Position numbers and translations under genes: made by a program | The notes under the pieces: generated by a model | The model's input: only the letters and a program-made list of their open reading frames with translations | Told to the model about the DNA's origin: nothing | The model's database searches: none | Assembly: GCA_921293015.1 (NCBI GenBank) | Contig: OV121093.1 | Location: forward strand, 868,001-932,000 | Length of the DNA stretch: 64,000 nt | Direction: 5' to 3' | DNA from: Phorcus lineatus | Taxonomy: Eukaryota > Mollusca > Gastropoda > Trochida > Trochidae | Shown: one piece after another, positions 1 through 64,000 of the stretch | Numbering within the stretch: position 1 is the first letter of the stretch | Layout: every line of letters starts with the position of its first letter

Positions 1-192
1 ACGTTCCTCCCTCCATACATGACTCTCAGCTTGAGCCCTGGTCTTCTCCTCAATGGCTTCACACTGTTCTTGGGTAATACTTGTTCCCAAAGACGTTGAG
101 TTCTCTGTTGTCAGCTGTCAAGCGCGTGGAAAGACTAAATTACCACACTGGGTAACAAGTTGTTGTTGGTCAGCTGGTTCAAAGAATGTTGC
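1..192 (-). pseudogene. Exon of YqaJ-like recombinase/exonuclease family gene, broken by one stop
   Basis: Read on the minus strand, the sequence is open from a splice acceptor (polypyrimidine tract then CAG at 195-193) to the window edge, except for one in-frame TGA at 120-118. The protein after the stop contains TQEQCEAIEEKTRAQAESHV, followed by a WREER-like end. This resembles the segment just before the YqaJ nuclease domain in the many invertebrate proteins of that family, which are viral/phage-type alkaline exonucleases often carried by mobile elements. The nuclease domain itself would lie outside the window, so the family call rests on a short stretch. The TGA suggests a decayed copy, but a sequencing error or polymorphism is possible. 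Confidence 0.5.
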
Positions 193-299
193 CTGAAAGA
201 ATAATATTGATAAGTTTAAATATAAAATGTGGACTATATAAAACAAAACCAATGCATACTTTTTCTCAATTATTTCAGGGGGGGGGGGCGATGGATCCT

Positions 300-472
300 G
301 CTGTTGACCACCACTGGACTCAATACCTTGTCGTGGTGTGGTGGTTTGCGTGCTTCAGGGACCCCGAGAGCTATGCCAGCTGGAGTTTAAATGCTCCTGG
401 TAGGGTCACCCAAGCTCGACAGGTCGACGGATAGTAGCCAGACCAAATTTGGGTCCTTCTGTTGAGAAGATG
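300..472 (+). repeat. SINE-like repeat family B, 5' half
   Basis: This is a partial copy of a dispersed element of about 320 bp called family B here. It begins at CACCACTGGACTCAATACC and runs through the CGAGAGCTATGCCAGCTGG segment to the TAGCCAGACCAAATTTGGG segment, then stops. Better copies lie at 6188-6505 (plus), 57169-57424 (minus) and 58566-58887 (minus). The 3' half with the CTCAC tail is missing here. Confidence 0.75.
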
Positions 473-875
473 AGAACTAGCCAAATACCCTGGAACATGT
501 CGAAACTTCAAGGCATTTAGAAGGAAACAAAGCTGAATGTGAACATCAAAAGAAAACGAAAACTGTCAGTTTCACTGTGGACTCGATCTTGGAAGAGTGC
601 AATTAGATCCATTGTTATATATCTAACACACTGAGATGCTGTAGACCCTAGATATTTCCTTTTTGAATGAAACTCAAATTAATTTTGTAAGTCTATGATA
701 TGACATATGTTATGTGTCAAGCAGAATTGTTTCAGAACAGTTTATCCATTATCTTAAAGACACCTGTCATCAATTGACATAAACTGGAATTCTCAACCTG
801 AATTTATGTCAGCATAAATGGTTTTTTGGCACGAATATGGAACTATATGTCACCTTCTCAATTTCTTATGTTTCC
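473..875. other. Non-coding stretch with weak dispersed repeat
   Basis: No convincing gene is seen. A segment at about 645-775 (ATTTTGTAAGTCTATGATAT, then CCATTATCTTAAAGACACCT) recurs in diverged form at about 1600-1715. The two may be old copies of one element or an old local duplication. Confidence 0.4.
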
Positions 876-1083
876 GGGACAATAGCCAGGAGCTCGGCAA
901 TTTTGGCTGCAGTAGAGAACTGTTCTACACACACTGAATTTCAGCGTAGTACTACCCATGGTTCGCTAGTTCCAACCAATGATCGCAGTTTTCACAATGG
1001 TGTTGCGGGCTTTCTCCCAGCAATAATACTAGCAGTTTCGATATAAGTGAAATAATCTTTAAAGCGGTGTCAAACCTCACCTA
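876..1083 (+). repeat. tRNA-derived SINE family A, 5'-truncated copy
   Basis: This copy matches the body and 3' end of the full element at 8914-9240: the GGCTCGGCAA segment, CAGTAGAGAACTGTTCTACA, GGTTCGCTAGTTCCA, TGTTGCGGGCTTTCTCCC, and the terminal AAAGCGGTGTCAAAC. The tRNA-like head is missing and one internal segment is deleted. Confidence 0.85.
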
Positions 1084-2394
1084 GGACAATAAAGATTCAC
1101 TGTCACGGTGATGTCTGGCAATACTGGCATTTATCGGTTTTTACAAAGTGAACCACACTTGCCCAAAACAGCAGCAGGGGCCATGGGTAGGTGGTTCCAT
1201 TTGATTGTAAGTTTGTGATCCTTGGTGATGTTCCATCCATTCCCGGAGATGATTTGCTGAAGACATGATCTGTAGGTATTGGCTTGATAGTTTGCTCGTT
1301 TGGTTGCAAGGACAAGTCGCTGATTATAGCCAGTTGTACCTCTCTGTGTTTATACTGTCACACTCTGACCAGCCATAGAGGTCACATACAATGTATCTAA
1401 AGCCTTTTCCAGGATATTTCATACCGACCAATCTTTACCATTACCACAGAAGGTCTACAATAATTGGTATATCGTTTCTTTCAGACTGTTATTTGTCTTC
1501 AGAGTCTAATGTATCGAGAGGGAAAAAAGCCACTGATAAGACTTATTCCCAGTAGCCATGGTCTAAGAAAATTGTACAGCTATTTTCTTTTGTAGTGAAA
1601 CCCAAATTATTTTGTAAGTCTGTGATAAGCAGAATGATATGTTAAGTGTAAAGCTCAAATGCTTCACTGCTAGTGTGTAAGTTGTCTAAGCAATTTAGCC
1701 ATTATCTAAGACACCTGTCAAAAGAGCCTTAACACGTGACGGTGCCATAAATTTGACTGAAGGATGAAGGAAGCATCTTAAAACACTTTCTTTTCACGAC
1801 TTCTGAAGCCATATTGTGGTTTCCTTGATCTCCATGTTGACGTAAATTCTGTGTCAACATGTGTGTTCCAGTTACAAACTGCCAACTGGGCCCTCGTGTT
1901 GCAGACGCTGTCCGAAAATGAAATCCTTTTCTCCTGGAATATGTCCATAACATTATCAAAACTTCAACATAGAAGGTATCCTTTGCCAAATTAGTCATCT
2001 CGGTATGTAAAAATGCCAGAACTCTTAAAAACTGAAGTGAGCAGAGATATGGCTTTTTAGCTGGTTAGTACAATGTGAGATGGTTCATTATTGGGGTGCT
2101 GTTTGCATCTGGATGATGGACTGCAAGAAGAGGGATCATCAAAAGGAGAAGATTGTAGTTTATCACTTTCCCCAGTTGATGCTCTCACTGCATAGTGAAA
2201 GTGAGTGGAAACTGGCTGCACTTTATCTGCAAGCCGCTCATGCTAAGTACTGCCATGTTTATATTGAGTACCTATAGCTTCAGCATTCACAGCTTTTCTT
2301 ACTGCCTTCACTCCATGCCGGACGTTGTTTTCCTCCGATAAAGCATTTCTATTGTATCCTCATATTCAGCTTTAACAACGTTGTTGTACTTTTC
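1084..2394. other. Non-coding stretch, no gene recognised
   Basis: Open frames are short and show no recognisable domain. The stretch holds the second copy of the weak repeat noted at 645-775. A short open stretch at 2080-2277 on the plus strand has no recognisable homology. Confidence 0.35.
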
Positions 2395-2562
2395 CGGGGG
2401 GCGGGTTAGCGCGTTCGGCTCGGATCAGAAGGTCTGTGGTTCGAATCCCGCCAGGGGCTCGGCAACTGTGTCTTCAGTAGAGAACTGTTCTACACGCAGT
2501 AAGGTTTGGGTGCAATGCTACACTGAATTTCAGCGCAGTACCCCTCATGGTTCGCTAGTCAT
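2395..2562 (+). repeat. SINE family A, 5' half with tRNA-like head
   Basis: The copy keeps the head GGGGGGCGGGTTAGCGCG, with a deletion across the A box, and a B-box-like GGTTCGAATCC. It continues through the GTTCTACACGCAG and GGTTCGCTAGT segments and ends before the 3' tail. Confidence 0.85.
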
Positions 2563-2799
2563 TAGACCAATTCGACTTTTCAAAAATATCTGACTCAATA
2601 TATTATCCCACTTATGTTAAATCATTTCTGATCATTAAGCAACTTGTGATTACATATCACCTGATCAAAGAAGAAAATCTGGAGAAAAAAAACTGACAAC
2701 ACTACGTCTATAAAGGTTAAAGATAATTCACAGATGATATAGTTATCTTATTTAAATTATTTAGAGAGATAACCACTTTGATACAAAAAAACTAAAACG

Positions 2800-2972
2800 C
2801 AGTGGTTAGCGCATTCCAGCAAAGTACCACCCATGGTTCGCTAGTTACAGTCGATGCTCGCAGGTTTCACCACAATGTATAACCACATTGGTGTTGCGGG
2901 CTCTCTCCCTTCAATATTACTAGCAGCCGTGATATAAGTGAAATATTTTTAAAGCGACATCAAAACCCATAT
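2800..2972 (+). repeat. SINE family A, internally deleted copy
   Basis: A short piece of the head (CAGTGGTTAGCGCATTC) is joined directly to the middle of the element (GTACCACCCATGGTTCGCTA) and followed by the 3' part. The B box and about 100 bp of the body are missing. Confidence 0.8.
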
Positions 2973-3807
2973 CACCTCCCCTCCCGAGCGGCGGTTGATG
3001 AGTCATTGCGTTCTCAGTCAGAGACTTGTTCACTCAAACGCAACCTGCTTCGCGGAAACCGCGTTGACACATCACGGGAATTCGTTCTCACCTGGCATTC
3101 CAATGATATGAATATTTATTGTAAGGTGCGGTTGTACCTGTCTAATATCGACAGGCTTAACGTTCTCAAAGCATGCCAAACATCAGTATCTCAAGCCTTT
3201 TCAAAGGTGACACACGATGGCCGAGGTACACACTGATCACGGTTACTGTATTCAAATGTCTTAAGGTGTGTGAATGATCCGCCATTTTGTTTCTCTGTAC
3301 GCATGTAGGTAACGTTAGGTAGCACTTTCTTCAAAGCAATAGCTATGCTGAAAACGGCAAAAGGTAAATCTAAATTATAGGTATTGCAGGAGGCTCTCTC
3401 TAAATGGTGCATTGTGGGTCGACCACGGCAATCCTTCTAGGGGTATGTCAGCTTGCGGAAGGCGGTGTTATGACATTGAGTGAAAATTCTGTTGCGTGGT
3501 CGGCTGGATCGAGCAGATCACATGTATATAGCTGTGTGGCCTTTGATAGGAGACTCGAGTCGAGTTGTTTTTCTCTAGTTCCCCATGACAGTATTAAGAT
3601 GATTAAAATAACAGACATTAACTCCCAACTCACTCTCCCTTTTGAAATAATCAGGCTGTTGAAATGAAGGTCACCAACTTCATTTATAAGGCTCGTCGAG
3701 GGCGGGATAGCGTACTTGCGTTTCTTGGTGAATCCGTGATGGCCAAGGTATATCCGATGTCGGTTGCTTGATAAAATAGCTGGAGAACTGAGGGATGAAT
3801 GCGGCTG
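2973..3807. other. Non-coding stretch, no gene recognised
   Basis: Several overlapping open frames exist on both strands (for example 3448-3888 minus), but none shows a known domain or clear splice structure. Confidence 0.3.
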
Positions 3808-4145
3808 GGGGCGGGAATGCGAAGTGGTTAGCGCGTTCGGCTTCGGATCAAGATATCCTAGGCTCGAATCCCGCCGTGGACATTGCAACTTTGTAGTAGG
3901 GAACTCTTCTACACTGTCAGTTTGGGTGCAATGCTACACTGCGTTTCAGCGCCGTACTACCCATGATTCGCTAGTTCCAGCCAATGTTTGCAGGTTTCAA
4001 TGCAAAGCAAAGCCACAAGCAGCCGCCATAAAAGTGAAATACTCTTGAAGGCGGTGTTACACCTAAACTCGCCTCACCTGTCCCTGCAGTAATACTAGCA
4101 GACGCAATAAAAATGAAATTATCTTGAGAGGCGATAAACACAAAA
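3808..4145 (+). repeat. SINE family A copy with extra tail segment
   Basis: A nearly full-length, diverged copy: head GGGGGCGGGAATGCGAAGTG, B-box-like GGCTCGAATCC, then body and 3' end to about 4079. A second, diverged piece of the 3' region follows (4083-4143, from CCCTGCAGTAATACTAGCAG), so two copies or a partial duplication are joined here. Confidence 0.8.
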
Positions 4146-4319
4146 TTAAACTCTACTGCTGGATCCCTGGATAATATGTATACCTTGAGTATTCCTTTCA
4201 CTTTGTTCGTTTCGAGTCGAGATCTTTGTTAATGCTGCTACCTTGTTCAACAAATTTAAGTTAATTATGTGTAATTGAACAATCAAAAGTTTCTTACCGT
4301 TCACTTTCTACGTTCAGTG

Positions 4320-4612
4320 AAGAATTCCATTTGATCCTGTTTTCCATAAGTTCTCTGCTATAGTCTTCACGTGACCTCTTTAACCTGGCTTCACTTGAAG
4401 TATCAGCAGACATCTTCCTTAATGTATTTTCTTCTCCCTCTCGTCCCTACACCATCTGATTTTACCTACAGTAGAATCCTTTTCATCCTGTTTTACATCG
4501 GTTCTCTGCTATCGTCTTCACGTGACCTCTTTAACCCGGCTCCACGTGAAGTATCAGCAGACATCTTCCTTGTTGTATCTTCTTCTCCCTCTCCTCCCAA
4601 CATCATATGATA
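4320..4612. repeat. Direct tandem duplication of ~150 bp
   Basis: Two adjacent similar units start at about 4320 and 4472. Both contain TCTTCACGTGACCTCTTTAA and AGTATCAGCAGACATCTTCC. Each carries a CACGTG E-box-type palindrome or a close variant. No coding function is evident. Confidence 0.75.
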
Positions 4613-5026
4613 TTTAATATGTACACGAAGATGAAAGTTAAGCAGTATAGTGTATTATAGTACATTATGGACAGATTTTCCTATATTTTCCTGTTTTTCT
4701 ATAGATACATAGACGTGTTGCAAGACCTGGTTTTTAACTACAACCATCGTCCTCATAGACGATTTAACGGAAGGATACCTGCAGATATCAACCTAAAAAA
4801 CGAAGCTAAGGTGTGATTGGAAACTCACCCTCTCAAGTTGAAACCTGTTGTGCACGCTACTCTTTATACTATGAAACAAAGTATGGAGCTGCACATAAGG
4901 AAAGAGCATAAGCATTGGTATTGTCAACTTCCATGTTCTTTGTAGACACGAGAGTACATATTCAATAAGAATTATCAGTATCTAGTGGACCCGCCATGTA
5001 CCCGGATGACACACTCCAACCTAACG
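4613..5026. other. Non-coding stretch
   Basis: No supported gene or repeat was seen here. Confidence 0.3.
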
Positions 5027-5346
5027 TCAATCAGACGTCTGAAGATTTTCATTTTCTTTATTGTGAATACTACAATAATAGCAACAGAGAAAAATTAATA
5101 TTACTGATATACCTGCTATCAGCCCCGTTTGTCTGTTCGTTTCATTATCAGTATCAGTCTCGGAGGGGAGTGTGGCAGAGGAAGCTGTAATATATGTCGG
5201 GGTATTATCAGCAGTATCAATCGTAGCAGCAGCAGCACCAGTAGTAGTCATTACAGTCGCAGTAGAAGTGGTTATAGTCGAAGGTTCGTAGGGGAAGCAG
5301 TTGATGTGGCTATAGTCGGAGAAGCAGTAGCACAATAGCTGTAGAT
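5027..5346 (-). CDS. Putative terminal exon: Thr/Ser/Ala-rich stalk, membrane segment, short tail
   Basis: On the minus strand a strong acceptor (TACTCTATTGTATCTACAG, ending at about 5347) precedes an open frame to a stop at 5027. The protein has a Thr/Ser/Ala-rich low-complexity stretch of about 50 residues typical of O-glycosylated stalks. A hydrophobic segment GLIAGISVILIFLCCYYC follows, then a short polar tail with a charged end. This layout fits the last exon of a type I surface protein. The duplicated exons at 5925-8897 lie upstream on the same strand and could supply the extracellular part, but the link is inferred from order alone. The Thr/Ser tract is built on a GTAGTA-like repeat on the plus strand, so a low-complexity artefact is possible. 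Confidence 0.4.
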
Positions 5347-5654
5347 ACAATAGAGTAAAAGTAATAAAAAAATATATATTGTTAAGAAGTACAAGTATAA
5401 AAACAAATAAACCATTTAAAAATAAAAATAAAAGAATATTCATAAAAATTAATTGAAATAAAATGAATATGTCTGGTAGCATGTACACTCACATTGTTTT
5501 TATGTTTTTAACTGCATACTTTTAGATGTTATTGTTAAGAATTGAATTGAATTGAACTTTGATTTTTGAAGAATATATTCCTTAAATAACAATAACATTA
5601 AGATTATATACTTTCATACGATATATCGGAACACCTCACTCACTCACTCTCATT

Positions 5655-5727
5655 TAACATCTAATGTCAAGTCTGCATGATCACCTTCCAGGTCCTCGCA
5701 ACGGACTCCCAATCCATGGATGATCTG
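5655..5727 (-). CDS. Possible small exon with acidic C-terminus
   Basis: An acceptor (CGGTTTTCAG, minus strand, ending near 5728) is followed by about 23 open codons including GVRCEDLEGDHADLTLDVK and a stop. It lies between the duplicated exons and the membrane exon and could be an alternative terminal exon of the same gene. Very short, so low certainty. Confidence 0.2.
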
Positions 5728-5996
5728 AAAACCGATACATTGAATTATATTACAAACATGACATTATCAGACGAAGACGAGAAGGCAAGAGGGCTCATTT
5801 TTTAACTTCCGAAGCATGTTTATTATCAAAAACTGATTATAACTAAATGCAACCAACAAAAATTACAAAACAAGGGGTCTATTTCTAACCAGACTATCTA
5901 TCTTAATATCACCAAAATCCAACTAACTAAATCGCTAAATACACCTGATAATACCCAAGCGGTCTTTTTTTTCTAACCAGACTTACTACAATTCTT

Positions 5997-6545
5997 ACCT
6001 TTAGGTTTGGGAAAAGCGGCACCAATAAATGCAATCGATCACGTGAACCCAAAAGTTGAATTACATTGGTTCTGGGATCGATTGCACCAGTCAAGTGCAC
6101 ATAGGTCACTCCGTTGCGAGGGGGACAATTAAGAGTATTATAATTCCTTCTGCAACGGAATAGAGGAATTTCTTCTCCGCAATCAATCACCACTGGACTT
6201 AATACCTTATCGTGGTGTGGTGGTTTGCGTGCTTCAGAGACCCCAAGAGCTATGCCAGTCGGAGCTTGCACGCTCCTGGTAGGGACACCCAAGCTGGACA
6301 GGTCGACGGGTAGAAGCCAGACTAAATTTGAGTCCTTCCAAAACCTGTTGTCTATCTCTCACTATGCCTTTCTTTCCGTCTTTTCCCTCATCCTGTCGAT
6401 CCCTTTCTCCCTTATCTGTCCACTCACTTTTGGATGCTTGTCATCCACGTGTTTAATAACTGAAATATTGTTCAAAGCACGTTAAACCCAAACTCACTCA
6501 CTCACTCTTCTCCGCAATCAATAGAAATCAAACCACTCAAAAAGT
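5997..6545 (-). pseudogene. Copy A of Cys-containing exon, interrupted by a family B insertion
   Basis: This is the counterpart of the intact exon at 7913-8083. Its coding sequence is split by the element at 6188-6505, with the duplicated target TCTTCTCCGCAATCAAT on either side. An insertion of about 26 bp near 6020-6046 also shifts the frame before the donor. The remaining parts still encode IPLFRCRRNYNTL and GAIDPRTNVIQLLG. As it stands this exon cannot be read through, so copy A is probably non-functional or spliced around. Confidence 0.65.
6188..6505 (+). mobile_element. SINE-like family B element, full length, with 17-bp target-site duplication
   Basis: The element is 318 bp, from CACCACTGGACTTAATACC to a CTCACTCAC tail. 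It is flanked by a perfect 17-bp duplication TCTTCTCCGCAATCAAT at 6171-6187 and 6506-6522. The paralogous copy B (near 8058-8075) shows the same target once, uninterrupted. Duplication length, lack of terminal inverted repeats and the simple 3' tail fit a LINE-mobilised non-autonomous retroelement. No clear tRNA-like A and B boxes were seen at its 5' end. Confidence 0.9.
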
Positions 6546-6629
6546 AAATCAAAACTAGCACAGCTCCCATGATTGAAACCTTAGCGTGTGAATTAAAATA
6601 TTTATAATTTTTCCTATCTAAGCGTCACT

Positions 6630-6894
6630 TCATTAATTTCACGTGCAGAGTAAGAGCGAAGGGTGGGGAATAGGGCGGCACCTTTGATCCTGCTAGATGG
6701 AAGGTCAATGACTTGTCACCGACTAATATTGAAACAATGTTATTATCTCTCATGAGATAAAAACATGGTGTCATATACATTTGCCCTCCCGCATTGTCAT
6801 CTAATATATATTTGACACACTTTCGACCTCCACAGTGTTTACTCAAGTCAGACTCGTCGCGAATTAAAGCGATTAATAGTTTCATAACAATCAA
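6630..6894 (-). CDS. Possible exon in copy A, unknown function
   Basis: An open minus-strand frame of up to 89 codons contains HCGGRKCVKYILDDNAGG and PCFYLMRDNNIVSILVGD. It lies between the two recognised exon types of copy A. About 155 bp of it is absent from copy B, so it is either an exon lost in B or a fortuitous frame. No known domain. Confidence 0.2.
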
Positions 6895-7108
6895 ATGGAG
6901 TATTCAGATTGTGTTCTTAGTCACATGTTGCTTAATTTTCATAGAAGAAAATGAATTAAAATTTATTGCAGTAATTTGGTACACTTAACGTTCACAACAA
7001 TGACAACAACAAAAACAACGACAACGAAAACATGAGCGTACATTACCGATGAAACTTAATTTTTTTTAAATTGGTAGATCTTAGAACAAAATAAAAATGT
7101 TACTTACC

Positions 7109-7438
7109 TTACATATGTTGGTAGACGAGATTGAATATCTCACACATGCTCCGTGCGTCTCCAAAAGTTAATCTTTCCACGAATTTCTTCATATCTGAGA
7201 CTGTCAGACAGAGACTTATGTCTTTTCCAGTCTCTCCTATTGTAAGAGTTTTTAAGCTTCTATCTAATATGAAAGTTATGTTCACTTTGAATAAATAATT
7301 TTTCCCACAAAGCTCAGGCTTCAGGGCATTTTCATTTACAAGTTTTTCAAAGAAATACAATTTCTTTGATGTCTTGGAGTATGATTCCTTTAGATGCTGA
7401 CGATGCTGTCTGATCAAATCTAATTTTCTTAGCACCAT
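7109..7438 (-). CDS. Copy A of domain exon 1, unknown extracellular-type domain, 5' damaged
   Basis: The frame is closely similar to the exon at 8514-8897: both encode TFILDRSLKTLTIGETGKD, LCLTVSDMKKFVERLTFGD and ARSMCEIF. The start side is truncated or rearranged next to the Tc1 remnant, and the first residues do not match copy B. A donor (ATAT then GTAAGG, or AAG then GTAAGT) follows the end as in copy B. The domain is not recognised. The damaged 5' part and the broken second exon suggest this copy is decaying. Confidence 0.45.
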   Translation of the reverse strand: MVLRKLDLIRQHRQHLKESYSKTSKKLYFFEKLVNENALKPELCGKNYLFKVNITFILDRSLKTLTIGETGKDISLCLTVSDMKKFVERLTFGDARSMCEIFNLVYQHM

Positions 7439-7531
7439 CCTCTTGGGATATGATTTCCCTCAATGCTGACGATGCTGTCTGATTCAATCTAATTTTCCAC
7501 ACGTCTAAAAGTCAAGTCAGTAGCGGGTACG

Positions 7532-7800
7532 TCAACCGTGAGCATCAATACATGCCTGAACACGCCTGCGGACTGATGACGTCAAACGTCTGATGACGTT
7601 GGGACTGATTCGTTGCCATTCCTCGAGGAGACATCGTTCCAAGTCCTGCACGTTAACTGGAGGCACATGGCGACGTCGGATTCGCCGATCGAGGTGGTCC
7701 CATAAGTGCTCGATGGGATTCAAGTCCGGTGAACATGTAGGCCATGGCAAAACGTGTACGTTGGCGTTGGCAAGGAAGTTCTGTGTCAATCTTGGTGTGT
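7532..7800 (-). pseudogene. Tc1/mariner transposase C-terminal fragment
   Basis: The minus-strand frame encodes LPWPTCSPDLNPIEHLWDHL followed by a basic C-terminal stretch. This is the last part of the Tc1 DDE domain, including the final acidic residue region (SPDLNPIEHLWD). The N-terminal DNA-binding domain and the first two catalytic Asp regions are missing. It lies exactly between the two halves of the tandem duplication. Confidence 0.9.
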
Positions 7801-7912
7801 GTGGCCTTGCATTGTCTAACTAACTAAATCGTTAATTCACCTGATATAAAAATAAAATTAAAATACCCAAGCGGTCTTTTTTATCTAACCAGACTTATTA
7901 GAATTCTTACCT

Positions 7913-8083
7913 TTAGGTTTGGGAAAAGCAGCACCCAAAAGTTGAATGACATTGGTTCTGGGATCGATTGCACCAGTCCAGTGCACATACGTCGCTCCGT
8001 TGCGAGGGGGACAAATAAGAGTATTATAATTCCTTCTGCAACGGAATAGAGGAATTTCTTCTCCGCAATCAATAGAAATCAAA
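7913..8083 (-). CDS. Copy B of Cys-containing exon, unknown extracellular-type domain
   Basis: A good acceptor (TTGATTTGCTTTTAG, minus strand, ending at about 8084) precedes an open exon encoding SIDCGEEIPLFRCRR, TLICPPRNGATYVHWTGAID and RTNVIQLLGAAFPKPK. It ends at a consensus donor (CCTAAAG then GTAAGAATTC, near 7912). Splice signals on both sides and conservation with copy A support a real exon. The domain is not recognised; three Cys residues and polar composition suggest a secreted or extracellular module. It is probably spliced after the exon at 8514-8897. Confidence 0.5.
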
Positions 8084-8513
8084 CCACTCTAAAAGCAAAT
8101 CAAAACTAGCCCAGGTCCCATGATTGAAACCTTAGCGTGTGAATTAAAATAGTTATAATTTTTCCTATATAAGCGTCACTTCATTAATTTCACATGCAAA
8201 GTAAGAGCGACGTGCGAAGGGTGGGGAATAGGGCGGCACCTTTGATCCTTGTCAGACTTGTCTCGAATTAAAGTGATTAATAGTTTCATAACAATCAAAT
8301 GGAGTATTCAAATTGTGTTCTTAGTCACATGTTGCTTAATTTTCATAGAAGAAAATGAAATAAAATTTATTGCAGTATTTTGGTACACTTAACGTTCACA
8401 ACAATGACAACAACAAAAACAACAACAAAGAAAACATGAGCGTACATTACCGATGAAACTTAATTTTTTTTTAAATTGGTAGATCTTAGAATAAAATAAA
8501 AATGTTACTTACC

Positions 8514-8897
8514 TTACATATGTTGGTAGGTGAGATCGAATATCTCACACATGCTCCGTGCGTCTCCAAAAGTTAATCTTTCCACGAATTTCTTCATATC
8601 TGAGACTGTTAGACAAAGACTTATGTCTTTTCCAGTCTCTCCTATTGTAAGAGTTTTTAAGCTTCTATCTAATATGAAAGTTATGTTCCCTTTGAATAAA
8701 TAATTTATCCCACAAAGCTCAGGCTTCAGGGCATCTTCTTTCACTAGTTTTTCAAAGAAATGTATTTCTTTGATGTCTTGGAGTATGATTCCTCTAGATG
8801 CTGACGATGCTGTCTGATCAAATCTAATTTTCTTAGCACCATCCTCAATTATAACTTCATACCTTCCCAATTCAACGAAATATAAATCAATATTCAT
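8514..8897 (-). CDS. Copy B of domain exon 1, unknown
   Basis: An open frame of 127 codons on the minus strand encodes NIDLYFVELGRYEVIIEDGA, then the stretch with FILDRSLKTLTIGETGKD and KKFVERLTFGDARSMCEIF. It ends at overlapping donors (ATAT then GTAAGG, or AAG then GTAAGT; the second would include an in-frame TAA). The same protein is encoded in copy A (7109-7438), with mostly conservative differences, which suggests past selection. The family is not recognised. A family A SINE (8914-9240) sits just upstream and may have separated it from its promoter or earlier exons. Confidence 0.5.
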   Translation of the reverse strand: MNIDLYFVELGRYEVIIEDGAKKIRFDQTASSASRGIILQDIKEIHFFEKLVKEDALKPELCGINYLFKGNITFILDRSLKTLTIGETGKDISLCLTVSDMKKFVERLTFGDARSMCEIFDLTYQHM

Positions 8898-8913
8898 TTC
8901 GATGTGTCTCCAG

Positions 8914-9240
8914 GGGGCGGGATAGCGCAGTGGTTAGCGCGTTCGGCTTCGGACCAGGAGGTCCTTGGTTCGAATCCCGCCAGGGGCTCGGCAACTTTGT
9001 CTGCAGTAGAGAACTGTTCTACACGCAGTCAGGTTTGGGTGCAATGCTACACTGAAATTCAGTGCAGTACCACCCATGGTTCGCTAGTTCCAGCCGATGC
9101 TCGCAGGTTTCACCGCAATGCATAGCCACAATAGTGTTGCGGGCTTTCTCCCTGCAATAATACTAGCAGCCGCGATATAAGTGAAATAATCTTGAAAGCG
9201 GCGTTAAACACCAACTCAACTCACCTCACCTCACCTCACC
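8914..9240 (+). mobile_element. Full-length tRNA-derived SINE, family A, with 15-bp target-site duplication
   Basis: The 327-bp element starts GGGGCGGGATAGCGCAGTGG and ends in a CTCAC/CACCT repeat tail. It is flanked by a perfect duplication TCGATGTGTCTCCAG (8899-8913 and 9241-9255); the first T could belong to the tail. The head is tRNA-like with intact internal promoter boxes. This is the reference copy for about ten other fragments in the window. It resembles a functional tRNA gene only in its head, because there is no acceptor-stem partner downstream. Confidence 0.95.
8923..8977 (+). promoter_or_regulatory. RNA polymerase III internal promoter of the SINE (A box and B box)
   Basis: The A box TAGCGCAGTGG (8923-8933) matches TRGYNNARNNG. 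The B box GGTTCGAATCC (8967-8977) matches the consensus GGTTCGANNCC. Spacing is as in tRNA genes. Confidence 0.85.
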
Positions 9241-9397
9241 TCGATGTGTCTCCAGACGTTGACAGAATTTCAAAAAATATGAAAACTTTTATTTTAAAAA
9301 AGACTCCGACTACCTTTCTTATTTCAGGAATCATTATTTACTTTGCCTGATAAAATTCATAAAACTAACTCATTTTTGAGCTTGTAGGAGCCTGCTG

Positions 9398-10240
9398 TTA
9401 CTGCATATGGACCTTCCATAATGCCTGCTGTTTGGGAGACTTGCCTACAGTTTTTGTAGAGTCAGCTACCAATACGAGATCTCCGACAACAGACACCTTA
9501 CCAGTACTTCTTAGATTATGAGTTTGTTTCTGTTTCCTTTGACCTTCCTCAAGTTTTTTCCTGACAAGGTCTTGGTCTTCTGCCATTATCTCCTGTGGAC
9601 GCTGAAGGTATGGCACAGGCTTATTTTTCTCTTCCTCTGGAGCCCTTCTTTGAAGCAAAGCTTCCAGACCTCCCAAGCATCAGCCTATTTGGTCCAGTTG
9701 ACGTATGGGGTGTGCTCCATCAAGCTGATGTCAAGTAAGGCAGATGTGCAACCAAATCACTTTGGTCTTGACTACAATAACAGCGTATCATTTGTAACAG
9801 AGTATGATGAAATCTTTCAACAAGACCATTTGAGGAAGGATAATACGGAGTTGTCCTTGTCTTAGCAATGTCAAGCAAAATACATGCCTGTTTGAACAGA
9901 TTGCTATCAAAGTTTCTTCCTTGATCCGTGTGCACTTCGATAAGTGCTCCATACCCTGTTGCAAAATCTTTCGCAAAAAACTTACAAGACCGTTTCAGCT
10001 TCTTGGTTTGGGAGTGGAATGGGTCCATGATGACCAAGATGTACTTGTTACCTCTTGCAGAGATTGGAGATGCTCCTAGGATGTCGATGACGATTGAGAG
10101 GATTGATGGACCGAAGTCGTTACTTGAGTTTGCTTAGTTATTTGACCTAAAGTTTGCTTCGGAGGCTTTGTTAAGGCGACTGTCACATTGCCAGTGCACG
10201 ATCATGCAGGACTGGAACTGATCTTTAGTTTTTTAGGTTT
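9398..10240 (-). pseudogene. Gypsy-type retrotransposon integrase remnant
   Basis: Minus-strand frames encode parts of a Ty3/Gypsy integrase core: GNKYILVIMD, then VHTDQGRNFDSNLFKQ (second Asp) and a TTPYYPSSNGLVERFH segment with the catalytic Glu. The C-terminal region follows in another frame (QRPQEIMAEDQDLVRKKLEE, 9398-9676). Frameshifts, a stop at about 9720 and an internal deletion show that it is dead. The rest of pol, gag and both LTRs were not found nearby. Confidence 0.85.
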
Positions 10241-10905
10241 CACAGTTTCACCTTCCTCTTCGCTGCTGCTTTGGTAGCGACTATTCTGCCAGACTAAAGA
10301 AAGGAATATCATAACTGAACCTTGATTACTTTGAGCTGAAGTCCCACATTATATTACATTGTATATAACCACGTCTTTCGGATATCCAGTTGTTCATCTT
10401 CAGTGTATAGATCCGAAAAATCTTCTGACAAGGGCAGATTTATCCTGAAAATGGATATATTATGTTTCTTATGCCTAGATAATAAATCTTATATGTGCTT
10501 TGAGTATGCCCCTCTGCGGCTTGCAATGATTGTACTCATTATTTATTTCCTATTAATACTACCTCACAGAGGAGGGCCGCAATGTAGGCCACATTGCCAA
10601 TATAATTCCAATTCAAACTGCTGTGACTGCCAATACAACAATGCATCGAAACCTGACATTATGATGAATGATTAAGCCTAAACACATTTCAGGGAAATAT
10701 TATTTTGCGTATAAACCATTAGGGAATGCAATTTTCTTGTAATTTTATTTGAAATAAATCAACGTCAGAGCTTAAATCCACTGTAATCAGTCGTCATTCA
10801 TTACTCAATGTATGCTCATGCATTCGGGAATTTGAAAAGTTGGACAACTTGATGACTCAGCTTGCTTACAAACTTTCCCCTGACCATCTTTTATATCAGC
10901 AATAT
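10241..10905. other. Non-coding stretch
   Basis: An AT-rich stretch. An open frame at 10403-10675 (plus) has a hydrophobic segment but no recognisable family and no splice support. Confidence 0.3.
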
Positions 10906-11660
10906 ATATGATCTTTCTTATTCTTATCAATTTGGTGCTGATATCCTTGGAGAGAATGAATATTTACCGAAATATGAGAACAGAATCTTCAGTCCGTTTC
11001 ATAAGGACTACACTGAGAAGATGAAAACCGACATTGTGTCCAAATTGAGAATGGAGAATCCTAAATTGAGACTTGTGTTAGCAACTGTCGCCCTTAGGAT
11101 GGGTTTGAATGCACCTAGCATTGATAGTGATTCACTTTCAACCACCAACTACACTGGAAATGTTTCCAGGAAATAGGACAGGCTGGAAGAGCTGGTCAGA
11201 GTTCTAGTGTTACAACAAGAGTGATATTGCTCTCAACAAGAAGATCCCGCCAGGGGCTCGGCAACTTTGTCTGCATTAGAGAACTGTACTACACGTAGCC
11301 AGGTTTGGGTGCAATGCTACACTGTGTTTCAGCGTAGTAGCACCCATGGTTCGCTAGTTCCAGCCGATGCTCGCAGGTCTCACCGCTAAGCAAAGCCACA
11401 ATGGTGTTGCGGGCTTTCTCCCTGCAATAATACTAGCAGTCGCGATATAAGTGAAATAATCTTGAAAGCGGCGTTAAACCCTAACTCACTCACTCACTCA
11501 ACAAGAAGGATATGACCGAGCAAATATGCAACTACTGTGAAAACAAAACATCTTGTGTGCGAAAAAAACCCGGTGTCTCATTTTGGCTTTTCACAAGTGG
11601 TGTATTCAGGAAATCCGGACTGTGCTGCATAAACTGCAAATTGAAATCTTCATGTATGTG
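10906..11660 (+). pseudogene. RecQ-like DNA helicase remnant (helicase C-terminal domain), split by a SINE
   Basis: The plus strand encodes KYENRIFSPFHKDYTEKMKT and LVLATVALRMGLNAPSI, then after a one-base frame change (near 11163) FQEIGQAGRAGQSSSV and VTTRVILLSTR. Motif V (ATVALRMGLNAPSI) and motif VI (FQEIGQAGRAG) are typical of RecQ helicases. The frame then meets a 5'-truncated SINE (11244-11496) and resumes with EQICNYCENKTSC, a Cys-rich stretch like a RecQ zinc-binding segment. The arginine-finger region reads Q-A-G-R-A-G where R-A-G-R-x-G is usual. Such RecQ-like genes are often multicopy and transposon-linked in molluscs, so this is probably a dead copy. Confidence 0.75.
11244..11496 (+). 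mobile_element. SINE family A, 5'-truncated, with 12-bp target-site duplication
   Basis: The copy starts in the element's body (ATCCCGCCAGGGGCTCGGCA) and ends with the CTCAC tail. Flanking repeats CTCAACAAGAAG lie at 11232-11243 and 11497-11508; the first bases may be shared with the tail. It interrupts the RecQ-like frame between STRR and KDMTEQ. Confidence 0.9.
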
Positions 11661-11679
11661 TGTCATTACATGCCTTGAA

Positions 11680-12565
11680 TTATACACCTGGAAAAAAGTA
11701 TTGCAACACCTGCTTTTTCAGTGATTGTCATAATACAAATACATGGTATTTGATTATAAAGAAGATCCAATCAAATTGGTTGTTTTGGGTTGAGCACAAA
11801 CTAATGATAGAAAAACAACAAACTATTCAGTAATTGTACACTTTATCATTTGAAAAACAGTCATAGAAGTAACACCTGTAAAACAATTTAAGAGTCGAAA
11901 ATGTTTTACTGAAACAACAGCGTTCTCTTAGTTGAAATGGATCTTCAATGTTACGGACCTAGCCCAAATACTAAAAACTTTAAAAAACAAACAAAAGTCA
12001 GTATTTGGTGTAACCCCCATTCACACGAAGGACTGCAGTTACCTTTGAGGCAATTGGTTACATTCCTGATGAAGAACTGCATCAAGTTCAGCAAGGTTTT
12101 GAATCAGAGGTTGTCTGTTGGTAATCCTACGGCCTAAAATGTCCCATGCATGTTCGATCGGATTCAGATCTAAACTCCTAGCTGGCCAGGGCAATGTTGT
12201 GATGGCTTCTTGGTAGAGATAATCAGCAACCACTCGTGCTCTGTGAGGTCTGGCATTATCGTCCATGAAGACGGGTCGAGTACTGAGTGGGTGGCTGTCG
12301 AAATGAGGAATGTTTGAGGATGTCTCGCTGGTACTTTTGTCCTAGGAGATTACCCCTTACAGTTATCAAAGGAAGCTTACAATCGTACGAAAAGCATCCC
12401 AATCATCAAAGATCCGCCACTGAATGGAACCTGTTCCATGATGTTCCTTTGAGCATAGACTGTTCCCCTTTCTCTCCAAACCCTCACTCTGCCGTCTGTC
12501 ATGAAGAGGAGAAAACGGCTCTCGTCAGACCAGTTGTACACAACGCTACACGAGCAGCTTCATGA
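11680..12565 (-). mobile_element. Tc1-like element remnant with one end and most of the transposase
   Basis: The left end (11680-11720) carries CACCTGGAAAAAAGTATTGC, which resembles terminal inverted repeats of Tc1-like elements. On the minus strand, between about 12565 and 12039, pieces of transposase follow in order: WSDESRFLLFMTDGRVRVW, NIMEQVPFSGGSLMI, GNLLGQKYQRDILKH, and RPVFMDDNARPHRARVV (second catalytic Asp) with SLDLNPIEHAWD (third acidic residue). The last ORF (12039-12266) is intact to its stop. The N-terminal helix-turn-helix half and the right terminal repeat are missing, and there are stops and frameshifts. Confidence 0.85.
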
Positions 12566-13150
12566 GGATCAGTGAGCAGGGGGCTCTTAAAGGGCCAGGT
12601 TGCACCAAATCTGTTTCTCGTTTCTTCTACTAGTAGTTTACATTCTCTTGTCATCAGTCGTTAGAGAATGGCATATATCACTTCTTGGCGAGCCCTTCAC
12701 TGCCCCAAACAACAGACGTTATCTGGGGGGCTATCATATTCCTGTGTGCCTCAGAGCTTACTTTATCAAGTTTGCTTTAGCTGTGAAACTTGTACATGAA
12801 CGTTTTATCAATGAAATAATTCCATGAAAAATATGTTATCCTATATGAACAAATACAGGGAAAAAATAATCATTTATAAGCATAATTTATTCATGTGTAT
12901 TATTATTCATTAGTATGACTGATTACTATTCAAAATATCCATAAGATAGACATCTTCCGGATGCGCACGCATAGCGATAGGACGTGCATGTAAGGAGCTC
13001 CGACCCGGCCCGCTGTTATCATCCGTAATCCAAATGAATCAACGAAGATTTTGAAGTCAGTGAAGATGCATGAAGCAACAAAAACATTACAACAATAATA
13101 AGGGGATGCAGTGAAAATATTTCAGAAAATAAATTGAAGATATGACTAAT
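12566..13150. other. Non-coding stretch between Tc1 remnant and LINE
   Basis: AT-rich. No supported gene was seen. It probably contains the 5' untranslated part of the LINE that follows. Confidence 0.3.
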
Positions 13151-13609
13151 TTATAACTCAAAGAGATTCACGACAGAAAACCTAATTTGCCAATATATGG
13201 TCTGAAGACAGAGCCCCAGGAGAACTCCGAGCGTGTGCTTAGAAATTTCTTGACGAATATGCTCAACTTTTCTGAGCAAAGAGTAGAAAACATCTACTTT
13301 AAAACGGTCCACCGCCTACCGAGAAAACCTTTTGACAATGACCCAACTCCTAACGCGCATCCGCCTATTATTGCCTCTTTCCTGTACATCCCTGATAGAG
13401 ACGCAGTTCTTGGAGCCAGGAAAATGCTGAAAGGCAAGGGTGTGTATGTGCGTACAGATCTCCCCCCTAAGCTGAAGAAACAGCGGGCAATCCTGTACAG
13501 AAAATCTCGAGAACTCTACAACCGAGATACCTGCTACACCCGAGTGAGACTGGTGGGTGTGACCCACGTACTGGAGACCAGCGACCCCCGAGAGCCACGC
13601 TCACCCTGA
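13151..13609 (+). CDS. L1-like LINE ORF1 protein, C-terminal part
   Basis: The frame is open from a stop just before 13151 and shows no obvious ATG start, so it is probably a truncated ORF1. It encodes ERVLRNFLTNMLNF, NIYFKTVHRLPRKPF, PPIIASFLYIPDRDAVLGAR and KGKGVYVRTDLPPKLKKQR, then YTRVRLVGVTHVLE. This layout matches the RNA-binding (RRM-like) and C-terminal domains of L1-type ORF1 proteins, which coat the LINE RNA. ORF2 of an L1-like element starts about 960 bp downstream on the same strand. The coiled-coil N-terminus is not visible. Confidence 0.65.
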
Positions 13610-13614
13610 GTGGC

Positions 13615-14090
13615 CTACACACAGTAAACATGGGCAATTCAACTCCGCATAAGATTTGTGTGGACATACCAGAAATGTGGTAAACGGCAAGGTGTAATCC
13701 TTTCCGTGTTTTATGTTAATCAAACAAAAAGAACCTTTGTTTTCCTGACTTTTGCTTTGCGTTCTTGATGGCAATGTACATGTTGTCAGTTTACAGGTAA
13801 TTCAATTTTATTTAACATTGCTCAGAACGAAGCACTTGGTGGCGTACACACACCTTGACACAATAACATGGGCAATCTATTTTTGGATAAGATTTGTGTG
13901 TACTTACCAGACATCTGGTCATTCAACGGCAAGGTGAAATCCTTTCCATAAGTTATGTTATTCAAAATAAGAAACTTTTCTTTTCCGGACTGTTGTTTTA
14001 ATTTCATAGATGGCAATGTAAATAGTGTCAGTTGGCAGATAATTCATATTGATTTAACATTTTTCAGAACTTAGCACATATCGCTTGTAA
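13615..14090 (+). repeat. Tandem repeat of ~240 bp
   Basis: Two adjacent diverged units start near 13622 and 13861. Both contain ACATGGGCAAT, ATAAGATTTGTGTG, ACGGCAAGGTG and AATCCTTTCC. They lie between ORF1 and ORF2 of the LINE. Confidence 0.75.
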
Positions 14091-14362
14091 AACTTTCGCT
14101 TGATACGATGTTTGCTTGTTTTATGTATTCCAAAAGCTTGATATGTTAATATCCATTCCACCATGCATGTGCCGTCAGACAGTGTTGATATTTAAAGTAG
14201 TGACAACAAGCACTAAAACAGTTGACTGATATTCGCCAACAGCTGACCTGTTCGACTCCGTGTTTGTCTTAAAAGTATTATTGCACTGGACGTACGGAAG
14301 TTGAATTGTAGAGCGGATTGTTATTTATTTTTATTCTTTCAACAGGAATAGATTTCCAAAAT

Positions 14363-14464
14363 TTAGTGGTTCGAATCCCGCCAGCGGCTCGGCAACTTTG
14401 TCTGCAGTAGAGAACTGTTCTACACGCAGTCAGGTTTGGGTGCAATGCTACACTGAAATCCACT
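14363..14464 (+). repeat. SINE family A fragment
   Basis: About 100 bp from the B box (GTGGTTCGAATCCCGCCAG) through GTTTGGGTGCAATGCTACAC. No tail or target-site duplication was seen. It lies about 100 bp before LINE ORF2. Confidence 0.85.
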
Positions 14465-14569
14465 GTCATAATACATCACAAAACAAAGTGCAAATTCGGA
14501 AAGTTTTTTACAAAAATGCCAGCATTTCATCAATTGTGCCATCTAACCATTAGAGTAGAATGATTTAAA

Positions 14570-15510
14570 ATGGGATCTGAAAGAGTAAGAATTATTTCGA
14601 TGAATTGTAGGGGCCTTGGTGACAGTCTAAAAAGGAAACAAGTATTTAGTTTTCTTAAAGAGAAAAAAGCATCTATATACTGTTTACAAGATGTTTATTT
14701 TACGAAACAACAGGAACAGTTTATCAAACAACAATGGGGCTATTCTGAATGCTACTTTAGTTCCTATAATTCGAATGCTTGTGGAACCGCAATATTTTTT
14801 AATAATACGTTTGAATTTAGCATTAAAAAACAGTATTCTGATGAAGATTCTGGTAACTTTAAGGGTTTAGATATTGAAATTGATGATAGGCAATATCTTC
14901 TTTTAAACTTATATGCCCCTAACGAAGACACACCCAAATTCTATGAACGAATTGTAGACATATTAAATGAATCAGAGTCGGAATTTTTAATTCTCTGTGG
15001 GGATTGGAATTGTGCTTTAAATCCAATTTTTGACTAATTTAATTACAAACATATAAACAACCCTAAAGTTAGCGCAAAAATACATGATCTTATTGAATTA
15101 TATGATCTGAAAGATCCATGGAGATTATCCAATCCTTATGGAAAAAAATATACTTGGCGACAACCTACCCCATTGAAACAATCACGTCTTGATTATTTCC
15201 TTGTTTCGCATAATCTCCTTTCATCAATAGAATATACCGAAATTGACCCGGGCTTTAAAACAGACCATTCTATAATAGAAATGAGTCTGCAACTAAACGA
15301 GATTGTACGCGGAAAAGGCTTTTGGAAGTTCAATAACTCCCTGTTAAACGATCCGGAATATGTAAAAGATACGATAAAGGAAACTTGTGACCAATATAAA
15401 ATTTCGGATCAACTTTTATGGGAAACTTTATTGTGTTTAGTAAGAGGTAAAACCATATATTATTCCAGTAGCAAAAAATAGAACAGAGAAAAAAGAGAAA
15501 AACAAATATA
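14570..15510 (+). pseudogene. L1-like LINE ORF2, endonuclease part (interrupted at 15510)
   Basis: The first frame (14570-15037) encodes an APE-type endonuclease: RIISMNCRGLGD (catalytic Asn), KASIYCLQDVYF (usual E of LQET replaced by D), and LILCGDWNCALNP (D and N of the GDFN motif). After one stop (15035-15037) it continues in the same frame with SRLDYFLVSHNLLSS and DPGFKTDHSIIEMSL (the final SDH-type His). The linker GFWKFNNSLLNDPEYVKD follows. Another stop lies at 15479-15481, then REKREKQI up to the boundary with the giant element. The sequence resumes in frame at about 40375. Two stops and the altered active site mark it as inactive. Confidence 0.85.
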
Positions 15511-15538
15511 GTCGCAAGCGACGACAAAAGGATTCAGC
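15511..15538. repeat. Left end of giant element: small palindrome and subterminal motif
   Basis: GTCGC-AA-GCGAC (15511-15522) can form a 5-bp stem. It is followed by AAGGATTCAGC (15528-15538), identical to one arm of the right-end stem-loop. Confidence 0.55.
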
Positions 15539-16216
15539 GCATAGAAAGCACATCCATTGTGCACATAGTTATGTTAGCAACCTTGTCTTGAAGCTTGATG
15601 AATATTGGCTGATCCATTAAGTTTGAGCAAACTTTTTCATTTGACCTTAACTTTTAACCAAAGTGTGATTATTGCAAAGAAACCATTGCAGTTACATGAA
15701 AATGAGAACTTAAAAAGCAAGTTCTTTCGACATTTTATTTCACAAAATATGAGCATGAACATATGAATCACAAAGTTAAAAGTTATAATTTTTAATTTCA
15801 GCTTAGCAGTCTAATAGAAAATCAAAAGAAATATTAAATATCAAATGACATGTCCAGTGGTCTACATAATGCTAATGAGTAATGGAGTCGTTGACGTCAG
15901 TCAATGACAATCATACTCATCTGCAGTGCGTACACATGATAGTACTAAAATATTGATAATTCAATGATAGCAGTATGAAATAGAAATTCTTCAATGCTAT
16001 AATCACATTGTAAGATATTTTATGTATGAAAACGTGACATTGGTACCCTCATTATCTTTGGAAGTCTACATAGTGACATGATTTGTGGTTGATGGTATTT
16101 TGAATACGAATTGAAACTCTAGCGTATTTTATTTCTGTTGTTCCATGTGAAAATCACAACAATGTTTATGGATTCATAGTCAACATGATTGGTGTCACTC
16201 AGGATAACAAAGTACA
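15539..16216. other. Non-coding DNA of the giant element
   Basis: AT-rich, no supported gene. Confidence 0.4.
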
Positions 16217-16738
16217 AAATCAAACTTGACACAAAAATGCATCCATTCTTATTTCAAGCTGATTGTACGAGAAGCACACTTCATTGTCAAGTTGTTTAAA
16301 CATTGACTTGTGTCATATGAGCCTAATGCAGTACAGACTTAAACTTAAAACAAAAATGCATCCATTTTCGTTTTAACTCAAGTGTATGAATGAGGCACAT
16401 AAAGGTCAAGAGTAGTTTCGAATTATTAACATGAGTTGTGTGTAAACTCTGTAATGGAACACACTTGCAACTACAAAGTCGAACTTGAAACACAAATGCA
16501 TCCATTCGTACTTCAAATTGTTTGTAGGAAAGCCAAACTTCATTGTCAAAGTTGTTTATACATTGACTTACGTCATTTGATCATAATGTAGTACAGACTT
16601 AAACTTCAAACAAAAATGCATCCATTTTCGTTTCAATTTAAGTGTATAAATGACGCATATAAGGGTCAAAAGTGGTCTTGAATTATTAACATGAGTTTTG
16701 TGTAAACTCAGTTATGGTACACAATTGCATCTATTGTA
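16217..16738. repeat. Tandem repeat, unit ~261 bp, two units, each with two half-repeats
   Basis: The units start near 16217 and 16478. Each half carries CAAAAATGCATCCATT or a close variant (16233, 16352, 16492, 16612). Each unit shares CACTTCATTGTCAAGTTGTT-like and GTAGTACAGACTTAAACTT-like segments. No coding capacity. Confidence 0.8.
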
Positions 16739-18532
16739 CTGAGTGCACCCAATCATTCAAAACTGAGGTGATGCAAAAGAATTATTTATACAAATTTGTG
16801 ATTTCTCAACACAGTCATGAAAACAAGTTTTACGTCACTTATGACATTATAAAAATGTGAACTAATTCAAACTTGATACACAAACAAATAAAAGAACGGA
16901 ACATATTCATACAAATGAAATTGGAAAAGTGCTTTTAACTTATGTATATTCAAAAATATGATCATGATGTGAAAATAGACGGTCTTCAGCCCTTATGTAA
17001 TGAACGACCTATGCTGTTATAACTTAATCTAAAATATTTTAGATGCTTTCAACTATTGTATCTCTAACATTTTGTGTAGGAAATTATTTTTTAGGGGGTA
17101 CATTTCTTTGTTTTAAGTGATAAAAATGAAGTAGTTAACAATGATAGTAACATAACATTATATCGTTTATATCAATCATAGAAGATGTTGACAAATAATT
17201 TGTGAATAAAAGAACCTTTCATATATACACCTAATCAAAATAACCCAACAATATCTTATTTTCATGAATTTAAGTTACACTGAATTGAAGAAGCGTAAGA
17301 TTGAATATTTTAGTATAAATTGTACACCAGACAGAAAATTCACATAAGCTTTTTCTATTGTTCATTTCTGAACACAGATGGCAACTGAGGAAAACAGTCT
17401 GTTGAATGGTTTTCTTTGTAGTTTGCTGAGTGTTCTTCATGAATTCAAGTCAATTTCACTTTTCATAATGACAAGAATCATCAATGGACCAGTGTCATTG
17501 GTTCTAGCTTGATGCAAAAAATATCAGTTCTGCATGTGGTTTAATGCGTCCTTGAAGATATCCAGTGGCTATATATACAGGTGATGATGGTACTGCATTT
17601 ACTTCAGATGAACCAACATTTTCCAGAATGATAACTTGTCACATTAATGGCAACAGACACCTCTGCTAAGACACGCTTTGTAATCATGACGATGCACAAA
17701 TATACAAGGTGTCACAAATAAATAGTTCTGCTTCACTTGTGGTAACTCCAGTTATGAAAACATGACATCTTTTTTCAAAATGTCCTTGAAAAACGGCAGT
17801 ATTTCTGTCTTCTTGCATAGCTTGAAAGAGTCATCAATTGCCTTATAGTTCTTGTGTATCCAAAGATCTTTTGGACTGAGTTCCAGCACACACCAGGGAT
17901 GTATAAAAACAAAATCAGTGTCCAAATGATTTGTTTCGTGCAAACAGTTATTTCATGAAATAAATGAAGTTCTAAGAATCACAAATAAAAACAATGCTAT
18001 AATAACTAAAGTTCGTATGATTTGCGAAGAAGATTATGATTAGGTGTATATATAACAAGGACAAAAAGTTGTCAAGAATGTCTGCAATACATCCAAGGGT
18101 AAGTCAAAGGTTTGAGGTCTCATATAAGGCCAATTTATGAGAGAGTCAAATTAAAACATTGTGTAACAAAGACAATGTTACAACATGCACAGTTTGCACA
18201 AAACAATTGTTGTAAGTTCAACGTAAAACATTTGTAGTATTTACAAAAAAACAGTCAAAATATCTTATAAATCATTTAATAAACATGTCTTGACATGATA
18301 AAGTATAATTTTGTATTTCATATACACTTGAATTATAATGTAAACAGTTTGACTTACCCTTGAATTTACTGCGAAACATTATAGTATTTACAAAATGAAA
18401 AGGTAGGGGGGGCCACCCGGCTTTTGGACTCGCCCTCCCCCCTGATCACCTCTTAGATGAGGTGTGGAAGTTTATCAATGGGTGGATCCCACTTCAGGGT
18501 TTTTGAGTACAGCCACTGGAACAATGTTCGTT
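16739..18532. other. Non-coding DNA downstream of the Rep-helicase gene
   Basis: AT-rich with no supported gene. A G-run and C-run pair with a short inverted repeat (CACCTC...GAGGTG) at 18405-18470 lies just past the stop codon and could be part of the 3' untranslated region. Confidence 0.35.
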
Positions 18533-21500
18533 TTAGAAAAACAATTCTAGAGCATCATGGAAACTGAAATATGTGGGCAATACCTTAACTCTCACATTGT
18601 CAATACCTTTTACATAAACATGGTCTGGCAAAGTACCTGCTTCTGTGGTCGCACTGACTGCAATTTGTGAAAAACCTCGAGCTTCCATGAACCTTTGGAT
18701 GGAGGAAGTTGTAAGTGCGTTCTCATTGAAGTCACCCATAACGATTGTCTTGTCACTGTATTCACTGATTTCATCAAGTAAATCTTTGAGCTGGTTCTTG
18801 AATGGGGTCAATTTGTATGTCTGTGGTCTGTACACAACAGTTACTGTGGTTGTTTGATCCGGAATGAAAGCAGTCAAGTATTCAAGATTTGTGGTCTCCA
18901 GATTTGGAAATTCGCATTGTATTTTTGAGAACACTCCAACACCACCATGTGCTTGCGTTTTAAGACTTGCAAACAATGGGTCTGAGTCATCATAAGACTG
19001 TGATCTTTGTTTGTGCCTGAACATAAATCCTCCTAGAGCTGGATGTTGAACAGTTGAGAGCCATGTTTCTGTGACAAATATCATGTCTGCTGAATGAAAG
19101 CGTTTATCACTTCTCAATTTGTCAATATGGCAAGGCAAACCTTCGATGTTGTGAAGCACAAGATGACAGTTATGGTCATGGTTCTCTATTTCAACTGAGT
19201 TGCAGTATTGTGGCATGTTTGAAATGGATTCTGAGACGTCACTGCTACAAAAAATTGCTTTTGGGTCAAAGTCTTTGAGAATGAGTCCATCAAGTGATGT
19301 GACACGAGAAAGTGCTACATAAGCTTGTCCTGGGGCAAAGATCTTTTTCAAAGAAACAACAGCTTGCTGAACAGTTAATCCCTGAACTTTGTGAATTGTA
19401 CAAGCCCATGCCAACTTCAGTGGAAACTGTCGTTTCGTTTTCTTTGAACGCGCATTGTTTTCATCATGACGAGAAATAGGGGTACTGTTCATTGGAACAC
19501 CAGGTGGATTGTGTTTTGTCAATCTCACTTTTTTGCCAACATCATTGTTATCAAAAGCGACATACACTGTACACACTTTTCCATTTTTGGTTGAAACATG
19601 TGACACCTTGCCAAATGCACCATTGACTAAGCCATCTGATGTGTCTATGTTCTTTGTAAGAAGAACCCTTGCATCAATTCCAATTCTCTGAGATGTGGTG
19701 GAAAGAAGTTCAAGGTCGCCAGTAATTTTGTTTTTCCCAAATTCTTCAATCTCAATCTCAAATGTGTCCTTGCAAATTTTGTCTAGCATCTCACTGTTGT
19801 ACTTGTCAACCTCAACATTTGTGGATTTTATGTGCAGACAATCTGGGCCGTCTTCTGTAACACGACTACTGAGCAAAGCAACATCGTCAGATTCAAGGTT
19901 TGTTTCACCATCAATTGCATCTCGTTTTGATGCTTTTCGGAGCCTGTTTAACAAAGCTGCAAATTCTGGATCTCTTTGTCTCATGATTTCTGTTAGTTCA
20001 ACCACAGAGAAACAATCATTCCATAAATCATACCCAGGAACTGATTTGTAAAGTGGTACACCTTTGACCGGAGGAAGCTGATAAAAATCTCCCACAGCAA
20101 GAATAGAAACGTTTCCAAATGGTGAATCTTTCTGTTTGATTTGTTTCAGTCTGCCATGAACATAAGCAAGCAGCTTTTGATCAACCATTGAAATTTCATC
20201 AATGATAAGAACCTGAACGCCTCCACATTTTGACCTGAGTGTATTCAATGTATTCTCACAAAGATATTGATACTGGTTTGGAACTGCTATTCCAATTGAT
20301 AGACCTGAGTGTATTGTGGATCCTTTAATGTTGAATGCAGCATTTGCAGTTGGTGCCATTAAAAGAACTGATGTGTCATCAGGATGATCTAAAGTTGGTG
20401 CAAGTAAGCGAGTGGCTTCATAGTAAAAAGCTTTCACTAAATGAGACTTTCCAGTACCTGCTCCACCAGTCAAAAACACATGAAACGGTTTAGGGTCCTT
20501 GCCATTTCGTTTGTCAAGACACCATTGTCTTAGCTTGTAGAACACTTCATTTTGCTTTTCATTCAAGGATTTGAGGATAGCATGGGCTTCTGTTTTAGAA
20601 ACATTACTTTGAATTGCTTCAGTATGTGAAACACGTTCCTCATGAGGAAGCAGATCAGGGATGTTTTGTTCATCATCAGAGTCATGATTGTCATCAGAGT
20701 GATCATTGCGTCTTACTTCCTGACATTCTAGTCTATTAACCTCAGCTTCTGGACATATTTGAGACCAGGCGTCTTCAAGACTACCAGAAGCTTCAAGAGT
20801 TTCCTGTGCAAGCTGCATGTCTGAGGCATTTTTCTCAAAATGTTGTCTGTTTCTTTCAACAATTGTTTTGACTTGTTCAACTACACCTGAAGCTGTAGCA
20901 ATGGCTCCATCATTGTAGAAATGCTCAAATGAGTTGAATTGTGGAGGTAACAATTGACTTTCGCTTGTGTGGTTAAGGAACAATTCCAAACTGGATTGAA
21001 AGTACTTTTCTGGGTCTTTTTCTTTTGCAAATTTAGCATATCTAACAACTGCTGAATCTGTCCTTGTTCTTTTCTTGATATGGCCAAGATTGTTCAGTAA
21101 AGCTATCACAGGTGTGCGTCTGTTTTCATCAGAAACATTAGTGACTTCAGATTTGGAAAGGACTCTGTAATCTGATACAAATGTGGCTTGGCACATGTCA
21201 CGGAACTCCGGTGTGTCAGGTCTGGCTCGATATCTGTCAAGAACACTGGGCAACCAAACATCATCTTGATCGATTTCACCGTTTGCTACTTTTGCTCGCA
21301 GTTGCTGTAGAGGCATGCTCATTCTGACTCGATTAACAGTGGGGATCATTTCAACCTTCCTAGAACATCCTTTCAGGTCAAGTGTGCATACACGGAAAAT
21401 GGCTTCTTGCGCACTAACTTCACGACTGTTCAAGTATTTTGTGCCTATTCTTCTCATTGCATTTTTTGCATCAACATTTCCTTCTTTGCGTATTTCACTT

Positions 21501-24500
21501 TGTGCATGATCAAGTAGCAAACCCATTTCTCTTTCAGCTTTGGAGATGTAAGAAACAATGTAAACAACGCAAGAATATGCATCAATCACAAACTGAATGT
21601 CCATGTTGGCACCCCAACATCGCAAAAGATCTTGGTTGTACTGATTGACCCACACATCAGAGGAGTTTCTTTGAAGGACAACACTGTTTTTGTTTGTAAG
21701 TGTCTTTGATGCAGTTTCGTACATCTCTTGGGTAATGCCAATACTTTCGAACAAACTGTCTACGGAATCATAACTTTCAGTTTCATCCTGTAAAGCATTC
21801 CATATTTTGCCAAGAATCTCTTTAGCTTGTTCTTTGTTCATGACATTGCTGTTCTTGTCTATAGCCTCTTGGCATTTGAGATCAAAGATTCTGCGTTCTT
21901 CATCATTCATCATTTCATAGTCACCAACTGGTACTTCGACAACTTCAGTTTCTGAACGACAAACAAAAGTTTTCTTTGAAGGAGGACGTGGGAAATTGAA
22001 GCGGCATTCTTTTCCATTTTTTTTGCATGTCTTTGAATGTCTTTTGCTATGTCTCTGTACACTAGTAACAATCTCATGAAGTTCGTGATCATCATCTTCA
22101 TTTGGCATGTCGCAAGAAACATATTGATTAACAAAGTCAACAACTTCATCATCAGTGTTTTTGTCAATCTTTGGCGCATTTTCAACCCAGAGTAGGCAAT
22201 GAACATGGGGTGATCCCCGCTGTTGGAATTCCACTCGGAAGAAATAGTCTTGGATTTTGCCAATTGGTTGTGCAGGTGACATGATCACATCTCTCAAGAA
22301 TGTGTGAAATCTTTGGTCAAACATTCTGGCAGTTGTGACAGGATTTCTCCTCAATATTGCACATTTTTCATTCCAGTCAAGATCGTTTGCTTTACGGGGA
22401 TCTCCAGTTTCTCTTAATATGCTTTCAATGATTTCAGGCCACCTAGTTTCAGCAGATGAGAAAGAGCAAAACCATGTTGGAATACCAAGCTGGCGAATCA
22501 AAGCAAAGATATCTTTTTGAGTGGATGCCCAGTAAGGTGGTGTTCCTCGGATTGGTGTCAAGAATTTGTACCCGTCATCATTTTTCAAGAAGTTTTGCAG
22601 CGCTGCATTATCTACCAGTGTATTAGCATCAACCTTTGGTTGTGAATGATCAGCTTTGCCTTTTCGCAGAGCAATGGATGCCTTTGAGATTACCTGATCA
22701 AGTTCAGATCTATACTGCGCATGAAAAATGTACGGAATGCTTTGTGCACATCTTGTATCTGCATTCATCAATCTACAGTGGAGATAACGAGAAAGAGTCA
22801 ATTTTTCCTCTCGATTGTCATGATAGATTGGACCACCTTTAGGAAACAGACATGGGAAGGCTTTTGGTTCATCATCATTTTCTTGGAGCATTCGAACAGG
22901 ATTGTTTCCTTCAGCTGGTGCAATGTTTGTTATTCTATCAAAATGTTGATCAAGTATTTCTTGGCCAATATCAATTGGCTGTAAACATGTGTCAAGCAGC
23001 ATGCCATGATTGTCTGATTCTTCACGTGTGACATCAACATTGGATGTTGTTTCATCTTGAATGTCTGTATCAGAGTGATCATCAGTATCAATTTCCATTT
23101 CATTTCCCTCGTTAATAACAGGTAGTGGGTTGACCCAAGTTTCATTCAATTCAATATGTCTGTAATATTGGTTGTTTTCTTGAAGATATTCTAGCGCTCT
23201 CAAAACCTTTGTTTTGTTTACATACTGATTTTTGTAATGCCCTTTGTAAGTAAGTTTTCTTTTCAACTTCACTTGAACAAGCTGATCTTCTGAATCAGAC
23301 CTGGGTAATGCATTGACAGTTTGCACGATATTTGATGGAACACTGACAACTGGGCCATGGACTGAATTTTGTGCACCTTTAGGAAGAGCAACAAGTTTCA
23401 TGAATGGAATGTGCAGAGATACAAGGTGTTCCTCAAGTTCGTTAAGGTTTCCAAGTTCAGGTGGTATTGGTTCAAAATGAAGATTGTTCACAACTGATTC
23501 TCCTGGAATTTTTCCTCGTTTGACTTTTGCATGACACGAATGACAAATCCATAACTTTGACATTGATCCTGTTGCTAAGATACACATGTCCTGACAATCC
23601 TCAGTGCAACTATGTAAATATTGTTCTGTGATGCACCTTCCAGCAGCTTGTGCAGCGTTTTCACTTTTATTCTCATATAAATCTTTTCTACATTCAAGCA
23701 CTTGTTTTCTGAACAGTTTTCTGTGACAGACAGCACACACGTAATCTGGACCCTCACTGATTGCTGATCTGAATGTTTCAGTAACATGTTTGAAACTTTG
23801 TTGTTGTTGTTTTTTTGAAAGTCTTTGCTTTGTGACAGATTTTTTTACGTTTGTTTTGTGATTGGGATTATTTGCATACTGCCGAGAACTAGCAGCTTTG
23901 GCAGTATTTCGATGCTCTGCATCTGTGGCATATTTGTCAATACTGGCAGCTTTTAGAGCATCACGATGATCAACATTTGTGGCATATTTGTCAATACTGG
24001 CAGCTTTTACAGCATCACGGTGATCAACATTTGTGGCATATTTGTCAATACTGGCAGCTTTTACAGCATCACGATGCTCAACATTTGTGGCATATTTGTC
24101 AATACTGGCAGCTTTTACAGCATCACGATGATCAACATTTGTGGCATATTTGTCAATACTGGCAGCTTTTACAGCATCACGATGCTCAACATTTGTGGCA
24201 TATTTGTCAATACTGGCAGCTTTTACAGCATCACGATGTTGTGCATTCATGGCATATTTTTCAATGCTTGCATATTTAAGAGTTTCACAAACTTCAGTAT
24301 TTGTAGCATATTTGTCGATTCCAGCAGCAATGAGAGACTCACGATACTGAGAATTTGTAGCATATTTGTCAATCCCAGAAGCTATGAGAGACTCACGATA
24401 CTGAGTATTTGTAGCATATTTGTCAATCCCAGAAGCTATGAGAGACTCACGATACTGAGTATTTGTAGCATATTTGTCAATCCCAGAAGCTATGAGAGAC

Positions 24501-26506
24501 TCACGATACTGAGTATTTGTAGCATATTTGTCAATCCCAGAAGCTATGAGAGACTCATGATACTGAGTATTTGTAGCATATTTGTCAATCCCAGAAGCTA
24601 TGAGAGACTCACGATACTGAGTATTTGTAGCATACTTTTCGATTCCAGCAGATATCACAGCTTGTCGGTAACAAGTGTCAGTAGAATATTTCAGTCTGCT
24701 TGCTTGTTTTTTGCGCTCTCTGTATTCGGTATCAAAAGAGTACCTTTTCTGTTTAACTTGAGCAGGATTTTCATCTGAAGCATTTTCTGTTTGTCTTTTC
24801 ACAGCTCGAGAAATTCGCATTGATACCTTTTGCTGAAGTTGCCTTTTCTCCATTGACATTTTTCGTTTTCGTTTTCTTACTTTGGTCTTTGGAAGTGACT
24901 GATCATTTGATAGTGTAGGTACGTCAGCAGTCCTATTTGAATTGTCATTTTCACCAATAGATTGAGTAAGCACAAAGAGTGTTTCAATTGTTACTGGTGT
25001 CACTTCAAATTGGGTATTCACTTGAGCATTCATCGATGAAGAAAGACGCACACAATGAGAATGTACTTGTTCCAAAGAGTTGTACTGTGCAACAATACAG
25101 GTACCATTACTTGTGAGTTCACCATTTGCATTGCGAGAATGTGAATCAAAAACATGAAATCTGTTTCTTGAAAAAAAGACAGCAAAAGTAGATTGACAAA
25201 AGGTAACAAAGGCAAACTGGTTATTCTCAAAGGATTTTGCCAAGGCATCTTTCAAGGACATTGTGTTCATTTCATTGTCATTTTGCATACCTAGTAAGCC
25301 AAAAAGAGTCTCTCTCAAGCTCAAATGGTAAATGTTTCCATTGATCTCTACATTTTCTGGAAGTTCTTCAACATTCAGATATGCATTACTTATTGCAGTA
25401 AACCTTTGCAAAGAAGCATACATTTCATTCCCATGAGTCATGATTGTATTGAGGTCACGCGTGGTCCAGTCAAGTGCACTTTTCAGTTTGGAATATACCA
25501 TTGCGGACAAACTCATTGGAACACATTGTTTTCCTGCTGTTTCACCAAAAATAGCATGTCCCTGGCTGTAGGAGGCATGAAGTACAAAGCAGTTTGAAGC
25601 TGTGCTGTCAATAACGTTAGCAACTGATGTACTTGACATCTGTTCTTCAGAATGCAATGTGTTTGAGTGGTCATCTTGTTCAAGACAGTTTTCACCTGCA
25701 TTAAGGTAATACTCGATCTGTTCATCAGTAAGATCAACCTGTGCATCACTTTGTGACTGGTCATCATGTTCAAGACAGTTTTCACCAGCATTGACGTAAT
25801 AATTGATCTGTTCATCAGTAAGATCAAAGTTTGCATCAATTGTGGAAGTCAATTCAATACCACCCAAATCCGGTTTAGTATTTGGTCTACACAGTGAAGG
25901 TTGCCATTCGGGGGATAAAATTGGCATTTCATTCAACATATCATTGATCCTTTCATTGGGCATTTCATTGATCATTTCATTGGGCATTTCATTGGGCATT
26001 TCATTGATCATTTCATTGATCATTTCATTGGGCATTTCATTGATCTTTTCATTGGGCATTTCATTGGGAATATCTTTAGGAATTTCTTTGGGCATTTCAT
26101 TGGGCATTTCATTGAGAGATTCATTGAGTGATTCATTGTTCAGTTCATTGAGTGATTCATTGTTCAGTTCATTGAGTGATTCATTGTTCAGTTCATTGAG
26201 TGATTCATTGTTCAGCTCACAGAGTGATGCATTGAGTGATTCATTGAGTGATTCATTGTGCAGTTCATTGTACATACTATTGTGGCTCATGTTTTTAATG
26301 AGGGCATGTTCCTCTGTGTAGCTCATGTTTTTAATGAGGGCATGTTCCTCTTGGTAGCTCATGTTTTTAATGAGGGCATGTTCCTCTGTGTAGCTCATGT
26401 TTTTAATGAGGGCATGTTCCTCGCTCCTGTTTTTAACGAGGGCAAGTTCCTCGATACTTGCCTTCTTGCGGGCTGCACCCTTCTTCCAGTTCTTCCTTCT
26501 CGGCAT
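18533..26506 (-). CDS. Helitron Rep-helicase with protease-like, repeat and endonuclease domains (2,657 residues)
   Basis: A single uninterrupted frame. Order: short N-terminal repeats (EEHALIKNMSY, then NESLNE/NEMPNE, residues ~25-205); a cysteine-protease-like domain with GKQCVPMS (C328) and RFHVFDSHSR (H451, D454); about sixteen 18-residue repeats around DKYATN (~600-880); a Cys-rich DUF6570-like region (~915-1125). The Helitron N-terminal/Rep domain follows, with HUH motif SPHVHCLLW (H1434, H1436) and tyrosines in VVYIVSYISK (Y1649, Y1653). The PIF1/SF1B helicase has Walker A TGGAGTGKS (K2020), Walker B LIIDEIS (D2103) and motif AYVALSRVTSLDGLI. The C-terminal endonuclease domain has TETWLS (E2480) and MGDFNENA (D2592), but SFHDA at the end where SDH is usual. 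Rep nicks and transfers one DNA strand; the helicase unwinds it. The intact frame suggests a young element. TGTTTCTTTTTAG lies directly before the ATG, suggesting a 5'-UTR intron. Confidence 0.95.
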   Translation of the reverse strand: MPRRKNWKKGAARKKASIEELALVKNRSEEHALIKNMSYTEEHALIKNMSYQEEHALIKNMSYTEEHALIKNMSHNSMYNELHNESLNESLNASLCELNNESLNELNNESLNELNNESLNELNNESLNESLNEMPNEMPKEIPKDIPNEMPNEKINEMPNEMINEMINEMPNEMPNEMINEMPNERINDMLNEMPILSPEWQPSLCRPNTKPDLGGIELTSTIDANFDLTDEQINYYVNAGENCLEHDDQSQSDAQVDLTDEQIEYYLNAGENCLEQDDHSNTLHSEEQMSSTSVANVIDSTASNCFVLHASYSQGHAIFGETAGKQCVPMSLSAMVYSKLKSALDWTTRDLNTIMTHGNEMYASLQRFTAISNAYLNVEELPENVEINGNIYHLSLRETLFGLLGMQNDNEMNTMSLKDALAKSFENNQFAFVTFCQSTFAVFFSRNRFHVFDSHSRNANGELTSNGTCIVAQYNSLEQVHSHCVRLSSSMNAQVNTQFEVTPVTIETLFVLTQSIGENDNSNRTADVPTLSNDQSLPKTKVRKRKRKMSMEKRQLQQKVSMRISRAVKRQTENASDENPAQVKQKRYSFDTEYRERKKQASRLKYSTDTCYRQAVISAGIEKYATNTQYRESLIASGIDKYATNTQYHESLIASGIDKYATNTQYRESLIASGIDKYATNTQYRESLIASGIDKYATNTQYRESLIASGIDKYATNSQYRESLIAAGIDKYATNTEVCETLKYASIEKYAMNAQHRDAVKAASIDKYATNVEHRDAVKAASIDKYATNVDHRDAVKAASIDKYATNVEHRDAVKAASIDKYATNVDHRDAVKAASIDKYATNVDHRDALKAASIDKYATDAEHRNTAKAASSRQYANNPNHKTNVKKSVTKQRLSKKQQQQSFKHVTETFRSAISEGPDYVCAVCHRKLFRKQVLECRKDLYENKSENAAQAAGRCITEQYLHSCTEDCQDMCILATGSMSKLWICHSCHAKVKRGKIPGESVVNNLHFEPIPPELGNLNELEEHLVSLHIPFMKLVALPKGAQNSVHGPVVSVPSNIVQTVNALPRSDSEDQLVQVKLKRKLTYKGHYKNQYVNKTKVLRALEYLQENNQYYRHIELNETWVNPLPVINEGNEMEIDTDDHSDTDIQDETTSNVDVTREESDNHGMLLDTCLQPIDIGQEILDQHFDRITNIAPAEGNNPVRMLQENDDEPKAFPCLFPKGGPIYHDNREEKLTLSRYLHCRLMNADTRCAQSIPYIFHAQYRSELDQVISKASIALRKGKADHSQPKVDANTLVDNAALQNFLKNDDGYKFLTPIRGTPPYWASTQKDIFALIRQLGIPTWFCSFSSAETRWPEIIESILRETGDPRKANDLDWNEKCAILRRNPVTTARMFDQRFHTFLRDVIMSPAQPIGKIQDYFFRVEFQQRGSPHVHCLLWVENAPKIDKNTDDEVVDFVNQYVSCDMPNEDDDHELHEIVTSVQRHSKRHSKTCKKNGKECRFNFPRPPSKKTFVCRSETEVVEVPVGDYEMMNDEERRIFDLKCQEAIDKNSNVMNKEQAKEILGKIWNALQDETESYDSVDSLFESIGITQEMYETASKTLTNKNSVVLQRNSSDVWVNQYNQDLLRCWGANMDIQFVIDAYSCVVYIVSYISKAEREMGLLLDHAQSEIRKEGNVDAKNAMRRIGTKYLNSREVSAQEAIFRVCTLDLKGCSRKVEMIPTVNRVRMSMPLQQLRAKVANGEIDQDDVWLPSVLDRYRARPDTPEFRDMCQATFVSDYRVLSKSEVTNVSDENRRTPVIALLNNLGHIKKRTRTDSAVVRYAKFAKEKDPEKYFQSSLELFLNHTSESQLLPPQFNSFEHFYNDGAIATASGVVEQVKTIVERNRQHFEKNASDMQLAQETLEASGSLEDAWSQICPEAEVNRLECQEVRRNDHSDDNHDSDDEQNIPDLLPHEERVSHTEAIQSNVSKTEAHAILKSLNEKQNEVFYKLRQWCLDKRNGKDPKPFHVFLTGGAGTGKSHLVKAFYYEATRLLAPTLDHPDDTSVLLMAPTANAAFNIKGSTIHSGLSIGIAVPNQYQYLCENTLNTLRSKCGGVQVLIIDEISMVDQKLLAYVHGRLKQIKQKDSPFGNVSILAVGDFYQLPPVKGVPLYKSVPGYDLWNDCFSVVELTEIMRQRDPEFAALLNRLRKASKRDAIDGETNLESDDVALLSSRVTEDGPDCLHIKSTNVEVDKYNSEMLDKICKDTFEIEIEEFGKNKITGDLELLSTTSQRIGIDARVLLTKNIDTSDGLVNGAFGKVSHVSTKNGKVCTVYVAFDNNDVGKKVRLTKHNPPGVPMNSTPISRHDENNARSKKTKRQFPLKLAWACTIHKVQGLTVQQAVVSLKKIFAPGQAYVALSRVTSLDGLILKDFDPKAIFCSSDVSESISNMPQYCNSVEIENHDHNCHLVLHNIEGLPCHIDKLRSDKRFHSADMIFVTETWLSTVQHPALGGFMFRHKQRSQSYDDSDPLFASLKTQAHGGVGVFSKIQCEFPNLETTNLEYLTAFIPDQTTTVTVVYRPQTYKLTPFKNQLKDLLDEISEYSDKTIVMGDFNENALTTSSIQRFMEARGFSQIAVSATTEAGTLPDHVYVKGIDNVRVKVLPTYFSFHDALELFF
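23880..24690 (-). repeat. Coding minisatellite, 54-bp unit, ~15-16 copies
   Basis: This array inside the Rep-helicase gene encodes 18-residue units. Two blocks of near-identical units are seen: IDKYATNTQYRESLIASG (left in protein order) and IDKYATNVEHRDAVKAAS, with diverged units between and at both ends. Within the second block, V-E and V-D variants alternate. The function is unknown; DNA or RNA binding is possible from the many basic and polar residues. Confidence 0.95.
25925..26440 (-). repeat. Coding microsatellite/minisatellites at the 5' end of the Rep-helicase gene
   Basis: Three kinds of short in-frame repeats are adjacent: 12-bp units (NEMP/NEMI) at 25925-26115, 24-bp units (NESLNEL-N) at 26116-26265, and 39-45-bp units (EEHALIKNMSY) at 26283-26430. 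All keep the reading frame. Confidence 0.9.
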
Positions 26507-29474
26507 CTAAAAAGAAACATTTTTTAGGCGAGATTGTTTAATTTCCAACTGATTGGAACTGTAGACTTATGTTTTTCCAATTAGATAGAACACCATTTTT
26601 ATTTTATAAAGATAAATCTTAGGGTGGCATGAAAATTCAAGTTTTAAAAGCAAATGGACATGTTAAATGCTTTTCAACACAGTAATCCTAATTTTGTTCT
26701 TAAGCCCAATCTGCTTGTAACTCGCAAACAATTTGTTTGACAGGGGATAATCAATGAACCCAATTTGACATCAACTGTGGAAAAAACAGGTGACTTAGCC
26801 GCCATAACATATGTAAACAACACCACATTTCAAAATTAAGTGATTGTGTTCTTGTAGCAATTGGAAACTCAGGACATTTTAGCTGGTGGATTTCAATTTA
26901 AGTGTTGTACAACAATTTTAAAAAAAAGGAAAATGCCTTACAACTTATGATATGACTGAAACAATTCATATGATAAATTTGCTGTCTCAAACCACTACTT
27001 TTCAGTGTCTACACAGATAATGCACCATATGAAAAACAGCAGTGTGTGAATCTTTGTTTTGATTTTCCTAAAATAAAATACATCAAAATCACTGCTTTAT
27101 TCAGGATTATTGAATTTTTTTTTTCTGTCGTCGTAAATCGCAGCTGTTATCAGTTGCAGAGTTTGGTTTTTATTTTGCTGTGGTTACTTTCGAAAGTCTA
27201 TCTTCATGAATACACTTGTATGATAAAACATTTCAACAATTGGTTAAGTTTAATTCCTTGTACAAGGGAATTTGTGTAAATTACAAAGTCATATAGGTTA
27301 ACAGCGCACAAATATATTTAGTCTTTTAACTGAAAATCATAAAATATTGTACTATACTATCTCAAGAAGTTTTGTATATAAACAATAAAATACAAAGAAA
27401 AAAACCAGTGAATCACAAACATTTCATTATTCTTAAAAGAGAAGGAACATATTCATGGTTATTTATTGAATTAAATTCAATAACAATTATTGCTTTATTT
27501 TACTTACATATAATTTTCTGCAAAGCTTGGAAATTATGTAAACATAAATACTTATATGTGCCAAAATTGACTTTGAAAATTTTTTAAAGAGAAAAAGATA
27601 CTTAATTAGACCAATTTGTTCCATAGTGTTCAGTTATGGTATCTAATTTTAGAAAATTATTTTACTGTATTTCTTTTGTCAATACATGATTTGTAATATC
27701 ATATTTTTTTTATAGACTATGTTTAGCAAATGTTCTCTGAATTCCTAGTGAATAGGTGAAGGGCGATTGATCAGTTTATTTACACATTATTTATTTTGAG
27801 AAATCCAAAAAAGGCAATATGAGAAGTAAATGAATGAATGAAGCTTCAGATTATTTGATATTGTTTTTATTTCGTCAGATAAATAAAAAAAAGACTGGTC
27901 ATGGATTTTCAATGATGGAAAGTTTACCTAAAACATCCATTTCGAACATCACCCATGCACATGTTTCAGCGAACTCAGCATATAATTGAAAAGAAATCTG
28001 AGATTTAACAACCACAAGTTTAAATCATTTAATTATGCATTAGCACGTATAATACTATAATGTTCAATTTTATAAAAAAAATTAACATGTATGCAGCTGG
28101 TAATTTCATATAAAACCTGTCCATCTCATTATTTCACACTCATGTATGATGCATGTACATGCAAGTTGCCTTGCGTAAATGAGCGGTATTTTGCTAACTC
28201 AAACAACAACAAAAACAGTAACATAACAGATATTTGTTTTAATCATCATCTTACCAAACATTGCTTAGGGTATTTGTAAAGACTAAAATAAGTACTGATA
28301 AGTCTTCTAGTTAAATTTGAAGAGACGCACTTCCGATAATAAACATTTATTCAACTTTATTGTCATTGTTTTGTTTTTTTCCATGTTACTGTTGTGTCAA
28401 CAACTGAAAAAGAGATCTGGCCACTTATATATGAATTTGTCGAATGGTATGCCTACAATGCGCGCTATTTCAATGTCTGACAGTGTAAAGATACAACAAG
28501 GGCTATCTTTTTTAAACAGGTGACATTACACATTCCATCGACCAAAATCAAGTTTTTTTCCGGTCTTTTCCGTTAAGTAAGATGGCAGATACATGAAAAC
28601 AGTGACATAGGTTTTCAATTTCTTTTACGATTTCCTGATCCTTCATTGGAGTTTCTAAAGTATAATGATATGGATGGCTTTCAAAGTCTTTCATGTGTTT
28701 TTCATGTGTAATATTTATTTGCAGATGTGAAGGATAGGTATACAAACAGAAAATTGGGAGCAAAATCAAGCGGGAGTTGCACTTTAATCTCTAAATTGAA
28801 TTGAGTGTGTTAACAATGTTGACTGCCCTTTTGGTTATCAGACTTTAAAAAAATGATAATATTGCTAGTAGTTGAGTTACATTACATTTTTCAGTCCTTC
28901 AAAATTTACTTTTTTTACCTAAACACAAACAAACTTTAGAAATAACTTATATGCAAAGCCATAATCTTATCAAGCTGTTCAAACATGTACAAATATTTTT
29001 AAAGGAATCATGTTGTTGGGATCTAATATGTCACACTTTTCATATAGCGTTATTTTATTGAAAAGAATTGCTTGTTTCTGAAATCAGTATTAATGTAGTA
29101 GATATTATTAGTTCAGTACAGTAAGACAATAAGCAGGTTGCAGTTGTCATTAATGACGGAAAACCTGAGAAATAAAGGCTTGCACCAATGACATTAACTA
29201 AATTTTGGAAACTAATCTATGGTTAGACCAAAAAAAAGATCAAAATGTTATTACAAGTGTTTAGCAGGTCAACTTCTTAACATTTATATGGCTGTTTTTC
29301 AATTATCACAGAAAAGAGAAAATATCATTTGCTTGAGATTTGAGACAGCCACATCAAAAATCATAACAGTGTGTTAACAATGGTGTCTTTCCATTACGTA
29401 ACCAGTCTTGAGCTAAATTTCAATACTGCTAGTAACGAGCTATTCATGATATAATGCAAGGTTACATGACATTC
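26507..29474. other. Non-coding DNA upstream of the Rep-helicase gene
   Basis: AT-rich. It may hold the promoter and a 5'-UTR intron of the minus-strand gene. No other supported gene; open frames (27046, 28091, 28548) look fortuitous. Confidence 0.35.
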
Positions 29475-29950
29475 TTAAAGAGCCACTCCGTGATTTTCAT
29501 AACAAAGTTATTTACCTTTGATACAAACCTAAATGTCATATGTGGTGATTTAAAACAAAACATCTTAACTTTTCATGTCCAAAATATATATATGAAAAAT
29601 ACTGGTTTTCCATGAAAATTTGAGTACACCCTTATAAATGCACATAGGTGTAGATACCTCGGCCAATATACATGGATACTAGTTATATAACCTAACAAAC
29701 ACTATCAACTCCTAACTGCCTTCCTGGCTATTTTAGATAAGTCTCCAAAATTACGTGTGACTTTTTGACGCGGGCCACTGTCCGGTTTTCGATCATAATT
29801 GCGACGTTCTACCTTCATATTGTCACTGTAAATAAAAGAATAAGCTTTAAAAAGTATATTTTTTGTTACAGTCAATACTTTGCTGTAAAATGAAACCAAT
29901 GATCAAGTTTGTCATATGTGACTCTAATAACTCACAGAGTGGCTCTTTAA
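29475..29950. mobile_element. Inverted-repeat element (MITE) with 19-bp ends, copy 1
   Basis: The ends are TTAAAGAGCCACTCCGTGA (29475-29493) and TCACAGAGTGGCTCTTTAA (29932-29950), which are inverted repeats with 18 of 19 matching. TTAA at both outer ends suggests a TTAA target (piggyBac or Kolobok type), though the TTAA may be part of the repeat. A related copy in the opposite orientation lies at 35256-35666. The interior holds a short frame with YDRKPDSG shared by both copies. Confidence 0.8.
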
Positions 29951-32900
29951 AGTTCTTGGGAATTATATTTATTACTTGAAAACATACATATTTCCCAATA
30001 ACTTATATGGTGGATTACTTGAAAGCAGATTGTCAGTAATAAGTAAAACATGCATTTTTTTACACCAAATTTTATTAAACACATTAGTTGTGGTCATCTG
30101 CGCCTTAAAATATAATTTTTTATATCCAAAATTGACAAAACCGTTGAGAAATATGGAATAATTTTTTCAACTTGAATTACTTAATTCTACTTTTCAAACT
30201 GTTAGTCTTAAAATTGTTAAAAAGTTGTTTAAAGTTAAGGGCAGAGATACTTTATGCAATTATCAGAAGAAATCATCTGCAAAAACAACTGGGTGCTTCA
30301 CCATTAATGCATGAGCGTATTTCATTAAGAAATTTAGATTTAGGTGTTCAGATGTCACTGCATCTTTTCTATGCAATATTTAAGGAAAAGATTTGGTCAT
30401 ATAAATTGTGGTCATGTTCATTTAGAAATGGTCATGGTCATTCATTCATTGAAAAGATGAGCTGATTAAATGTATGTGTATAATAAGCGGTATATACAGA
30501 TTCATCAAAAAGCTTAGAATAATTGTGATTTGTAACCTTGCTCATAAATTGCGATACTGATGTACATTGTACAAACACATGATGAAGCAAAGGGTGACGG
30601 TAATTCACTTATACCCCTTTACGTTTATCCCTGATCAACTAAATACTGGAAACTTCCCATAACTTTGATGTCCCTTAATAAAGACTAGTAGATGTGATGT
30701 GTTCAAATGGTTCACATTAGTTTTTATTTCTAAACACTCTTTCAAACACTGAAAATTACAACAAGTAAGAAAGAAATCACAATATCACTTGTTTCATACA
30801 ACTGCAACTTTTAGTCCGACAAATTCCTACCTAAGATATGACTTAGTACAACACATAACACTTCAATATTAAATGTTCAAAAGGGCACTCCTAAAAGAAT
30901 GGAAAATTATAAAAGAATCAGTTAATCTCTCTCTAATTTGTCACGCAAATTTGAACCTGAGGATATGACTTAGTACAAAGCATAGAAATCTGTACAATAT
31001 ATTCACTTTGGTGAAATTGATTGAAAATTTGCACTACACCCCTCAGGATAGTGAAGAAGATATGTGCAAACTTTGAAAAGAGTCGGATAAATAGTTTTCC
31101 TGCCATTGGTGGAACAAAAATTTCTGCAGACCAGCATGCTAACAGAATCATTAGTATTACTCTATTCCTTTGACATTAACTCACTGTTTAATTACAAAAT
31201 CAAAGAAAAGAGTAAACATGTGATGTTAATTTCTTATCAACTAAGAAAAAAAATCATTATCACATAATAAAAAAAGGCTTTTAACATTGTGTGTTATTCC
31301 ATTTTTATTTTATTTATGTATATTGGATAGAAAAAGAGCTGTTGCCTCTGTAGGTAATGAGGCTATGTACAATCTATTCAAAATCCATTTATAATAATAA
31401 ACAGATAAAATGGAGCAAACTCAATCATAACAAAATAGAATCAACAAATTTGTGACAAAGTTAGCGAAATTTTCACATATATTCCCTCATGTTTGTGATC
31501 ACAATACACATTGAAATCCAAATGGACAAAATAGCATTGGTGGAGAGAAAAGGATCACTTAAGTCTCTTTGTTGTGATGTTTCAGGCCAAAAAATTTAAC
31601 ATCTTGTAATTTTTTATCTCCATATGATCTGTCATGTATTTCTGGATCTCTGGGATGAATTTTACCTCTAACAAGGTGAAAAAGAGAACTAGTTATGATC
31701 CATGCAGGACTTGCTACAATTGTCTTCAAAATATAAAGCATTTCCCCACAAACAAAATGTTAAGACAAATACTTCAAAAATGTTTATCTAGACACACCTT
31801 CAAATATATAGCATCTAATACCCACTTGAAGCAAAATCTGACCATTAGATAAGAAGTTATGAGCCGGAGAGGACTTTTTTAACTTTGATTGAATTGAGAC
31901 ACCACATTTTCACAAATGTCCAAAATGAGGGGAAAAAAATCAACCCTTTCAGCTATTATGACTTATTATGCCAGATTTAAGGTGAGAAGATATGCCGTTT
32001 AATACTGCGTAAAAAGAGTTATTTACTTAAAACGCGGCTGCTAGTATCATTGCAGGGAGAAACATGCATCAACATTGAGGCACCGCTTTTTACCAAAAAA
32101 CGCAGGCCATTTTCTTCAAATTTAAAATTTTTTAACCCTGAGACTCCGTCATATAATTATACATGTTCATACATAATTTGATAACAATGACATCATTACT
32201 TGAGAATATGAGTGAGACAGGACTCTTTAACAGTTTTCATCACAATTTCATCTTTTTTGCCCAAAATGCCAAATGTTGTTGATATTTCCAAAATAATACT
32301 ATTACTATAATAACATAATAATGACACATCATAACATATGTTTGAATTTCCATGATGAATTTGAAATGAAATGGCCAATGAGTTACAAAGTTATGAGCCA
32401 AACACAATGTATATAACAGATGGACTGACAGTGCCAATGCCATTGACATTGTAATACCTACTTTGTTGCAGCGGATACTAATATACGTATATATGCAAAA
32501 ATATCAAATACTGAGAAATTGTGATAAATTGTCAATTATCATGTGTTTTCAGAATATCATAGTGTCAACAGACTGGCTCTTCTAGTCAGAAATAAATTTT
32601 TACACTGCCACCACATCATGAAATGAAAAAAAAAATACCAAACACTAAAGTAGAAATCTATGAAGTTGAAAGTCAAGTTCAAAACCATATTTCTGACAAC
32701 TCAAAAAGTATCTTTTGGAAATCCTAACATTCATTCTTCTGTTGCTTTTTTTTTGTCATTCAAAAATCTACATAGAATGTTTTGTATGTAAAAAAGAGTT
32801 TTGAGGGCAAAGCATATTCTTTCCATGCTATCCCATCTATTGGCTGCTGTGTAAAGATGATAACTCAAGGATTATTGAAAGGGACAGTCATATTGGGGAA

Positions 32901-35084
32901 ATTTCTGTCGATACAATATTATACAATTATACACTGGTGACAAGGTCAATACCAGTATTAATAGACCCAAGGACACCGGAACAATAAGCTGATTTCATAA
33001 TTCTGTTTATTCCTAAAAGTCAGTTATACATGTTGAAACATGAAGCTAATTTGGTTTATTTAAATTTAAAAAGAAAAGCACAATCATTCACAAGTAAAAG
33101 AAGCAGCCAAGAGTGGTAGTTATATTCTGCCAATATGGTGGATGTCAAATATATTGAACAATAGTTAAAAAGCTGTATTCTTCACATAACCTCAATAATT
33201 CATCTTCATAGTTGAAAACTTCCTAAGCTGATCACTGGTAATACACTTATAACTCTGAAAATATTATTGTTTTGAATCCATCCTTATGTAAGGCAGTTAG
33301 GTTTTAAAGTTCAACCTTGAAGATAGTATATTGAGTGGTGTTTCCATGTAAACAGCAAATTAAACAAGTTTCAATCAATTTGGTGGTTTTAGACTATTGT
33401 ACCATTAATGACATTCTTCTTTGCATTTCCATAGCAGGCCAAAGGTAAATGTAGGAAGAAGTTGTAAAGCCAAAACAAGCACAACTACTCACAATGATTC
33501 TTCGATATAGCAAGTTTATTGAGGTAGGCCTTATTGGTTTTCAGTTATTGCACTGACATCATTTGTATATTGTCTGCAAACTTTGTTTGGCGCGTGATGA
33601 TTGTAACAAAATAGGGCATTAAGTTTTGCTACACAAATAGAAAGCCTAATTATAGTGTAAGTGATATGCGCCCATGAACAGGACCTACTTAGTGTTTGAA
33701 AACTTTAAATTCTTCCAAATTCTTCAGAATTGTTAAATTTGTATAACATAAAGCACTTTACTCACAACATATAGCATAAATTCTGTCATGTCAATCAAGT
33801 AGATTGAGCATACTTCCAGGTTACAGTAAAATAAATATAGTCCATCAGCCTTAATTAGTTACTGTTTTAAGTTTAGTGTAATTTTACACGTGTGAGCTTG
33901 TACGATATGGAAATGTTTCATTTGATTTAAAAACTGCAACTATATAGACTGATTTACCCTTCCTAAGTACTTGATAAAGTTTCTTTTTAAAACGCCACTT
34001 TAATGATCTGATGTCCTTAGAATTCAATTGCATAAATCCCCACATTTCAAAATGTGAAAATGAAATACCAAAATTACTGATTTCTGTATTAAATATCTTT
34101 TTATCTTGACCATGGCTATCAAGGTCATCCGACATTGCAGCATGATCAAATATTTGTTGGTACAAAATAAATGAAAATGTGACTGAGAAGTTGCCTTTTG
34201 GATTGTAATTATTTTCATTAACTCCAAAATAATGTTTCAACGCAAGTAGTGTGAATCAAATATTTGACACTACTTCCGAAATAAATAATTAAAAACATGA
34301 TGTTATGCAATGTTGTCCCCCAACATGTTATGAAATGAAATACATAAAAAACCCTTTCCATAACCTTGATACGTTTTGAATAACCAACCATGCAAAGTTT
34401 TCTAAAACTCACTTTCAATCTGTAATGAAAATAATGTAATATCATGAACATCCTCCAGTGACCTCCACTGATTAAATTTACTGCGTCATTACAGAGACAA
34501 CACACTATATTTGGGAATCAAGGCCTCTCACTTATTAGTTGATTATACTTATGGATTTATGCTGTAAAGGTTAATGACAATTGAAGCATTCAGAGCTTAA
34601 ATTTTGTCACACAATTTTCAAGAAAATGTTCGCGACAATATATATTATCATGAGACCGATGAAGCTGATGAACGCTATTTATCTAGGCCGCCATTTTGAA
34701 TGGTACGTGGGTCAACGCTCGCGATTGTTGAAACTCTATCAAGACGGCTGACAATGATTCTTATTGTCAAAACATGATATACTTCGACAGAAAAACAACC
34801 GAATGTGTTGAATGAACGCGAAAGAAGCACACAACTCATTTCAAACTGTTTTTTAAACCTAAAATCTGCCAACACAACGATTACTGCCTCTCACCTCGCT
34901 TCTCTGTACTCCCGACAATGTTAGCCGCACTTGATTGGGAGCATATTCATACGCATTATATAATGCTTAGATAGGGTGAAGCGATGTGGAAACCGTTGAG
35001 AAAAATTATCAATTGATAAAAAAAAATTATATTAAATTGTTTTGTTTTTTTACAAATTGCAGTCTTGTGTCATGTAAGAACCCA
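29951..35084. other. Non-coding, AT-rich DNA of the giant element
   Basis: No supported gene. A small minus-strand fragment of SINE family A 3' region lies at about 32028-32067 (GCGGCTGCTAGTATCATTGC, then AGGGAGAAA). A GC-richer stretch with GCCGCCATTTTG at 34687-34699 stands out from the AT-rich surroundings. Confidence 0.4.
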
Positions 35085-35163
35085 ATTCTGATTCATATAC
35101 GCCGCACACGTGACCTGTGGAACCCCTTCTGATTGATATACGCCGCACACGTGATCTGTGTGT
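35085..35163. repeat. Direct repeat of ~43 bp with CACGTG motif
   Basis: TTCTGATT(C/G)ATATACGCCG then CACACGTGA(C/T)CTGTG occurs twice, starting near 35085 and 35128. Each unit holds a CACGTG E-box palindrome. Confidence 0.8.
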
Positions 35164-35255
35164 AAGCCGTTATCAGCAATCAAACAAGATTAACCTTCAA
35201 AGGTTTGTAACTCGCGAGAGAACGGCATAGGCAAACCACCAAAATAAATCCACTG

Positions 35256-35666
35256 TTATAAAGTGCACCCCGTGAGTTTGTGGAGTCATATCTGCCAAAC
35301 TTAATCAATGTTGTCATTTGATCTCGAAGTATCAACCAAAAAGACACATTTTAAAGCTTGTTGGTTTTTACAGTGACAATATGAAGGTAGAGGGTCGTGA
35401 TTATGATCGAAAACCGGACAGTGGCGCGCCAAATAGTCAAACGTCATTTTGCAGACGCATGTAAAACAGCCAGGAGGGCAGTTAGGAATTGATAGTTTTT
35501 GTTAGGTTATATAATTAGAATCCATGTAAATTGGACGTGGTATCTACACCTCTGTGCATTTACATGAGAAGTTTAGATGTTTTGATTTTATATCAACACA
35601 CAAAACATTTAGCTTCATATAAAAGGTAAATAAAATGTTATTTAAATCACAGAGTGGCTCTTTGAA
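35256..35666. mobile_element. Inverted-repeat element (MITE), copy 2, opposite orientation
   Basis: It aligns with the reverse complement of 29475-29950 along most of its length, including CAGTGACAATATGAAGGTAG, YDRKPDSG-coding DNA and GGTATCTACACCT. The right end TCACAGAGTGGCTCTTTGA is conserved; the left end is diverged. Confidence 0.8.
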
Positions 35667-35724
35667 GTGATATTGTGTATTTTTGATGATTTTTTCTATG
35701 GCTGAAATCATCTTGAGCAAAAAT

Positions 35725-36160
35725 ACTATAACTGTTCAGTAATGTTCAAATCGCCACTCTAAAGTTGTATATTTATTGCTAAAATATCCAAAGTTAGATA
35801 TTTTCTTGTTATCAAAGATTTATTTTAAAAAATCCGGCTCTATAAATGAAATGAAAAGATATAGTATTCAAATGACCTACTAAACACGACCAATCATTAT
35901 TTTATCTTTGTGTCTTTTGTAAATCAGTTTAAAACAGGACATTTGATTCATTGACGCGCGCGATTGTCCGGTTTTTGATCACTTTTTAACCTTGTTGATA
36001 TTATAAGTGTTAAGTTATGTTCAAATTGCCCCTCTAGAGCTGAATATTTATTGCTAAAATATCAATATATATCTTTTTGTTTTTTTGTAAATCAGTTTAA
36101 AACAGGACGTTTGATTCATTGACGCGCGCCATTGTCCGGTTTTCGATCACACTTTAACCT
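35725..36160. repeat. Tandem duplication of ~165 bp carrying the TGTCCGGTTTT motif
   Basis: Units near 35907-35985 and 36071-36149 share GTAAATCAGTTTAAAACAGG and ATTCATTGACGCGCG, then ATTGTCCGGTTTT(T/C)GATCAC. A third partial piece starts near 35735. The motif TGACGCG...TGTCCGGTTTTCGATCA also occurs inside both MITE copies, so the duplication includes or derives from that element. Confidence 0.75.
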
Positions 36161-36369
36161 TGTTTTTTGAGTATGCTGAATTGTTAAGCACTTAAATGGT
36201 GACTTTCAGACAATAACAACTGTTCTGAAAAAGATAAAACCATATATGATGCTCTACACGTTTGACTTCAACAACATACTCTGTCACCCTTTAAATACAA
36301 ACAGACATAAGTAGGAGAAATGCCCACAACTGCAACAATCGACAACAACAACAACAACAATAATTTCGT

Positions 36370-36389
36370 CAATAACAATAAGGATTCAG
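36370..36389. repeat. Internal copy of the right-end sequence of the giant element
   Basis: CAATAACAATAAGGATTCAG is identical for 20 of 20 bases to 40314-40333. It too is preceded by a simple repeat (CAACAACAACAACAACAATAA). The downstream stem-loop arm is absent here. Confidence 0.8.
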
Positions 36390-36943
36390 ATGTCAATTTG
36401 TGTCACATTTAGCGAACACTCCTTTAAGGCCAAGTTCGTCCAAAAGTTTCTGCGGGTTATTAAATGTATAATATTCCTTACACAGACATTAATTCCTGAA
36501 ATGTTAGTTTCCATGAGAATTTGCCAGTGTAGTTAGTAAAAAGTTAATTCAAAACTCTAAAATTCTATTACCATTATGAATGTTTGCCATGTTCAAGTTG
36601 AGTCGCAATGCACCTTTAAGATGCATATTGAAAAAGAAGATTATTTTGTCATGTATGGCGTATTTGTGGATATTTTACGTCTGTTTCAATTTACATGTGA
36701 CGAACAAGCGTAGATAGTTGCAAAAGGGTATACTTACTTAGAAGTTGCTGTGATTTACTTCGTTTGTAATGATACTGCACAAGCTTTGAAAGAAGTTGCA
36801 TGTCTTTATATGCATTTTGAATAAGGACAAACCTATGGCCATCATTGTCGCCTGAAGAGCTGACTGTATATGACTGACTGACTGTATATGGTATTAAGGC
36901 TTACTTGAAGCCGTACTCTCGCGCTGAGAGAGCCGAGCTACCA

Positions 36944-36984
36944 TAGCGCAGGGACCTTGTATATAAGGTCCCTGCATAGCGCTA
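36944..36984. repeat. Strong imperfect palindrome (hairpin)
   Basis: TAGCGCAGGGACCTT (36944-36958), loop GTATAT, AAGGTCCCTGC (36965-36975), AT bulge, AGCGCTA: about 15 base pairs with one two-base bulge and a six-base loop. It is GC-rich inside AT-rich DNA. Confidence 0.75.
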
Positions 36985-37249
36985 CAGTGAATAGCCTTAT
37001 AAAACGAATGAGAAAGCAAATCGATCATAAATCTTCAACTACGATTCTAACAAAATTACCGTAGTAGACTTTTCTGTTTCTTTGGTTATGGTAAATCGTT
37101 TCATATCATTTTTGTTTACCTAGGTGCCGTTTGACATTTCAGCCTATCATATATAGTTATACATAAAACACTGTTAACGAGCTATTTTGTTACTGAAAGA
37201 TATGAACGTAGTCTGAATGTCCTGTAAAAATCATGCAATTCGACGGGTA

Positions 37250-40200
37250 GGTTTTTGAGATATATATATCTGTATTTGAAGTTTGAAATTTTTAAAAATT
37301 CACAAACTTTGAGGGGTCGCTGTGAGCAAAGAATTGTAAATTTGCAAACACTGAGAAAAACTTGTTATAGTGCACTGCCTTGGCTAGGGATTCGTCATGT
37401 TTTAATTTTTTGTTTGTACTGTTATTGCACATCCTTGAAAACAGGTCTAAAGACTGTAAGTGCATTTTAAAAAAATTACCCCATGTTAAGTTCGGTCAAA
37501 TGATTGTTGCTGTTTTTTATCCTTTATTGTGAACGAAAATGACTGTTTGCGATCAGTGTTTTAATAGTTTCGTAAAGTGCACATACTGGTTTTACAATCC
37601 TGTAAAAATGGTGCAATTGTTATGCTAACTTTCAGAGTTATCTCTCTTTGAACATGCTTACATGAAATAAGTCGCCCGACTTTGAAGGGTTGCTGAAGAA
37701 CAAATATTAGACTTTCATCAAACTCAAAAAGACCATGAACTTCCCAATGCCTCCGCTACACAATTGTAGAGTTTCAGCTCTGAGATGCAAGTATCTTCAG
37801 AGAAAAAGATTCTCAAAGGTGCATGGGGTCAGAATTCTCAAAAAGTCAAAAAAGCAATGTGGCGGCCACACTATTCATGCAAAAACTTGGCTATGATTGA
37901 CTTTTTTCTCGTATTACTATTGCCCATCGTTTCCAAAATGTTGCAAGTCTCTAAGTGCATTTTGAAAAAAAATTCCGTGTTAATTTTTCTAAATTTGGAT
38001 CGCACTGTGCCTTTAACGCTTAATCCGATTATGCCCAAAAGCTTATTGTGGCTTCGCCTTCAGAAGTTCTATCTGACTGGCAAGTTTGGCTGTAATCGCT
38101 TTAGCAGTTTAGGCTGAATCGTGTTAACAAGAATCGTGGAATAATGGAAACCTATTTCTGGAACAAATAAGTTGATAATGTGCAAAAACTATAATACGTA
38201 TGAAATCGTCATGATTTACTTTTTTGTTCATACTGTTATTACGCTTCATTCAAAACAAGTTTCAAGTCTCTAAATGCATTTTTAAAAATTAGCCCATGTT
38301 AATTTTTTGTAAACATATTTTTGCTGTTTTTGATCGTTTATTGTGAACGAAATTGACTGTTCGCGATCAATGTTTTAACAGTTTCATCAAGTCCACATAC
38401 TGGCCTTACATTCCAGAAAAACTATTGCAATTGTGAGTCTAACTTTTTGAGTTATCTACCTTTGAACATGCTTATATGAGCTAAGTTGCCCGACTTTGAA
38501 GGGTTGCTGAGAAATAAATATTAGATTTCCATCAAACTCAAAAAGACCATAAAATACCCAATGCCTTCACTACACAATTGGAGAGTTTCAGCTCTGAGAT
38601 GCAAGTATCTTCAGAGAAGAAGATTCTCAAAGATGCAAAGGGTCCGGAAATTTCAAAACGTCAAAAAAAGCAAAATGGCGGCGAAAGTATTCATGCTACG
38701 AATTCGCCATGCTTTACTTTTTTGCTTGCAATGTTATTGCCCATAGTTTAAAAAAAGTTTAAAGTCTCTAAGTGCATTTTGAAAAATTTTCCCATGTTAA
38801 TTTTTGGATTTTTGGATCGTACTGTGCCTTTAACGCTTAAGCCGATTAAGCCCAAAAGCTTATTGCAGGATCTTCTCATGGAGCTCTATCAGAGCCAGCT
38901 TCACTGAAATTTTCATGAAGATTAGAGCATGCATTAATCTACAGCAGCAAGTTTCATCTAACCTTATCTCCGAAGCATACTCCGGTTTTTGCAAAGAAGT
39001 GGTAAGAAAAAAATATTGGACTGACATCAAAATCTGAATCACCCTGAAATTCCCAATGTCTCAGATAGATTATTGGAGAGTTTGAGCTCTTAGATGCAAA
39101 TATCTTCAGAGAAGAAGATTTTTAAAGATGCATCTCAAAAAGTCAATAAAAGCAATATGGCGGAAAAACTATTTATGCTAGGAATTGACCATGATTTAAT
39201 TTTTTGCTTCAAATGTTCTTGCCGTTCGTTTGAAATAAGCTGCAAATCTATAAGTGCATTTTGAAAAAAAATCCCATGTTAATTTTTCGAACTTTGGATC
39301 GTACTGTGCCTTTAACGCTTAATCCGAATAAGCCCAAAAGCTTATTGTGGCGTCGTCTCATGAAGTTCTATCAGACTGGTAAGTTTGGCTGTCATAGCTT
39401 TAGCGGTTTGAGCTGAATCGTGTCCACAAGAATCGCTTAATAATGACAAGCAATTTCTGGAACAAAAAAGTTCATAATGCGAAAAAACTATAATACTTAT
39501 GAATTCGTCATGATTGACTTTTTTGTTTGTATTTTGCTTACGCTTCTTTCAAATTAAGTTTCAAGTCTCTAAGTGCATTTAAAAAATTTAGCCCATGTTA
39601 ATTTTTTGTTAACATACTTTTGCTGTTTTTGATCGATTATTGTGAAGGAAAATGACTGTTCGCGATCAATGTTTTAACAGTTTCATAAAGTGCACATACT
39701 GGTCTTACATTCTTGAAAAAATGGTGCAATTGTGAGTGTAACGTTTTGAGTTATCTCCCTTTGAACATGATTACATGAGCTAAGTCGCCCGACTTTGAAG
39801 GGTTGCTGAGAAAAAAGTTTTAATGTTAGGACCTTGAAAAAGTCAAATTCAAAATTACAATGCTTCAGCTACATCGAGTATGAATTTCAGCTCTTAGATG
39901 CAAGTATCTTCAGAGAAGAAGATTCTCAAAGATGCATGGGGTCCGTAAATTTCAAAACGTCCAAATAAAGCAATATGGCGGCCAAACTACTGATGCTACG
40001 AATTTGCCATGATTGACTTTTTTGCTTGTAATGTTACTGTGCATCGTTTAAAACAAGTTGCAAGTCTCTAAGTGCATTGTGAAAAATTTTCCCATGTTAA
40101 TTTTTCGCACTTTGAGTGCTACTGTGCCTTTAACGCTTAAGCCGATTAAGCCCAAAAGCTTATTGCAGGATCTCCTCATGAAGCTCTACCAGGCTGGTAA

Positions 40201-40257
40201 GTTTGGCTTTAATAGCTTTAGCGGTTTGGGCTGAATCTTGTTAACAAGAATCGTGGA
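37250..40257. repeat. Long tandem array, unit ~0.8 kb, with one partial unit
   Basis: The landmark GATGCAA(G/A)TATCTTCAGAG occurs at about 37783, 38598, 39093 and 39898 (spacing 815, 495, 805). CCTTTAACGCTTAA(T/G)CCGA occurs at about 38010, 38827, 39307 and 40128. Each unit also contains a GCAA(T/A)(A/G)TGGCGG segment, ACTTTGAAGGGTTGCTGA in most units, and TCGCGATCA(G/A)TGTTTTAA in the full units. No coding capacity is conserved between units. Confidence 0.9.
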
Positions 40258-40352
40258 ATAAAAAAAAAAAAAATAAAAAAAATAATAATAATAATAATAA
40301 TAATAAAACACGCCAATAACAATAAGGATTCAGCAAAATTGCTGAATCCTTA
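40258..40352. repeat. Right end of giant element: microsatellite plus 12-bp stem-loop
   Basis: An A-rich/AAT microsatellite (40258-40307) is followed by CAATAACAA and a hairpin: TAAGGATTCAGC (40323-40334), loop AAAATT, GCTGAATCCTTA (40341-40352), with a perfect 12-bp stem. The LINE reading frame resumes about 22 bp later. Helentron-related elements are known for a microsatellite and a stem-loop near one end. Confidence 0.8.
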
Positions 40353-40374
40353 ATTAAATTAAAACCCTTTCAGT

Positions 40375-40735
40375 TCTGACGATCGAACTTGACGAATTAG
40401 AAACTCTTGAGGACAAAGGAAAAAAATTAGAAGAAATTGAAGAAGTCAACCCCGAATTGGAGCAAATTAGCAAAATCAAGGCTAGAGGGTGTTTTATTAG
40501 AGCCAAAGCTAAATGGATTGAAAAAGGGGAAAAACCAACGAAATTCTTTTTAAATTTGGAATCGAGAAACTTTCTTAATAAATCATTTGTTCAACTTGAA
40601 GAAGACTCTGGAGAAACTATTTCAAACATTTCCGATATCTTATGTGAGACAAAAACATTTTACGAAACTGTGCGGAATTCTGACGTCATCAATACTGACG
40701 TCATCAATTTGTACTTAGATGTACTTAAATAGTAA
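40375..40735 (+). pseudogene. L1-like LINE ORF2, linker segment after the giant insertion
   Basis: The frame encodes LTIELDELETLEDKGKKLEE, then ARGCFIRAKAKWIEKGEKPT and KFFLNLESRNFLNKSFV, and ends at a stop. In L1-like ORF2 proteins exactly this segment, with its W-x-E-x-G-E-K-P-T-K-F-F motif, follows the KK...REKREK linker that ends at 15508. The reverse transcriptase domain that should follow is missing, so the LINE copy is also truncated here. Confidence 0.85.
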
Positions 40736-41849
40736 TAAATACACATAATAATGTTATGTTTGGTACTTAGATGACCCCAAAAGTAGGTCACGGTGACTCT
40801 ATTTATAGAATGTAGCATAGCAACAGGCATTATTTTTAGAAGGTCAGTAACCTTGAGAGGTATGTACTAAATGACATGGTTAGAAATTTATTTTAAGAAA
40901 ATGATATCACTTTCTATTTTTAACGTACTGAGCTCATAGTCTATTTTAAGAAAATGATATCACTTCCTATTTTTAATGTCTAAAAGGGTATAAAAGATGC
41001 CTTAACTCTCACAAAAGGTATTTGAGTTCAGACTTCAAGGATTATATTAATGTGTACATATATGGAGATCTACTGTTGACATGAGAACGCTATGTTAAAC
41101 ACAAAAAGGATTTTAACATTATTATCATCATATACTGAAAAAAAGGTAAGGCACTTACCTTCACACTTTGGTTGGGAAACTCCAATTGAAGATCCAATGA
41201 TATCACATCCAGATGATTGAACAGTAATTCCATGTGTCCAGAGTACATCAATGTATTATTGATTAACACTTCCAAGTAACAAAGTCCAGAGGTCACTTTA
41301 TGTGTTAATCCTTATCATGATGAATAGATAGGTGTGACAAGTGGTAGATATAAGTGAAAAGTACAGAATTATAATAACTGTATTCCACATTACATCCACC
41401 ATTTGCCCACCCAGGGCTTTTATTTCTATAAGTAAATACAATAACATAAATAATAAGCAATACATGAAATACAAATGTAAAAACAAAAATTACATATAAT
41501 AGAAAACATATAAAACAAAGATTCAAACTTATTTACAGACAAGTAAAATCTACTCTAAAAAAAACTAATATAAGATTGAAAAGATACAAAGAAAAAACAT
41601 TTTCAACCATAAATTGATAATTGAAAACAATCGAATGGATATAATTATTTTAGAAAACATAATTTGAGTATCAATACTATTTGTAAAACAAAAATCAAGA
41701 AACATGAAACAAAAAAATTACCATTTTTGAAAATGAAGTTAATGAATATTTTTCTATGTACCTTTCCAAACAACTAAACTAAAAATCTAGCTCGCTTTTT
41801 TTACTATATCCCAGAGCAACTCTTCATGTTGAAGAGCCGCTCTCTGGCA
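40736..41849. other. Non-coding stretch with short duplication
   Basis: A 35-bp duplication (TATTTTAAGAAAATGATATC...CTATTTTTAA) lies at about 40890 and 40945. A minus-strand frame at 41138-41296 ends at a perfect donor (GTGAAG then GTAAGT) and might be a further exon, but no acceptor or family could be fixed. Confidence 0.3.
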
Positions 41850-42293
41850 TCAGATTTCTTCCATGCAGACCTCCATTATCATTTTAACAGTTTGTAGTCT
41901 GAAAAGATAAAAAGTTAAATTACATTTTTGATGTTGTAAAAATATCACACACCATTTTATAAAATCAAGGTAGTGTTTATATATTACTCAGCAATATTTG
42001 AAGTAACTTGTTTAAGCAAATTAACACATTTTTTTATTAGTACAACACTTTATGATAAGTCATTATGCATATGATGTTACACTCACAGAATACTTTCTTC
42101 CTCATGGTCTTCAGGCTGGGGTATGGGGTTGGTTGAATGCATACATGTAGCAGGTTGGTAATCTATGATGATGCAGTCACTGTGAAAAAAGATAACATTA
42201 ATAAAGATCTTACAAACATGAATAAATTATAGACCATTTATCAAATTTAAATTATATTGATTGAAAAGAAGTAAGAGGAAACTAGGACACGTA

Positions 42294-42347
<54 letters not shown>

Positions 42348-43078
42348 ACTCTAAGAACAGAATTTACAAATGTATTTAACAAGGTTTAATTATAAATTTT
42401 AAACTTACTCATCTGTCTCCTCTTCCTCTACTTCCTCCTCCACATCTTTATTCACCTCATCAAAGTCACTGAAACAAAAATCAAATTGAAAGTTGTATTG
42501 ATTGAAAAAATGAAAAGAATTTAAGAGGAAACTAAGACGTATATATATATATATATATAAACTCCAAGATCAGAATTTACAAATCTATTTAAACAAGTTT
42601 TAATTATAAATTCAAAACTTACTCATCATCTTCGTCTTCATAGTGTTCCCCCTCCACTTCTGCTTGAAACAGAATTGTCTCATCAAAGTCACTGAAACAA
42701 AAATCAAATTGAAAATTGTAACGTTTGAAAGGAAATGGGTTTAGATGTAGTAAACAAAATGAAGTATTTTGCTTTACTTATTTTTTATTACAATACAATT
42801 ATCATTTTGTAAAGATATATAATCATTCAGAAATAATGAACAGAACTTACTCTATGGACCAGTCCATTGATGTTACATCAATACTGAAAAAAAATCATAT
42901 TTAGAAATAAATATGTAAAAGCAAACTGAATATCTTTTACAAAGAAATAGATACATTAAATTAAAATGATTTTTTAAATTTTGAAAAGTTATATTAATAT
43001 TTTCAGTTAAATTAGACAAGAAATAAATACTCACTAAGCCAACAATTCTTCTGCCACCTTGTAGTTCTGGTTCTTCTG
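41850..43078 (-). CDS. Chain of six small exons encoding an acidic C-terminal region, unknown gene
   Basis: Minus-strand exons at 43078-43035, 42883-42851, 42691-42623, 42468-42409, 42179-42087 and 41898-41850 are each bounded by AG and GTAAGT or GTGAGT. Every intron is phase 2, so the frame stays open across all junctions to a TGA at 41852-41850. Pieces of the protein: KVAEELLAY, DVTSMDWSID, DFDETILFQAEVEGEHYEDE, DVEEEVEEEETD, IIIDYQPATCMHSTNPIPQP and TVKMIMEVCMEEI. It is strongly acidic, with two exons starting DFDE, as after exon duplication. The first exon's acceptor (TTAACAG) is the weakest, and the upstream part of the gene is not found. Introns of 150-210 bp are very regular. The family is not recognised. 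Confidence 0.6.
42293..42346. repeat. TA dinucleotide microsatellite
   Basis: About 50 bp of alternating TA in an intron of the small-exon gene; a shorter TA run lies at 42539-42560. Confidence 0.95.
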
Positions 43079-43830
43079 CTGTTAACTCTCTCAAGGAAAA
43101 ATTTGCGAAATGACATGGTACATACAGCTATTAGTTTTTATAGAAATTTTAGACAAAGAATTTCTTGTCACAGGAACTTGTAACACAATTTCAAAAAGAT
43201 TTGAAGGGTTGCACATCCTGAGAATATTTTCACATGGACATATTTTCAAAGATCGAAGAGGGTGATGACCTAGAATGTTCCAAAAATAGGTTACGACTTT
43301 CTCATGCACTAACCTTCTCATGCACTAACAGGGGGTAATGACCTAGAATGTTCCAAATATGGGTTACGACTTTCTCATGCACTAAAAGACTTTCTGCACC
43401 AATAACCTATTTAATTTCCCTCCAAAAACGTGCTACCCAAGGGTCAATAAACTCATAAACAATCACCAATGTATGAACATTCAATGAAATCTAGTTGTCT
43501 GTTAACCAAGTAATGTCCATCATCTATAGTGTAATTTAAGTTCTTACTAATACTACTAATTATACATAATAAAGAAAGTTGAGTATATAATAAGTTAATT
43601 TATCATCGTTGAAATCATCCCAATTCAGAATGTAGGGCAGTGATATGTATATCTCCGTTTGTAATAACAGCTGCCATATAGTGTAATATATGATACAATG
43701 AAATCATAAAACAAAAAAACCTTTCTAATCATATTAAGTCTCAAATATATTGTAGTTCATGTATTCACGCATTCCACGTGAACATTCGCTGCAACGCGGC
43801 TGTAGGTCGGCTATGATAGGGTTTGCTATA
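43079..43830. other. Non-coding stretch with short direct repeats
   Basis: GGTTACGACTTTCTCATGCA occurs twice (near 43291 and 43363) together with TGACCTAGAATGTTCCAAA. No supported gene. Confidence 0.4.
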
Positions 43831-43848
43831 GGTGCGCTCGATTTGCTT
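43831..43848 (+). repeat. Left terminal inverted repeat of Harbinger element
   Basis: Pairs with 52016-52033 with three mismatches; followed by CCGGC-rich subterminal DNA (43852-43905). Confidence 0.7.
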
Positions 43849-43934
43849 TAAACCGGCCGATAGCCTGTGCGCACGATCACGTGACCGGCTCAGCGGCTCG
43901 CTGACCGAATCGAATGTACCGGGCGAAAGTCAAG

Positions 43935-46083
43935 ATGGCGGAGACAGTTGTTGTGGTCGCTTGCCACACCATGTTAAACCAAGACAGCGATGACGAGGAG
44001 GACTATTTGCTCAGAGATGCATTTATTCTCGAATCTGCGTAAGTTGTTTTCAAAAAGTCAAAACAAAATTTAGTTCATTATTGCTTAATTTCATGTAATG
44101 TTTGAGATGAGTGCGTATATTCGATGCAATGTTGCATCCTGATGTCTTTCATGTAATTTTTGATATTCTAGTGTCTGTAACCTGTGTTTATTGTTATTGC
44201 TCTGTATTATTTTGTATAAATGTAACTATAACAAAACTGGAGACATGTAATTATTCAATTTCCCTTTTTGGACAATAAAGATTATCTTTATCTTATCTCA
44301 ACTAATATATATTTGGAAGGACGCCAATATGTGTTCGATATGCGTTGATAAAATAATTAATATTTTATCTGATAAGTCAGGGTATAGATGAATAGAGAAT
44401 AGAGAATACGTTTCAGTTTTCGAATACATACTTTTATATATTTGGTTCAAGATGTATGTATGTATATCATAAATAAATTATTATTTTATGTTATTACCAA
44501 ACAATAAATAGAATACATAATTTTTAAAATTTACTTTTTTATAAACACGTCTGCAGTTTTCCTGAAGGAAAGCCAAGCTGCACTCGGTCTAAGTAAACCT
44601 AGCCTCAATATTATCCGTTTCACTCCTATAGTGAGTCTAAATAAGTCTAGTAGAGGGTCACGTCAGCCGACCTTTCTGCGACCTATGACCTTCCAACGTT
44701 ATACCTGCGAAGACAGGCTTGGTAAGCTGTATTCTGATTGGTTAATTAGATACGAAGGCTGACGTGACTCGCAACTAGACCTTTTTAGACTCACTATAGA
44801 AGTGAAACGGATAATATTGAGTCTAGGTTTACTTAGACCGAGCTGCACTGTTCCTGAAGGAAAGCCAAGCTGCACTGATGAGTCCTGGCGGGACGAAACG
44901 TGTGATGAATTGATACAATATGATACAAGAATGCCCCATTTCAGACAAGAGGTGCTTTACGTCACCTCAGTGGCGGATCAGTTATAGATTCAATATATGG
45001 CTTTGTAGTTGTGCTCCAGAAATAAAATGTAGTTTTAAAGACATCTTTATTTGTATTTTCAGCCTCAGGAAAGATCGGATTAAGACCATGAACTTTGTTG
45101 AGCACATTGTCCCAAACTTACTGCAAGACACTTTCAGGCGCTTTTTCCGAATGAGTCGAGGAACCGTGGAACTTCTTTGCCAAACACTAGCAAATGCACT
45201 CTTATCAAGAATGGTTCCAGGTGGTCGATGTGAGGTCCCATTAGAGAAGAAAGTTCTTCTTACCCTACGGTATTTAGCCTCACAGGAAACATTGTTTAAA
45301 TTAAGACAAGACTTTGGGGTTTCGGAATCTACTGCCATTAAATGCCGACGTGATGTAGTTAATGCAATCAACAGTGCACTTGTTGACAAATTCATCAAAT
45401 GGCCTGAAAATAGAGATCTCGCTCAAATAGCACAGGAGTTTGACAGATTTGGGAACTACAGGTTTCCAAATATTGTGGGAGCACTTGATGGATGTCATAT
45501 TGAAATTGAAGCCCCCAACAATAATCCAAAGGCGTATTTCAACCGAAAAAAATTCTATTCTGTAATACTCCAAGGAGTGGCAGTGAATGACACCAGATTC
45601 ATTGACCTAAATATTGGATGGCCTGGTCGCGTCCACGACGCTAAAGTTTTGAAAAATTCAAGCTTGTGGGACAGTGGCTATGTTAAAACCAACAATGGTC
45701 AGTACCATCTCATCGCAGATGCGGCTTATCCGATTAAAGAATGGGTTTTAACCCCATTCAGGGACAATGGCCAATTGACCCCACAACAGCTTCGTTACAA
45801 CAGGTGTCTATCCTCCAAACGACAAGTCGTGGAACGGGCCTTTGGCCTTTTGAAGAGTCGATTCCGTCGCCTGAGACATGTTCATGTCCATGATCTTCGT
45901 GAAGTATGCAGAATAATTGCAGCATGCTGTGCTCTCCACAATGTGTGCATTCTACAGGAAGATCAACTTGAGGATGTGATTGATCAGGACCAACAAGTAG
46001 TTGCTCAAGCACCATTACCATTGCTTCAGCAAAATGATGCTCAGGGTCAACTGAAGCGATTGGTTATCACAAATAACCTTTGA
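43935..46083 (+). CDS. Harbinger (HARBI1-like) transposase, two exons
   Basis: Exon 1 (43935-44038) starts at AAGATGGCGG and encodes MAETVVVVACHTMLNQDSDD with an acidic continuation. It ends at a donor GTAAGT. Exon 2 (45063-46083) follows an acceptor TGTATTTTCAG. Joining gives an in-frame protein of 374 residues, close to the ~350-400 usual for the family. An N-terminal helix-turn-helix-like region contains SRGTVELLCQTLANAL and FGVSESTAIKCRRDVVNAI. The DDE_Tnp_4 nuclease has IVGALDGCHIEI (first Asp), HLIADAAYPIKEW (second Asp) and QVVERAFGLLKSRFRRLR (Glu). The enzyme cuts and pastes the element and needs the Myb-like partner for end binding and nuclear entry. No stops or frameshifts. The intron carries a hammerhead ribozyme candidate. 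Confidence 0.9.
44545..44903 (+). ncRNA. Type III hammerhead ribozyme, discontinuous (insert in stem-I loop)
   Basis: All parts are present in order on the transcribed strand. Stem III 5' strand ACACGU (44545-44550), cleavage triplet GUC with predicted cut after C44551. Stem I 5' strand UGCAGUUU (44552-44559), a long loop, then stem I 3' strand AAGCUGCA (44867-44874; eight pairs including one G-U). Core CUGAUGA (44875-44881). Stem II GUCC/GGAC with loop UGGCG (44882-44894). Core GAA (44895-44897), then stem III 3' strand ACGUGU (44898-44903). Every conserved core base matches. The loop has a 26-bp direct repeat (44559-44584 and 44851-44876) flanking an inserted element. Without the insert and one repeat, the ribozyme would be compact with a 15-base loop. 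Confidence 0.8.
44585..44840. mobile_element. MITE with ~40-bp inverted ends, inserted in the ribozyme loop
   Basis: It starts CGGTCTAAGTAAACCTAG and ends CTAGGTTTACTTAGACCG. The inverted similarity extends about 40 bp with one mismatch (CTCAATATTATCCGTTTCA and its complement), and further in broken form. AGCTGCACT lies directly on both sides (44576-44584 and 44841-44849), giving a 9-bp target-site duplication, as in Mutator-like elements. Alternatively the 26-bp repeat around it is the duplication. Confidence 0.85.
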
Positions 46084-46784
46084 TGTGAACTCGCCCAAAC
46101 ATGGCATTGAGCCATCTCATTCCTGTCATACAGTAAGAACTAAGAATAGAAACTGAAGTAGATCTGTTTCATGGCTTATGTATCTAAAAGAGAGTATGGA
46201 GTATGAAATAAACTTGGGTTTAAAAAAAAGTTTTATTATTTATCCATTAAATGTTTTGGAAACTTAAAATGGAAAAAATGAGGATGAACTGCCGTAAGGA
46301 GAGATCTTGTTTGCACAAGTTTGTTAATTTTATCTTAATTAGTGGTCGAAACATCTGGTTTTGTTAGTTTCATCCTCCCTTCTCCCTACAATCTGTTAGT
46401 TGCAGCAGCATCAATAGTTGCTGATAAATATTACAGTGATTGTAGCCCCAAACATACTTGACTAGCTAATTATATATGCTGGTAACTGAACCCTGAAAGA
46501 CTGATTTAATGCTGGTACAATTAAACAATAGATGGTGTAACTTCATTTCAGGCAAATATTAATAAGCAAATGTGTTATGATAGCTCAAAACTTGATTTAT
46601 ATGTTATACTGTAGCTTATCAAGATTTTGACATGAAGTATGTTCTTTAAGATGTTCGGTTAGTTCAAGATATCGATCCAAACCTTGGGACACTGAGAACA
46701 AACACAAATTTTTTGATTGAATTTTATTTCATAACACAAATATAAAAAACAAACAAAACCAACCTTCTGTATTAAATGACAGAT
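46084..46784. other. Non-coding, 3' side of transposase
   Basis: It contains the transposase 3' untranslated region; AATAAA occurs at about 46206. No other gene. Confidence 0.4.
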
Positions 46785-46970
46785 AATCATCATAAAATAA
46801 AATAAAAAAACATTGTCCTGAGATGTGCTTCCAACACAAGCAAGTAAATCATCATAAAATAAAAAAACTCTGTCCTGAGATGTGCTTCCAACACAAGCAA
46901 GTAAATCATCATAAAATATAAAAAACACATTGTCCTGAGATGTGCTTAATAGTAAAGTAAATCATAATCA
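46785..46970. repeat. Minisatellite, ~58-bp unit, 2.5-3 copies
   Basis: TGTCCTGAGATGTGCTT recurs at about 46814, 46871 and 46931 within units that also contain CCAACACAAGCAAGTAAATC and CATCATAAAATA. Confidence 0.9.
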
Positions 46971-47894
46971 TAATGATCTAAGGTTGAAAGGCTAAAAAAA
47001 GAACACACAATTAATTGATCTACGGTGATAGACGGCAACTGTCAATTATTTGATTTACCATCAAACAATTTAACCCATGACAAAACCACCATTTGGACAC
47101 ATTTAATTGAAAGACAAGTAAAAAAACTGAACAGAGCATACTTATACACTGACTGTTGGTTGGGGGTAGGATTAGGAACACCCTACCACACCATGACTTA
47201 ATTATTAACTCTCAACAGTCCGACAACTGAAAAACTTCAAATGTTAGCACGGACAGACAGACTGGATGATAAATGGATTGCCTTCAATTTTACCGGAGTT
47301 AACACCCTTGACATGAAAAAAGCAAATTTTTTGTGACTTTTTTAAAGAAAAATAATCATTTTTAACATTTCAAGAAATTATGACAGAAGTATTGACATTG
47401 AGTTTATACCAAAAAAATAACTCTTGTTCCTGTGAAGAAACAACAGGATAAACATTTATATTCAGAAGTAAAAACACAAACTAATTTGCCACTCACTCAT
47501 CTTATCATCTTTAAATAGCAAAATAAAGAAGTAATTGGTTGTTGACATGTTAATCCTTTTAAAAAAATATCAATTATTGGCAGTTATTGACTAAAGGGTT
47601 ATTATGATAGATTTTGGAATAAGTTTTTTATACATTATAAGCTCCTATTAAAAGGGTATACAATAACAGGTCATAATGGCTATATATTATAAATGTCAAC
47701 ATTGTGATTTATTGAATTAGACTTTTTTTAAATAATAGTATTTTGAACAACCAAGTTACACTTTTTTTCTCTGTTAACTTGGCATGATTGTTTTTTTTAA
47801 ATGAAACTTTGATAACTTTCTAAAAATGATCATTATGATATGGATGTATTATAATTATCATAAGATTACATTTACATTAACAATGTTAATATAA
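46971..47894. other. Non-coding stretch inside Harbinger element
   Basis: AT-rich, no supported gene. Confidence 0.35.
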
Positions 47895-48287
47895 ACACTC
47901 AGGGGCAAAAGAAACAATACCATGTTTTCAAAAGAGTATAACACAAAGTGAATTTGTCGGATAAAGAGGATTTTGAATACTTGCTATATTATCTCGTAAA
48001 GATACATTCAGGATTTAAATCCTTAGACTATGATACTAAATATTTAATCACTTCTGGACATGGGATGCTGAAACTGCTTTTTCAAAATGGGTTTTCTCAA
48101 CATAAACTTTGACATTTAAGTTAAAACATGCGTTTCTCAGAAATATTAACAGATGATGTTTTGATATTTTAAATGAAGTTTATTCAGCCTCTAAGGAAAT
48201 GTTAAATTCTCTGTCAGTTGTAAATATATTTCATGAATAGAAACATATGGTACTTTGCATGGTATATTTTCTTTTGCCCCTGAGTGT
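47895..48287. mobile_element. Small inverted-repeat element (MITE), ~393 bp
   Basis: ACACTCAGGGGCAAAAGAAA (47895-47914) is the exact reverse complement of the DNA at about 48268-48287. The interior is AT-rich and non-coding. Target-site duplication is unclear (flanks ATAA and AGAT). It lies between the convergent genes of the Harbinger element. Confidence 0.8.
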
Positions 48288-48349
48288 AGATACAGACAAT
48301 TTTTCTTTGAAATCAGAGGTGCTGAATTTCTTCCATGTGTGTATTAATT

Positions 48350-51300
48350 TTACTTATTAGCAATAACTTTGAGAACATCAATTAGCTGATTGGTGGTGTC
48401 CATCCTCTCACGATGTCTCTTCTCTGCAGCGGCCTCCCTTCTCTCACTCTCAGTCTGCAGGTAGTCTTTTAAGTTGTCGCTTACACTCCTTCGCTTCTTG
48501 GGTTTAGGCTCACCTTGGAGAAAAAAATGACCATTGTTTATAATCAAGGCAACCAATATCATGATACACTTTCAAGAAGAACCCTCCATCAAGTTTAGAA
48601 CTTAAAACAAGAATATTTTAAATACCCTCACCTAGAAACATTCCAACAATTACAATTAATCATTATTTGCACTAATAAATAAACAAGGAAATATCACGAA
48701 AATAAGGCAACTGCTATATATAATTAATAAATTGTTGTAAGGTTAGTCAGTGTAAAGAATCAAATCAACTGCTGTCCAGGAATTAAGTAAGATAAAATGC
48801 AATTTTACTATGCACTAATTCCACATACCAGCTTCATCCATGGGCATCAAATCATCTGGAGATTCCACCTGTTCAGGGGCTCCGGTGTCGATTGTTGCCA
48901 CAGGTTTAAAATCCGGCTGAGATTCAAAACAATCTTCCAACTGTGTGTCTGTCTCTTCTGCACCTTCCCCAGAGGTGTTGGACTTCTTTTTTTGCCTTGT
49001 GTATCTGTCTTTAAGACTTTTGATTTTGAGGCGACATTGTTCTGCGCTGAATACAAAATTGTATTCTGACATAGTTTGGGAAATTTTCTTCCATTTGTTC
49101 TTGATGATCTTCTTGTCCGCCTCCATTTGTCTATGTGTTTCCATGAGTAATTTCTCTGCCTTGCGACTCCATACAGGTCCTGTGAATAAATGCTCACTTT
49201 TACTGCATGTTCAAAAAATATGACAAGTGTAAATCCAAGTTTAACCAAGTCTGATTTAGCTAAGAGATAACTTGTTTGCATGCAAAAACTTACAAATATA
49301 TGCAAACATACACTGTGTAACAAATGTCATGTGAAAGCAATAGAACTACCCTAGAGCATAAGGAACAAGTGGATTTTTAAGGTGTGATTTCTCCCTTTGA
49401 GGCTTGAAGAGCTAAAAGTATTCTACACAATGAAGATGATAAGGCAAAAAAAAACACTGCCATAATTTGGAAGATACTTTAATGGAATTCGTAAACATTT
49501 AATCAGACACAATGCATCTCTACAACTTTGGGTCCTCTGTAGGTGGAAGGTCCCTCATAAAAAGTGTATGGACTATTTACCTGGATTATCCCCAGAACAC
49601 GATGCTATTGCATCATCCTTCTTGGGGCCTGCTGCGGTGTCTGCTACATCTACAGTGTCTGCTACGTCTACAGTGTCTGCTACGTCTACAGTATCTAAAG
49701 AGTCTGCACTACTCATAAACACCTGATCCAGGATGATCTCCTTAACTGATGGGTCTGAAATTATCAAGCAATACATTAAAACTGGCAGTTATCAGAAACC
49801 AAAAAATACACACAAGACATGCAAAATGAGCCCAGGACAAAAAGTAAATCCACAATTTTATATCTCCAGCAGAAGACAAACTGGAATAAGAACATTTACA
49901 ATTGAAATCATTTAATAGTTCAACTGACAATTAATAGGCCGGATTTTAAGCCAGATATGGGGTGGGGGGGACAACAAATTTTGGTAATATGAACTGAAAA
50001 ATGTTGTTAGCTATTGAAAGTGTTTTTGGATATGTATTATAGTGTTTTTTATAATACATTTATTGAATACACTATTAAAAAACCTTCATAATAATATTTA
50101 AATAATAAGTCATTTACTGTGTAATATATTCACTGTTAGCTGTTCAAGATGTAGAGAATAAGTTTGACATTCTTACCAGTATCATTGGACATAAGCAATT
50201 TGGCAACATCTTGACTGACCATGATGTGGTGTGTTGACCCATTTCTTTCTACTCTCATACTTATACGAGACATGGCTAGGCTGAAAGAAAATAAATCAAT
50301 ATATATTAGACTTAAATGGAAGTTCACACTTCCTAATACCGATGCATCTATTAAAGTCTACAGTTAATGGCTTAATGCCTTAAATGTATTAACGTTTCCA
50401 TGTATTTTGTGCTATGGATATTCCTATCAAAATTTTACGATAAAGAAAAGTTAAAAGTCAGACAGGATTCACTCACTACAGAATTAGCAATAAAGATACT
50501 AATGTTGGTAAACTGAAATATACCTTCAAAGAATAATGGATTTTGAGGGCCATACATAGATTATTAATGCCAGTGAATGGAAACAAAACCATTTCATTCA
50601 CTATACTTAATTAACTTATGCCATTGTACATTTTCGGATGTCAATATCAAGACGGAACAAGTTATGTCTTGGAGAGATGTTGTATCTATCAAGAACTAGT
50701 ATTTTCAAAATGGATAACTGAAGTGAGGTGAGTTGGGTTTAAAAACCGCTTTGAGAGTATTTCATCTAAAACAGTGCAGGGAGAAAGCTATCAACACCAT
50801 GCATGATGTGGCTATATTGCAGTGAAACTAAATAAGTATTTCACCATTTAATCTCAGTATTACTATTAGGCTTATCAGATTAATAACATAATTGTATACT
50901 TGCCTAAAGCACAAGCTGTACAAGTAACTGTCTTTACTTCCCCAGTGATGTATTGCTCTATTTCCGGGTTGTCGCAATGAGCATGCCACACCTTTTGGCA
51001 GAAGTGACAGCGAATGTAAATTCTGAAAAGACATATTGTGTAGATGTCTATATGAAAATAATTAAGACAAAGCTTTAACTGAAACGACATTCTCTTGAAT
51101 TATTAATTTACCTTTTAGAATTGTTGTAACTACTTTTTAAAATATTTTTAAATATCATATTTCATCATATCATTACTTTTTATTTAACTGGAGTACTTCA
51201 GGCATCAACCTGGAACAGAATGTGAAAGGGGGAATAATCTCTTCTTTGCTTACACAATCATTTTCAGACTAACTAAATTAACAACTTTACCTTCATATAT

Positions 51301-51745
51301 ATACAATGAGACTTTCTCCCCTTCCCAGTATTCATGGGATATGTTGGTACCGTAATTATCCCCAAATCCCTGCACAAAGTGAACTCTAGTTATTTTATAC
51401 ACATTAGACAATTTTATCACAAAGCTTCATTTCATGAAATAGATGTTAATAACATGAATAAGGCCTCCTGCTATAATGGTACATTTTGACTGGAAAACAA
51501 TACTGTACAAAAACTAACACGTCACCGATAGTACCTATCAGTGACGTATCCAGGAATTTTAAAAGTAAGCCCCCCCCCCCCCCCTGTTTCTATCCTCTCT
51601 CTGTTGACATACCGTACCTTAGTTCGTGGTCAATAAAGAACAGGGAATGGCTGGCGTTTTCTTGTGTTGCGAGTGATTGCCTGGAGGCAAGTGATGGTGC
51701 ACTTTTACATATGAAGCAAGTCCAGCGTAGTTCGGACTCTGCCAT
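48350..51745 (-). CDS. Harbinger-associated PHD finger plus Myb/SANT-like protein, six exons
   Basis: Minus-strand exons 51745-51618, 51022-50900, 50280-50177, 49754-49581, 49179-48829 and 48513-48350 join in frame to 347 codons plus stop. All have AG acceptors and GT donors (GTACGG, GTATAC, GTAAGA, GTAAAT, GTATGT). Exons 1-2 form a C4HC3 PHD finger: WTCFICK, then CHFCQKVWHAHC and CTAC. Exon 4 holds DVADTVDVADTVDVADT, a 15-bp coding repeat. Exon 5 is a Myb/SANT or trihelix-like domain: KAEKLLMETHRQ, WKKISQTMSEYN, CRLKIKSLKDRYTRQKKK. Exon 6 has a basic stretch KPKKRRS (possible nuclear signal) and a charged helix. In Harbinger elements the Myb-like partner binds the ends and imports the transposase; the PHD finger might read chromatin (inference). 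First donor chosen to keep phase; GTATGT 7 bp downstream is the alternative. Confidence 0.75.
50721..50826 (-). repeat. SINE family A 3' fragment, minus strand, in an intron
   Basis: GTGAGGTGAGTTGGGTTTAA, ACCGCTTT, GCAGGGAGAAAGC and the middle of the 3' region are recognisable. Diverged and 5'-truncated. Confidence 0.75.
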
Positions 51746-51849
51746 ATCAAACTGAAAATACGAATATATGCTCAAAATAAAGATCTCCAAACTTTATATA
51801 CGTTTACAAGTTAGGGAAAATTAACAATATGATTTGCAGGATATTGCAA

Positions 51850-52033
51850 ATCACGATACCTACCACGTGCCGCCATCTTTAACCGTCTTCAGCCGCTCAA
51901 ACAAGACCGGCGCAGACGGCTGACAGCCGGTGGGCTCAGCCGGTACAGCCGTTGCGAAACGAATGCTTGAGCCGCCGGAAATCCTTTAGACCGGCTAGCC
52001 GGCTACTCAGCCGCCAAGCAAATCGAGCAGGCC
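51850..52033. repeat. Right end of Harbinger element with clustered CCGGC motifs
   Basis: GCCGCCATCTTT is followed by many CCGGC/GCCGG and GACGGCTGACAGCCGG-type segments (51898-52010), ending in the terminal repeat 52016-52033. Such clusters just inside the end are candidate binding sites for the element's Myb-like protein. Confidence 0.6.
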
Positions 52034-53357
52034 TTATGTTACATCGTGTGGTGAAATTGTCAATTCTCGCGGAGTGATGCGTTTTGGCGAATCTAATCAA
52101 AGCTGTATGGGAAAAGGACCTGATAAGATTATTTTGAAAATACTTAACTGAAAAGATACTTTATTCATATGATAACATACTTGTAAATACTGATGAAATG
52201 CGACCTCTGATTATTCATAATTTATATTTAGCATGAAAGAATAGTTGAAGAATATCCATAAAGCTGATGTGAAAGGATTTTATTACACCATAAGTAGTAT
52301 ACATGAATCAATCTGAAATTGCTATCATAAGTACATTAATATCATATTATGCTAAAAACATTCTTGAATGAACCACTCGTAACACATTTACATAGGTGTT
52401 TGGCTTCATAACAACACTTAGATAGTGATGTGATATGGGATCGCCGCTTTCAAGAATATTTCACTTATATAGCGACTGCTAGTATCATGACAAGCCCAGA
52501 ACTCTATTGTGACTAAACAACATTATAAACATGAGGTAAATTAATAGATATCACAACACAAATATACAATTTGAGAATCTCTAATATAATGAAATACTAC
52601 TTTTTATTGTCAGTACAGAACATTTCTGAGATATACATACATTTATTACATTACTTACCTCAACTTTTGAGATATTTCCTCCTTTTAAACACATAATGAA
52701 ATCCAATAAATCACAAACATGTGAAGAATCCTATAGAATCAGTATCTAGTCATAATTATATCAATCTTCTGATCTCAATCCCATTCTTATCAACACAAAG
52801 GCTTTTTTGCCGCCATTTAGTACCATGCGGTTTGACATACTGTTTCCCTAACGACAATCTTTAAAGCTGAACAACACTCAGATGAATCTTATGAAAATCA
52901 TTATTAAATCTGCTTAGGTTGAACATTTTATTCATGTATTTTGAGTGTATAGACTTAAACTATTGAATCAATCCATAAGTATTATACTTGTACGACCTTG
53001 TGAACTCAAAATGAAGTCACGGTGACTTGTATTTGGATCTTACGGTTTATGATGAATATGATTTAAAAATTAAGTGATACGAATGAAAGAACATTTTGTA
53101 GGCTTTTCAACGCTATCTCATATGTCTATTTCCATAACTTATTAAGCTCACAAGGAATCGAAATGTGAAATGTAAACATACAGGTTCAAAATAGACAGAA
53201 GCATTACCGTAAAAATTCCGATAAAATGTATTGGGGAAAAAGAGGGAATTCAACCAAACAAATTGTATTTTGTTTCATTTGATGTCAGCTACACATTTCA
53301 ATGCTATAATACTTTATATCACAGTTTTTAATTTTAGTGTTTTATTTCAGTTGAACA
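52034..53357. other. Non-coding stretch
   Basis: AT-rich. A minus-strand SINE family A fragment lies at about 52441-52512 (CGCCGCTTTCAAGAATATTTC, split here as CGCCGCTTTCAAG and AATATTTCACTTATA). Nothing else supported. Confidence 0.4.
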
Positions 53358-54673
53358 ATGGAAGAGGAAATCTTAAAAGACGTCCTCCCTAATATTAAAA
53401 CAACAGACGAATTGATAAAATTCGCGAATTATTATAATGTTAGGCATTTTAAATCAGTTGAAAAGAGACTTGATTTTCAACTGCAAGAATTGGTACAGGC
53501 AGTTGATTTACCATCTAAACGTAAACGTTCATCAGATTCCCCTGGCCCCTCAAACAAAAGAGTGAAGGTAGATGGCAAGTCTCAACTTTCAGGGTCCCTT
53601 GAGAACCTATCAGTGGACAGTCTCTTCGATATAAGGGAGGAAGAACTAGATTACAATAGGTACCTTGATATCCCTGTCGCACGAAATGATTTGAATACAT
53701 ATGTGAATCAAGTCGGGTATGGTCAATCCTCTACTGAAAAAGTGAAACCCTATGAGTTTTGGATGAGAAAAGAACGTACTTTTGCTAAAAATGCTGCAAC
53801 AGAAAAAATATTTCAAATAAGATTTAATGATCAATGGAAAGGTCAAAATTTAGTGGAACTTCATGAAAATTTACATGAAATGTTTGAAGATGTTTTGGAC
53901 AAAGCAAAGGAGGGTTTCCAAGAAAATGACTTGGGTCGTGTAGTATTACACCATGCCAAATTGGAAAATCCTATAGTGGTCCCCCTCAGACATTTAGAAG
54001 ATTTGAATGCCAATGTCATTCTTTCACAAGTTGGTAATGTCTTGAAAAGCCATAATGATTTACCATTGGATGACTCTTTTGAAATTGACATTGGACTGAT
54101 TGATATGCCAAAAGGTGTTCATGAAAGTGTGAAACAATAACTCATTTGGCCTTGGAACATAAAATATGTCCAACTACTTTGTATAAAAATATGAAAGACC
54201 ATAAAAGCACTCAACAAACCATCTTTGCCAATATCCTTTCTGACAAAGCAGGAGTCTCTAAAGAAAGACCTGCCAGTATACTAGACCTCCCTAAGTTTGA
54301 AGCTGTGTTAGGTTGTCAAATATTAGTTGTCAGCGCCACATTGGGGAATACGTTTATTACCAAAGGTGTAAAAGATGACAGAAAACAAATTCTTGTTTAT
54401 TTAACCAATGAGTCTCATTTTCATGCCATTCCAAACATCTCAGGATTTTTTGGTCAAAGCTTCCTTTGTCATCACTGTCTTGTCCCTTATCAAAACAAAG
54501 AAAAACATGAATGTGAACAACGCTGCAGGGTTTGTAAACGTTCAAAGTGTCAAAAATCTAAAACTTCAAAAACATGTCCTGACTGTCATATGCAGTGTCG
54601 ATCTGAGGCCTGTTTTAAGGCTCATACTGGGACACTGCACAAGTTAGGGAAAAATTTTACACTAATGTTTCAA
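53358..54673 (+). pseudogene. Polinton/adintovirus-type DNA polymerase B, N-terminal fragment, broken
   Basis: Frame 1 (53358-54140) encodes an N-terminal region with a basic segment SKRKRSSDSPGPSNKR, then ERTFAKNAATEKIFQIRFN and LGRVVLHHAKLENPIVVPL. It stops just after DIGLIDMPKG. A second frame (54146-54724) continues with CPTTLYKNMK, NESHFHAIPNISGFFGQSF, and a Cys/His-rich stretch with CHHCLVPYQNKEKHECEQ and CPDCHMQCRSEACF. This pair resembles the N-terminal part of protein-primed type B polymerases of Polintons and related virus-like elements. A segment between the two frames appears to be deleted, and the exonuclease and polymerase motifs are absent. This is a dead fragment, probably an old integrated copy. 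Confidence 0.65.
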
Positions 54674-55511
54674 TTTCACAACTTTTTAATCAAATCGGTG
54701 AACACCGTATTTTATCCTATCTAAAGGAAATCAATCTATTTGATAAGTTGTAAAATTTTATACATAGTATATCAGCTTTTAACCACCTCTGTGATATTTT
54801 GCTGATGTTTTTACAGCCTTCGTGCTGTTTCATGTTTTTGCGTTTGCAATCAATTTCATTTCATTAAATCTCGAGCCGCTAATGGCTGAAATATTGCCCA
54901 AGCGGCGTTAAACAATAACTCACTCACTATACATGATTGCCCATACTAATATAACATTATATTAAGCAGATGAAGTGGTAACCTTTACTTGGCAAAGAAT
55001 GCATTTCAGTTTACATCGTGGTTATGATGGTTTTACTCCTTATTATCATCAATTGATGTACACGATTTATATACAAAGTATATGATTCACGATAGTTGCT
55101 TACACTAAAACAGTTAATCCTGTAAGTGGGTTTATTCGTATTTTAGAAGAACAAAGAGGCATGATTGGTTATATATTTGTTTTTTCCCCCTTTAAAATAG
55201 GTTAAACGCAGCCGCCCTCCCTCCTAGCATCTTTACATGTATTTTTCTACTGTAAACCCATGTTACTATTAACCCTTACATCAATAAAAATCAAATCATA
55301 AATTTATACATACGTGTTTGTTGTGAAATAAACAAACCTTTTGTGATCAGTTGAGATAGCTGACAAAAAGGTTAAAACTGAAATAAATATGTTTGTAAAG
55401 AAGTTTAAACTGTGCGCAGTTAATTATACTTACTAGCCATGTTACAACAATGTTAAACACAAGAAGTGTGGACATGCATATCTGTCATTCCCTGATATTG
55501 TATTTCAAGTT
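54674..55511. other. Non-coding stretch
   Basis: It contains the tail of a third SINE-like family at 54870-54928 (see separate entry). No gene supported. Confidence 0.4.
54870..54928 (+). repeat. 3' tail of a third SINE-like family (family C)
   Basis: GCTAATGGCTGAAATATTGC is followed by CCAAGCGGCGTTAAACAATA and ACTCACTCAC. The 3' end is shared in form with families A and B, but the body differs. A reverse fragment of the same body lies at 56041-56072. Confidence 0.7.
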
Positions 55512-55523
55512 ACGATTGCTTGA

Positions 55524-55829
55524 GGTGGTGGGTTAGCGCGTTCGACTTAGGATCAGGAGGTCCATGGTTTGAATCCCGCCAGGGGCTCGGCAACTTTGTC
55601 TGCAGTAGAGAACTGTTCTACACGCAGTCAGGTTTGGGTGCAATGCTACACTGAAATTCAGCGCAGTACCACCCATGGTTCGCTATTTCCAGCCGATGCT
55701 CGCAGGTTTCACCGCAATGCATAGCCACAATGGTGTTGGGGGCTTTCTCCCTGTAATAATAATACTAGCAGCCGCGATATAAGTGAAATAATATTGAAAG
55801 CGGCGTTAAACACCAACTCACCTCACCTC
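55524..55829 (+). mobile_element. SINE family A, nearly full length, 12-bp target-site duplication
   Basis: A copy of the 8914-9240 element with a deletion across the A box (GGTGGTGGGTTAGCGCG at the start) and a B box changed to GGTTTGAATCC. It is flanked by ACGATTGCTTGA at 55512-55523 and 55830-55841. Pol III transcription of this copy is probably impaired. Confidence 0.95.
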
Positions 55830-55841
55830 ACGATTGCTTGA

Positions 55842-56217
55842 ACTAGGCAAAAAACAGCAGAACAAGGATTGGAGGCAATGTTTGCAAGACGTTTATTCAT
55901 GCATAGTCTTAAGTGGCACGATGTGAATTTTATTATGAGAAAGAAAATGTCGTCAGTAGCAATAGCATCATCATCAAGGTTTTATAGGGCAAGTAGAGAT
56001 CCATGCTGTTGATACAGTATTATGAGCGAGTTAGTAATTGCAACTTGGGCAATATTTCAGCCATTAGCGGTTACAGTAGTATGCATGTTTCTACTAAACA
56101 TATCCTAACATAATAACAAAGCTTGCTTCAACTTATTTTTAATCATCTTATTATGTGGCAATCGTCAGTAGTGTAATCATCATCATCACCCTAACCATTA
56201 TCAATAAAGTTCTGACA
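55842..56217. other. Non-coding stretch with reverse family C fragment
   Basis: Minus-strand match to family C at 56041-56072 (TTGGGCAATATTTCAGCCAT). No gene supported. Confidence 0.4.
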
Positions 56218-56474
56218 TCAAACTCTTTGGACTGTCTTGAGGACATTTCCCCTGAGTGTGTAGTTCATCTGCAGCGGTAGAAGGCTTAAAGCCTGCTCCT
56301 GAAGCTCAGATATTTCCATCATCGGGATTGATTGCAAGCCTTTGAGCCGGAAGAGTTCAGTTATCACTTGCTTTAATAATGTAACTTCCTCACTGCATTG
56401 GTCTGCTTTTTCAAGAAAAAGACGCTACTGGGCGGATTGAGACGCAATGCCAGCACCAGACACAGTCTGACAAG
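56218..56474 (-). pseudogene. Orphan coding remnant, unknown family
   Basis: The minus strand is open for about 69 codons after a TAG, and open again before it in the same frame. The protein contains FLEKADQCSEEVTLLKQVIT, ELFRLKGLQSIPMMEISE and LQEQALSLLPLQMNYTL, with heptad-like Leu spacing. The composition looks protein-like rather than random. It could be the C-terminus of a decayed transposon gene. It lies next to the LTR remnant at 56629 but outside it. Confidence 0.3.
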
Positions 56475-56484
56475 TTGGACAGTC

Positions 56485-56609
56485 GATCCCTTTCGATCCC
56501 TTTCTCCCTTGTCTGTCCACTCTCTTTTGGATGCTTGTCATCCACGTGTTTAATAAGTGAAATATTGTTCAAAGCACGCTAAACCCCAACTCACTCACTG
56601 ACTCACTCG
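56485..56609 (+). repeat. SINE-like family B, 3' part
   Basis: GATCCCTTTCTCCCTTGTCT, then TTTTGGATGCTTGTCATCCA and GTTCAAAGCACGCTAAACCC with CTCAC tail. 5'-truncated. Confidence 0.9.
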
Positions 56610-56628
56610 ATTGTATTCAGGTCCTGAT

Positions 56629-56771
56629 TGTTAACTTATAAGGAAGAGCTGCACATGACAGACACAGTTTATTCATTAGCCATGTTATAACGACGGTGCA
56701 TATGAATTAATAACCCATGTAATTTGGTACAGCGGTGTGGTGTTAACAGAGTAATAATCGATATCTTAACA
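56629..56771 (-). mobile_element. Short 3' LTR (143 bp) of an LTR retrotransposon
   Basis: On the minus strand it starts TGTTAAGATATCG and ends CTTATAAGTTAACA, that is TGTTAA...TTAACA. It contains AATAAA. A purine-rich tract (TTAAAGGGGGAGA, 56772-56785) directly precedes it, as expected for the polypurine tract. The upstream reading frame on the same strand (56987-57168) ends about 215 bp before. No second LTR was found in the window. Confidence 0.6.
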
Positions 56772-56986
56772 TCTCCCCCTTTAAGTAATTGTTGAACAAA
56801 TTGAATAAATCCAATTCAAACATGTCATATAAAATTGATAACCATTCACTCAATTATATAAACAAAACTCTCGCATTCATTTACTCATGAATATTTACAT
56901 AAACTTATCATCTGCTATTTAACAAGGATTCAACATATAAAAAAAACATAAGTCAATATTTCAACTTCAAATTAACTTATCAACAG

Positions 56987-57168
56987 TCATATCTTGATGG
57001 GGTATTCACCACATGTCCACTGCTGGTAGTTCTCAAGAGTAGTTTGTTCCTCAGTGTTCATGTTCATCTTAGGTCGAGAAGTCTTTTCAACACATTGCTT
57101 TACAGGTGTTTTGGGTGAAGCAATTTCACATTTCTTCGGTGATTGAGATGTCTCAACTGAAGACCTGA
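56987..57168 (-). pseudogene. C-terminal end of LTR-retrotransposon polyprotein or linked ORF
   Basis: The minus-strand frame ends with SSVETSQSPKKCEIASPKTP, MNMNTEEQTTLENYQQWTC and GEYPIKI, then stop. It is followed by the polypurine tract and LTR. A family B element (57169-57424) interrupts it; the frame continues for only about 8 codons beyond. The exact protein is not recognised. Confidence 0.45.
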
Positions 57169-57424
57169 GTGAGTGAGTGAGTTGGGGTTTAACGTGATTT
57201 GAACAATATTCCAGTTAATAGACACGTGGATGACAAGCATCCAAAAGAGAGTAGACAGATCTGGGAGAAAGGGATCGGCAGGATGAGGGAAAAGACGGAA
57301 AGAAAGGCATAGTGAGAGACAGACAACAGTTTTAGAAAGACTCAAATCTAGTAAGCTCCAGCTGGCATAGCTCTTGGCGTCGTTAAAGCACCACACCACG
57401 ATAAGGTATTGAGTCCAGTGGTCG
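57169..57424 (-). mobile_element. SINE-like family B with 14-bp target-site duplication, internally deleted
   Basis: A minus-strand copy between AACTGAAGACCTGA repeats (57155-57168 and 57425-57438). About 60 bp near the TAGCTTGTC..CAGGTCGACG part is missing compared with 58566-58887. Confidence 0.95.
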
Positions 57425-57514
57425 AACTGAAGACCTGAATGAATATAAAGTTGATGGAGTTATCTTTTTTCATTTATTTTTTTATCCTTTCGACCCATTT
57501 TAGGGGGTTAATAC

Positions 57515-58090
57515 ATTCATCACCCAGGGTCCCCATCCACCACGGAGCTCCAACAAGGGCGGTGCTACATGCCAGCGGGACTCCAGCTAGCAGCACCGGG
57601 GATACAAGGGTGATTTACTCCCACTAAGAGTTGCCAATTCTAAACAGGATTGACCCATTAACCACTGCTATCTTAGACGCAAAGTGGAAATGTCTGTAAG
57701 GCAGCAGACACAAGAGCAAGAAAAGAAGATGAATGCAAAGAGAAGGATAGGAAAGGAAAGATGTGAGAAATGGAGAAGAGGGATAGAAAAGAGTTAAGAT
57801 GATAAGAAAAAGCAGAGGGATAGAGAAGAACTAAGCAACCAAGTGCTTGGCATGACCAGCCGATTTACCAAACCGGGCGCGTCTGGTCTCCTGTCTAGAT
57901 GAAGTCGGGGCCGAAGTGGTGTATTGGTCAGTGTAAGCTATTCAGTTACGCCTCCCTCAACCACCAGGCTTCATTCCTCCAACGACACAGGTCGCAGTCC
58001 ACGGTATACAGACCGCCCCATTAGTCGCCTCTTTCGACAGGCATGGAGATGCCGAGGCCCTATTCTATCCCGGGATCCCCACGGGGTTTC
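57515..58090 (-). repeat. 5' region of a Jockey/Nimb-like LINE, second copy
   Basis: Similar to 62770-63370 at both ends: CCACGGAG(CT)CCAACAAGGG, TGCCAAT...GGATTGACCCATT, CTTGGCATGACCAGCCG, CACAGGTCGCAGTCCACGG and CAGGCATGGAGATGCCGAGG. The A/G-rich centre (57660-57840) differs. Only the 5' untranslated part of the LINE is present. Confidence 0.75.
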
Positions 58091-58565
58091 AAATTGTAGA
58101 CAAGTTTTCACATGAATGAGTAGTTTTTTTCATGTCAGGAGGAGTTTTGTCTAGCACAATCCCCAGAACAATCCCTGACACGGCCGAGTTGTTTTATTTG
58201 TTCTACAGATGAATATGTAGCCTTGAGTCATGAAGTTATCAGTCACGCTTAAATTCATCCCTTTCACATTATCCCTCACATAAATCAGTCAACTGAATAA
58301 AATCGGTCAATTAGGACACAAACACTGTCAGGGCTGGACATACAAAATGAGGTCAGTTGACCGAAGTTTGTCCATTAAATCGGTCACACAAAGGTCATTT
58401 CATTTTTAAATAATTCAGGACTAAAGAGGCATCTATACAACACCTGGTGATGGTAAAAGGGCAACAGAAGGAGTAATGGTAGAGGAAAAGTTTGAGATAG
58501 ACCAGCTGGTAGGCGGCACGTGGCATCGGTGCAAGAGGGATTTTGCGACAACTTCAGTGGTAGAG

Positions 58566-58887
58566 TGAGTGAGTGAGTGAGTTGGGGTTTAACGTGCTTT
58601 GAACAATATTCCAGTTATTAAGCACGTGGATGACAAGCATCCAAAAGAGAGTGGACAGACAAGGGAGAAAGGGATCGAAAGGATGAGAGAAAAGACTGAA
58701 AGAAGGGCATAGTGAGAGATAGACAACAGGTTTTAGAAGGACTCAAATTTAGTCTGGCTTCTATCCGTCGACCTGTCCAGCTTGGGTGTCCCTACCAGGA
58801 ACATGTAAGCTCCAGCTGGCATAGCTCTCAGGGTTTCTGAAGCACGCAAACCACCACACCACGGTAAGGTATTGGGTCCAGTGGTGG
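58566..58887 (-). mobile_element. SINE-like family B, full length, 12-bp target-site duplication
   Basis: A minus-strand copy flanked by TCAGTGGTAGAG (58554-58565 and 58888-58899). The tail (GTGAGTGAGTGAGTTGGGGT) lies at the left. About 320 bp, like the copy at 6188. Confidence 0.95.
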
Positions 58888-58939
58888 TCAGTGGTAGAGA
58901 TCAAATAATTTTACTGGAGAACAGGTAAATAAAGCTGCA

Positions 58940-60075
58940 CAAGCAGCCATTGCTTTAGATGACAACTTGGCACCGAGAGATATCTTCCCACTTACTTCGA
59001 CGATCACCTCATTGAAATGCTTGCAAGAAACCATCGTCACTTTCCTGCAGAAGTATGGTCGTCCTCTTGACACAAATGCAACTGAGATTTCGGCCTTAAC
59101 ATCATCATGGGCACGTTACGCTATCCAAGAGTTAGAATGTACTGGGCTCGGAGTTCCATTGTCCAGGCTATGAGCAGAGACAAGATTTGAACTGATCTTA
59201 AAATATCTAAGTTGTAAATGACTTGGATATCCCAGAAGAACAACATCACAGAAATGACAAGTTGTGGAAAATCAGACCCTACTTCGAGCACATCGAGCAA
59301 GTCTGCCTCCAGCTGCCAAAATCCAACACAGTTGGTATTGATGAACAGATGATTCCTTTCACTGATCACACTACAGTTAGACAACACATTCGTGGTAAAC
59401 CGAATCCGAGTCTCAATAACTTCGTGATTGCTGCACCATCTGGATTGGTTCTTGACCAAGGTAAAGAGCATCTGCTTGATGAAGATAATAGTACTATGCC
59501 TGTTGGGGGCCTTGTTGTCCTGCGCCTTATATCCTCTTTCCAAGAAGGCACATCTGTATTCATGGACAGATATTTCACCAACATTTCAATCCTTGAAAAG
59601 CTGGTCGGGAAGCGAATGCATGGAATAGAAACTATCATAAAGAGATCAGCATCTCCCTTCAGATCGTGCACTGGCCAGGGAAGGACATGGTTCTTCAAAT
59701 CAAATCTTCCCGGAGGATGGGAAGTTTGCTGTAGTTCAATGGTTTGACAACAAGTCTGTCTTGATGGTATCTAAAAGACATGGGGTCAATCCTGAATCCA
59801 ACTGTCGTCGTTGGTCAAAACCCGAGAGAACTTATCTCATCAGGAGACCTGCAACTGTAAAGTTCTACAACAACAAGATGGGAGGAGTGGACCTAAATGA
59901 CAGAATGATCACTCTGTCCGTATTTGTGCTCCCACAAGCAAATGGACAGTAAGAACCATATTCCACATGGTCGACATGAGTTTGTTCTCGGTAGTAAATC
60001 CAAGAGTTGACCAAACTGGTAAGAAGATCCAACTTCTTGATTTCAGTTTGTCCATTGGTGAGTTAGCGGCCGCTG
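58940..60075 (+). pseudogene. piggyBac-type transposase pseudogene
   Basis: Plus-strand pieces in order, in changing frames: MGTLRYPRVRMYWARSSIVQ and AMSRDK (~59105-59185), then 59223-59747 with HHRNDKLWKIRPYFEHI, TVGIDEQMIPFTDHT (a catalytic Asp region), GKPNPSLNNFVIAAPSG and SVFMDRYFTNISILEKL. Then YNNKMGGVDLNDRMI (59761-59952) and a C-terminal segment to about 60070. These are hallmarks of the DDE_Tnp_1_7 (piggyBac) family. Several frameshifts make it dead. The first part of the gene was not recognised before 58940, where a family B element adjoins. Confidence 0.9.
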
Positions 60076-60257
60076 TCTGAAAGGCCCGGGGCCACTCTCT
60101 GAAAGGCCCTGGACCTCTCTCTGAAGGCCCTAAACAGACAGTCAATAGGCCCTTGGGACACGTTCTTAAATATCGACTAGGTCAAAGAAAGGTCCGGGGC
60201 CTCTCTCTAAAAGACCAGGGGTCACTCTCTTAATCGACGAAACGCCAGTCAAAGGCC
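60070..60257. repeat. GC-rich degenerate repeats (GGCCC/GGGCC)
   Basis: AAAGGCCCGGGGCCACTCTC and shortened variants recur about six times, several with CTCTCTGAAAGGCCC. They are unlike the AT-rich flanks. They separate the piggyBac pseudogene from the truncated LINE. Confidence 0.75.
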
Positions 60258-61412
60258 CGGGGCCACAATATCAGTTTTAGATGTAAGAAGTTCACCTTTG
60301 ACCTGTAGATGTTTTATTGATGATTTGGAACCTTTGCCTTTAATTTTACTAATCATATTCCAGACTTTGCTCATAGGCGTTCTGGAATTAATTTTAGAGA
60401 CATAGCCTCTCCAAGATTTGCGTTTTTCTTGATTGACAGTGCGGCGAGCCTTAGCCCGAGCTTTGCGACAGCCATCAAGATTGCCTGGTGTAGGATGTTT
60501 GTTGAACCTTCGTTCAGCCTTTTTACGTGCTCGAATGTCTTGTCTGCATGTATCATTAAACCATGGTTTAACAATACGTGGATTAGAGGTTGATTTAGGA
60601 ATGGCTTCCTCAGCAATTTCTATTAATTTATCTGAAAGTGTTTTGATAGGGTCTTCAGATTGTAATATTGATTCATATTTTATGTTTTCCATGCAAAGGG
60701 AAGAAAAAGTGTCCCAATCTGCTTTGGAAAACTTCCAATGAGGATTGTGTTCTTCAGGAGAAGATAGGGCAGGTTCCAATACTATTGGAAAGTGATCACT
60801 GCCACACATATCCTCATGGACTGACCAAATAAAGTCATTAAGTAATGATGGGTCAGTCATAGATAAGTCAATTGCGGAATATGTTCCTGAAGCAGGATGT
60901 AAATACGTATTGGTCCCATCATTAAATAATGAAAGACCATTATTGCCAAGGAAATCTTCCAACTTTTTACCCTTGTCATTGGTTGAATTACTTCCCCACA
61001 AGGGATTATGGCTGTTAAAGTCCCCAAGAATAAGAAAAGGTTTAGGGAGTTGCTGAACAAGATCATCGAGATCTTGAAGTATAAGTTTATCTGAAGGTGG
61101 AACATAAATTGAACATAATGTAAGAGTTTTGAATAAGCTAAGCTGTACAGCTACAGCTTGCAGTTTAGTTTTAAGGGGAATTTGACTGTGAATCACTCCT
61201 TGTCTCACAAGAATTGATGCACCCCCTTTGGCTCTTTCCAAGTCTGGTGAAAAGGCATTATACAAAGAGAAACCACGCATGGTGGTGTTATCAGATTGCT
61301 TAAAATGAGTTTCCTGCAGACATATTGCCTGTGGATTATATGATTGAGCCAGTAAAGAGAGCTCATTAAAGTTGGCTTTAAAACCACGACAATTCCACTG
61401 AAGAATTGCCAT
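60258..61412 (-). pseudogene. Jockey/Nimb-like LINE ORF2, endonuclease and linker; reverse transcriptase missing
   Basis: Start chosen at ATG 61412 (MAILQWNCRGFKANFNELS). The APE endonuclease is complete: QWNCRGF (Asn), AICLQETHF (Glu), CSIYVPPSD, FLILGDFNSHNPLWGS (Asp, Asn), SAIDLSMTDPSL and GSDHFPIVLE (Asp-His). The linker to the reverse transcriptase follows with KPWFNDTCRQDIRARKKAER and GYVSKINSRTPMSKVWN. The frame runs uninterrupted for 380 residues but ends abruptly at about 60262 in GGCCCGGGG repeats. LINE copies normally lose the 5' end, so loss of the 3' end implies a later deletion or rearrangement. The endonuclease itself looks intact. Confidence 0.85.
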
Positions 61413-61629
61413 AATTAATAAAAATGGAGTGAAAATATACATTTTAAATTATACTAGGAGCCTTGAGAGCCTTCGCCCCCCAGGATCCTCAGAGGATGCC
61501 CTTTGCCGCGATGGAGAGCGGCTTGTGGACCTGGATGGACAAGGGGAATCATCCATGTCCACATCAAAGTCAAGGTCCTGGAACCTGTTTCCAACACTGA
61601 CAGGGTCCTTGTCAGCTTTTGTTACCCTG

Positions 61630-62763
61630 TCAGAGGATTGGTGCTTTTTTGATTGCCTTTTTTTTTTGAATGCTTCGATTGAGAAGAAGATGGTGAATGT
61701 GGAGTTTTTTTAGGTAGAGGAGTTGTTGGTTTGTTAGGATCATAGATTGATTTTTATCTGAGTAAGTGATGGAAATGTTATTGTAAGATTGAGTTTGAGT
61801 TGTTTTTGGTTTATCTAGTTGGGGTTTATATTTAACTGCTTGTGGTCTGTCAAGCCAGGTGTAGTCAGACTGGATGGCAATGGACACCTTATGGACAGGT
61901 GTTGAAGATGTTGATGTTGAAGCTGCTGCAGCAGCATAGGAAGCTTTATCATTTGCGGAGACCTGTTTCCTGGCCTCAGCAAATGAAACATTGTTTTCCG
62001 ATTTGAATTTAATGATTTTACTTTCCTTGATGAAAGTAGGGCATTGTTTAGAGGACGCCATGTGGGGACCTTTGCAATTTGGACACACGTGAGGAGCTTC
62101 ACAGGTGGAACTATCGTGGTCCCCCTTGCCACACTTCTGGCAGACCATGCTGCCACGGCAAGAGTTGGAACCATGTCCAAACTTTTGGCACTTGAAGCAC
62201 CGAAGTGGGTTTGGAATGTATAATTCCACCTTGATAAGAAGATACCCAGCCTTAATATTAGGGGGAAGAGATGATGTACCAAATTCCATCAAATAGGTGT
62301 TTGACGGAAAGGTCTTGTTCTTTTCTTTATCTTTGAATGTGAATCTCTTCACATGTGTCACTCCTTGGGATTTGAGCTCTGTCACAAGCTCGTCCTCGGA
62401 CATGTCGGATAGAACCCTATCCCTGTCACGGACAATGCCCTTGCAGGTATTGAGAGAGCGGTGAGGGGCGACTTTGACAGCCACCCCAGCAAAGTTGGTA
62501 AGTTTGAGAAGATTGTTAGATTGTTGTTAGGTTGAACATTCAATCAGAAGAGATCCAGAGCGAAGTTTAGTAATGTTTTTTACCGTACCAGCAACTCCTT
62601 TAACTCCTTTTTCAATGGCGAAGGGATTGAGTTTAAGTGGCTCACCACCATTACTGCCACCCTCCATCACAATGAATCTTGGCCATAAGTTTAGATTTGA
62701 TCCCTCATCCGAAGATGAGGACTGAAGTACTTCCTCAGACTTGCGCTTTTTTTGGGTAGTCAT
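61630..62763 (-). pseudogene. Jockey/Nimb-like LINE ORF1 (gag-like, zinc knuckles), one in-frame stop
   Basis: Start at ATG 62763 (MTTQKKRKSEEVLQSSSSDE). One TAA at 62529-62527 interrupts an otherwise continuous frame to 61630 (about 377 codons). The N-terminal half has LNPFAIEKGVKGVAGTVKNI and an RRM-like region with FGTSSLPPNIKAGYLLIKVE. Three zinc knuckles follow: CFKCQKFGHGSNSC, CQKCGKGDHDSSTC and CPNCKGPHMASSKQC. The C-terminus is Ser/Thr-, then Lys-rich. The protein binds LINE RNA. ORF2 starts about 220 bp downstream on the same strand. Confidence 0.85.
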
Positions 62764-63370
62764 GTTGGTTTAAGGTGTCTCGCCAGACCTGCTCCCCACC
62801 CACCACGGAGTCCAACAAGGGGGATGCCAAATGTCTGTGGGTTTCCAACAGACTGACATCAGGGCTACAACCCGGGCATACTCCAATAATAGCGTTGCCA
62901 ATGCTACACTGGATTGACCCATTGGCCACCGCCTTCTTGGCGTTAGCATGAAAGGTTGAGTTGAAATTGAAAAGTTTAATAACTGAGATATAGAAAAAAG
63001 GATGAAGCTATAGAAAGTTTAGGTAATAAGAAAAGCTATTGATTGTTAAGTGTTTAGAAAATAGAATTTGGAGAAGCAAACTTTGTAGATAATTAACATC
63101 AAGGGCTTGGCATGACCAGCCGGTTGATCAGATCGGGCCCATCTGACCGCCTGTCTAGAAGAAGTTAGGGTCAAAGTGATGTGTTGGAGGGCACACCCTC
63201 AGGCATACACCAACCTCAACCACCAGAATCCCTTTCTCCATCAACACAGGTCGCAGTCCACGGCAAACAGACGGCCCCATTTTAGTCGCCTCATACGACA
63301 GGCATGGAGATACCGAGGCCCTATTCTTACCCGGGAGCCCCACGAGGGTCAAGGAGGTAGTAGTTATTTT
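62764..63370 (-). repeat. 5' untranslated region of the Jockey/Nimb-like LINE
   Basis: Its conserved blocks match 57515-58090. The 5' end on the minus strand is near 63370 (GACCCTCGTGGGGCTCCCGG). It leads directly into ORF1. Confidence 0.7.
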
Positions 63371-63425
63371 GATTTGTACACAATTTATATCAACCCTGCT
63401 AGGTGCACGCACCGACAACAAGTAC

Positions 63426-64000
63426 ATGCATGCAGTTGACGACGAAACGTATAAGATATTATTGGAATTAGCTCAAGGGAAGTTCTGTGTTCCCGTTGCA
63501 AAACGCACTCGGGTGCAGAGGAATGCATGTGTCCGGTATTGGAGACGGCGATTCGACTTTTCTGTACAGGATGAACAAGGCGTTCCTTTTTTGTACTTTC
63601 AAGGCAGACGTGTTTTGAAGAATTCTGAAGTTTCTGGTATAGTGAACCGCGAGTTCACTAGATTGAAATCCGCTGGATATCGTCGAATATGGCACCATGC
63701 TAACGACGATGTTGCGGCACTTACTGAAAAGTCAGTTCGGACTGAACTTGCAACTAATTCCAAATTTGCTATTCATAGAGTTAAATTTACAAACAAAGCA
63801 GTTATGAAACCGGTAACCGCGTCATGTGTGAATGCACATCACCAACTTGATCTAATTGATTTTTCAAAACAGCCAGTTACGTGGAACAAAAAGATTTATC
63901 GGTATATCCTTTCTGTGATAGACATTTTTAGTCGTTTTATATGGCTGAAGCCAATAGAAAGGAAAACAAGTAAACACGTTTCACGAGTTTTATCCCGCAT
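63426..64000 (+). CDS. Integrase (rve-type) of a transposon, N-terminal part, runs off the window
   Basis: Open from ATG 63426 to the window edge, 191 codons. The N-terminal region has ETYKILLELAQGKFC and RVQRNACVRYWRRRF. A middle region has GYRRIWHHANDDVAALTEKS. The start of a retroviral-type integrase core follows: HHQLDLIDFSKQ (first catalytic Asp), then IYRYILSVIDIFSRFIWLKP. The later Asp and Glu lie outside the window. The layout fits integrases of Polinton, Ginger or KRBA2-like elements; I cannot choose between them from this part. No stops, so it may be intact. Polinton polymerase debris lies 9 kb to the left, but a link is not shown. Confidence 0.75.
   Translation, partial: MHAVDDETYKILLELAQGKFCVPVAKRTRVQRNACVRYWRRRFDFSVQDEQGVPFLYFQGRRVLKNSEVSGIVNREFTRLKSAGYRRIWHHANDDVAALTEKSVRTELATNSKFAIHRVKFTNKAVMKPVTASCVNAHHQLDLIDFSKQPVTWNKKIYRYILSVIDIFSRFIWLKPIERKTSKHVSRVLSR

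Follow-up and report, generated by a model that had tools for sequence, protein, structure and literature searches.

The transposase gene of a PIF/Harbinger DNA transposon in the genome of Phorcus lineatus has, in its first intron and on its own strand, a motif that is confirmed, as far as sequence can confirm it, as a real hammerhead, and that recurs beside other transposase genes of the same genome. It was found in a window, by which we mean the whole stretch of 64,000 nucleotides that was analysed (C25:868001-932000 of an assembly of 957.8 Mb). By its sequence the putative ribozyme belongs to the class of extended, pseudoknotted type III hammerheads. On balance we think it probable that PIF/Harbinger-type transposons carry such a hammerhead upstream of their DDE exon, that the nascent transcript cuts itself and that the output of transposase is thereby lowered. 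Sequence, structure, covariation, conservation in many copies, position in an intron and, in four of six groups of copies and by predicted gene models, the strand shared with a transposase gene are what the analysis shows; self-cleavage is what we infer.

Results

A Harbinger Element and Its Transposase Gene

The element is assigned to PIF/Harbinger by a DDE_Tnp_4 transposase, terminal inverted repeats (TIRs) and a 3-bp target site duplication (TSD), which one of the five copies with both ends lacks in matching form. Its parts in the window are:

43830..52034, + strand: PIF/Harbinger DNA transposon, 8205 bp, with ends AGGTGCGCTCGATTTGCTT... and ...AAGCAAATCGAGCAGGCCT, between TSD copies TAT at 43827-43829 and 52035-52037
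43935..44038, + strand: transposase exon 1, defined by ATG, donor GTAAGT and frame
44039..45062, + strand: intron 1, with ribozyme and MITE, GTAAGT...TTTCAG in 7/7 copies
45063..46083, + strand: transposase exon 2, DDE_Tnp_4 (Pfam PF13359, E 2e-38)

The two exons together encode 374 amino acids. The frame is consistent across the intron that runs from GTAAGT at 44039 to TTTCAG at 45062, which bears out the location in a Harbinger transposase intron that an earlier note on this DNA had proposed. The product of exon 2 is 56% identical to an ALP1-like protein of Pecten maximus, the nearest named relatives of the transposase are those of scallops, oysters and mussels, and the N-terminus encoded by exon 1 can be aligned loosely with the N-termini of the relatives.

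Six other copies of the element, which together with the window copy make up group A below, are 99.6-99.9% identical to it over the aligned 3.8-4.7 kb. In all seven the transposase open reading frame (ORF) and the splice sites are intact, and the 359 nt of ribozyme plus insert are identical, with every core base in place. From the intact ORFs follows that the ribozyme did not stop transposition. Five of the seven copies have both ends, with lengths of 8205, 8191, 8200, 10792 and 10225 bases, the last two presumably because of inserts in the 3' part; four of these five have a matching 3-bp TSD (TAT in three, CAA in one) and the fifth has none. The right ends of the copies on C29 and C16 were not found in the stretches fetched. 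An ORF of 159 codons on the - strand at 48847-49326, inside the element, is perhaps a second gene.

Hammerhead Core, Stems and Pseudoknot

Read directly and by script, the + strand from 44545 to 44903 is ACACGUC / UGCAG ... CUGCA CUGAUGA GUCC UGGCG GGAC GAA ACGUGU, where the slash marks the predicted cleavage site. This is a complete hammerhead core (GUH, CUGANGA, GAA and the pair A15.1-U16.1) with the following parts:

44545..44550, + strand: stem III, 5' strand, 6 bp with 44898-44903
44551..44552, + strand: cleavage site GUC(44551)/U(44552), with C17 at 44551, predicted from the hammerhead rule
44552..44556, + strand: stem I, 5' strand UGCAG, 5 bp with 44870-44874
44864..44867, + strand: GCCA in the internal loop of stem I, partner in the pseudoknot by sequence and by the GCCR/YGGC pattern of PMC7936874
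44870..44874, + strand: stem I, 3' strand CUGCA, paired with 44552-44556
44875..44881, + strand: core CUGAUGA, by direct reading
44882..44894, + strand: stem II with loop UGGCG, strands 44882-44885 and 44891-44894
44895..44897, + strand: core GAA, by script
44898..44903, + strand: stem III, 3' strand, by script

Both readings recover on the transcribed strand all the core positions that the earlier note had listed, namely GUC, CUGAUGA, GAA and the A-U pair that closes stem III. Stem III is open and stems I and II are closed, so that the type III architecture claimed there stands as well. The stem lengths given there, 6, 8 and 4 bp for III, I and II, hold for stem III and for stem II (4 bp, or 5 when one G-U is counted); the 8 bp in a row of stem I are obtained only if one U-G is included, and otherwise the stem has 5 bp followed by the internal loop GCCAAG.

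Four Watson-Crick pairs can form between loop II (UGGC, 44886-44889) and GCCA at 44864-44867 in this internal loop. The pairing has the GCCR/YGGC form of the extended type III hammerheads of HDV-like RNAs; the 6-bp stem II of that class is absent in the window hammerhead, where stem II has the 4 or 5 bp stated above. The two 5-nt strands of stem I are 313 nt apart (44557-44869), and in this respect the motif is a discontinuous hammerhead with a large stem I, of the CLEC2 kind.

The Insert in Stem I

Most of this distance is taken up by an inverted repeat of 256 bp, which the earlier note had placed in stem I and which is found there exactly, at 44585-44840:

44585..44840, no strand assigned: MITE, 256 bp, inverted repeat inside stem I, with two further full-length copies at 90% elsewhere
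44576..44584, + strand: MITE TSD AGCTGCACT, left copy, by script
44841..44849, + strand: MITE TSD AGCTGCACT, right copy, by script
44557..44583, + strand: 27-nt tandem duplication, unit 1, in the stem I hairpin, by script
44849..44875, + strand: 27-nt tandem duplication, unit 2, by script

Its TIRs match at 29 of 30 positions and its target duplication has 9 bp, which is the usual length for Mutator-like elements. There are 61 matches to the MITE in the genome, including many pieces and with both orientations of the palindrome counted. Two other full copies, on C32 and C12, have a 9-bp TSD of their own, CAATTTACA; since the 380-base stretches around them are identical, flanks included, they represent one site, so that two independent sites with 9 bp are available. 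The insert is thus a MITE by its short length, its TIRs, the constant length of its TSD and its copies elsewhere. The two 380-base stretches appear to be copies of another repeat, in which the MITE is embedded.

A target duplication of 32-34 nt around the insert had been considered and was dropped, because other copies of the MITE show a TSD of 9 bp and the longer repeat is the 27-nt tandem duplication. This duplication predates the MITE. The MITE in its turn is common to all seven copies of group A, from which follows that the element has moved with it since. The insert sits in the distal part of stem I, and the core of the ribozyme remains whole. When the earlier note spoke of a ribozyme split by a MITE, it was right that the MITE is inside stem I; the ribozyme is not broken by it, in that the minimum-energy fold is still a hammerhead. 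The pseudoknot, the tandem duplication and the presence of many copies go beyond what was described there.

A Family of Copies

A strict pattern of the 3' half has 40 matches in the whole genome, against none for its control: 10 with the loop of the window hammerhead and 30 of another hammerhead kind. Two further patterns (31 letters; 35 relaxed places; at most three mismatches) each find the same 17 places and, reversed, find none. The number 17 refers to copies at the sensitivity used, and diverged copies may escape, as the second ribozymes of groups D and E did. The copies fall into six groups:

Group A: the window copy and three more on C25, and C7, C16 and C29, 7 copies of one Harbinger element
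Group B: pairs on C5 and C32; on C5 both cores intact, with a G-U in stem II of one; on C32 one intact core with changed stem II and loop II, the other decayed
Group C: C11, C15 and C25:28.48M, where the last has AAA in place of GAA
Group D: C15:5.893M, with UUGAUGA and a short stem I
Group E: C2, with CUGAUCA
Group F: C17, with CCGAUGA and GAAG

The core is intact in 12 of the 17 copies, all from groups A, B and C, and changed in five: D, E, F, the C25:28.48M copy of C and one of the C32 pair. Paired ribozymes lie 184 and 185 nt apart in B, 162 nt in E and 197 nt in D, some of them decayed. One paired hammerhead on C32 lacks stem III and the GAA box and has its pseudoknot bases and stem I intact.

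Short AT-rich matches aside, homology between groups is confined to the approximately 60-75 nt of the ribozyme: at E 1e-3 no DNA likeness outside it was seen between groups, with the exception of the B-B and C-C comparisons, and one of the comparisons covered the plus strand. When groups are alike in the ribozyme only, either the ribozyme has been kept while the rest diverged, or it has moved between elements.

Covariation and the Question of Chance

Three insert-free copies were used to build a covariance model, which matches the two halves of the window hammerhead at E 2.5e-11 and 2.9e-5, scores 80.4, 59.9 and 52.6 bits in groups outside its training, and also detects the second ribozymes, in decayed form, next to E (27.3 bits) and next to D (25.8 bits, partial). 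The alignment used for covariation consists of 15 matches, 11 of them distinct, is fitted to the structure and includes the three sequences from which the model was built; the window copy was left out because of its insert. In this alignment 94.6% of stem cells are paired, compared with 35-50% in slid controls, and two-sided, compensatory changes occur in 14 of 22 stem pairs and in every helix, a level reached in none of 500 shuffles. To give two examples, UGCAG/CUGCA of stem I has become UGCAC/GUGCA in group F, and CACGU/ACGUG of stem III has become CAUGU/ACAUG in group D. The pseudoknot is retained in 95% of 40 cells among the relatives; as it hardly varies, it adds conservation and no covariation.

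How readily could such a motif arise by chance? A type III descriptor that admits a loop of up to 400 nt has a single match in the window, with 8+6+6 = 20 bp. Among 6350 dinucleotide shuffles of the window, four reach at least 20 bp and 18 reach at least 18 bp, when the base pair count lets stem II run into the loop for window and shuffles alike and the pseudoknot is not required. The latter frequency corresponds to some tens of chance matches per 958 Mb, so that in a genome of this size chance could still account for the motif if the descriptor statistics were the only evidence. Against a chance resemblance, which we consider very improbable, stand the copies without insert at other places, the compensatory changes, which occur in all helices, the pseudoknot and the reversed-pattern control with no match; for the family it is refuted by the covariation.

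Rfam has no match in the window at gathering score, and RF00008 gives 17.9 bits (E 0.69) on 44844-44904. For four insert-free relatives the same model gives 44.4, 41.6, 41.6 and 39 bits, with E from 1e-6 to 3.5e-5, short of the gathering score of 48.5. These relatives do not reach the score above threshold that the earlier note had asked of the spliced-out form and, taken literally, their result is the one it had named as refutation. The gathering score of RF00008 is a threshold set by curators for a model whose stem I is short; it does not represent a biochemical feature.

Folding in Short and Long Transcripts

The minimum-energy fold of the 359-nt piece 44545-44903 is the hammerhead with the inserted palindrome prolonging stem I, at -184 kcal/mol, and the 94-nt form without MITE, which is the true empty site, also folds as a hammerhead, at -29.4 kcal/mol. 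In the partition function, stem III has a mean probability of 0.88 when the ribozyme is folded alone, 0.12 within 44500-44950 and 0.08 within the whole intron. Over 32 contexts, folded with no account of the pseudoknot or of the order of synthesis, the value is at most 0.22 in 23 and at least 0.43 in nine. Stem I is largely retained across contexts (0.67-0.95), while stem II drops to 0.22-0.59 in some. A low probability of stem III is also seen in insert-free forms, there joined on the discarded 32-34 nt duplication. Within the limits of such models, the folds of stem III count as real evidence against easy folding of the ribozyme in long transcripts.

They also speak for the view that the window element contains a true hammerhead by descent which no longer works, because the MITE and the AU-rich intron cause misfolding and the copies are carried along. 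Stem III loses in the 23 of 32 transcript folds, and decay is common in the family, with changed cores in five of 17 copies and alterations of stem II or loop II in two more (C5a and C32a). Yet all core bases are intact in 7/7 copies of group A, the stems are those of the minimum-energy fold of the 359-nt piece, the 94-nt empty site and the piece as found have similar stem probabilities, and passages of PMC6155905 describe discontinuous mammalian hammerheads with a helix I of 150-1500 nt. Loss of function in the window element is, on this evidence, unlikely.

Position in Other Transposase Genes

In groups A to D, four of the six, the ribozyme lies beside different transposase genes and on the strand of the gene. 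For B, C and D the gene models were predicted from splice signals and reading frames. The pair of group B lies between a predicted exon 1 and a DDE_Tnp_4 exon, whose frame has an in-frame stop on C5. The ribozyme of group C is in the third predicted intron of a gene with THAP, HTH_Tnp_4 and DDE_Tnp_4 domains. That of group D precedes the ATG of a HARBI1-like remnant by approximately 110 nt, in a leader or 5' intron; the remnant has 98 alignments with a set of 121 proteins, and three fragments of it have no match in Pfam. In group E the ribozyme runs antisense to a THAP exon that is weak (23.5 bits against a cut-off of 23.9), and within a range of 1.5 kb group F showed no transposase. The copies of E and F, whose cores are broken, do not share the strand of a transposase gene; decay is also seen in group D, the last of the four same-strand groups. 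The location within the gene differs: before LRKDRIK in A, after FRMARSSFR in B, after the THAP linker in C and upstream of the ATG in D.

These positions bear on a reading in which the ribozyme is a small mobile unit of its own, retrozyme-like or solo, with the transposon as its mere vehicle and without a role in transposase control; the pairs 162-197 nt apart could then release small RNAs that close to circles. It would explain that homology between groups is limited to the ribozyme, that the ribozyme occupies different places in the genes of A, B, C and D, and that tandem pairs are present in half of the six groups (B, D and E), resembling the dimers of retrozymes, which in metazoans, the mussel among the hosts, hold hammerheads in tandem repeats of 150-450 bp according to passages of PMC7229834. 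The same passages, however, give known metazoan retrozymes type I hammerheads and a shared monomer, while here the hammerheads are of type III and no repeated monomer was seen between them: a plus-strand comparison showed no spacer of paired ribozymes shared between groups. No target duplication of a ribozyme unit was noticed by eye, and a preference for one strand of transposase genes would not be expected of a free mobile unit, yet four of six is a small number. We regard the mobile unit, the main rival of the preferred reading, as possible and lean against it.

The stronger form of the preferred reading, that PIF/Harbinger-type transposons repeatedly acquired and kept a pseudoknotted type III hammerhead in the 5' part of the transposase gene as a brake in cis, a switch between cutting and splicing, is put forward tentatively and with considerable doubt.

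Discussion

From Putative Cleavage to Transposase Output

Suppose that the intronic hammerhead works in the group A element. The nascent transcript would then cut itself after C44551, in intron 1. Exon 1 would end up on a fragment that keeps the cap and lacks poly(A), and the DDE exon on an uncapped one that starts with a 5'-OH. Cutting would race splicing, and the share of transcripts spliced in time would yield transposase, so that the net effect would likely be a lower, self-limited output. The MITE would have inserted at a later time into the hairpin portion of stem I, merely lengthening the stem. According to exon tethering work (Dye 2006), splicing can reportedly survive a ribozyme cut inside an intron. 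Cleavage by an intronic ribozyme need not stop splicing, and the effect on transposase may be small or absent. In passages of PMC2288634 the hammerhead employed is described as cutting efficiently in vivo during transcription, and exon-tethering work is cited.

Relation to Known Hammerheads

The closest relatives in form are the extended type III hammerheads that passages of PMC7936874 describe from HDV-like circular RNAs of toad and termite, where they cleave in vitro, and from isolated copies in termite and dipteran genomes. Common to both are a first stem I of 5 bp, the GCCR internal loop, an additional stem I hairpin and the YGGC of loop II. The differences are that stem II here has 4-5 bp instead of 6, and that the ribozyme here is inside transposase genes of DNA transposons, while the genomic copies of termites are given there as having no recognizable ORF within 2 kb. 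Pseudoknots are considered likely in about 40% of hammerheads in passages of PMC3088659, and disruption of the one tested led to a large loss in rate.

The likeness to discontinuous CLEC2 hammerheads, which the earlier note had pointed out, is supported by passages of PMC6155905: the hammerhead in the Clec2 3' UTR is of type III with a very large helix I. Unlike in Clec2, the enlargement here is a MITE with a 9-bp TSD, is in an intron, and has compact relatives in the same genome. With the intronic hammerheads of amniotes (RECK and C10orf118/CTCL; passages of PMC3088659 and PMC6155905) the present one has in common that it lies within a protein-gene intron; the amniote ones are given as type I and belong to host genes, while this one is of type III in a transposon gene.

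The literature passages at hand tie small self-cleaving ribozymes of animals to retroelements, satellites, circular RNAs and a few host introns. In PMC, where few subscription papers are covered, none of the matches listed concerned hammerheads inside introns of DNA transposases, as judged by title or start of abstract. If the proposed function is true, the family would be a case of ribozyme-based gene control for DNA transposons, a small self-cleaving ribozyme working for cut-and-paste transposons, with a hammerhead family that recurs in transposase genes and seven recent, ORF-intact copies. Its recurrence in other transposons of the same genome suggests that such transposons may cut their own messages. 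The family also makes testable the effect of intronic hammerheads on splicing and the origin of the HDV-like type III hammerheads of animals.

Other Hammerheads and Features

The pseudoknot pattern has seven matches in bacterial genomes, none with the rest of the motif, and no match in viral contigs, from which the pattern of the MITE ends is absent too. By descriptor, compact type III hammerheads occur in at least 30 viral-contig loci, among 121 loci listed. An IMG/VR viral contig has at 1555-1610 what by eye is a type II hammerhead, whose stem I strands, UGCAG/CUGCA, are those of the window hammerhead, without a match at the Rfam gathering score.

The other hammerhead kind in this genome accounts for 30 of the 40 strict matches. 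Of these, 25 were read by eye: many have a TATA-like box approximately 25-50 nt upstream, and most have CUGAUGAGUCC...GGACGAAAC followed by CUAGUC or CGGUC (minimal stem III). Two of four that were scanned give 28.4 and 24.9 bits with RF00163 (gathering score 34). This kind resembles the minimal type I hammerheads of Penelope-like elements.

Elsewhere in the window, the - strand has at 18533-26506 an ORF of 2657 codons that is rich in tandem repeats, among them a 54-bp unit repeated 13 times at 23910-24634 and others up to 26422. Endonuclease domains of the kinds Exo_endo_phos and Exo_endo_phos_2, as in non-LTR retrotransposons, are found at 14564-15034 and 60249-61445.
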